A stretch of DNA of 42,262 bases from positions 1 through 42,262 of the forward strand of contig JAQMWT010000678.1 in assembly GCA_029834535.1 (NCBI GenBank), given 5' to 3'. The notes under the pieces are model-generated. The model ran no database searches. It had not been told where the DNA came from and saw only the letters and a list, made by a program, of their open reading frames with translations. A program made the translations under genes and the position numbers. Of this stretch, positions 1 through 42,262 are shown in pieces; position 1 is the first letter of the stretch; each line of letters begins with the position of its first letter. Origin of the DNA: Chrysophaeum taylorii (lineage: Eukaryota > Sar > Pelagophyceae > Pelagomonadales > Pelagomonadaceae).

Positions 1-205
1 TGATTATGACTGTCGGGTGTGGTTTTGATACGATGGATTTGCATATAGACGGTAGATCTCCTCGTGAGCTTTAAGAGTGATTATGGAGTTATTAAATTGG
101 ATTGATCCTTTATCATTATTTAATTGCTTTGCCCGAGATTGAAAGGAATGGAGTTGTTCGACAAATACATGGGCATACCAATTAACATTTAGAAACATTC
201 GATTA
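1..205 (-). pseudogene. Gag of copia element B, C-terminal part (cut by window edge)
   Basis: The open frame at 4-198 encodes NWYAHVFVEQ and further residues that align with the gag of element C (NWYVHVFIEA, then E-E-I-x-R-x-Y-A). It is the direct continuation of the gag segment at 329-1,061. If the retroposon at 206-328 is removed, the reading runs ELKSQ-FNRMFLNVNWY without a break. The C-terminal half runs off the left edge of the window. Gag is the structural protein that packages retrotransposon RNA in cytoplasmic particles. The family is recognised only through the element-C copy in this window and not through a named domain. Confidence 0.65.
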
Positions 206-328
206 AACTGAGATTTAACTAACTAACTAACTAACTAACTTCGGACCTCTCCCGGGCATGGGAGCCAGGCTGGGCCGGCAGTAGCCGGTCCAGGATCACA
301 GAGCAAAAATCACACAACTGAGATTTAA
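206..328 (-). mobile_element. (TTAG)n-tailed retroposon, 5'-truncated copy S1
   Basis: A 97-bp insert (219-315) is flanked by a perfect 13-bp direct repeat, AACTGAGATTTAA, at 206-218 and 316-328. In sense orientation (minus strand) it ends in the family's 3' module: an inverted-repeat stem CTCCC...GGGAG, then GAGGTCCGAAG and a run of TTAG units. It is nearly identical to 19,299-19,385 of copy S3. The target duplication and 5' truncation are hallmarks of target-primed reverse transcription. It interrupts the gag of element B. Confidence 0.85.
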
Positions 329-1061
329 GCTCAGTTACATATGTACAAGACACTGTCTCATAGTAATGATTGGCTAAAAGCATTACAGCACGTAATTTAT
401 TGGGATGTGCAGGGATTGCGCAAATTTTCTTTAGTTGAGGCCACGTAGCGAGAGCCGGCTTTTCCTGGGACTCGAGGTTAAAGAATATGCACGAAAAACC
501 AGCATAAGTTTCGCAGTGTTTGATCCAATCGGCATTAGAAAGACCTGCAAAGGACATGTTAGTTAAAGATGAATCATACACAATTGACTTAGGAAATCGG
601 GTATCTAATAAAGCAAGGACATTTTTAACATCCTCATTTAATTCAGGACGGACAAGGCTGTACGACTCTTGGTAGTAAAGTCGTTCAAGGCTATTACGGG
701 CATCAACCGTTAGTTGATGAGAGGAGTTGACGTGCCAAGTCTTTAAATGTTCGGGCAGCGCATCTTCATCAGGTAAGTTTAAATCGTTAACTTGTTCAGC
801 TTTCCATTGAGCGAAGATGATATCAACTTCTTGTCCAAGGATTTGATTATATTCCTGAGCATTCCGGGTGTAAGCTTCATATGAATCAAAGCAGAATAAC
901 GCGTCCACATATGGACTTGTCATATGCCTGCGAAGCGTTTCAACTTGTAAGCTCACCTTAGTTGAATTATCTTTGAAACGTAATCCTGCGATAATCTTAT
1001 CAACGAGGATTTGTTCTTGTTTGTAGATATCAGTGGTAGATATTGTTTTTTGTTTTGACAT
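329..1061 (-). pseudogene. Gag of copia element B, N-terminal part
   Basis: Starting from the ATG at 1,061 this encodes about 245 residues before retroposon S1. It shares with the element-C gag the blocks YDSYEAYTR, F-x-QWKAE (FLEWKTD in C) and FNLESQEKPALATWP (FNLESDRKPALAAWP in C), so the two are clearly homologous yet well diverged. No zinc knuckle is visible in the part present. The apparent C-terminus of the open frame (ending PGSHARERSEVS) is translated retroposon and not gag. The gene lies about 470 bp downstream of a primer-binding site and LTR in the same orientation, as expected for the first gene of an LTR element. Confidence 0.7.
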
Positions 1062-1530
1062 GATTGTGACTTATTAAGGGATAGGTTAGAGGATTGATAG
1101 ACAGATTCGACACATAAGAATGAAGGGTTTCTCAAGTGCGGGTTCTATGTACAGTACGCGATTTTTTAACGTGGGCTTATTGACAAGACCAAACAAATCA
1201 ACATGCTATTTAAAACAATTTGACTTGAGACTGAAGAATGGATTAGTTCTCGAGCAGTCAGTCTTTTGTTGGGAATGGAAGTAAAAACCCGTACAAGTTT
1301 ACGCGGCTTGTATAGGAAAATTTTAATTTTATTAGCTATGCGAGTGCATGTGACCAGTGACCGACCCAACTCGGTCACAAACCAATTTAACTGGTTGGCA
1401 CATACCGTCACACAACAAATATGTACAGTAGACCACCGCCAAACATATTGTCGTATTGTACTCGTGATCAGGCGCAAATTGATCATTCGATTTAGACGTA
1501 CAACACGGTTGGGCTGACAGACCTACGCAT

Positions 1531-1544
1531 CTGGGCCCATAACC
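1531..1544 (-). other. Primer-binding site of element B (iMet-tRNA anticodon arm)
   Basis: The minus strand reads GGTTATGGGCCCAG directly after the LTR end ...CTCTCCA. This is complementary to the anticodon stem-loop of eukaryotic initiator tRNA-Met (CTGGGCCCATAACC). Drosophila copia primes with an internal iMet-tRNA segment in the same way. The identical 14-mer occurs at 2,659-2,672 (minus) and 32,420-32,433 (plus). Confidence 0.8.
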
Positions 1545-2204
1545 TGGAGAGATTTGACCCTCTCCGGGTACATGGTAGAGACTGCGTGCAGTCTTAGGCG
1601 TGTACAGACCATTCCGCTTGTCACATGCTACTAAACAAGGAAGGGATTTAGGCCCTAACTCCTTAAGCACATTAGGTCCCATAGAAGCGTTTACACTGAC
1701 AACGGGGAACGAAGTCTCTGTTAATTAAACAGAAAACCCCGTACCCGACGGTACGCACCTGGAGGTCTACTCCATGTTGGAAAAGAGCTTCAGACTGGGC
1801 TCTTCATAGTCGTGAAAGAAAAGGGGCGGAAGGGCGAGGAAGAAAGAGGGAAAACCGTATTAGAGGGAAAGCCGTATTACGGAGAGAAAACCCTCGTGTA
1901 GGGATAGGTGTGAAAATGTTTCAGTGTCGCACACATAATAGTGTAGCTCTCAACGGGGATCGAAGTCTCTGTTAATTAAACAGAAAACCCCGTACCCGAC
2001 GGTACGCACTTGGAGGTCTACTCCACGTTGGAAAAGAGCTTCGGACTGGGTTCTTCATAGTCGTGAAAGAAAAGGGGCGGAAGGGTAAGGGAAAAGAAAG
2101 AAAGAGGGAAGGCCGTATTACGGAGAGAAAACCCTCGTGTAGGGATAGGTGTGAAAATGTTCCAGTGCCGCACACATAATAGTGTAGCTCTCTGGAGACC
2201 TATA
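1545..2204 (-). repeat. LTR of element B with internal ~240-bp tandem duplication
   Basis: In sense orientation (minus) the LTR ends GGGTCAAATCTCTCCA immediately before the PBS. About 240 bp inside it is present twice in tandem (roughly 1,710-1,950 and 1,953-2,193): both copies run from CAACGGGG(A/T)(A/T)CGAAGTC to CACATAATAGTGTAGCTCT. The upstream boundary is uncertain because no clear TG start or target duplication can be fixed. Near 2,204 the sequence joins a second copy of the leader. An inverted partial LTR lies at 2,680-3,010. Confidence 0.6.
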
Positions 2205-2672
2205 AAAAATAGGTTATAGGATTGATAGACAGATTCGACACATAAGAATGAAGGGCTTCTTGAGTGCGGGTCATATGTACAGTACGCTATTTTAAGCGTG
2301 GGCTTATTTACAAGACCAAACAAATCAACATGCTAATTAAAACAGGATGACTCGAGACTGAAGAATGGAGTAATTCTCGAGCAGTCAGTCTTTTGTTGGG
2401 GAATGGGAGGAAAAACCCGTACGAGTTTCCGCGGCTTGTGTAGGAAATTTTCTAATTATATTGGCTATGTTAGTGCATATAACCAGTGGCCGACCCAACT
2501 CGGTCACAGGCCAAATTAACTGGTGGTCAAATACCGCCACACAACAGATATGTACAGTAGACTACCGCCAATCACATTGTTGCATTGTACTCGTAATCAG
2601 GCGTAGACTGATCACTCCATTATACGCGCGACACAGTTGGGCTGACACACCTACGCATCTGGGCCCATAACC
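2205..2672 (-). repeat. Second copy of element-B leader and PBS, without gag
   Basis: This stretch repeats 1,080-1,544 at about 85-90% identity by eye, for example GATTGATAGACAGATTCGAC near both left ends and CTGGGCCCATAACC at both right ends. It is a PBS-plus-leader fragment that ends before any gag codon and abuts the LTR of copy one. It may be a remnant of a tandem insertion or of LTR recombination. Confidence 0.65.
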
Positions 2673-2679
2673 TGGAGGG

Positions 2680-3010
2680 GTTTCTCTGCGCAATACGGCT
2701 TTCCCTCTTTTCTTCCTTACCCTTCCGCAATTTTTTTTTCATGACTATGAAGAATACAGTCTGAAGCTCTCTTACAACATGGAGTAGACCTCCAGGTTAT
2801 TACCGTCAGGTACGGGGTTTTATGTTTAATTAACAGAGGCTTCGTTCCTCGTTGTCAGTGTAAACGCTTCTATGGGACTTAATGTCCTTAAGGAGCTAGG
2901 GCTTAAATCCCTACCTTGTGTAGTAGCATGTGACAAGCGGAATGGTATGTACACGCCTAAGACTGCACAGTCTCTACCATGTAGTACCCGGAGAGGGTCA
3001 AATCTCTCCA
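2680..3010 (+). repeat. Truncated element-B LTR in inverted orientation
   Basis: The reverse complement of this stretch matches 1,545-1,880 with only scattered differences. In plus orientation it ends AAATCTCTCCA at 3,010, which is the LTR 3' end, but no PBS follows. Its 5' part is missing and it abuts the second leader copy, so it is a broken LTR placed head-to-head with the rest of element B. Confidence 0.65.
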
Positions 3011-3221
3011 ATATATTCACCGAGTTGAGGGACTGGGGTTCTGGCCTGGAGGCACGTCGAGACGTCGCCCTCGATCATCATGCTTTTGAACACCACCACC
3101 AATCACCCACCCAAAGGGCCCGCCCAACAGGCGGCGGTCATTTTGGGACGATACACTTTCTTCGAAGCCGATGAATATGGGGCTAGCTGCTTCAGATCAA
3201 CCTTATATTATCTCTATCGCC
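3011..3221. other. Unassigned sequence between element B and retroposon S2
   Basis: About 210 bp with no supported gene. One short frame follows from the LTR end, but it has no recognisable motif. Confidence 0.5.
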
Positions 3222-3639
3222 GTGTCCGTGTTAAAAACTAACTAACTTCAGACCTCTCCCGAGCATGGGAGCCAGGCCGGACCGGCAGGAGCCGGTACGG
3301 AATCACAGAGGAAAATTCACGCAGTTGGGGCAGAGGCGAGGGACGAGGACGGACTTGTTGATGGTGGACCGTCACTGCGCGCGGTCTTGTGCGAGGTCGT
3401 GCAAAAGTGTCGCAGGCCGTGGACGTGTTGGTCCACGAACAATCGACCTGTCCGTCGCGTTCTGCCCAACCGAGCGAACCCCATCCCAGCGCGGACTTTC
3501 CGGGTGCTAACCGGCCAGCCCGGGAGGCGAGCAGGCACCGTCTCACTCCGGGACGGCCGGGGCCACCGCAGGGAGCAAGCGTGTTAGGCGCCGTCCTCCA
3601 TCGCAACCAACGGTTAGCGATCGCAGGGTGTCCGTGTTA
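3222..3639 (-). mobile_element. (TTAG)n-tailed retroposon, copy S2
   Basis: A long copy of the same retroposon in minus orientation. The direct repeat GTGTCCGTGTTA (12 bp) flanks it at 3,222-3,233 and 3,628-3,639. Its sense 5' end, CGCTAACCGTTGGTTGCG, matches the 5' end of copy S3 at 18,933. The 3' end carries the CTCCC/GGGAG stem-loop and a short TTAG tail. Open frames inside it are not conserved between copies, so it appears non-coding and SINE-like. No convincing pol III A/B boxes were found by eye. Confidence 0.85.
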
Positions 3640-5924
3640 TGCGGATTATTACTCCCAAGGAGAGTGAGTGCCCCTATTTTTGATGTGCGACAGATGTTGA
3701 TTTGCGCTGCGTTGATCATCGCGTTTTGTTCTTTCGCCGCCGCTGACACTACGACGATTTTTTTTTTCAGGATGCAAGGGCGCCAACAACGACGGACTCT
3801 TGGGATGGTCGCCGAGAGTTTGTTTGTTTTTAGGTCGCCTTCGAGCAACGCGCCCGGGCAGTTTTGGAGTACAGGTGCGGAAAGTTATTATTATTAAGGC
3901 AACTAACTCCCAGGCGCTCGAAAGAACGGATGACCACAGAGAGAGAGAGGAGCTGCGCTCCCTCCAGGGGCGCGCAGAGATTACGTGCAAGTATACTTCT
4001 ACTTTTGGCAAGGCGCATACCAAAGACCACGCACGAGGAGCGAGGTCGCCGACACGACCGCGAAGGACAACCTCCGCTTGGATCGAGGAAGGTGCAGTCG
4101 GTCGGAATGTTGGCGGCCGCGGTCCCGTCTCACATTGCGCTCGGCTATCTTTTTTTCCGGCCGGCATCTTCTTCGAGTTCAGTCTCGTCATGAAGACCCT
4201 CGCAGAAGAAGAAAGAGATCCGACAGCTTGTCCGTCCATGACGTCATGCCCTCCTCGCGGTCGGAACTTCTCGCCGGTGGAGAAATGAATGAATTAATTA
4301 ATTTTGTTGTGAGGGCACAACATCTCGAGCCAGCCGCGCGGGAAATTGCCCGCGGCTGCACGCCACAATCGTGGTTCTGGAGCACGATCAGGTCGCTGCT
4401 GCTTCAACTCGAGCACCCAAGCAGCGATCCTCCTGCCCCGCTAGGGAGGAGGAGCCAGCTGGACGGCCTGCTGCGATTCCCTCGGAACTTGACACCGTTT
4501 CGAGTTTCGATGTGGTTGAAGAAGTCCGTTCTACGTCAGTTCTGACGTAAGGGATCTCGTACTCGTTGAAGATGGACGAGAAGACTGAGGAGGCGTGGAC
4601 ATTGGGCCTCGACGAGGACTGGTCATACCTGCTCGACGAGACGCAGTACATCCTCGCGCCAAACAACGCGCCGCGGCGGTCGTCGATGCATTCCGAGGAC
4701 GCTTCAAGACGTAATTCGCGGTGCATGCCGCCACACGAGACGAAGCCACGTCTGGTCAAAGAGGCGCACACCTACCCCCGCAACGATGCCTATCCTCGCC
4801 AGTGATGGCGCCCTTGTTGCGAGCGACCCGCCTAACGCACTCGCTCTTACCCACACGTGTGGCTTGTACCACCCCAGACGGGCCCAAAAGATTGACGGTA
4901 GTCGCGCTGGAGCACTGCCGTGCGACAATTGCCGTGTCAATCAGGGATCACTGCCGTGCGACAATTGCCGTGTCACTCGGGGATCTCCAAGTAGTGCGCG
5001 TGGCGCCATGTCTGTCTCTGGTGGAGTTTTTAGCTCGTAGCGACGACTTCTTTTTTCGAGTGTTAGGAAGGGCCTGCTGGCACCACCCGGCGCAGCTGCT
5101 GTGCGAGCCGCGGGGCGGCGTCACGCCGTTATAAATGTGGGTATGTGCGACTTCGATGCCGCCCGCATAGAGCTCTCCTGAAGCCATTTGCGCAAGCAGA
5201 TGGCGCAAATTAAATTATAATTAAATAATTAATAGCCTTCCTCTTTTTTAGGACCACAGGTCACGTCAGAAGAAGATCCCTAAGACTTATTAGTATACCG
5301 CGAAAATTTGGCTTGCGGTTTGAGGCCGGCCTCGAAGCTCAAATTTTAATTGTACACGAGGTGATAAAAGACAACACCACCGCACCGTAGCGTCCCAGTC
5401 GCTACGTAAGCAATGCCCTCGCCCAGCTCAAGGCTGATGTAAAAGAGCGGAAGAATGCGAGGGCATGGTCCAAGGCAGAGCGCCAAGGTTTGAACGACAG
5501 CGGGAAGTCGTTCGGGGGGCGCCGGATGGATCGCCACCATCGAGCAACCGAAGAGTGATAGCGAGACGCCACACTTAGTAGTACCAGTTTTTCTCAGGTT
5601 TTCGAAGGGAAAATGCGAGCGAGCGGCTGGCGAGCGATGTGCTCGGCCACCCGACCCGCAAACGGCTCAAATCTACGACTCATGGAGCCCTTTCGAAGTC
5701 CTGAGAAAAGAAAGCTGGAGTCGAACGGCGTGGACAGTCATCCGAGCAATCGGGCACGAAAATGGTCACTCCGACGGTGGTGTTTTTCGGGGGATTGAAT
5801 TGCGCGGGTTTCTGAAGGAAGTTGCGAGCGGACTCCTACGAGTCCCCGCGGACGCCCCGACACCGGAACTTCTGGTGGGCTCTGTTGTATGGTTCCGGAT
5901 GATCCGTCTGGGCGCCAAAACAAC
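3640..5924. other. GC-rich region without a firmly supported gene
   Basis: Two adjacent plus-strand stretches have coding-like composition: about 4,360-4,553 (containing a Glu/Pro-rich segment ending SSFDVVEEVRSTSVLT and a stop) and about 4,566-4,805 (MDEKTEEAWTLGLDEDWSYL). They lie in different frames and 20-odd bases apart, so they may be exons of one gene or remnants. No domain is recognisable. A 34-bp tandem duplication lies at 4,914-4,982. The rest (5,000-5,924) shows nothing I can name. Confidence 0.3.
4914..4982. repeat. 34-bp tandem duplication
   Basis: Two adjacent copies of a unit beginning CACTGCCGTGCGACAATTGC differ at a few bases near their ends (CAATCAGGG versus CACTCGGGG). It is a local duplication with no evident function. 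Confidence 0.75.
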
Positions 5925-7130
5925 CTAGAAGCGAAGGTTAGAGGGGTGTCTGAGAGCCTGAGGGCGACTCAGACACTTGGGGTGGTGTTGGAACTTGAAT
6001 GGGGGAAAGCGGCACCCGATCGGCTTTCGAGGCGCGTTTGGACTTGCTATGCAGTCCTCGGCCTTGGCTTCTTTGAGTTGGAAGGCGTCTATGTCGTCGT
6101 CGGGCTTCTTTATTTTCTTGGGCGGCTCCTCGCACGCGTTCTCGCTGCCGGGGGCAAACTTTGCCTCTCAGGGAGCCAGGAGAGGAGGATTTTCATGCCA
6201 AACTGGGCTTCTTCGAGGTGGCGAAGGAGGGCGATCTTGCCGGCGTCGTCCTGGGTGGTGTAGGCTCCGAGGTCGTGCTCGCCAAGCTGGTCCGAGATGG
6301 GGCCTTTACCGAGTAGCCCTTGATGGCCGAGACACCTTGCTCGAGGTACGAGAGCCGGAGTTTTGCTGCAGAGTTTGAGGCGCCAGGACAGCTTTGGAGG
6401 TCAGCAGATGTCAGGCGAGCGCCGCCGGCGTTGGGAGCTTCGGATTCTGGGTCGGCATCCGGGCTCGCGTTGGCGGCGGGGGTGGCGCGTGCGTTTTTTT
6501 CCGAGAAGACGGGGACGGCATCAGCGCAGACGTGTTCAGAACCGAGGAGAGTTCGCCCGCCGGCGCCGCGCGGGCGGCGACCTGCTGCTACTCCTGGTAG
6601 AGCTGGATCCAATAGGGGGCCTGGTTGGTTGAAGGGGGAGAGGCCGGACTTGGACCAGGGTTGCGGTCGACCTCGGGCTGGAGCGCAGCCACGCCTGGCT
6701 TTAGCACTCGAGAGTCTCTAGGAGATTCAAGGCGACGCGGCGTAGATCCGATCCTCACCGAGTTTTTTCTCCGAGGACCACTTCGCGTCCTCGCCGTATA
6801 GCGTGCTGCAGCTGTCCACGACCTTCTCGAGGTCGCGAGACTGACCGTCAACCGAGACGCCCGCCCAGTCCGCGCTCGCCTTTTTGATCCAGAGCTCCCG
6901 GCGCTCCTCGAGTGGCAGCTCCGTCGTCGTCGGCGGCGGGGGCGGTGGCGGCGGCACGTTTTCTTTGATGATCGCCGCAAGCCCGGGCTCCTTTATCGTC
7001 GCAGCGCGATTTGCGACCGCCCTGTAGCTGACGCTCGCCCAGGCCGCAGTCTCGGCCTGCGCCTTCTTCAAAGCGCTCGCGACAGGCCCCCCGATGGCCA
7101 CGACAACGCATCGCCGCCTCGCGGACTACG
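5925..7130 (-). pseudogene. Candidate host gene, spliced or decayed, product unknown
   Basis: Several minus-strand stretches read like protein but in different frames: 7,125-6,727 (contains SALKKAQAETAAWASVSYRA, a run of eight prolines, then LPLEERRELWIKKASADWAG); about 6,490-6,310 (AAKLRLSYLEQGVSAIKGYS); about 6,295-6,185 (LGEHDLGAYTTQDDAGKIAL); and about 6,165-5,940 (ENACEEPPKKIKKPDDDIDAF). A GTAAAG donor-like site follows the GYS codons, which favours introns, but I cannot assemble a full gene model. No known family is recognised. It could equally be a pseudogene. Confidence 0.3.
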
Positions 7131-7712
7131 AGCTTGGTGGCCTCGTCGCGGCGGCTCTGCCTGCGATTCCATGCTTGAATCGGTCGCAACTTCCCTTGAG
7201 AAACCTAAGGCCTTCAGGGCATAATAAGTTGATTGCCACGTAAGGTTTGTTCAGTTCCGGGAGTGTTCCCGACGTTACTATTACGAAAAATGAGTGTGTG
7301 GGAATGGCTCTCTGATGGATGGCGAGCGCTGTGCTGTCGCTGGGCACGCCGCCGTCTATCCGACATCGAACACGTCGTTCCCCTCATGTCAAGCAAAGCT
7401 CATTAAGATTTATTTTGGACAATACGAGCGCGCTCTAGGACGGCTGACTGGCGTTAATCGAGATGCTCGCTCGATTGCTCCGATCTCGAGACTTCCGACG
7501 TCTAAAATTGAGGGCAATCTCGAAGGTCCTGCGCTGCCGGGGTACCACCGTCGTGCGTTTGTTTCAAACCATGAAACTACATTTCCAGGCTGGCATGCTG
7601 TTGCTCCCTCGTGTCCACATCATTTTGCTCTCGTGCCCATATTTAAATCCTGTCGCTCGGGCGGTAGACTTCTTAGGGAAGCGAAGAACGTGGGGCTGAT
7701 TGTGTTCTGCGA

Positions 7713-7753
7713 GCTCGCTCGCTCGCTCTCTCGCTCTCTCGCTCTCTCTCTCT
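7713..7753. repeat. CTCG/CTCT simple repeat
   Basis: About 40 bp of GCTCGCTCGCTCTCTC-type repeat. It may be part of a promoter region for the candidate gene starting near 7,930, since pyrimidine-rich tracts are common upstream of genes, but this is inference. Confidence 0.7.
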
Positions 7754-7769
7754 ATGACGAGCTAATCTG

Positions 7770-7872
7770 AACGACGCTGATTGGTTCGTTACACATAGAC
7801 GCGCGTCAGCACTAGCCAATGAGAGGCCAGAATCAATAGCTCGTCACGCGTCAGCATTAATTTTGCGGTGTC
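7770..7872 (+). promoter_or_regulatory. Possible promoter with two CCAAT-type motifs
   Basis: An inverted CCAAT box (GATTGG, near 7,780) and a direct one (GCCAATGAG, near 7,815) lie about 60-150 bp upstream of an ATG at 7,930. Two copies of a CGCGTCAGCA motif (near 7,803 and 7,848) flank them. This is motif-level evidence only. Confidence 0.3.
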
Positions 7873-7929
7873 GTGCTGCTCAAGACTTTTCGACGGGCAA
7901 GAAACATCGACCGACCCACTGACCGAACG

Positions 7930-9165
7930 ATGTTTCGGGGTAGGAACCTTAAGCCGCGAAAGCGCTGTACCAACGAAGAGATTGAACGCGACGAGCGTGC
8001 TGAGGAGCAGCGGGTAGCCGAAGCAAAGGCGACGCTGCAGAGGCTCGAAGGGCCTTCTTCCAGCCGCTACCAGCTGCGAGAAAAAAGCGAGCCAAGTCAG
8101 TCAGGGACAACGGTGGAGTGCGTGACGACGAGGACGACGAGGACGACGTACACAATGAGGTGATGTCAGAAGCAGAACCGGTCAGGCCAACTCCTGGAAG
8201 TACCGACCCGAGTGACCTCCACGTCGACGTGACCGATATTAACAGTCCAAGCAATTTGTGTGGACTCGGCGCCTTCGACCCGCAAGAGTACAGAAAGCTC
8301 CAGCGTCGGGTTTTGTACCGACAGCACTCGATCGCGAAGGCGTCATCCCGGGCGAGCTCCTGCGCGGACGGACAATTATGTGTCGTTCGGCTGCCGGCGG
8401 TCGCTCTTGGCGCCAAGGAACTATCCTCCGTCCTGCGGAAGCCGACACGACGCTCTGTTCGCATGTGCGAATGGGCAACTCGGTAGTCGACCTCGCGGCC
8501 CCGTCGCACTACAGGGATGGGCTTGCGGCTTCGGAACCGGCCCCTATCGTATCGGATCGTACGCAATGCAGATTTCGCCGACGTGATGCGCAGTCTTATC
8601 GACGACGAGCAAATGACGGAATGCGACGCCGACGGCAGAACACGTGAGGTGGGCGACAGGCACCGCGGCTACCGCGCTAGCGTGCGTCAGGTTCTCCTGA
8701 AGCGCGGTTATTGCGTCGAATGAATCACTGCCGCGCAAAAAACTACGTCGAGATGTCGCGCCATGTGGTTGCAAGAGGATTGGAGGACAACCCTGACGCC
8801 ATCGTCAAGAAGCTGTCGCTCGACCCCGACGTGGCGGAGCACGTCGCGAGGAGGAGGGCATCGGATCTTCGTGGACCCGTCGACTGCACTCAGCCCTGCT
8901 GTAGACCGCCACTACTGGTTCGGCGGCACCGATGATGATGGAAGGTCTAGTCCCAGGCCAATGTTGTTGTTTACTCGACTTCGCGCTTTTGGACGGACAT
9001 CGCTGTTCGGAGATCCAACGCTGATGGGACCTTCGAAGACGTGCCGTTTTTCAGTCGCTGGACACCGAGTTGGGAGGACCTGGTATTTGAGCACGGCGGC
9101 AGAGTTCACTACGCATCCCGTGTAAGCGTCGAACTTGAGAAGGCTGCCATGACAGTACATAGATA
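7930..9165 (+). pseudogene. Candidate host gene (unknown), frame-disrupted or spliced
   Basis: A series of coding-like stretches follows a possible promoter. The first begins with the ATG at 7,930 (MFRGRNLKPRKRCTNEEIER, then a charged helix). The frame then changes to an acidic segment near 8,120 (VRDDEDDEDDVHNEVMSEAE). Further pieces are about 8,560-8,720 (VMRSLIDDEQMTECDADGRT), about 8,715-8,865 (VVARGLEDNPDAIVKKLSLD) and about 8,965-9,168 (FFSRWTPSWEDLVFEHGGRV, ending at a stop near 9,168). Frame changes every 150-400 bp fit a multi-exon gene or a pseudogene. No domain is recognised. Confidence 0.3.
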
Positions 9166-9412
9166 GCTGGTTATTATGCGCTCGCAACGAGCGACACTCA
9201 AGTTAGTGCTGATGCTCGCGCTTGCCGCATTGATGACTGAAAATACATAGTGCGCGAGCTAGATAGGGCGCGGGAGAGCGAGGTGCGAGCTCGACCCATC
9301 AGCGTCGAGACGAGGACGAACTTCCTTCTGTCTTTTCGCACACCAAAAACAATAGATTTCTACACTGTAAAACCACGTCGCCTCGAGGGGTAAGGATTCA
9401 AATTAAGGGTAA

Positions 9413-10658
9413 CAAGTGCAGGCCAGTAAGTTCACCTAGTCCCAATCTCTAACCCCAGTAAGTTCATCTGGTCCCAGTAAGTTCACCTGGTCAGTAAGTT
9501 CACCTAGTCCCAATCTCTAACCCCAGTAAGTTCGGCATAAAACCCACTCGTGCTCACACCCACTCACCCCACTCTCCTTCGAGCTCGTCGCTCTCACCTC
9601 CGCCAATCTAAGCCGCTTTCATCCGTACACGCCGCTAGCCTTTGCGTTCACTCTAAAAACCCCTGTAAGTTCACTTGGTCCCAGTAAGTCCACCTGGTCA
9701 CTTAGTTCACCTAGTCCCAATCTCAAACCCCAGTAAGTTCACCTGGTCCCAGTAAGTTCACCTACCGTGCGCGTGTAGACGCCGGGAGGGGGCTTATCGG
9801 TATTGCGCAGCACGTGTGGGGTAGGGTGGAGTCGTCGATTCAGAAGAGGATATCCTCGGGGTTGCCGATCGACAGAGAGCCACGTAGAGCTGGACGTGGC
9901 AGAAGACGGGCTTGGGCAAGAGGACGCCGACCTCGCGGGGCGTCTGGCCCTGGCTCTTGTTGATCGTTTGGCGTAGGCGGGCCTTAAGGGATACAGGTTG
10001 GAGGAGCCTCGGTGACAACGACACGATCGATCATGTATCTGGTACCGTTGCAGTGGCCGTGCGACGGGTCGAGGTTGCGAAGACTTTAAGCTCGCGATCA
10101 AAGTCAGCATGCCGTTGGTTGTCAGGGAGTTGAAAACTCGACTGTAAAGAGCGAGGCGTCGTCTTCCGACCCAGCCTAGTCAGCCGAAAAGAACTCCGAC
10201 GCCTCGTCTCCGGGAAAAAAAGGCCGCGGTCATGCGCGCGTTGTCAGCATCGACAACATCGTTTCGACGGGGCGTGAGAATGGCGCGCTGAAAGAGCCGC
10301 CGCGGGTCGTGGAAATAGTCTGCGAGGTCGCCGTAGACGGCTTGGAGGATCACTGTCTGGCTCTCGCGCCTACCAGATCCTTACTCTTGCGCCTACCTGG
10401 TCCTTACCCTAAATCGAGGGACAAACAAACAAACAGACAGACAAACATCTGTCGATTAGTAGTTAGGAGCGCGCTGAAAGAGCCGCCGCGGGTCGTGGAA
10501 ATAGTCTGCGAGGTCGCCGTAGACGGCTTGGAGGATCACTGTCTGGCTCTCGCGCCTACCAGATCCTTACTCTTGCGCCTACCTGATCCTTACCCTAAAT
10601 CGAGGGACAAACAAACAAACAAACAGACAGACAAACATCTGTCGATTAGTAGTTAGGA
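9413..10658 (-). mobile_element. Helitron-like element copy H1 with a duplicated 5' end
   Basis: In sense orientation (minus) it starts TCCTAACTACTAATCGACAG at 10,658 and ends CCTGCACTTG at 9,413. The first 190 bp (10,658-10,469) are a 3'-truncated copy followed at once by a second 5' end (10,468), so two units are fused. The body carries a decayed PIF1-type helicase end, then a region of repeated GGTGAACTTACTGG motifs. The next copy H2 starts with no intervening base at 10,659, so the units are joined head to tail. Confidence 0.7.
9770..10353 (-). pseudogene. C-terminal fragment of Helitron PIF1-type helicase (H1)
   Basis: In three successive frames of the minus strand this reads the end of a Helitron RepHel helicase: VYGDLADYFHDPRRLFQRAI followed by LTPRRNDVVDADNARM, then a block resembling EFLNSLTTNGM, and finally [20 protein letters not shown] followed by [11 protein letters not shown] (family consensus TINKSQGQT and LYVALSR). 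These correspond to the last helicase motifs, including the DNA-binding and arginine-finger region. The N-terminal Rep (HUH) domain and helicase motifs I-III are absent, and the frame changes at least twice. It cannot encode a working enzyme. Confidence 0.75.
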
Positions 10659-11679
10659 CAAGTGCAGGCCAGTAAGTTCACCTAGTCCCAATCTCTAACC
10701 CCAGTAAGTTCACCTGGTCCCGTTACGTTCACCTGGTCAGTAAGTTCACATAGGTCACACCAACTCCTTTGAGCTCGTCGCTCTCGCCTCCGCCAATCTA
10801 AGCTGCTTTAATCCGCACGCGCCGCCAACCTTTGAGTTCACTCTAAAAACTTTACTCTAAAACCCCCAGTAAGTTCACCTGGTCCCAGTAAGTTCACCTG
10901 GTCACTATATTCACCTATCCCAATCTCAAAGCCCAGTAAGTTCACCTGGTCCCAGTAAGCTCACCTACAGTGCGCGTGTAGACGCCGGGAGGGGGCTTAT
11001 CGGTATAGCGGAGCACGTGTGAGGTAGGGTGGAGTCGTCGACTCAGAAGAGCATATCCTCGGGGTTGCCGATCGACAGAGAGCCACGTAGAGCTGGACGT
11101 GGCAGAAGACGGGCTTGGGCAAGAGGACGCCGACCTCGCGGGGCGTCTGGCCCTGGCTCTTGTTGATCGTTTGGCGTCGGCGGGCCTTACGGGATACAGG
11201 TTGGAGGAGCCTCGGTGACAACGACACGATCGATCATGATCTGGTACCGTTGCAGTGGCCGTGCGACGGGTCGAGGTTGCGAAGACTTTAAGCTCGCGAT
11301 CAAAGTCAGCATGCCGTTGGTTGTCAGGGAGTTGAAAACTCGACTGTAAAGAGCGAGGCGTCGGCTTCCGACCCAACCTAGTCGGCCGAAAAGAACTCCG
11401 ACGCCTCGTCTCCGGGAAAAAAAGGCCGCGGTCATGCGCGCGTTGTCAGCATCGACAACATCGTTTCGACGGGGCGTGAGAATGGCGCGCTGAAAGAGCC
11501 GCCGCGGCTCGTGGAAATAGTCTGCGAGGTCGCCGTAGACGGCTTGGAGGATCACTGTCTGGCTCTCGCGCCTACCTGATCCTTACTCTCGCGCCTAACC
11601 TGATCCTTACCCTAAATCGATGGACAAACAAACAAACAGACAAACAAACAAACAAACATCTGTCGATTAGTAGTTAAGA
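10659..11679 (-). mobile_element. Helitron-like element copy H2
   Basis: A complete unit of 1,021 bp in minus orientation: sense 5' TCTTAACTACTAATCGACAG at 11,679, helicase fragment about 10,975-11,555 ([20 protein letters not shown] near 11,150), GGTGAACTTACTGG repeats, and 3' end CCTGCACTTG at 10,659. It directly abuts H1 and H3 with no extra bases. Its helicase frames are disrupted as in H1. Confidence 0.75.
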
Positions 11680-12651
11680 CAAGTGCAGGCCAGTAAGTTC
11701 ACCTATCTCTAACCCCAGTAAGTTCACCTAATCCCAGTAAGTTTCATATAAGTTCACCTGGTCAGTAAGTTCACCTAGCTCACACCAACTCCTTTGAGCT
11801 CGTCGCTCTCGCCTCCGCCAATCTAAGCTGCTTTGATCCGCACTCGCCGCCAACCTTTGAGTTTACTCTAAAGACCCTTTACTCTAAAAGCCCCAGTATG
11901 TTCACCTGGTCCCAGTTTCACCTGGTCACTCAGCTCACCTAGTCCCAATCTCCAACCCCAGTAAGTTCACCTGGTCCCAGTAAGTTCACCTACAGTGCGC
12001 GTGTAGACGCCGGGAGGGGGCTTATCGGTATTGCGCAGCACGTGTGGGGTAGGGTGGAGTCGTCGACTCAGAAGAGGATATCCTCGGGGTTGCCGATCGA
12101 CAGAGAGCCACGTAGAGCTGGACGTGGCAGAAGACGGGCTTGGGCAAGAGGACGCCGACCTCGCGGGGCGTCTGGCCCTGGCTCTTGTTGATCGTTTGGC
12201 GTCGGCGGGCCTTGAGGGATACAGGTTGGAGGAGCCTCGGTGACACGACACGATCGATCATGTATCTGGTACCGTTGCAGTGGCCGTGCGACGGGTCGAG
12301 GTTGCGAAGACTTTAAGCTCGCGATCAAAGTCAGCATGCCGTTGGTTGTCAGGGAGTTCAAAACTCGACTCTTGAGAGCGAGGCGTCGTCTTCCGACCCA
12401 ACCTAGTCGGCCGAAAAGAACTCCGACGCCTCGTCTCCGGGAAAAAAAGGCCGCGGTCATGCGCGCGTTGTCAGCATCGACAACATCGTTTCGACGGGGC
12501 GTGAGAATGGCGCGCTGAAAGAGCCGCCGCGGGTCGTGGAAATAGTCTGCGAGGTCGCCGTAGACGGCTTGGAGGATCACTGTCTGGCTCTCGCGCCTAC
12601 CTGATCCTTACTCTCGCGCCTACCTGATCCTTACCCTAAATCGAGGGACAT
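11680..12651 (-). mobile_element. Helitron-like element copy H3, 5' end truncated
   Basis: Same unit as H2, with its 3' end CCTGCACTTG at 11,680 and the helicase fragment at about 11,990-12,572. On the 5' side it stops within the CCCTCGATTTAGGGTAAGG segment at about 12,651 and joins the retrotransposon-like ORF region, so the terminal ~30-40 bp including TC(C/T)TAACTAC are missing. Confidence 0.7.
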
Positions 12652-13930
12652 CTCGACACCCGTGCTCATACCCCAACTCCAGCGTGCTCTAACCTCCCAG
12701 CGCGAGACAGCTCGGGCCACTGCACTCCAGCGCCTTGCGGCCACCCTTCCCATCACCGAAGCACTTCGAGTAGCGGCGTCCTCATGGGATCGCTTCTCGA
12801 CCACGTTCATCAGCTCGTGGCCCAGCTCTGGCCTTCAAATCCCCAACCGCTGCTGGGCTGAGATGTGTGCCCAGTACTTTTGCTACCCCTCTCCAGCTTG
12901 TTTGGGCCTCGTGGGCACTCGCATTCTGGGCACTGACGTCGTTCTCGACGCTCACGGCAAGGTGCTTCTCACGCAGGCCAACCTTGTCAACCGCGGAGGA
13001 GCGCGGCGCGGACCACCTGGCATGACGGCCAGCTCGACTGCGTCCACGGCAGCGTCAAAGAGGCCGGCATCCCAGCCCTGTCCGAGGTTTTCGGCATCTT
13101 TGCTGACGTCGTCGCCCCTACCATTCGCACGCGCCTCTACGGCCGGTACCGAGGCAATCTCGCCCGACGTCAAGTCGTCCCAGACATCCTCACCACGCTC
13201 GACAACAAGGAGCAACTCTACGACATCAAAACCCTCGCTTGGGGTTCGTTGTACACCGCCCACGCCCTCCATCCCTCCCACCCGTCGCCTGTCGATCGGC
13301 GCGCAGCGCAAGTCCACTCCGAATTTCTCGCTCACGCCCGCGGCATCGACGCCATCATCCCCCAGCCGGGTACAGCACCAACGCCTGGCTTCTTGGGCCC
13401 TGTCGAACAGCGGCTACGTAGCTACGGCACCGTCGCCGGCCTCGTCTTTGGTGCCTTCGGTGAGGCCAGCGCGGCGTGCCACGCTCTCGCCCAAACATGC
13501 GCAGAGCGCATCGCTGCGCGAACCTGGGTGACAAGCGGCTGCGCCAACTTCACAGAGGCAAAGGCGGCCCAAACTCGCCGCATCTACCGTGAGTGGGGGA
13601 TCGCCAACGCATTAGGCCGGGCTCGCTGTGCCCTCACCGCCCTCACCCATGTCGCCGCCTCGGGGAACCCCGCCCAGGCCGCCCGATCCCAGCAGGACGT
13701 CACCCTTCGTCGCACATACGTCCGGCGGCAGCATGCGTACGACCTACGGGCGGGGCCCGTCCTCTCTTCGCCTGCCCCACGCCTCGGCGATGACCCCGAC
13801 TAGGTCCCGCGTACTTATCTCCGCCCGTCAAGCACATCCTTCATACCCCACAAACCCACCCACATCCTTCATGCTCCCCACACACACCCCCCCCTCTTAG
13901 CAGTCGACATTTAAAGACAGACAGACAAAC
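12652..13930 (+). mobile_element. Non-LTR-like retrotransposon 3' end, copy L1 (longest)
   Basis: A coding end (about 12,660-13,803) is followed by a 3' tail with a C-rich run, CTCTTAGCAGTCGACATTTAAAG, then GACAGACAGACAAAC. Three further copies with successively later 5' ends follow in tandem (13,931, 14,641, 14,991), each ending in the same tail. Variable 5' truncation with a common 3' simple-repeat end is typical of target-primed reverse transcription, so I class it as non-LTR. No RT catalytic motif is present in the window, so the class is inferred. Confidence 0.55.
12662..13803 (+). pseudogene. C-terminal part of an RT-type ORF (non-LTR-like), frameshifted
   Basis: The frame opening at 12,662 (LQRALTSQRETARATALQRL, then SSGLQIPNRCWAEMCAQYF) shifts near 13,010 to the frame that runs to a stop at 13,803. 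There it reads DCVHGSVKEAGIPALSEVFG, PDILTTLDNKEQLYDIKTLA, a block LRSYGTVAGLVFGAFGEAS and an Arg/Ala-rich end. The layout resembles regions downstream of RT in many algal retroelement ORFs, but this rests on general recall and no RT core is visible. The last 185 codons remain open here and in copy L2. Confidence 0.45.
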
Positions 13931-14640
13931 TACGACATCAAAACCCTCGCTTGGGGTTCGTTGTACACCGCCCACGCCCTCCATCCCTCCCACCCGTCGC
14001 CTGTCGATCGGCGCGCAGCGCAAGTCCACTCCGAATACCTCGCTCACGCCCGCGGCATCGACGCCATCATCCCCCAGCCGGGTACAGCACCACCGCCTGG
14101 CTTCTTGGGCCCTGTCGAACAGCGGCTACGTAGCTACGGCACCGTCGCCAGCCTCGTCTTTGGTGCCTTCGGTGAGGCCAGCGCGGCGTGCCACGCTCTC
14201 GCCCAAACATGCGCAGAGCGCATCGCGGCGCGAACCTGGGTGACAAGCGGCTGCGCCAACTTCACAGAGGCAAAGGCGGCCCAAACTCGCCGCATCTACC
14301 GTGAGTGGGGGATCGCCAACGCATTAGGCCGGGCTCGCTGTGCCCTCACCGCCCTCACCCATGTCGCCGCCTCGGGGAACCCCGCCCAGGCCGCCCGATC
14401 CCAGCAGGACGTCACCCTTCGTCGCACATACGTCCGGCGGCAGCATGCGTACGACCTACGGGCGGGGCCCGTCCTCTCTTCGCCTGCCCCACGCCTCGGC
14501 GATGACCCCGACTAGGTCCCGCGTACTTATCTCCGCCCGTCAGGCACATCCCTCATACCCCACAAACCCACATCCTTCATGCTCCCCACACACACCCCCC
14601 CCTCTTAGCAGTCGACATTTAAAGACAGACAGACAAACAA
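13931..14640 (+). mobile_element. Retrotransposon 3' end copy L2, 5'-truncated
   Basis: It begins TACGACATCAAAACCCTCGC, corresponding to about 13,216 in L1, and is then nearly identical (for example TTTCTC becomes TACCTC and ACGCCT becomes CCGCCT) to the tail ending GACAGACAGACAAACAA. It starts exactly where the AACA/GACA tail of L1 ends. The very low divergence indicates a recent event. Confidence 0.8.
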
Positions 14641-14990
14641 CGCCAACGCATTAGGCCGGGCTCGCTGTGCCCTCACCGCCCTCACCCATGTCGCCGCCTC
14701 GGGGAACCCCGCCCAGGCCGCCCGATCCCAGCAGGACGTCACCCTTCGTCGCACATACGTCCGGCGGCAGCATGCGTACGACCTACGGGCGGGGCCCGTC
14801 CTCTCTTCGCCTGCCCCACGCCTCGGCGATGACCCCGACTAGGTCCCGCGTACTTATCTCCGCCCGTCAGGCACATCCCTCATACCCCACAAACCCACCC
14901 ACATCCTTCATGCTCCCCACACACACCCCCCCCTCTTAGCAGTCGACATTTAAAGACAGACAGACAAACAAACAAACAGACAGACAAACA
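14641..14990 (+). mobile_element. Retrotransposon 3' end copy L3, 5'-truncated
   Basis: It starts at CGCCAACGCATTAGGCCGGG, corresponding to about 13,602 in L1, and ends in an extended GACA/AACA tail (14,950-14,990). It directly follows the tail of L2. Confidence 0.8.
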
Positions 14991-15113
14991 CCTCGGCGAT
15001 GACCCCGACTATGTCCCGCGTACTTATCTCCGCCCGTCAAGCACATCCTTCATACCCCACAAACCCACCCACATCCTTCATGTTCCCCACACACACCCCC
15101 CCCCTCTTAGCAG
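14991..15113 (+). mobile_element. Retrotransposon 3' end copy L4, interrupted by Helitron copy H4
   Basis: It starts CCTCGGCGATGACCCCGACT and reaches CTCTTAGCAG at 15,113, where the Helitron-like copy H4 is inserted. The expected continuation TCGACATTTAAAGACAGACA resumes at 16,129, directly after H4. Confidence 0.8.
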
Positions 15114-16128
15114 TCCTAACTACTAATCGACAGATGTTTGTCTGTTTGTCTGTCCCTCGATTTAGGGTAAGGATCAGGTAGGCGCGAGAGTAAGGATCAG
15201 GTAGGAGCGAGAGCCAGACAGTGATCCTCCAAGCCGTCTACGGCGACCTCGCAGACTATTTCCACGACCCGCGGCGGCTCTTTCAGCGCGCCATTCTCAC
15301 GCCCCGTCGAAACGATGTTGTCGATGCTGACAACGCGCGCATGACCGCGGCCTTTTTTTCCCGGAGACGAGGCGTCGGAGTTCTTTTCGGCTGACTAGGC
15401 TGGGTCGGAAGACGACGCCTCGCTCTTTACAGTAGAGTTTTCAACTCCCTGACAACCAACGGCATGCTGACTTTGATCGCGAGCTTAATGTCTTCGCAAC
15501 CTCGACCCGTCGCACGGCCACTGCAACGGTACCAGATACATGATCGATCGTGTCGTTGTCACCGAGGCTCCTCCAACCTGTATCGCTTAAGGCCCGCCTA
15601 CGCCAAACGATCAACAAGAGCCAGGGCCAGACGTCCCGCGAGGTCGGCGTCCTCTTGGCGAAGCCCGTCTTCTGCCACGTCCAGCTCGACGTGGCTCTCT
15701 GTCGATCGGCAACCCCGAGGATATCCTCTTCTGGGTCGACGACTCCACCCTACCCCACACGTGCTGCGCAATGCCGATAAGCCCCCTCCCGGCGTCTACA
15801 CGCGCACTATAGGTGAACTTACTGGGACCACGTGAACTTACTGGGGTTTGAGATTGGGACTAGGTGGACTGAGTGACCAGGTGAAACGGGGACCAGGTGA
15901 ACATACTGGGGTTTTCAGAGTAAAGGGTTTTTAGAGTAAACTCGAAGGTTGGCGGCGCGTGCGGATCAAAGCAGCTTAGATTGGCGGAGGCGAGAGCGAC
16001 GAGCTCAAAGGAGTTGGTGTGAGCTAGGTGAACTTACTGACCAGGTGAACTTATACGAAACTTACTGGGACAGGTGAACTTACAAGGGTTAGAGATTGGG
16101 ACTAGGTGAACTTACTGGCCTGCACTTG
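15114..16128 (+). mobile_element. Helitron-like element copy H4, precise insertion
   Basis: 1,015 bp from TCCTAACTACTAATCGACAG to CCTGCACTTG, inserted between CTCTTAGCAG and TCGACATTTAAAG of the L4 tail with no target duplication (or at most an ambiguous 2-bp TC). This empty-site comparison fixes both termini. Near the 5' end GACAGA-TGTTTG-TCTGTC forms a short hairpin. The helicase fragment lies at about 15,221-15,770 with VYGDLADYFHDPRRLFQ and [34 protein letters not shown] repeats fill 15,810-16,128. It is non-autonomous, with no Rep domain. Confidence 0.8.
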
Positions 16129-16172
16129 TCGACATTTAAAGACAGACAAACATCTGTCGATTAGTAGTTAAG
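16129..16172. repeat. Retrotransposon tail joined to an inverted Helitron 5' terminus
   Basis: TCGACATTTAAAGACAGACA completes the L4 tail. It runs into CATCTGTCGATTAGTAGTTAAGA, the reverse complement of the Helitron-like 5' terminus. This ends about 10 bp before the cpn10 start codon, so the gene has almost no sequence of its own upstream. Confidence 0.75.
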
Positions 16173-16181
16173 AAGATAAGG

Positions 16182-16604
16182 ATGTTTTTGTTGTTGCTCG
16201 CGAGCGGCTTGGGATTCGCGCCGACGGCGACAAAGAGAGCGACACAGCTCTTCTCGGGCGTCGCCGTCGAGAAGGCCGCAGAGCTGCTCCGGCAAGACGC
16301 GGTCTACGACCTCGTGTACGTCGAACGACTTTCCCCGCCCGAGACGTCGGAGGGGGGCTTGTTCCTGGTTGTCCCCGAAGACCCACCAATGCATCTCGCC
16401 CGCGTCGTTTCTGTTGGAACGGGTCTCGAAGGCGAAGCCGGCCACGTCACTCCCAACGACCTCTCGCCCGGCGATCTCGTCTATCTCAAATATCCCTGGG
16501 GCATAGGCCCCCGCGACGAGCAGACTGGCGGCGGCGACGACGAAATAAGGCGCTTCTCTTTTATCCGTTACCAGGACGTCGCCGCCGTCGTCAAGCCTGA
16601 ATAG
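16182..16604 (+). CDS. cpn10: Plastid-type Cpn10 / GroES co-chaperonin
   Basis: A 140-residue GroES-family protein, the lid of the Cpn60 chaperonin that folds stromal proteins. Residues 1-12 are a hydrophobic signal peptide ([12 protein letters not shown]), followed by GFAPTATKR, an ASAFAP-like junction that directs proteins into complex plastids. The domain follows: [19 protein letters not shown] (mobile-loop region), [11 protein letters not shown] (the GxVxAVGxG strand), [14 protein letters not shown] (the vGDxV segment) and [14 protein letters not shown] (the C-terminal DIxAV strand). Length fits one GroES domain plus presequence. It is uninterrupted with GC-rich third positions. A Helitron terminus ends about 10 bp upstream and the (GACA)n tract starts 53 bp downstream. 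No intron is seen. It may be a retrocopy, because both flanks are mobile-element ends, but the frame is intact. Confidence 0.8.
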
Positions 16605-16657
16605 AAAGACGCGCAACTAGACTACGATATCTGATGGACGAGAGTCTGAGCATTCTT

Positions 16658-18106
<1,449 letters not shown>

Positions 18107-18309
18107 TTCCTGTCCGAACGGCATCTCTCGTTTGGCGATTCTCCGCACTGGGCTATGGAGTAAAAGCAAGCATTTAATCAACTTCTCGCGACCACCAAAA
18201 GGAGATGGGGCTCCCTTGAAGCAAAAATGATCCGGGCTGACCACCAATTTAATTGTCCCTCTCTATATATGGCGCGACGACAAGAGCACGCACGCACGCA
18301 CGATAAGAT
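18107..18309. other. Unassigned sequence after the microsatellite
   Basis: About 200 bp with no supported gene. It includes a TATATATGG stretch and a short GCAC repeat (about 18,284-18,302). Confidence 0.4.
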
Positions 18310-18509
18310 ATCTAGAGATAGAAAATTCCATTTAGGGTTAGGAACCCCCACTTAACCTCACACTCACATACAACCACTAAATCGCTGTGTCGCACACCGT
18401 GCTGCTCTTTGTGTCGTTAGAGGACAGGACGAAAGGCAGCACTACCACTGCCACCATTCTCTACCAGAGGCACCGTGATTTTTAATGTAGGCACAGTGAT
18501 TTTTACTGT
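18310..18509 (-). repeat. Dispersed repeat R3, copy 1
   Basis: The reverse complement matches 30,234-30,420 at roughly 85-90% by eye, and more weakly 29,788-29,890. Each copy begins with the near-palindrome CACAGTAAAAATCACTGTG, then GGTAGAGAATGGTGGCAGTG and an ACGACACAAAGAGCAGCA segment. Here it lies just upstream of the element-A leader. The type of element is unknown. Confidence 0.7.
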
Positions 18510-18917
18510 TCTCTAGGTTTGGACCCAGTCCGGTACTGGTAGAGAAACGTCCTCCGAAAGACATCGATCTCGATCGACGTCTCGGACAAAGGCTCAGGAT
18601 TTCCAGGCAAGAGCAATCTCCTGAAGTTCCTGAAAGTTTTAATTAAGACCGTAGTCAAGTTTCATCGCTTGCTACTGGTGAAAAAGTGTGAAAAGTGTGA
18701 AAGGCAACCAACAACGCGCAAAACGCAACCCCGAAAACTAGAGATAGCAAATCTGAACTAGGGTTAGTACCCCCTGTTCTAGGGTTAGTTCACTTAACTT
18801 TGCCACCTTTGATTTAAGAAAACGCTGTGTTATTAACACCGGCTGTCCTCGATTAAGAGACAGATTCGAGGAGAGACTACCACTGTTCTCACACTCTGGT
18901 GAAGGGCAATACAGTCG
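18510..18917 (+). other. Element-A leader region with a partial duplication
   Basis: TACTGTTCTCTAGG at about 18,505, followed by CAGGATTTCCAG near 18,596, is repeated at 19,461-19,512 just before gag. The leader or 5' UTR is therefore partly duplicated or comes from two nested copies. No gene is visible between 18,640 and 18,917. Confidence 0.4.
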
Positions 18918-19472
18918 TTATTACTGTTCTCTCGCTAACCGTTGGTTGCGATGGAGGACGGCGCCTAACACGCTTGCTCCCTGCGGCGCCCCGGCCGTCC
19001 CGGAGTGAGACGGTGCCTGCTCGCCTCCCGGGCTGGCCGGTTAGCACCCGGAAAGTCCGCGCTGGGATGGGGTTCGCTCGGTTGGGCAGAACGCGACGGA
19101 CAGGTCGATTGTTCGTGGACCGACACGTTTGCGGCCTGCGACGCTTTTGCACGACTTCGCACAAGACCGCGCGCAGCGGCGGTCCGTCATCAACGAGTCT
19201 TCGTCCCTCGCCTCAGCCCCAACTGCGTGATTTTCCTCTGTGATTCCGCAGTGGCGGTCCGCCATCCTCGCACTTTCATCCCTCGCCTCTACCCCAACTG
19301 TGTGATTTTTGCTCTGTGATCCTGGACCGGCTACTGCCGGCCCAGCCTGGCTCCCATGCCCGGGAGAGGTCCGAAGTTAGTTTAGCTAGTTATTTCGGAT
19401 CGGCTCCTGTCCGGCCTGGCTCCCATGCTCGGGAGAGGTCTGAAGTTAGTTAGTTAGTTATTACTGTTCTCT
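18918..19472 (+). mobile_element. (TTAG)n-tailed retroposon, copy S3 (full length, tandem 3' module)
   Basis: 525 bp (18,933-19,457) flanked by the perfect 15-bp repeat TTATTACTGTTCTCT at 18,918-18,932 and 19,458-19,472. It begins CGCTAACCGTTGGTTGCGAT, as S2 does. The 3' module (CTCCC/GGGAG stem-loop, GAGGTC(T/C)GAAG, TTAG units) occurs twice in tandem, ending near 19,385 and at 19,457. This suggests insertion of one copy at the tail of another or template switching. Confidence 0.9.
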
Positions 19473-19553
19473 AGGTATTGGGCAACAGTCCCGGTATCAG
19501 CAGAGTCCCAGGATTTCCAGACAAGTCAAGTTCACTGACGTTCCTGTACCAAA

Positions 19554-21745
19554 ATGCCGACGAAACAAGAACTCCAGAAGGAGATAAGAGAGCAAGAAGC
19601 TCGTTTAGAAGCCAAGTGCCAAAGAGACATGCAACAGCAAGCTCGAGCGTACGAATCTCGGCATCAAAGGGAGATGGCAGCCCAAAAACAAGACATTCAA
19701 GACCTTCGCGCCATGCTGAACCAAATGCAAGCAACGCAAGCACCACCACCTGCCGTCGCTGCTGCGGCTCCGCCTCCCACTCCGGCTCAACAAGATCCCA
19801 AGTCTAAGGTTAACACCTTTAGTGACCCCCCTAGCGCCGTCCTCAAGTCGATGGACAACGCTCAAGTCACACCCCAAATGCTTTCGTTTCGTGTCATGCA
19901 ATTGTTCGTCGAACATCTGATGCCTGAAACAGGCATAACTCAATACTTCCGACAGGGCTTCTACACATGGGAATCCGTCCTGCGCGGATCTAACGATCTC
20001 GCTGACGCTCTCCTCCGCCACTGTATCGACGAATACGACAAGGACCCCAACAACCACTCTACCGCCGGGAACACGCAAGATTTCCAATGCCGTTACGTGT
20101 ATTACAAGGGTGTCTACCGCAAGTTCGGCAAACACTTCCTGGACAACGTCTACGAGCCAAAGCTCCAAGCACTCAAGAATCAAGACAAGGACCCGACCGA
20201 TATAACAAAAGGCAAGCTATACCCGATCACCCAACCGCATCTCCAAGGAAAAGAAGCCGACTTCATCGTATATCTCCGCGAGGCCGCACACCCCCTATTT
20301 CCCCGATGCCTACATGCCGGTAGCGACTCCGTCAAGCACCCAGCATACGACGAAATCGATGCACTTGGATCCTCCTACCCGATAGGACTCGAATTCGCGC
20401 TTCAAGTTCGCCCCGCACTCGATAAGCACAAGGGTCAAAACCATATCCATCATGCGCATTATGTTTACAATGCCTTTCTGGACACGCCGTTCAACCCTGA
20501 AATCCATGAGCCAGCTCACTACATCGATTACATGCGTCATGTCCAGCAGCAGCTCCGCCAGATCACCACGGACGCTTCTCTCCGACTTCCCGACGACAAG
20601 ATCCTCGAAGAAATTCACCAAATTCTCCGCTTCAAGTACCCCCCAAGCTTGCTTGACTCCCGCGCCCCAACGCACATTAAGGGCTTTGCACGTCTTGCTA
20701 ACTGTTTGCGCACTCCCAACGATTCGCTGTTACTCGACGAAGACAAGGACGCCATCCACCACCTTCCTAAGCTCATCGCCCGCATCACCGTCATTTCAAC
20801 GTTGGAGCGCAACTTTTGGGCTCATCTCAAGCCTCACCCCACTCTTAACTTCAAGCCTTTGCGCTTCGTTGCGGACTTTCGTCGTCTGCCAACAAAGGAC
20901 AAAGACAACCCACGCTTTCGCTCCCGCCGTCATGGTCTCCACCTCACCGAAGACGATGATGAAACCTCTCCCTCTAAAGACGAAACCCCACCGGACCCCA
21001 TTGAAGCCACCGACCCCGTCGCCGTTTTTCTCACGGAGGCCAATCTTGATCAAGAGGAAGACAATGATCTTATTCACCAACTACACGCCTACCGCAGGAA
21101 GCAAATTTCGCGGCACGTCAAAAAGCCCCCTCCCGGCAAAAGCTTCCTAATCCTCGCTCCCCGTCTTACTACGACGTCAATGACAGTCCTAAGCCCAAGG
21201 CCACCCCTGTCACCCCACCGAAGAACAAGCACCGTCCCCGCGCTCCTCCTGTCACCCCTGACAAACACGAGCACCCGCATCTTCGAAAGGTCACCTTCCC
21301 AACACAACCTCATCCACCCAAACCATCTACTCCAGACCAGCGCTTCAAGGTCTCCCTTCGTGGAGTTCGTCGCAAACTCCAAACCATTCGCAATCTTAGC
21401 CAAGCCGGTCGCCAACATACGTCTAGCTCCGAGCATATGAACAAGCTCATCAACCTCATCGCCACCATTTCCGACGAGATACTTCTTTCCGAAGCCGAAG
21501 CTGACGCCGCCGAATTTCTCCAGATGTTAACGTCCGATCCCCAAGATGATCAACCTGATGAGGACGACGCCGCAACCGATGACCAAGAAGACAATGGACA
21601 TCTCGGCTTCTATGACGATAACGGTCAGCTCGACCTCTACACCGCCGCCATTCCCGACACCCAAGATGAAGAAGACTCCGCCGAAGCCTACGCCAAACGT
21701 CACAATGACTACATGCGTGCTCTCCACAAGAGTCCGCTTTTTCCC
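19554..21745 (+). pseudogene. Gag of copia element A, frameshifted
   Basis: The ATG at 19,554 opens a frame to 21,440. Residues 1-60 form a charged coiled coil rich in Gln and Glu (KEIREQEARLEAKCQRDMQQ), followed by a Pro/Ala linker and a long helical gag body (about residues 90-470). An acidic and basic tail follows. Near 21,120-21,148 the coding potential moves to the -1 frame (PRSPSYYDVNDSPKPKATP and on through MNKLINLIATISDEILLSEA to 21,745). No canonical slippery heptamer sits in the original frame there, so a simple indel is more likely than programmed frameshifting. It shows no obvious similarity to the gag of B and C and no zinc knuckle. Confidence 0.6.
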
Positions 21746-22881
21746 TGATGGTTGCCGACGACGCCTGTGCCGACAACCACGCCTTACTTCGTCAGGCACC
21801 AAACCTCAAGATGACGAATTTCTCGACTTCATCCACTATCTCCACACGAGTCGCAGATTTTCTTTGTACCACTTACACTCCAGACAAGACCTCAAAGAAG
21901 ACTAGCTCCCTGCACGGATGCAATGGCCCCGGCACAGGAACCTCATTGATTGACGGTGGCGCATCTTTTTGCTTTACGCGCACAATTCAAAATTTTTTTC
22001 CCGAGACCATCCGCCGAATTCCCGAACATACCACTCATATCGGACGAGGCACTCTTACCAGTCACTTTGTCGGCGTTAAGCCGTTATATCTGCAGGCTGC
22101 AGGTCACTCTTCAAAGGATACACAAGACAACACAGGTTACGTGTTATATCTCGTATTTATGGTAGTACCGCAATTTCGACAAGGTCTTCAGGTTATTGCC
22201 ACATCCCAGCTTAAAGCTCTGCATGTCCAAGCAACAGACCCGCCACTGCCTCACGAGCCCTACCTGTATGAGCTCTTAACATCCTCGACCTCAGACACCC
22301 ACGATAACGCCACACTTTTAGGAAAGACCGCCGTCGTACTTGCCGCTCGCAAGCCTAACGGCATGTTGTCCCTGCCATCCCATCCCCGGCAAACATTCGC
22401 CACTGTGGTTAGCTTTCACACAAGAAAACGAATGTCCCTCCACGATGAGATTGCACACATCACAAAGCATGTCGCAAAGACACGCTCACAATCGCACACG
22501 CTTGAATTCGCGAAGTTACAAAACCATTCCATGTATGCTACCGAACTGCTCAACATCAAATCTCCTGTCGTCCACTACGCATTCAATGGCCCCGCAGACC
22601 TCTCTATGCAAACACAATCCCCTCTGCTCAAAACAGCCATTATTGCCGGTGGACTTCACCAAGAAGGTTTCGACACTTTTCGCAAACGATTCGACAAACG
22701 CCTAACTGTCGTAGTTACCTGCGAAATCAACGATATCTTGCGCACCCGTGCGCAACACCTCTTTCCGCATGCCAAGCACTATGCGGACCTCAGAAAACTC
22801 AATGTCGCACTCCAAACCGGCAAAATAAGACTCCCTACATTCGACCTCGCAGTTTTTACATTGCCCTGTCAGCATCTTTAA
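21746..22881 (+). pseudogene. Element A protease plus N-terminal half of the C5-methyltransferase
   Basis: An open frame from 21,748 (best supported from about 21,905) encodes an aspartic protease segment with SLIDGGASFCF (catalytic D at 21,952; D-G-G-A replaces the usual D-S/T-G-A). It continues without a break into a methyltransferase fold: motif I-like AIIAGGLHQEGF (from 22,636), motif II VVVTCEINDIL with RAQHLFP, motif III-like HYADLRKL, and motif IV FDLAVFTLPCQ, in which the catalytic Cys is codon TGT at 22,867-22,869. Retroposon S4 then interrupts. Fusion of PR and MTase in one frame shows that the enzyme is part of the polyprotein. Known family: C5 DNA methyltransferases use this Cys to attack cytosine C6. 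Confidence 0.75.
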
Positions 22882-23241
22882 CTAACTAACTAACTTCAGA
22901 CCTCTCCCGAGCATGGGAGCCAGGCCGGACCGACAGGAGCCAGTCCGGAATCACGGGCCTGTAGACGAGGAGCGCCGAAAGGTCGGTCAGCGGAGAGTGA
23001 CCATCAAGCTTGTCGCCATGCGACGAGGAGACCGCGATGTGACTGACAACCAACTCGTCGATAACCTTCCGTCTTCGCCCCCCGACCATACCCCGTCCCG
23101 CTGCGAACGTTCCGGCTGCCAACCGGCCCGCCCGGGAGGCGAATAGGTGCCAACCTACGCCGGGAGGGCGGATGCCCTCGCAAGGCTCAGGATTCATGAG
23201 GCACCGTCCTCCATCGCAACCGCAGTCGGCGATCAACATCT
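22869..23241 (-). mobile_element. (TTAG)n-tailed retroposon, copy S4
   Basis: Minus-orientation copy (22,878-23,232) ending at its sense 3' end in the CTCCC/GGGAG stem-loop and four or so TTAG units. The flanks TCAGCATCT (22,869-22,877) and TCAACATCT (23,233-23,241) are a 9-bp target duplication with one mismatch. Both encode the same residues, so the methyltransferase reads PCQ-HLSVMKEYDGF without the insert. Its body diverges from S2 and S3 in the middle, so there are subfamilies. Confidence 0.8.
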
Positions 23242-23858
23242 CAGTGTAATGAAAGAATACGACGGTTTTGACACTCGGGTCACCGCCGACCTCTTTGTCA
23301 ACGAGCAACTCCGCTTCGTTCGTTGCACGCTCCCGACTTATACCAATGTCGAGAACGTCCCTCCCAACCCCCGAACTCGCCAAGAATATGCTCAACTCGC
23401 CAACGTTTATCAGCGCTTAGGCTACTTCCGCCATTCCGGCGTCTACAATGCCTCTGCTTTTGGTGATGTCATCAGCAAGACGCGCTATCTCGCTGTGTAT
23501 GCCCGGTACCCGCTCACCGGCTACACCCTCGAGAAAACCGCATCCCCTTGGTTAACCTCGCCTCCGAGCATGCTTCATTTCCTGGATCTCAGTCCCACCA
23601 TCCCTGACGATCTCTGGATCGCCAAACCCGTCCTTCGTGGTAAAGTGCCCCGTTCTACATTGCACTACTACCAGCACAAGGCCACCTACTCCTACAAGCC
23701 CGCAAACGCCTCGAAACTCTCGATTTCCGAGAATGCCCGCATCTACCAAATGCTCGCACGTCTCACCAAGCCCTACAAGCCCGCAAACGCCTCGAAACTC
23801 TCGATTTCCGAGAATGCCCGCATCTTATCTGCCAAATGCTCGCACGTCTCACCAAGCC
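23233..23858 (+). pseudogene. Element A C5-methyltransferase, middle part
   Basis: Resumes motif IV (QHLSVMKEYDGFDTRVTADLF, equivalent to PCQ-x-FS...D-x-R-x-x-L). Motif VI follows as YTNVENVPP (the Glu of ENV at 23,351-23,353), then LGYFRHSGVYNASAFG. Motif VIII is ISKTRYLAVYA, in which the later Arg of the QxRxR signature is kept but the Gln is not. The target-recognition region begins with IPDDLWIAKPVLRGK. An 81-bp tandem duplication at 23,692-23,858 with a 5-bp insertion in its second copy shifts the frame. The ORF start at 23,147 lies inside S4 and is not a real start. Confidence 0.75.
23692..23858 (+). repeat. 81-bp tandem duplication in the methyltransferase
   Basis: The unit CTACAAGCCCGCAAACGCCT... 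is repeated directly from 23,692 and 23,773. The second copy has about 5 extra bases (ATCTTATCTGCC against ATCTACC), making it about 86 bp and breaking the frame. It is a recent disruption of the coding region. Confidence 0.85.
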
Positions 23859-25470
23859 CTTCACGGATCTCGGTTTAGATGCCGGCGGCACCCCCTACGC
23901 CACAATGGCGTCCATTTCCCACCTACTGGTTTTCACTCTCCTCCACAGCCATTTGTCGCAACACCCCACTCTCGTCGCTTGGAATACCATCCGCTGTTTT
24001 CATGCCTCAGAGTCTCAATGTGCTTACCATTTGGATGGAGCCATCACCGGCACCGCCGCTACTGCCGTCGCATGCGGATACTTCTCGCGCGCCTCCCTCA
24101 CCCTACATTCCAGGCCCCCTCAGATTTTGGACTGTTCCCATCAACCCGCAGTCTTCACCCCAACGCACTCCTTTTCCCTGGATGTTCCCAAGGGCACCGC
24201 CTTTCTGGTCGTCGCTTACACCACCTCCTTGGCCGCCGCTCACAGCTGTACGCATCCGTCCACTTGGGTCCACTATGTGAATCATTCGCATCCTGGTTTT
24301 GCCGCGATCAACTCACAAGGGCGAATTTCTCTCGATGAAGCCAAGGGACTCGTAATGTCCAAAGCACGTCCCACTTACGCGGACTATGTCGGCCACATCG
24401 GAGACACACTTCAGAAGAGCACCAAGTGCTACTCGGTTACTGGCTCGTACCCAACCAACACGAGCTACTCCAATGCCTTGCTGCTGATCTCTCCAGACCA
24501 CATACGTTACGCGACCCTCAACGAAATCGCAAAGTTTGGACACCACTCGGACCCGGAACTGCTCCGACTATTCAAACAGCACCCGCCGTACTTCGCGTTC
24601 AAGGCACTGGCCAACGCCGTCCCGCACCACATGTTGCAGGCAAAGTACAGCGCTGTCCTAACATTCCACGAATCGTACCAACACGTGAACCTCCACGTCG
24701 AATGGGCTACAATACGCTATGGCATCCCCAGCCCTGGAGATATCCACCAGGTTGCAGAATTCTTCTCAACCATCTCCAGCCGCCTCCTAGCAGAGGAAGA
24801 CCTGAACCTCACCTCCCTCTTCAATGCCGTTGCAGATGCTCACCATGATGCGATCCGCAAACCAAGCAAATCGACAAACCTCGAGACGCTTCTGGCCGAG
24901 GCAACCGTTGCTAAGATCCGAGTCGATAAGCGACCCAGCCCCCCCAGCGCTTCGACTGCCGCTCTGCCTCCCTTGCACCAGCCCGGCACCACTCAGCACG
25001 CCGAAAGAGTGCTTTTGGTCACTCGCTGGCACCGCATATACCACCAGCAACCAGAGATTCTTCGCCGCACCATTGCCGCTAACGTAACGAATCTCCGCCC
25101 AGGTGATGATCGGTATCTGCAAGACTGCAGCGAGTGCAAGCGCTGTCAATCGCATGTCAGTTTCCGCCACCAGAACACCTCCTGGTCACAGGACGAACTG
25201 GCCTACGCCCCTGGCCAACACATCCACATGGACGTGTCATACCCGAGCATCCACAAGTGCTACGGCGGATTTCGCTACATCATGCACTTCGTGTGTATCA
25301 TCTCAGCACACAAATGGGTCTATTTCCTACGGAAATTAGACGCACAAGATGTTCTGGCCGGCATCCTCTATGTGGTTATCGTGATCAAAGTCGAATTTAA
25401 TGTCCACGTGAAGATCATATCCTCTGACGCATTCTCGACTTTTCGCTCTGAAGCCTTCCACCCTCTCAAG
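23836..25470 (+). pseudogene. Element A methyltransferase C-terminal half and integrase (truncated)
   Basis: A single open frame runs from the rest of the target-recognition region to the late methyltransferase motifs: IRYATLNEIAKF (motif IX, R-x-x-T-x-x-E) near 24,505 and ALANAVPHHML (motif X, G/A-N-A-V-P) at about 24,602-24,637. It continues into a copia integrase: zinc finger WHRIYHQ ... CSECKRC (about 25,028-25,145), core Asp in HIHMDVSYPS (about 25,225) and second Asp in IISSDAFSTF (about 25,430). Alignment with the integrase of element C ends at about 25,470, before the catalytic Glu. The remaining open frame to 25,659 is unrelated sequence. The recognition region is long (about 330 residues). 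Confidence 0.75.
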
Positions 25471-25733
25471 GTGCAGCTTGGTCTCGTATACCTAAGCAAG
25501 TTAGGGGCATTAGCGTCAGGGTTGATGGTGATTTTAGAAGCATCGACGTTAAAGCTTGCCATATGCTGCATGAGCGCCTCTTTGAGCAGCTTGTTAATAG
25601 CAATGGACTTTCCAAGGCGGAGGATGATAGCTCTCATGTGTGCAGCAGGATCATTATAACATGAGATGAAAGGATTGTTGATTACTGCGAATCAACGCTA
25701 TTCCGTGATGGGATAGATTGCACATGACGCAAA
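25471..25733. other. Unassigned AT-richer segment downstream of truncated integrase
   Basis: Open on both strands over about 200 bp (minus frame SIAINKLLKEALMQHMASFN), but with no recognisable motif. It separates element A from the next gene. Confidence 0.3.
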
Positions 25734-26960
25734 TCAACGGCGAAGGGGGGAAGTAGCGGACCCTGCCTCCGATGACTCCAGGTCCATAGCCACAGGCCCA
25801 GGAGGTGTGGTGTCAGTGGGCGTGGGGGAAGACCTGCGGCGACGGGAGTGGTGTCGGTCTGGTCCGGGTGCGGGAGGAGGGGAATCCGGCCCCATGTCCG
25901 TGGACGGTGGAGTGGTGAGCTCCTGTCGGCGCTGACGACGAGGACGCGGAGCATGCGGACCTGAGGACGTATCCGAGGTTGCAGGAGACTCCGCACGAGG
26001 GGCGGACTCCTGTTGGTGCCGGTGGGGAGGATGAGGAGCAGGCGTGGCTGGGGGCGCAACCGAGGGTGCCGGTGATTCCACACGGGGGGCGGACTCCTGT
26101 CGGCGTCGATGGCGAGGCCGACGAGCGGGTGTGGCTGGGGGTGGCTCCGAGGTTGCAGGTGACGCCGCACGAGGGGCGGACTCCGAGGCAGCTCCACGGG
26201 GATTGCGATGTTGCTCGTAAGGGAGAAACGCGTCAAGAGCAAGGACAATGGCCACGGAAGTGGCATGGCGCGAAACAAAAGCGACGCGTTTGAAGAAGGT
26301 GGCGAAAGGCCGCGGGACATGACCGTAGACTCTGCGTGCCTCGGCGTGCGCGAGAATAAGATAACCATAGACGGCAGGGCACCGGGCGGATCGATGCAAA
26401 GGATCACGCTGAACCGCACGGCGGAGCGACCAGAAGCCGCGCATGAGACGCAGCTGGGCCGCCCGCGAGTAGCAGCAATGGCGGTGGCAACGATGATGGC
26501 GGTGGGCGAGGCGGTGACGAGCACGTGCGTGTGACATCCGCACGAGCGTGCTTACCAAGTTGCAGAGGGCGGTAAGAGGTCCAATACAAGCGGCCTTGAA
26601 GGGTGCGCAAGGCAAAGAGTTGCAGGCGGTGGCTACAGATGAGCCGGCAGCAGCAGCTTGCGAGATAGTGACCATACAACGCTTAACCAGGAGGAGAGTC
26701 AAGAGCCGCACTAACGTAAGCACAGTAAAGCCTATGGGGAACATGAGACGCTGGGGCCAAAAGTAATCGACGTCGGTGGGGAAGACATCGAGCCGCTTGA
26801 CGCCGCAGGAGACCTGGACCGAGAGCGAAGGCCAAACACGGAATGGATGACTCGCGGGGGCTGATGGCGAGCTGACAATGAGAAAAATGGCGAAGATGGT
26901 GGAAAGGAGCAGGAGACGCCGGAAGCACGAGAAAGCCAGTCCCCGACTGCCCGAAGCCAT
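25734..26960 (-). CDS. Unknown membrane protein with Arg/Pro-rich repeat tail
   Basis: 408 residues from an ATG at 26,960 with a textbook Kozak context (GCCACCATGG). The open frame continues upstream into repeat sequence, but this ATG is preferred. Residues 1-36 are a signal peptide or anchor (FRRLLLLSTIFAIFLIVSS), and a second hydrophobic span follows near residues 85-108 (FPIGFTVLTLVRLLTLLLV). The middle is Cys/His/Arg-rich. From about residue 275 three or four imperfect repeats of about 35 residues occur (ESAPR-x-ESPATS-x-PPATPA then an Arg-rich stretch), followed by an acidic end (MDLESSEAGS). I recognise no family. It sits between truncated element A and a Helitron copy and may be a host gene or a captured fragment. 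Confidence 0.45.
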   Translation of the reverse strand: MASGSRGLAFSCFRRLLLLSTIFAIFLIVSSPSAPASHPFRVWPSLSVQVSCGVKRLDVFPTDVDYFWPQRLMFPIGFTVLTLVRLLTLLLVKRCMVTISQAAAAGSSVATACNSLPCAPFKAACIGPLTALCNLVSTLVRMSHARARHRLAHRHHRCHRHCCYSRAAQLRLMRGFWSLRRAVQRDPLHRSARCPAVYGYLILAHAEARRVYGHVPRPFATFFKRVAFVSRHATSVAIVLALDAFLPYEQHRNPRGAASESAPRAASPATSEPPPATPARRPRHRRRQESAPRVESPAPSVAPPATPAPHPPHRHQQESAPRAESPATSDTSSGPHAPRPRRQRRQELTTPPSTDMGPDSPPPAPGPDRHHSRRRRSSPTPTDTTPPGPVAMDLESSEAGSATSPLRR

Positions 26961-26989
26961 GGTGGCGGGACTTGCGTCGGCTATGACAA

Positions 26990-27086
26990 CCCGTGTGGAG
27001 CGGTTTGTCTTTAAATGTCGACTGCTAAGAGGGGGGTGTGTGTGGGGAGCATGAAGGATGTGGGTGGGTTTGTCGTTAAATGTCAA
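26990..27086 (-). repeat. L-type retrotransposon tail fragment
   Basis: The minus strand reads CATGCTCCCCACACACACCC, then CTCTTAGCAGTCGACATTTAAAGACAAAC, the same 3' tail as L1-L4. It is preceded by TTGACATTTAACGACAAACC next to the Helitron H5 end. Here the tail lies upstream of the ORF start at 26,960 instead of downstream of a gene. Confidence 0.7.
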
Positions 27087-27983
27087 CAAGTGCAGGCCAG
27101 TAAGTTCACCTAGTCCCAATCTCTAACCCCAGCAAGTTCACCTAATCCCAATAAGTTTCATATAAGTTCACCTGGTCAGTAAGTTCACCTAGTCCAAATC
27201 TCTAACCCCAGTAAGTTCACCTGGTCCCAGTAAGTTTCATATAAGTTCACCTGGTCAGTAAGTTCACCTAGCTCACACCCACTCCTTCGAGCTCGTCGCT
27301 CTCGCCTCCGCCAATCTAAGCTGCTTTGATCCGCACACGCCGCTAACCTTTGAGTTTACTCTAAAACCCTCAGTAAGTTCACCTGGTCCCAGTAAGTTCA
27401 CCTGGTCACTCAGTTCACCTAGTCCCAATCTCAAACCCAGTTCACCTGGTCACTCAGTTCACCTAGTCCCAATCTCAAACCCAGTAAGTTCACCTGGCCC
27501 AGTAAGCTCACCTACAGTGCGCGTGTAGACGCCGGGAGGGGGCTTATCGGTATCTGGTACCGTTGCAGTGGCCGTGCGACGGGTCGAGGTTGCGAAGACT
27601 TTAAGCTCGCGATCAAAGTCAGCATGCCGTTGGCTGTCAGGGAGTTGAAAACTCGACTGTAAAGAGCGAGGCGTCGTCTTCCGACCCAACCTAGTCGGCC
27701 GAAAAGAACTCCGACGCCTCGTCTCCGGGAAAAAAAGGCCGCGGTCGCGCGCGCGTTGTCAGCATCGACAGCATCGTTTCGACGGGGCGTGGGAATGGCG
27801 CGCTGAAAGAGCCGCCGCGGGTCGTGAAAATAGTCTGCGAGGTCGCCGTAGACGGCTTGGAGGATCACTGTCTGGCTCTCGCGCCTACCTGATCCTTACT
27901 CTCGCGCCTACCTGATCCTTACCCTAAATCGAGGGACAAACAAACAGACAAACAGACAAACATCTGTCGATTAGTAGTTAAGA
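27087..27983 (-). mobile_element. Helitron-like element copy H5 with an internal deletion
   Basis: Sense 5' end TCTTAACTACTAATCGACAG at 27,983 and 3' end CCTGCACTTG at 27,087. The helicase region (about 27,525-27,870) has lost the TINKSQGQT / LYVALCRS block: sequence jumps from GGGGGCTTATCGGTAT directly to CTGGTACCGTTGCAG. The repeat-rich 3' part is longer than in the other copies. Both flanks are L-type tail sequence (CTCTTAGCAG plus TCTTA on one side, TTGACATTTAACGACA on the other), the same target position as H4. Confidence 0.75.
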
Positions 27984-28069
27984 TAAGACTGCTAAGAGGG
28001 GGGTGTGTGTGGGGCATGAAGGATGTGGGTGGGTTTGTGGGGTATGAGGGATGTGCCTGCTGGGTGGGT
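27984..28069 (-). repeat. L-type retrotransposon tail fragment between H5 and H6
   Basis: The minus strand reads CACACCCCCCTCTTAGCAG with CCCACATCCTTCATG upstream. It is the tail region of an L-type copy disrupted by the Helitron-like copies. Confidence 0.65.
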
Positions 28070-29061
28070 TTGTCCCCCGATTCAGGGTAAGGATCAGGTA
28101 GGCGCGCGAGCCAGACACAGACATTGATCGTCGAAGCCGTATACGGCGATCTCGCAGACTATTTCCACGACCCGAGGCGGCTCTTTCAGCGCGCTATTCT
28201 CACGCCCCGTCGAAACGATGTCGTCGACGCTGACAACGCGCTCGACCGCGGCCTTTCCCGGAGACGAGGCGTCGGAGTTCTTTTTGGCCGACTAGGTTGG
28301 ATCGGAAGACGACGCCTCGCTCTTTACAGTCGAGTTGTCAACTCCCTGACAACCAACGCATGCTGACTTAGATTAAAGTCTTCGCAACCTCGACCCGTCG
28401 CACGGCCACTGCAACGGCACCCAATACATCGTCGATCGTGTCGTGTCACCGAGGCTCCTCCAACCAGTATCCCTTAAGCCCCACCGACGCAAAACGATCA
28501 ACAAGAGCCAGGGCCTGACGCCCCGCGAGGTCGGCGTCCTCTTGGCGAAGCCCGTCTTCTGCCACGTCCAGCTCTACGTGGCTCTCTGTCGTTCGGCAAC
28601 CCCGAGGATATCCTCTTCTGGGTCGACGACTCCACCCTACCCCACACGTGCTGCACAATACCGATAAGCCCCCTCCCGGCGTCTACACGCGCACTATAGG
28701 TTAACTTGCTGGGACCAGGTGAACTTACTGGAACCAGGTGAACTTACTGGGGTTAGAGATTGGGACTAGGTGAACTTATTGCCCAGGTGAACTTACTGAG
28801 ACCAAGTGGGAACTTACTGGGGTTTTTAGAGTGAACTCGAAGGTTAGCGGCGTGTGCGGATCAAAGCAGCTTAGATTGGCGGGGGTGAGAGCGACGAGCT
28901 CGAAGGAGAGTGGGGCGAGTGGATGTGAGCACGAGTGTGTTTATTCCGAACTTACTGCCAATAATACTGGGGTTAGAGATTGGGACTAGGTGAACTTACT
29001 GAACAGGTGAACTTACTGGGGTTAGAGATTGGGACTAGGTGAACTTACTGGCCTGCACTTG
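28070..29061 (+). mobile_element. Helitron-like element copy H6, 5' end truncated
   Basis: Plus orientation, starting within TTTGTCCCCCGATTCAGGGT and ending CCTGCACTTG at 29,061. The helicase fragment at about 28,124-28,660 carries [40 protein letters not shown] and [11 protein letters not shown], in broken frames, and has a deletion near 28,245 relative to H1-H4. GGTGAACTTACTGG repeats follow. H5 and H6 are in opposite orientations, about 90 bp apart. Confidence 0.75.
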
Positions 29062-29089
29062 TTCCAATAAAAACAGAAGCAATGCGCAG

Positions 29090-29536
29090 ATGGGGGTGCA
29101 GACGTCAATACCATCCAGTGCCGTCGAAGCCGGTGCGGAGCGTCTCTCCGACGGCCTCGGGTCGCTTGGAACCAACCTCGGCTCGTCATTGGGCGAACAT
29201 GGCGAAAATATCGGCCGATTCGGCCTCGAACAACTTGGCGAACGCCTCGGCGAACGCCTCGGCGATCGGGTCACTACCGGCCTCGAGCGTCATGGCGATC
29301 GGGTCATGATCGGCCTCGAACGTCATGGCGATCGGGTCATGATCGGCCTCCTGCTCCTCGGTAGCTCCCTCGCCATCGGCCTCATCGGCAGCGCCCTCCT
29401 CACCTCGAGCACCCGCTCGTCGACCAAAGACGATCCCACAGCTCGTAAGCGCGCCGCGGAGCCCGCCCCGAAGAAGTCCGAGCCTCGCTCGAATGACGCA
29501 CACCTGGAACTTCCCAATGGCGTAGAAGCTCCCTAG
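29090..29536 (+). CDS. Small membrane protein with amphipathic repeats, unknown
   Basis: 148 residues from the ATG at 29,090, which lies 28 bp after the end of Helitron copy H6 (the frame is also open upstream into H6). Residues about 20-85 are short Gly/Leu-rich repeats ending in two exact copies of GLERHGDRVMIGL. A transmembrane segment follows (MIGLLLLGSSLAIGLIGSAL), then a basic, Ser/Pro-rich tail. The family is unknown. After the stop, a tail like that of the L-type retrotransposon follows (CCCCCCTTTAGCAGTCGACC), so this ORF may have been mobilised by, or belong to, that retroelement. The repeat is encoded by a 33-bp-type minisatellite. Confidence 0.4.
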   Translation: MGVQTSIPSSAVEAGAERLSDGLGSLGTNLGSSLGEHGENIGRFGLEQLGERLGERLGDRVTTGLERHGDRVMIGLERHGDRVMIGLLLLGSSLAIGLIGSALLTSSTRSSTKDDPTARKRAAEPAPKKSEPRSNDAHLELPNGVEAP

Positions 29537-29620
29537 AGCACCCACACGCACCCCCCCTTTAGCAGTCGACCCTTAAAGACACGCGCACCCTCCCCCTCTT
29601 AGCAGCCCTTACGTCAGTGC
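29537..29620 (+). repeat. L-type retrotransposon tail, diverged
   Basis: CCCCCCTTTAGCAGTCGACCCTTAAAGACACGCGCACC resembles the L1-L4 tail (CTCTTAGCAGTCGACATTTAAAGACAGACA). A second partial CCCCTCTTAGCAGCC follows at about 29,590-29,607. It directly follows the stop of the small membrane-protein ORF. Confidence 0.6.
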
Positions 29621-29639
29621 GAAAGCTTCTCCGAGATTT

Positions 29640-29720
29640 ATTTATTCTCCCTGGGGAGTAACGAGCTTAATCCCTACCTTGTGTAGTACCGTAGCAGTGA
29701 CATGCTGGCTCTGATGTCGT
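29640..29720 (+). repeat. Fragment related to element-B LTR
   Basis: The stretch GAGCTTAATCCCTACCTTGT then GTAGTACCGTAGCAGTGACATG resembles 2,900-2,935 within the element-B LTR (GGGCTTAAATCCCTACCTTG then GTAGTAGCATGTGAC). It is a short decayed LTR remnant. Confidence 0.45.
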
Positions 29721-29787
29721 GCTTACAAGCGCTATAGAATTTTAATTGTTTTGAGGAGGGAAGGATAAAGGAAGGAGGTTATTATAG

Positions 29788-29890
29788 CACAGTAAAAATC
29801 ACTGTGCCCGCCCCTGGTGGAGAATGATGGTAGCGGTAGTGTCACTCTACGCCCTGTCTTGTATCGACACAAGGAGCGGCACGGTGTTTT
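29788..29890 (+). repeat. Dispersed repeat R3, copy 2
   Basis: Begins with the near-palindrome CACAGTAAAAATCACTGTG, then GGTGGAGAATGATGGTAGCGG and an ATCGACACAAGGAGC segment, matching 30,234-30,345 at about 75% by eye. It stands in direct orientation to copy 3, about 445 bp away. Confidence 0.65.
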
Positions 29891-30233
29891 CGGGTCGCGG
29901 GGGGCGCGGGGCCACCTTCTACCATTTCGACCGGATTGTGCTCGGGCGTGTGCTACTCCTCGCTAGGGCCGAACTCGACGTCGCCTCTAATTGGGTTCGT
30001 GGGGAAATCAATCACCCTCACCCGGGCCATCTCAATCAATCAGCTTCGAGTGCGACGCGAACGTGCGACTCGGCGCGGATAGACTTGTGAAGAAGCACAA
30101 AAACCATCGCCGGCGAGAGCTTCGCAAAGCTCGAGATCCAGTACGCCCAGGCTGGCCAAGCGTGGTGGAGCTAGCTTGTTTCGCTTGCCGGGAACAACGT
30201 CTGGTCTTACTGCCTCGTGTCGCCCCTTAGAGT
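29891..30233 (+). other. Sequence between R3 copies, possible gene remnant
   Basis: One plus-strand stretch near 30,100-30,174 reads KTIAGESFAKLEIQYAQAGQ before a stop, which looks coding-like but is too short to identify. No intact gene is supported. Confidence 0.25.
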
Positions 30234-30420
30234 ACAGTAAAAATCACTGTGCCTCTGGTAGAGAATGGTGGCAGTGGTAGTGCTGCCTTTCGTCCTGTCC
30301 TCTAACGACACAAAGAGCAGCAGGGTGTTCGACACAGCGATTTTGGGTTGTTTTGTGTGAGTGTGAGGTTAAGGGGGGAGGGGGGGGTCCTAAACCTAAA
30401 TGGAATCTTCTATCTCTACG
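30234..30420 (+). repeat. Dispersed repeat R3, copy 3
   Basis: Near-inverse of copy 1 at 18,310-18,509, including GGTAGAGAATGGTGGCAGTG, ACGACACAAAGAGCAGCA and the CCTAAA(C)CCTAAATGGAAT end. The pair forms a 12-kb-spaced inverted repeat around element A and the Helitron cluster. Confidence 0.7.
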
Positions 30421-30854
30421 CCCTCGCAGATTGAACTCGGTGATGAGCGAAATCTGGGACAAACAAAACAAATGTCTGGCCAGAGACAAATAGACGTTGA
30501 GTTGTGAGGAGGCGTTGAAGGAAAGTGTGCGAAGTGCATGAGAGAGATAGAGGAGAGTGGGATAGCAGGTAAGTGTGAGTGAGAAAGGAGAAAGAGCGCG
30601 AAGTTGAACGTGGAATAGGTTGAAAGGGGAAGCAAAATAAAAAGGATATTGCAAGAAGAGGTGAATGATCAAGGAAAAGAAAAAGCATCGATCGTAAGGA
30701 AGAAGAAAAGTGGAGGAAGATGCTAAGCGGATACGTGGAGGAAAATGATGGGTAGGCTAATGGCGAAGTATGGCGAATTCCGTTCAAGAGACCAGATCAT
30801 CATCTTGTTCAGTGGCTAATGTGATAGGGGACGGTGCGTGCCGGTGGATAAATC
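30421..30854. other. Unassigned purine-rich sequence
   Basis: About 430 bp, A/G-rich on the plus strand (many GAGAGA/GGAAGA tracts). The open frames on the minus strand are Ser/Phe/Leu/Pro low complexity and not supported as genes. Confidence 0.4.
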
Positions 30855-32079
30855 CTAAGTGGCTGGGGAATCATCGGAGAAGAACGGGCGGTCTAACGAA
30901 TAACAACAGGAGGGATCATGGGTCAGGCAGTCGGGAATTGTGCAGCAGACCAATGGTTGATCGAAAGGCGAATAATGAAAGTGGCCGTAGGGATGGAATT
31001 CTATTGTGACTAATGTTGGGCTACTAAAGGTTTGACGATGTGACGGAGCGCCAGCGTTATCCCATGAAGTGATATGACCAGTTAACCAAACCGGTTTCGA
31101 CATGGTAAGGTAATCGTCGTAATGATAGCGAGTAAGGCCGAGCTGCTCCTGGAAGATGAGAGAACCAGAGTTGCCTGTCACATACGTGTCGAAGCTGTCG
31201 TTCTGAGTGTAGCGAGGGACAGCTGAAGTTAGGCTATGAGCGTGTAAAGTAATATGCGGATAATCGTAGTGCGATGAGAATCTCTTGATAAAGCTGTCTG
31301 GGGTGGGCCATAAATTTGAAAACTCTAAATTTGTTGTAAACTTGGGTTCGTAGTCTCGTGTAAGTCGCCAGTGGCTATCATCGAAAGATGATTGGGTGGA
31401 GACTGAGGTTTGCGAGTGTATCGCGTATGATGGTGGATACAGGCGTGTGTCCTCTGCTGAAGAGTCGGTGCCCTGTGCAGAACATGTATAAGAGTCGGGC
31501 AACAGAATAAAGTGCCTGAAGCCGATGGACTGCTTGAAGATAGTGTCCGTGCCAGGGGGAGAGTTGACTTCGAAGGTATGGTCAAAGTCGCATCTTTCGT
31601 GTTCTGTGCAGAGCAATTAGCATGCAGTGGTAAGTCACCTGGGAAACCATCCCGGCTCATCATGAAAGTCTGGAAGTACTTAATTCGGGGGAAGAAACGT
31701 ATGTTCCCTATATCCTCAGAACACGACAGGCGGCATCTAGAACTACACGAGAAAGGTTAAGTGTATAGTGCTACATACCTCGGGACGCGCTAGACCATGA
31801 TGATGAGCTTGAGCACAAATCAGAGGACGAATTGACTGTGTAGAAAGGAAGAAGAAGGGTAAGGAAGAGATCACGTTCTCAACGGACGGATAAGGGTAAG
31901 AGGCAGCAGATTTCTCTTCATTCTGTTCGATAAAGTAATCCTGAACTGTGACGATCGACTGATCTATTCATTTCATGTCTGGGGTCGTTTTCACCCGAAT
32001 TAAACTTCCCTTGATGTACAAACGCGAGGGAGCGTGGTGCATCCCTGGTGGATCGTGGAGTGACTGAAAGGGGAGACAT
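30855..32079 (-). pseudogene. Unrecognised 301-codon ORF split by a solo LTR
   Basis: Removing the solo LTR and one target-duplication copy (319 bp in all) leaves a frame of exactly 906 bp, from an ATG at 32,079 to the stop at 30,855. The join across the LTR is in frame (...SSGLLYR-TEHERCDFDHTFE...). The product is rich in aromatic, Ser, Thr and His residues (GNSGSLIFQEQLGLTRYHYD, HPYGHFHYSPFDQPL) and has no signal peptide or obvious transmembrane span. No family is recognised. Upstream it runs open to the 5' LTR of element C at 32,104, so the true start may be lost. In-frame preservation over 300 codons argues that it was coding before the LTR insertion. Confidence 0.5.
31602..31925 (-). mobile_element. 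Solo LTR of the element-C family with 5-bp TSD
   Basis: A 314-bp LTR (31,607-31,920) begins TG and ends CA, and is flanked by the perfect 5-bp duplication TTCTG (31,602-31,606 and 31,921-31,925). It is the inverse of the element-C 5' LTR (32,104-32,419) at roughly 90% identity by eye. No internal sequence or PBS is present, so it arose by LTR-LTR recombination. Confidence 0.9.
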
Positions 32080-32103
32080 TCGACAGACGGGTGTTGTCGA
32101 TAT

Positions 32104-32419
32104 TGCATAGAAATCTGCTGCCTCTTACCCTTATCCGTCCGTTGAGAACGTGATCTTTTCCTTACCCTTCTTCTTCCTTTTCTACACAATCAAATAGTCC
32201 TCTGATTTGTGCTTAAGCTCATCATCATGGTCTAGCGCGTCCCGAGGTATGTAGCACTATACACCTTACCTTTCTCGTGTAGTTCTAGATGCCGCCTGTC
32301 GTGTTCTGAGGATATAGGGAACATACCTTTTCATTCCCCGAATTAAATACTTCCAGACGTTCATGATGAGACGGGGTTGTTTCCCAGGTGACTTACCACT
32401 GCTTGCTAAGTGCTCTGCA
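32104..32419 (+). repeat. 5' LTR of copia element C
   Basis: 316 bp from TGCATAGAAATCTGCTGCC to TAAGTGCTCTGCA, bounded exactly by comparison with the solo LTR and by the PBS that follows. The five bases before it are GATAT. The matching 3' LTR was not found in the window, because element C is truncated in RT. Confidence 0.85.
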
Positions 32420-32433
32420 GGTTATGGGCCCAG
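32420..32433 (+). other. Primer-binding site of element C
   Basis: GGTTATGGGCCCAG immediately after the LTR terminal CA. It is complementary to the initiator tRNA-Met anticodon arm, as in element B. Confidence 0.85.
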
Positions 32434-32940
32434 GCGGGTCCCTGAGAAACCATGTGTTAATACGTGCACGTAACCTAAGGGTTTTGGACTGTTACCGCGC
32501 CGGTTCAGCCTCGCCACGTAAACACGCTTGTCAATATAACGCCATTACCATTGGGCTGTATATAACATATTTTGCACACGGGATCGTGTAACCTTGTGTG
32601 TCCCTGTTCATAGTATCGTACTGTCATGTCAATGTTGATGTGTGTGTAATTGGCTAACCTGTACTCTTGCACTCATGTTATGGAATATTTTGGGTACGTC
32701 CACTTGTACATTCCATGGCAATGCACTTAACAAGCTCCTTGAGAGCACCAAAACTAACCAGCTGCCTGAGTGACTACGCTTAGCGACACTACTCTGGACT
32801 CACAGCTTGCACAGTCGTCAAATAGACATTTTTTCCATCGAAAACGATGAGTGTACATAGACACCGATAGACAGACCCCCTTCGAATGTCTAGACAGTGT
32901 CAACTGCGTGACTGAACCCACAGGTTCCCCGTCAACTGCT

Positions 32941-34494
32941 ATGGCAGAACACGCAGCACGAGCCGCACCCAAGGCGATCACAGGTGAGGATATATTGAAG
33001 CTCGAAGCTCCTGTAGTTGAGTTTCTTAACGATGGAAATCGATTTCAGCTTCAGACTCGCAAGGTATCCTTGCAGATCAAGCATATTAAGCAATTGTTAC
33101 GGTCCAGTCATGCCGATGCCTTCCTCGAGTACGACTCGTACGAAGCTTATACTCGGTCATGCAAGGACTACGAGATCCTCCGGAATCAAATTCTCGATCG
33201 CGTTTTCCTGGAATGGAAGACCGATAGGGCTGCTGATCTCCGTTTAGCTGTTGATGAATTGCCCCCTGAGTATCATGAATGGCATTTCACCAATGAAGCT
33301 TTCCCCAACTTACCTGATGCAGAAGTAGCTCAGCTAGCTACTGTCTGTTACGACTATGAAGTCAAGGCATTACGTCCTGAAATCAATGCTCGTTTCTTAG
33401 AAGAGGAACGAATCTTAAATCGTGCGCACCCGAAGGCATTAGCTTTCGACACCCGTGTTCGTGCCCCGGTTACCATGTTTTCGTTAACTGCAGCTGACTG
33501 GCACACTTACCAGAACACGTACGCTACATTCTTGCATACGTACTTCAATCTTGAAAGTGATCGAAAACCGGCGCTTGCGGCCTGGCCCGCCATCAGTGAG
33601 GTATATAACAAAAGTTATTTACCCAACACGGCTCGAGCTATTATGCTCATCGCCTTTAGTCACTACGAGTCTGTTACGACTACTGATGTGTCCTATTTGA
33701 AACAGCAATTCAACTCTGTTGTTTATAATCCTAACTGGTATGTCCATGTATTTATCGAAGCTGTCCTTGCATTTAGGCAAATCTCTTACCAACTTAACCA
33801 GGAAGAGACTGACCTTCAATTCGACTTTGGCACTCTTTGCATAAAAATCTATGAAGAGATACATCGGCATTATGCCGATAATACCAGCAACAACCGTTAC
33901 GATCGTGGTTGGGTAGATTGGTGTTATATGTACGAAACCCGATCTTCATCTCGACCTGTACCAGAAGCTGAACGATTGTGTCACCCTACCAACCCTAGCT
34001 ACATCTTAGAATACGCATTAGATCTTTGCAATGTAGTATCAAATGGGTCGAACAAAAGACGCTTAGAACGCCCTGTTTCTTGGCAGCCCTATGTCGAAGG
34101 TTTATCATCTCAACCAAAGCCAAAGTTACTACTTACACACACTTTGGACTCATCAGACAAAAGTCTGACTCAAACTGCTAACACACTCGCCTTCATCACT
34201 TCGCCCCAGCCTGGTACATCTTCCACGTTCAATGCTAGACGCTTGCGTAACTCTAATGATGCTCGCCAGCCTTTCTCTCGCAGCGATTTATCGTATTATC
34301 GTCCTGGTGATTCTTACGTCACCAAGAAAACTGCCGGACAGTCCCATGACCGTCCAATTTACCCCCGCACTTTTGACAGGTCCTCTCGGTCCAACATGAA
34401 ATTATTAGATCGAACAAACCACACCTTAAAGACCCTGCGAGAACAGTGTAGCGAACTCACGAAGCATGTGACAGAGAATGATACCACGGCTTAG
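32941..34494 (+). CDS. Gag of copia element C
   Basis: 517 residues from the ATG at 32,941 (the frame is open 90 bp upstream but without an earlier ATG). The helical body contains YDSYEAYTR, FNLESDRKPALAAWP and NWYVHVFIEAVLAF, shared with element B. The C-terminal third is Ser/Arg-rich. No CCHC knuckle is seen. It ends at a TAG (34,492-34,494) after a heptad-like stretch (TLKTLREQCSELTKHVTEN). The same frame continues open after the stop for 405 codons, with more helix-like sequence, so the TAG is either a readthrough site or a recent mutation. Confidence 0.75.
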   Translation: MAEHAARAAPKAITGEDILKLEAPVVEFLNDGNRFQLQTRKVSLQIKHIKQLLRSSHADAFLEYDSYEAYTRSCKDYEILRNQILDRVFLEWKTDRAADLRLAVDELPPEYHEWHFTNEAFPNLPDAEVAQLATVCYDYEVKALRPEINARFLEEERILNRAHPKALAFDTRVRAPVTMFSLTAADWHTYQNTYATFLHTYFNLESDRKPALAAWPAISEVYNKSYLPNTARAIMLIAFSHYESVTTTDVSYLKQQFNSVVYNPNWYVHVFIEAVLAFRQISYQLNQEETDLQFDFGTLCIKIYEEIHRHYADNTSNNRYDRGWVDWCYMYETRSSSRPVPEAERLCHPTNPSYILEYALDLCNVVSNGSNKRRLERPVSWQPYVEGLSSQPKPKLLLTHTLDSSDKSLTQTANTLAFITSPQPGTSSTFNARRLRNSNDARQPFSRSDLSYYRPGDSYVTKKTAGQSHDRPIYPRTFDRSSRSNMKLLDRTNHTLKTLREQCSELTKHVTENDTTA

Positions 34495-35712
34495 CTACAA
34501 CACAATATCGACAAATTATTTGAGACTCTATTGCAATCAGCTGACATTCTGTCAACCACATCAACTGAGGACAACCGTAACTTACTTCGTCTAAACGAAC
34601 AACTCATGTTCGCAGAAGACATCATTTGTGATGTAGACGTTCATCTATCCTCAACCGAAAAGTCGTTAAACTACGTGGAGCCACAACATCTTACTGTTGC
34701 TACTGCTCCCACCCCAAAGGCAACTCCTCCTACTACAGACACGCAGGGTAATCCCTCCAATATTGTGCCTAACTTCTTTACCGCTTCCGCCAGCTCGGCT
34801 TTACCACCAGCGTTACTGTCCTCGCTATCTTCACAGGTCCAATCTGCCCTCAACCAACCACCACAAGCCGAAACCAAAAGGGATGCCGATCATACTTCGC
34901 TATCATCATTTGATAAAAAGCACGGCATTGCTGATGAGGCTGACGAACCATCACCACCTGTTCAGCCGATTGTCATTCCAGCTCTGTTATTGCTGGAGAA
35001 CTTCTTCACAGCCAGCCTCTCCACTACTTGCCCGCATTCGGAAAACGCCTTCCTCACCAACTACATGAAGGTAAACAGTGTCCCTCCACATTGTTCCTTT
35101 CTATATTTTGACTCTTGTGCTACCATCTCATTGCTGTCCACTTACGATTTTGCAATACCAAATCATATTATTCCACTGGACTCCAAATACGCGCCGATTG
35201 TTATTCAAACTGCCACTGGACAACAACGTGCCTCACACATGATGTTAACGCGTAACATCGTTGTTCCCCTACCAGATCATCCACAAGTTGGCTATGTTAA
35301 GATCGACTTCGCTTTATGTCTTCAGCCAGTGCACGACCGACATCTCGCTATCCTGAGCATGCTCGAGTGGAACCAGACGATCCTGACCACTGTGTTCAAT
35401 GATCGAGCTGAGCCAAAGCTCAGCGCTGTCACGAGCCGCGTAGACAAAGATGTACGTATTCCCATACACTACATAGCTGCTAATTTACCTGCTCCCCCTT
35501 GTCTCACCTACAACATCGCTCGCGACAAGCAACTCGAACTTCGTTCCCTCGCATTTCCGCTCAAGCGATACCATGAAAACAGGGATCTACTGGCATACTA
35601 CAACTACCTAATCAAAAGAGTTTTACCAGATCGCCCGTGGATTCGCCCTTTGGTTCTCAATCTTCGGAAACAGAACAAGTTTGTTCAGCAAAACACACCG
35701 CCATTAACCTGA
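34495..35712 (+). pseudogene. Element C aspartic protease region
   Basis: In frame with gag beyond the TAG. A helical start (LFETLLQSADILSTTSTEDN) and a Pro/Thr-rich linker lead to FLYFDSCATISLL, a copia-type protease active site (D-S-C-A-T in place of D-S/T-G-A-T, catalytic Asp codon at 35,110). YVKIDFALCLQPVHDRHLAI LS-type sequence follows, resembling the later protease strand. It ends at a TGA (35,710-35,712), after which the same frame again stays open into the methyltransferase. Protease cuts the polyprotein into its parts. The Gly-to-Cys change next to the Asp is unusual and might reduce activity. Confidence 0.6.
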
Positions 35713-36231
35713 ATACTCTCACGCCCAGTGTTTCTCTCACAAGAGTCCAATCTCCGCAAACCCTCTGTCATGTTACTTTGTTCTGGTTTGTCAACTCCGG
35801 CGTTCCTGTCTCAAGCCACTAATGACTTAGGCTTAAATATCAATGTAAAAGTTGTTGTTGAGTCTGATGATACGCTTGTTCGCATGTTACGCCACCGTTT
35901 CCCTACTGTATTATTTGAATATCTCCCCGCCTTTATTAACCATCTTCACCTAATTTCACCAGAGGAAAGGCGCAAATTCTATTGTGATATAATTGATATC
36001 ACTCCTCCCTGCACGAACATGAGGCTACTAAAGCAGCATAAGACGGAAGACTTACACAGCCTGCTGGACGATTCTCTTTTCGACAGCATGCTGTCTGTCA
36101 TCAAGTTACTCCAGCCCTTGGTACTACTGGCTGAGATGGCGCCTCCGCATAAATACTGTCATCAAGACCGCATCACAGTGGCCAATCTCATCCATACTAC
36201 ACTCGATTATCGATTACTGTGTCGATGTTGT
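35713..36231 (+). pseudogene. Element C C5-methyltransferase, N-terminal half
   Basis: In frame with the protease after one TGA. Motif I-like VMLLCSGLSTPAFLSQATND (from 35,767), motif II VVVESDDTLVRMLRHRFP, then YCDIIDITPPCTN (motif IV; catalytic Cys codon TGC at 36,010-36,012), and SVIKLLQPLVLLAEMAPP (motif VI, with AEM in place of ENV). This is the canonical order of C5 DNA methyltransferases: S-adenosylmethionine pocket first, catalytic loop next, and the Glu that contacts cytosine after it. The domain then shifts frame by +1 near 36,195-36,220. Confidence 0.75.
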
Positions 36232-37758
36232 TGATAGGCTCCCGACATACCTCTGTGGCGACTACCAATCTAGAGAAAGATGGATATGCATCGCACGCAG
36301 GTATTCTACTGGACCAATTAAATTATTGTCGTGGCCTATCCTCCATCCACGCCCCTTCCTAAAGATCGTGGATGATCTACAAGCTATTCCCAAGCGCCTT
36401 TGGCTACCTAAACACGTATCCAAAGACTGGATCCGGGTGTTCCCCGATCCTCCATATATCCCCGTTCCTAAGACGTTTGCACCTTACTCTCGCACAGGTG
36501 CTGTTCAGCTTACTATGGCTGACCTTGAATCCCTCAGTATGTTACTGCTTCGCCTTCACTCACAACAGGCTCACGAGCAGCGTACTCACTCTGTTCAATC
36601 CGAGTGTACTTATCATCAGCTGTGCTTTAAACGCTCCTCTATGGAGCCGCTACCTAATGCAACCTACCCTATACACGTCAAGGTTTTTACAATCCTCTAT
36701 AACTTGTTTGCCAGATTACACACTAACTCACCCACTCCTGTGTCCTATTACATAACCGTTTTCGAAACTAACCAACCGTCAGACAGGTTACTACTTACAA
36801 CCTCATCAACATCTCACAACTCCCACTTCTTAACTGGTGGCCACCACTCTGACGGCCACCTCACCATAGAGAACCCCACCACCAAATATCATGCTTCTAT
36901 TGGCGCGTTTGGAAGCACGTATACGTTCACTGCTTCCGACATTCCCCGCGACCGCGACAGGTCCATATACTTGGAGCCGTTTGTGGGTTACTTGTGGATA
37001 GTCCAAGCCCTTCCCCAAGTTGGCTCCGCTGCCACCTATGGAACCGCCATACAAAACCTCGTGTCCAGATGCTCTCTTGTGATGCCTGGCTGCCTTACCT
37101 ACAAGGCCACCGCCAACTCTTTCGACTACAAGGATTCTCATTTTGTTCTGGAAGATCACCACTTATCTCATAGTCGCTATATAGGGTATCCTCGTGGAAG
37201 TGACCGCAAACTCGGCTCTAAAATCCACTCAATGCTTGCTCCATTGCCAACCGTCCGAGGGTACGCCAATATTATTTTACTCGACCCCCGCAACGGGAAA
37301 TTACGCTACCCCACTCGACCGGAGTTGATTCGTGCTAACAACCACACCAAACAACAGGAATCCTTCCTCTTGTCTCTACGCCATGACCTTTGCTGTGACA
37401 TGCACAGCAATGCTCTGCCTGCCGGTACGTACAGCACTTTGTACAAGCAGCTTTCGCTCATCGTCGCCGATATTAAATCCCTTATGTTGGACCCTACCTT
37501 CCAACATACTGCTGCCGTGACGAAGAAATCCTATGTGTCCAATTTCATGACCGTTGACCAAGCTTCCACCACGTGCAGCACAGATACCTTGTCTTTGGCA
37601 CAATCTTTTATGATGTCTATTTCCAGCAACTACTTGACCGAAATGTCGTTAAACTATATATCTTCGTCCTACGAAGATACTCTCGCTACTCGTGATGATG
37701 AGGACGCACCTCCAAGTGACCCTGCTGCGCACCAGGATGACGACGCACCGCCCCCCCC
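36203..37758 (+). pseudogene. Element C C5-methyltransferase, C-terminal half
   Basis: In the next frame the sequence reads YLCGDYQSRERWICIARRY (about 36,250-36,310), an excellent motif VIII (Q-x-R-x-R). A long target-recognition region follows, sharing with element A the block IPKRLWLPKHV (IPDDLWIAKPV in A). Near the end come LRYPTRPELIRAN (motif IX, R-x-x-T-R-x-E-x-x-R; about 37,303) and DMHSNALPAGTY (motif X; about 37,396). A Ser/Asp/Pro-rich linker leads to the integrase. The recognition region is about 350 residues, long for the family, and equally long in element A. Confidence 0.75.
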
Positions 37759-39179
37759 CTGCCTCAGACACCGAACTCAAGTTCGATGTTCGGCGCAAAC
37801 GGCACATTCCCGCTCATCCAATTCCTCGTAAGTCCCTCGCACACGGATCCACCGAATATCTCAATGCCAAAGAACGTGCTAATCGCTTTCACCGGGTGCA
37901 TCACTGCCCCGACAACGTCGCTGCCAAGGCCCCCAACGTACTTGCTCGCCCTGGATTCTCTGCTTCTGACATACCATATCGCGACTTATGCACCGACTGC
38001 ATCGCACACAACAAGCGCCACCCGCACAAGCATTTCAATGCGACCAAGCCTTCTTTTGAGCAAACTCACAAAGCCGGCGAAGTCTGGGCGTGCGACGGCG
38101 GCTATGTGACCATCCCATCCGAATGGGGAGGCTTCACACATATCATCGTCTTCAAGGAACTCATTTCGAAATTTCTCCTGGTGTACTTTACACGCACCAC
38201 CAACGCCACGGAGTTCACTCAAGCTCTGGATTTTGTGTATGACTTCTGTCGTACACAACTCAACGTGCACATGCGCACCCTCTACTCCGATGCATTCAAG
38301 CCCTACTTTAGCCAGCACACTACCTCCCCGTACCGCGTCGATAAGGGCATTCAACTCATTGCCTTCCCGCCGTACATGCACCACTTTAACTTTGAAGTTG
38401 AGTCTGCCATCGGTTTCATCGCCTCCGCCTCCTCAACTCGCCTTCGTTCTCTCCTTAATGCTCACTATCGTGGCGCCAAGATCGTGGAACCCGCAATCAT
38501 TTTCCCATGGGCGGTGATACACACCGTTCAAAGCTATAACCTTCTCCCGAACGCCACGCTCGAGCGCATTCATCATGCTATTCTGAGTCCGCAACAGCTA
38601 CTCTACAACCAACTCAGCACTCCCCAACACGATATGCTCAAGATTTTTGGCGCTGAATGTTACCTCCTATTGGAGCCCCATGAGCACCACAGGTGGGAAC
38701 CGTGCCGCCGCAAATATCTGTATATCTGTTGCGCCAACGCGCAAAACCCGCTCGTCTCCCCACGCGTCGACCATCTCGCTGACGTCCTCCTCAACCCTGA
38801 AAACGGACAAATTCGTGTTTCGTCCAAGCTGCAATTCCTCTACATGTTGCAGCATCCTACTCCTGATCCTGAACTAGCTCCTCCGCCTCACGCCCTTCCG
38901 CGCCTTTCTCGCTCACACCCCACACCACTATCCAAGACCATGTCATTCAGAGGGGGACAAGGACTCCTCATCCTCAGAGGGGGCACTCCCCACCTCCTTC
39001 AGCTCCTTCTTCGTCCCCTACTCCTGCCTCTTCCCCCTCTTCTGACGCTCTCGCCGACGATTCTGGCTCTACGTCACCGCCGCCCTTGCTTCCTTCTTAC
39101 AAAGAATTTTTTGCACAAGATGACCTCATTCTTGTCCCAGGTTCCAAACAGCCTAACACTCGCAAGGCCACTTCTATGA
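37759..39179 (+). pseudogene. Element C integrase
   Basis: The frame changes at a run of nine C residues (37,751-37,759), a likely slippage site. The integrase zinc finger is RFHRVHHCP ... LCTDCIAHNK (H-x3-H, C-x2-C, about 37,884-38,005). Catalytic residues are Asp in VWACDGGYV (about 38,091), Asp in TLYSDAFKPY (about 38,288) and Glu in FNFEVESAIGF (about 38,398), a D-D-E set. The C-terminal domain contains FGAECYLLLEP and RRKYLYICC, typical of the copia IN end. After about 38,900 the frame is Pro/Leu-rich and probably shifted. Integrase inserts the cDNA into the genome. Confidence 0.8.
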
Positions 39180-40307
39180 AAACTATCCGAGCCCGGTTAC
39201 AAGCGTCTACTATTTGGTGCTCACAAAGCCGCTGGTGGCAAGCTCGCCGATTTCCGCTGGGATCTTCGCCACCACTTTCTTACGTTCAAGTCCTCCGCCC
39301 TCTCCGCCCTTCATCTCAGTGGTGGTATCCTCTGGTCTGCTATCTGCTCAGAGCGGGAACATGCGCTGTTAGCTCGTCTTCTTCTCCCGATGCGCACTGA
39401 CTTACTTGCCCGCTACCCGCTCGTCGATGGTTACTTCGCCCACGCCAAGTGCGCATCCAGCATCCCAGCTGCAACCTTTTTAACTGCTGATGGTTCACCT
39501 ACGTGCCCCATTCCTCAGCCCCTTTTATCTGCGTTCACTGAACACGCTGCTGCCTTTGGCACCTCTTCCTTACAATATGCACTTACGTACCTGGCGCCGA
39601 CCAGCTTTATTGATCACAACTCCTCCGAGTTTGGCGCTACTTCTGCATCTCTGGCTGACTTGGAGGAATACCTTCTGGTCTCTACAGAGTTTATCACCCA
39701 GGTCTTACGTACCGACCCTACTATCCATATCCAACTGGAATCTGCCCCTACTACTCCTACTGACGCTGTTTCCGCTTATCCCGAAGTTGCGCACACTGCC
39801 TCGACCGCAACGTCGCTAAACTATAATTCACCAGCCATTGTTGGTCCTGACGAATATAAGGTCCAAGAAGCTGACGTTTCCATTGACGAATATAAACTCA
39901 AGTGCCTCCACGGTTTGTCGCCTGAAAACAGGCACGCCTACCTCAAGGCCATCGCCAAGGAACTCCACGACATTATCCGCTTTGGCTGCTTCAAACCTTC
40001 CTTACCCGACGGTGACTCTCGTCCTATTGACTGCAGGATGGTGCTGAAGATTAAAACAGACTCTGCAGGCAAATACGTCAAGCACAAGGCTCGCCTCGTG
40101 CTACGTGCCTTCCTAGCATCTCTTGGCGCCGATTTCTTTGGTACCTTCAGCCCCATGGCCACCATGACCGCAATCCGGGTACTACTAGCTATTGCAGCAT
40201 ACAAGCAATTGCCTGTCTACCATGCAGACGTCCCGAACGCCTTCGTTCAGTCTGACATCGATGCCAACGTCTATGTTCAGTTACAGCATCGAGCTTATCG
40301 ACCCTGA
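39180..40307 (+). pseudogene. Element C reverse transcriptase, N-terminal half
   Basis: From about 39,230 the frame LARLLLPMRTDLLARYPLVD leads into the copia RT domain: AIAKELHDIIRFGCF, IDCRMVLKIKTDSAGKYVKH, KARLVLRAF (K-A-R-L-V, family signature), FGTFSPMATMTAIRVLLAIA and YHADVPNAFVQSDI (first catalytic Asp). The frame then stops at 40,307, because the sequence shifts by +1 just after VYVQL near 40,270-40,280. Fragment D shows the same shift at the homologous place. Confidence 0.75.
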
Positions 40308-40584
40308 TGACACTAAGTACAAGGGCCGACGTCTACCGAAACTGCTGAAGTCACTTTATGGACTTCGGCAATCACCATCCCTTTGGAACAAAGAGATAGA
40401 CGGCTTCTTCCGTGGCCTTGGCTACAAACGCCTGCATTCGGACTCTTGCCTATATGCTCGAGTATCCGCACATGCTAAGCTCGTCGTATGCAGTCTGTCT
40501 GTAGACGACATTGTTATTGTGTCCAATGACGACCCTCTTCGTACTGAATTACAGGACTCTGACGACAATCATTTACAGGATTGA
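40270..40584 (+). pseudogene. Element C reverse transcriptase, palm segment (3'-truncated)
   Basis: In the next frame: ELIDPDDTKYKGRRLPKLLKS, LYGLRQSPSLWNKEIDGFF, GLGYKRLHSDSCLYARV, VCSLSVDDIVIVSND. The catalytic YVDD of copia RT is SVDD here. Fragment D has the same SVDD, so it is a family trait. Similarity to D ends after TTACAGGA (about 40,556). The thumb and RNase H of element C are missing. Confidence 0.75.
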
Positions 40585-40614
40585 AGATGCCTAACCCTAT
40601 TGACCACAACGTCG

Positions 40615-41440
40615 TTAAACTAGCCCTGGCCTTACCTTCTTTTGCCACAATTTTTTGTGCGCGTGCGAGTGTTGCTCATGTCTTTTCTTGACACTCCCGT
40701 GGCCGCGGCATCTCCCTAGTCGGTTGAAGGACAGTCCTTTCTCGCTCTCCACGGCCGAACCTTCCCTCAGGTTGTCGCAAACGCAACGAACCATGACCGC
40801 TACTACTGCTACCACACTGGCTGCTGCGTACGATGCATACCGAGTAGAGAGCGAAAGGTGGAGAACTCAGCAGCAAGTGGCTTTGTAAAACCATCCGCCA
40901 CGTTTAGCTTGCCGGGAACATGATCGACTCGTATTTTCTGTAGCGAGATGTACTCACGAATCTTAAACTATCTGGTCGACAGTGCCTTGGATCGAGAGGA
41001 CCCATCTGGGTTATTAAAGGTGTGAACAGCGGCAGCATTGTCAGACAAGAGAGGTAGGCTTCTGATGAAGCGCATATCTTTAGCAATTGGGTTGTCATTG
41101 TCATCGAAGTCAACAGGATCAGCGGTGTTCTCACCATTAGCATTGTTGACGTAGAAGGTGGGGTTGACGACAAAGGAGTGTTCCAACAGCAGCTTGCGTA
41201 GCCAAACAGCTTCATCCGCAGAAATACTGAGGGCAATCAACTCAGCTTCGTGAGTTGAGCAGGAGACACTCGGTTGAAGTTGGCTTTTCCAACCAACAAG
41301 GCAGCTGAAAAGATAGAAGACAAACCCGGTGGTAGATTTCTTATCTTCCTGTGTAAGGAAGGGGCATTGCCAGCGTCAACCATGGCAACTAAGGGGTCGA
41401 ACTGCTCCAGTAGATACATCCTGCGGTTGGTAGTCGACAC
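40615..41440 (-). pseudogene. Fragment D RNase H and C-terminal tail
   Basis: HEAELIALSISADEAVWLRKLL (copia RNase H: the E-A-E-Y-IAL block, with L in place of Y, about 41,250-41,185), LPLLSDNAAAVHTFNNPDGS (the DN-x-x-A block, about 41,060-41,000), then an in-frame TAG, FKIREYISLQKIRVDHVPGK and NVADGFTKPL (the closing A-D-x-x-T-K-x-L signature, about 40,905-40,876). A basic tail to about 40,615 ends the ORF. RNase H degrades the RNA of the RNA-DNA hybrid during reverse transcription. Indels near 41,255 and the TAG near 40,967 break the frame. Confidence 0.75.
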
Positions 41441-41459
41441 AGTGGATAGATCAATTCGA

Positions 41460-42262
41460 TTAGCGGAGACAGTGCGAAGGTGAGCTTCAATGGCATTACC
41501 CTTTAGGATGGAACCAGAGGCGAAAGTGAGCGGTTTTCCGGCTTCTGAGGTAGCGAAGCAAATGCTCTAGCATTTGGACGTGAACATATGTGGTGCATGC
41601 ATACCACGCGAACATCTGCCCAAGGCTTGCGAGAAGTCAGGTCTGCAGGCAACTTGCATGAACACCAGCTGCCAAGGAGGTGGCAAAGTGCGAATTGATG
41701 TACAACTCTGTTCAGAGCTGGGAGGCCATCCTTTATATTTGAAGGACGATGACATTAGGATATTTAAGCGGGGTCAGTGCTGCAAGACGGGTGATCAGCG
41801 AAGAGTTTATCCAGCTTGGCTTGCACATCCAGAGAAACAGATGTGACACACGTCAGATGTGCGACCACTCGACTGACCGTTTGCGGAGGGCATCCTGTAA
41901 TTCAGTACGAAGAGGGTCGTCATTGGAACAATAACAATGTCGTCTACAGACAGACTGCATACGACGAACTTAGCATGTGCGGATACTCGAGCATATAGGC
42001 AAGAGTCCGAATGCAGGCGTTATAGCCAAGGGCTACGGAAGAAGCCGTCTATCTCTTTGTTCCAAAGGGATGGTGATTGCCGAAGCCATAAAGTGACTTC
42101 AGCAGTTTCGGTAGACGTCGGCCCTTGTACTCGTGGTCATCAGGGTCGATAAGCTTGATGTCGTAACTGAACATAGACGTTGGCATCGATGTCAGACTGA
42201 ACGAAGGCGTTCGGGACGTCTGCATGGTAGACAGGCAATTGCTTGATTGCAATAGCTAGTAG
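41460..42262 (-). pseudogene. Fragment D reverse transcriptase
   Basis: The frame from 42,252 to 42,049 reads DIKLIDPDDHEYKGRRLPKL then LLKSLYGFGN, followed by a one-base loss in the LYGLRQSP region. Further on come SVDDIVIV (about 41,935-41,955), then, in shifted frames, VACRPDFSQALGQMF (the t-R-P-D block after the RT palm, about 41,640) and LEHLLRYLRSRKTAHF (the RYLkgT block, about 41,555). Several indels make it non-functional. Confidence 0.7.

What the first reader, a model, noticed from the sequence alone, without database searches (positions are those of the whole stretch)
22636..24640. C5 cytosine methyltransferase domain built into a copia polyprotein (element A)
Between protease and integrase, element A encodes the ordered C5-MTase motifs: AGGLHQEGF-type motif I, CEINDIL, TLPCQ + HLS with downstream D-x-R, NVENVPP, NASAFGD...TRYLAVYA, IRYATLNEIAKF and ANAVPHHM. 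It is fused in one frame with the protease upstream and with the integrase downstream, so it belongs to the element. A retroelement carrying its own DNA methyltransferase could methylate its cDNA, hide from host restriction or sensing, or manipulate host silencing. I recall retrotransposon-borne DNMTs being reported in dinoflagellates and charophyte algae. Whether this lineage and this PR-MTase-IN position are known I cannot tell.
Basis: partly seen in the sequence, partly recalled or inferred. Interest (0 to 1): 0.92.

Follow-up and report, generated by a model that had tools for sequence, protein, structure and literature searches.

The report
Copia retrotransposon carrying a DNA methyltransferase
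A selfish copy-and-paste DNA element, found in many copies in what is probably an alga's genome, carries an enzyme domain that looks able to put methyl marks on cytosine; the copy in this window is broken, but sister copies are not, and this adds a further kind of element to the few known to have taken up such an enzyme.

Summary
Element A (19,539-25,500) encodes gag, a protease-like stretch, a C5-cytosine methyltransferase (MTase; motifs I-X at 22,639-24,633) and an integrase. The window copy is not one frame: an insert of about 355 bp and a partial duplication split the MTase over three frames. Sister copies in the same 70.8-Mb genome run protease-MTase-integrase in one frame. All 13 aligned (uninterrupted) copies match PF00145 (best E 6.4e-10). 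At least 154 MTase pieces lie in the genome. The catalytic Cys stands in 36 of 36 loci examined. The MTase core is the most constrained stretch measured (dN/dS 0.18; protease 0.34, integrase 0.31). Element B in the same window (copia reverse transcriptase) has a diverged MTase at the same place; that homology rests on motifs, spacing and shuffles, not on a profile hit.

MTase-bearing retrotransposons are known as LINE, DIRS and Gypsy; Copia with the MTase between protease and integrase looks like a new variant, though one 2025 paper mentions 'LTR Copia' in passing. Most likely the enzyme methylates the element's own cDNA (inferred). No excess CpG decay was found between copies. No structure was predicted; element A's reverse transcriptase and LTRs were not seen.

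The parts
19539..21440 (+). Element A, gag-like ORF (633 codons, stop to stop)
   Evidence: Open frame. No Pfam gag match; named gag by position only.
21709..22881 (+). Element A frame holding the protease-like stretch (IDGGASFCF at 21,949-21,975) and MTase motifs I, II and IV
   Evidence: No Pfam protease match; protease named by a D-x-G-A-type motif (recalled) and by position.
22639..22878 (+). MTase N part: motif I IIAGGLHQEGF, TCEIND, motif IV TLPCQHL with catalytic Cys (22,858-22,878)
   Evidence: aligns to sister copy L014 (L009 piece 63-1232, 176 bits).
22878..23233 (.). Insert of about 355 bp that breaks the MTase; its left part is an inverted copy of a repeat at 19,316-19,460; the flanking CAGCATCT (22,870-22,877) and CAACATCT (23,234-23,241) look like an 8-bp target-site duplication
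   Evidence: Inverted arms 19,409-19,460/22,879-22,930 (52 nt, 100%) and 19,316-19,382/22,888-22,954 (67 nt, 87%); site letters; sister copies such as L014 have no insert here.
23234..23776 (+). MTase middle: end of motif IV, motif VI VENVPP (23,348-23,365), motif VIII SAFGDVISKTRY (23,453-23,488)
   Evidence: PF00145 16 bits, below cut-off, in this copy; matches L014 at 341 bits.
23683..23825 (+). Partial tandem duplication (62-nt units, 95% alike) inside the MTase; the reading frame changes after it
   Evidence: family D5.
23824..24798 (+). MTase C part: long stretch between motifs VIII and IX (possible target-recognition region), motif IX IRYATLNEIAKF (24,502-24,537), motif X LANAVPHHM (24,607-24,633), and the start of the linker to integrase
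   Evidence: Matches L014 at 692 bits; motif places. Not reached by the Pfam profile; motifs IX and X are assigned by eye.
24964..25500 (+). Integrase N part: RWHRIYHQQ (25,024), CSECKRC (25,126), MDVSYP (25,228), SSDAF (25,420); the element breaks off near 25,500
   Evidence: PF00665 rve 19.5 bits, E 0.0012, below its cut-off; aligns to element B's integrase, z 25.5, 0 of 1000 shuffles.
32851..40550 (+). Element B, a second copia-type element, in several frames
   Evidence: RVT_2 (PF07727) 65.3 and 51.6 bits at about 40,014-40,533; rve 18.8 and SH3_retrovirus 19 bits, both below cut-off.
35773..36147 (+). Element B MTase-like N part: motif I LLCSGLST, VVESDD, motif IV ITPPCT, motif VI LAEMAPP
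   Evidence: motif I G to Cys 75 residues, Cys to Glu 41. No Pfam match.
36257..37420 (+). Element B MTase-like C part: motif VIII GDYQSRERW, LRYPTRPEL, SNALP
   Evidence: aligned to element A with z 4.87, 0 of 300 shuffles. No Pfam match; hhalign not significant.

Best explanation
Element A is a broken copy of a high-copy Ty1/copia-type LTR retrotransposon whose polyprotein is gag - protease - C5-cytosine MTase - integrase (- reverse transcriptase - RNase H, inferred). The MTase is an established, selected part of the element. Most likely it is made as part of Gag-Pol, carried in the virus-like particle next to reverse transcriptase and integrase, and methylates cytosines of the element's own double-stranded cDNA before or during integration, so that incoming DNA resembles host DNA or escapes destruction of unmethylated or foreign DNA. 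Shown here: domain identity, place in the polyprotein, repetition, conserved catalytic residues, purifying selection. Inferred: enzymatic activity, the DNA substrate, packaging, and the benefit. I put membership (copia-type element with a C5-MTase domain) at about 0.93 and cDNA methylation as the role at about 0.4; the figure below is for the whole statement.
For: PF00145 in 13 of 13 aligned copies, best E 6.4e-10, member 1 at 34.5 bits against a cut-off of 22. TIGR00675 also in 13 of 13, but member 1 scores 33.8 bits against that model's cut-off of 100.65. 57 places over the PF00145 cut-off in the genome; two are host genes (L001, L002), and by eye each of the other 55 overlaps a place listed. 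At least 154 MTase pieces (1402 candidates, 150 scored, so a lower bound). One open frame protease-MTase-integrase in L014, L013 and L010. Catalytic Cys in 36 of 36 loci, motif VI Glu in 35 of 36, motif VIII Arg in 35 of 36. dN/dS: median 0.24 over 91 pairs of 14 copies; by region over 8 copies, MTase I-VIII 0.177, IX-X 0.234, integrase 0.305, middle stretch 0.332, protease stretch 0.343, linker 0.598. Element B has an MTase-like stretch in the same place. Precedent: two SymbioDIRS DNMTs methylated CG de novo in yeast, and the authors propose cDNA methylation (PMC5890265).
Against: No activity, expression or methylation data. No structure. The Pfam match covers motifs II-VIII only (profile 39-163 of 324). 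The best PDB match of the profile, although a cytosine-specific MTase (8yf3), has E 0.77; single-sequence PDB search gave nothing relevant. hhalign of A1 to element B, host DNMT5 and host DNMT2 was not significant (the profile has Neff 1). Motif VIII of element A reads SKTRY, without the usual Q-x-R-x-R (recalled). Copies show no excess of transitions at CpG: 18 at 196 sites (0.092) against 51 at 513 other C/G sites (0.099) (one search agrees), so lasting CpG methylation of integrated copies is not evident. Against that, the two host loci have higher CpG o/e (1.26, 1.46) than the 36 element loci (0.99-1.25), which is weak and confounded by composition. In the published yeast test the SymbioLINE and KnitGypsy DNMTs showed no activity, judged inconclusive by the authors. 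Reverse transcriptase, RNase H and LTRs of element A were not seen.
Confidence: 0.5

Rival explanations
1. The MTase acts on host chromatin rather than on cDNA: it methylates DNA at or near new insertions or rival elements, altering silencing to the element's gain, or damping its own spread so the host survives.
For: The MTase adjoins the integrase in the polyprotein, which could bring it to target DNA. PMC5890265 discusses both host-epigenome effects and self-damping.
Against: No CpG-decay signature in integrated copies. No methylome data for this host.
Confidence: 0.25
2. The MTase acts on RNA: genomic RNA in the particle or the tRNA primer, as DNMT2 acts on tRNA.
For: C5-MTases of the DNMT2 type act on tRNA (established; host DNMT2-like gene L001); PMC5890265 raises RNA methylation for SymbioLINE DNMTs.
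Against: Element A's motifs are not DNMT2-like by eye, and no primer-binding site was seen.
Confidence: 0.12
3. The fold is kept but no longer catalyses; it serves as a DNA-binding or structural part of the polyprotein.
For: Motif VIII lacks Q-x-R-x-R in element A and motif I is AGG rather than the usual F-x-G-x-G (recalled); Pfam reach is partial.
Against: Cys in 36 of 36 loci and Glu in 35 of 36, with the catalytic half the most constrained stretch measured.
Confidence: 0.15
4. A chance join: a host DNMT gene fragment next to, or inside, one copia copy.
For: The window copy is broken and shows three frames.
Against: At least 154 related pieces, one frame with protease and integrase in sister copies, selection, and an MTase-like stretch at the same place in element B. 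The host DNMT5- and DNMT2-like genes are not close relatives.
Confidence: 0.02

Closest known systems
KnitGypsy-Dnmt3, Klebsormidium nitens (PMC5890265)
   Same: LTR retrotransposon with a C5-MTase inside the Pol polyprotein, intronless, under purifying selection (Ka/Ks < 0.2 in the paper).
   Different: Gypsy order and a Dnmt3-type MTase. Here: integrase directly after the MTase, integrase homologous to that of a copia element, and an MTase not assignable to Dnmt3 with the tools used.
SymbioDIRS-Dnmt3, Symbiodinium (PMC5890265)
   Same: MTase in the Pol polyprotein of a cDNA-making retrotransposon; high copy number.
   Different: DIRS element with tyrosine recombinase; Dnmt3 clade. CG activity shown in yeast there, untested here.
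SymbioLINE-Dnmt, Symbiodinium (PMC5890265)
   Same: Orphan DNMT lineage in many retrotransposon copies.
   Different: Non-LTR LINE, MTase in ORF1, no cDNA intermediate free in the particle.
Host DNMT5-like gene L002 and DNMT2-like gene L001 of the same genome
   Same: PF00145 C5-MTases with the same motif order and near-equal spacing.
   Different: Single host genes; no detectable close relationship to the element's MTase.
DIRS elements with Dam-like adenine methyltransferases (as described in PMC5890265)
   Same: Retroelement carrying its own DNA methyltransferase.
   Different: Different enzyme superfamily and methylated base.

Membership tests
C5-cytosine DNA methyltransferase (PF00145) | Significant profile match | tested here: met
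   13 of 13 aligned sister copies, best E 6.4e-10; 57 genome places over cut-off, two of them host genes. The window copy itself is below cut-off.
C5-cytosine DNA methyltransferase (PF00145) | Ordered motifs with catalytic Cys (IV) and Glu (VI) at canonical spacing | tested here: met
   Order and spacing; Cys 36 of 36, Glu 35 of 36 loci.
C5-cytosine DNA methyltransferase (PF00145) | Motif VIII Q-x-R-x-R (recalled) and motifs IX, X | tested here: inconclusive
   Element A has SKTRY (one Arg kept, 35 of 36 loci); element B has QSRER. Motifs IX and X are assigned by eye.
C5-cytosine DNA methyltransferase (PF00145) | Class-I MTase fold with SAM pocket | not tested
   No structure job was run; the tool's stated list of accepted sequences does not include loci from the genome search, and the window copy is split.
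C5-cytosine DNA methyltransferase (PF00145) | Methyl transfer to cytosine in DNA | not testable with these tools
   Needs an assay.
Ty1/copia (Pseudoviridae-type) LTR retrotransposon | Integrase between protease and reverse transcriptase | tested here: inconclusive
   Element A: protease-like stretch, MTase, then integrase, with no reverse transcriptase between. What follows the integrase was not seen. Element B: integrase then RVT_2.
Ty1/copia (Pseudoviridae-type) LTR retrotransposon | Copia-type reverse transcriptase (RVT_2) | tested here: inconclusive
   Met in element B, 65.3 bits against a cut-off of 31.6. Element A's window copy is cut off before it; sister copies could not be fetched. 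Its integrase is homologous to element B's (z 25.5).
Ty1/copia (Pseudoviridae-type) LTR retrotransposon | LTR pair, primer-binding site, target-site duplication | tested here: inconclusive
   No LTR-like direct-repeat pair was reported in 18,110-28,500 or 30,000-42,262 (ungapped, minimum 40 nt); the window copy is truncated.
DNMT-bearing retrotransposons (PMC5890265) | C5-MTase inside retrotransposon coding sequence in many copies, under purifying selection | tested here: met
DNMT-bearing retrotransposons (PMC5890265) | Belongs to a reported class (LINE, DIRS, Gypsy) | tested here: not met
   Integrase follows the protease-MTase block and is homologous to element B's, whose reverse transcriptase is RVT_2.

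The most novel reading that the evidence does not exclude
An old, independent capture of a C5-MTase by Ty1/copia elements, at the protease-integrase junction, in a lineage (probably an alga with a red-type plastid) not among those in print, old enough to have split into at least two strongly diverged families (A and B) that both keep the MTase; the integrated copies show no CpG decay, so the mark may be temporary, on cDNA only, or not at CpG, which would point to a role in the particle rather than in silencing.
Probability: 0.4. Interest if true: 0.78.

Novelty: new variant of a known kind. Interest (0 to 1): 0.62.

Why it matters
Only a few retrotransposon classes are reported to carry a cytosine methyltransferase, and why they do is open. 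A further class (Copia), with the enzyme in another polyprotein place and its catalytic half the most constrained stretch measured, argues that the trait is gained repeatedly and useful to the element. A host of only about 71 Mb with many related copies, some unbroken over the MTase, would make the question testable by comparing methylation of young insertions with and without the enzyme.

Tried and rejected
Chance join of a host DNMT gene and one copia copy: rejected (repetition and one frame in sister copies).

Relatives elsewhere: none among the 8000 best-scoring candidates in two protein searches, one with P0008 region 300-880 and one with alignment A1, and none in viral contigs. The protein database does hold eukaryotes (one search lists Tribonema, Emiliania and fungal proteins), but the search needs shared 5-residue words, so absence is not proof.

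Profile-profile comparison of A1 with element B pieces and with host DNMT5 and DNMT2: not significant (Neff 1). Similarity of A and B outside MTase and integrase: gag z 1.88 (16 of 300 shuffles reach it) and protease stretch z 0.87 (50 of 300), so not supported. The A to B comparison of the MTase N part is modest: local z 2.98 (2 of 300), end-to-end z 2.62 (7 of 300); C part local z 4.13 (1 of 300), end-to-end z 4.87 (0 of 300).

Solved-structure search with element B integrase and reverse-transcriptase pieces: none.

Rows dropped: L003 from A1 because its frame has stops; L028 left out of A1 though used; L020, L003 and L007 left out of the Pfam scan after my wrong-strand coordinates failed; L028 and L038 left out. 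The 14 copies and the 8 were chosen for unbroken MTase frames out of 36 element loci held, so dN/dS is for the better-kept copies, and pairs are not independent.

Not done: structure prediction, 18S identification of the host, and sight of the regions downstream of integrase.
Full report
What is in the window. Element A runs from a gag-like ORF (19,539-21,440) through a protease-like stretch (IDGGASFCF, 21,949-21,975) and MTase motifs I-IV in the frame 21,709-22,881. It goes on with motifs end-of-IV to VIII in the frame 23,147-23,878 and motifs IX-X plus integrase in the frame 23,644-25,659, breaking off near 25,500. The MTase is split by an insert of about 355 bp (about 22,878-23,233). The left part of this insert is an inverted copy of a repeat at 19,316-19,460, and it is flanked by CAGCATCT and CAACATCT. 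A partial tandem duplication follows at 23,683-23,825, after which the frame changes. This copy cannot make the enzyme. Gag and protease are named by position and motif; neither matches Pfam. The integrase matches rve weakly (19.5 bits, E 0.0012, below cut-off).

Is it a C5 MTase? In the window copy the match is below cut-off (16 bits). In the same genome (G000: 70,800,356 bases, 697 contigs) 57 places pass the PF00145 cut-off. Two are host genes. L001 is DNMT2-like (best PDB match 1g55, DNMT2, E 3.9e-39). L002 is a 2,086-aa frame whose MTase relatives in Tribonema, Emiliania and fungi include proteins with SNF2 domains, hence DNMT5-like (my inference; PMC9998398 passages describe ATPase-DNMT5). 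By eye each of the other 55 overlaps a place. A search with the window's middle piece found 154 matches, a lower bound because 150 of 1402 candidates were scored. Fourteen listed rows have open frames of 1,000 aa or more; three of these (C265, C514, C506) have stops inside. Two pairs of rows (C10/C297, C25:52,717/C521:52,713) have identical scores and may be assembly duplicates.

Sister copy L014 reads protease, MTase and integrase without a stop for 1,070 codons and matches PF00145 at 33.3 bits; L013 and L010 give 26.4 and 30.0. All 13 members of A1 match PF00145 (best E 6.4e-10) and TIGR00675 (best E 5.4e-9), the latter below that model's own cut-off for member 1 (33.8 against 100.65 bits). 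The Pfam match covers profile positions 39-163 of 324. Three more pieces gave 28.0 bits (L037), 15.2 bits (L024, below cut-off) and nothing (L033, which begins after motif VI). A profile search of PDB sequences gave one match, a cytosine-specific MTase, at E 0.77, not significant.

Residues and spacing. Over 36 element loci, read as natural ORF pieces, the catalytic Cys is present in 36 of 36. One search counted 35; the exception was the window locus read on the wrong side of its insert, as one search shows. Motif VI Glu and Asn stand in 35 of 36 (L011 lacks both), motif VIII Arg in 35 of 36, and the second G of AGG in motif I in 34 of 34. Cys-to-Glu distance is 40-41 residues in element A, element B, host DNMT2 and host DNMT5.

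Selection. Nei-Gojobori dN/dS over 91 pairs of 14 copies has median 0.24, range 0.12-0.57. By region over 8 copies: MTase I-VIII 0.177, IX-X 0.234, integrase N part 0.305, middle stretch 0.332, protease stretch 0.343, linker 0.598. These copies were chosen for unbroken MTase frames out of 36 loci, and pairs share history; the values describe the better-kept copies. Within that limit the MTase core is the most constrained stretch measured, which is not expected of a passenger.

Element B. The second element (32,851-40,550) has a copia reverse transcriptase (RVT_2, 65.3 and 51.6 bits). Between its protease-side ORF and integrase lies a stretch with LLCSGLST, VVESDD, ITPPCT, LAEMAPP, GDYQSRERW, LRYPTRPEL and SNALP, in two frames. 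No Pfam model matches it and hhalign against A1 is not significant. Alignment to element A's MTase beats shuffles clearly for the C part (end-to-end z 4.87, 0 of 300) and modestly for the N part (z 2.62, 7 of 300; local z 2.98, 2 of 300). The integrases of A and B are homologous beyond doubt (z 25.5, 0 of 1000); gag and protease stretches are not detectably alike. I take B's MTase as homologous and in the same place, at about 0.85.

Class. That element A is copia rests on domain order (integrase directly after the protease-MTase block, no reverse transcriptase between) and on the shared integrase with element B. Its own reverse transcriptase and LTRs were not seen: the window copy is cut short, no LTR-like pair was reported, and the fetch of sister flanks failed throughout because the machine was busy.

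Function. The enzyme sits beside integrase in what is presumably the particle's polyprotein. The most economical role is methylation of the element's own cDNA, as proposed for SymbioDIRS elements, whose DNMTs methylate CG in yeast (PMC5890265, section 5 part 1 and sections 4, 9, 10, 11 read; other passages). I looked for a trace of methylation: private changes show no CpG excess (18 transitions at 196 CpG positions, 0.092; 51 at 513 other C/G, 0.099; one search agrees). The two host loci have higher CpG o/e (1.26, 1.46) than the 36 element loci (0.99-1.25), a weak hint the other way and confounded by base composition. So lasting CpG methylation of integrated copies is not supported; a temporary mark, another context, RNA as substrate, or no activity remain open.

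Literature. PMC5890265 reports LINE and DIRS carriers in Symbiodinium and a Gypsy carrier in Klebsormidium, and says Symbiodinium Copia elements lack any DNMT domain. [quoted passage not shown] this may be a slip for Gypsy or may rest on its supplement, which I could not read. Six searches of a library of open-licence PMC papers listed no description of a Copia element with a C5 MTase between protease and integrase. Subscription papers are mostly absent; Iyer et al. [quoted passage not shown]

Host. Unnamed. A Cpn10 gene lies in the window (16,182-16,601, 29.7 bits) with a presequence that by eye resembles plastid targeting in algae with red-type plastids; the best named relative of its DNMT5-like gene is Tribonema minus (56%), with fungi and Emiliania close behind. 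Probably a photosynthetic stramenopile; a haptophyte is not excluded.

Verdict. A real C5-MTase domain that is a selected part of a high-copy copia-type element; the window copy is dead. New variant of a known kind.

Noticed in passing
window 32851-40550: Second copia-type element (B) with its own strongly diverged MTase-like stretch at the same place; motif VIII reads QSRER, closer to the usual form than in element A.
   Followed up: partly
window 16658-18106: A perfect GACA repeat of 362 units (1,449 bp).
   Followed up: no
window 16182-16601: Cpn10 gene with a presequence that by eye looks plastid-targeting; possible host gene between repeats.
   Followed up: partly
window 40197-40520 and 41928-42250: Inverted duplication (94-95%) of part of element B's reverse transcriptase.
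   Followed up: no
window 31607-32419: Long imperfect palindrome (arms 90-96% complementary in three blocks) just upstream of element B.
   Followed up: no
window 9423-11979, 15800-16130, 27098-27500, 28698-28821: Repeated arrays of a unit like CAGTAAGTTCACCTGGT (the stretch at 15,800-16,130 by eye) on both strands, flanking several repeats.
   Followed up: no
L002 (G000:C621): Host DNMT5-like gene in a 2,086-aa open frame with acidic runs; L001 (G000:C634) is a DNMT2-like gene.
   Followed up: partly
G000 contigs C10/C297 and C25/C521: Pairs of MTase places with identical scores and near-equal coordinates: the assembly may hold duplicated contig ends or haplotypes.
   Followed up: no
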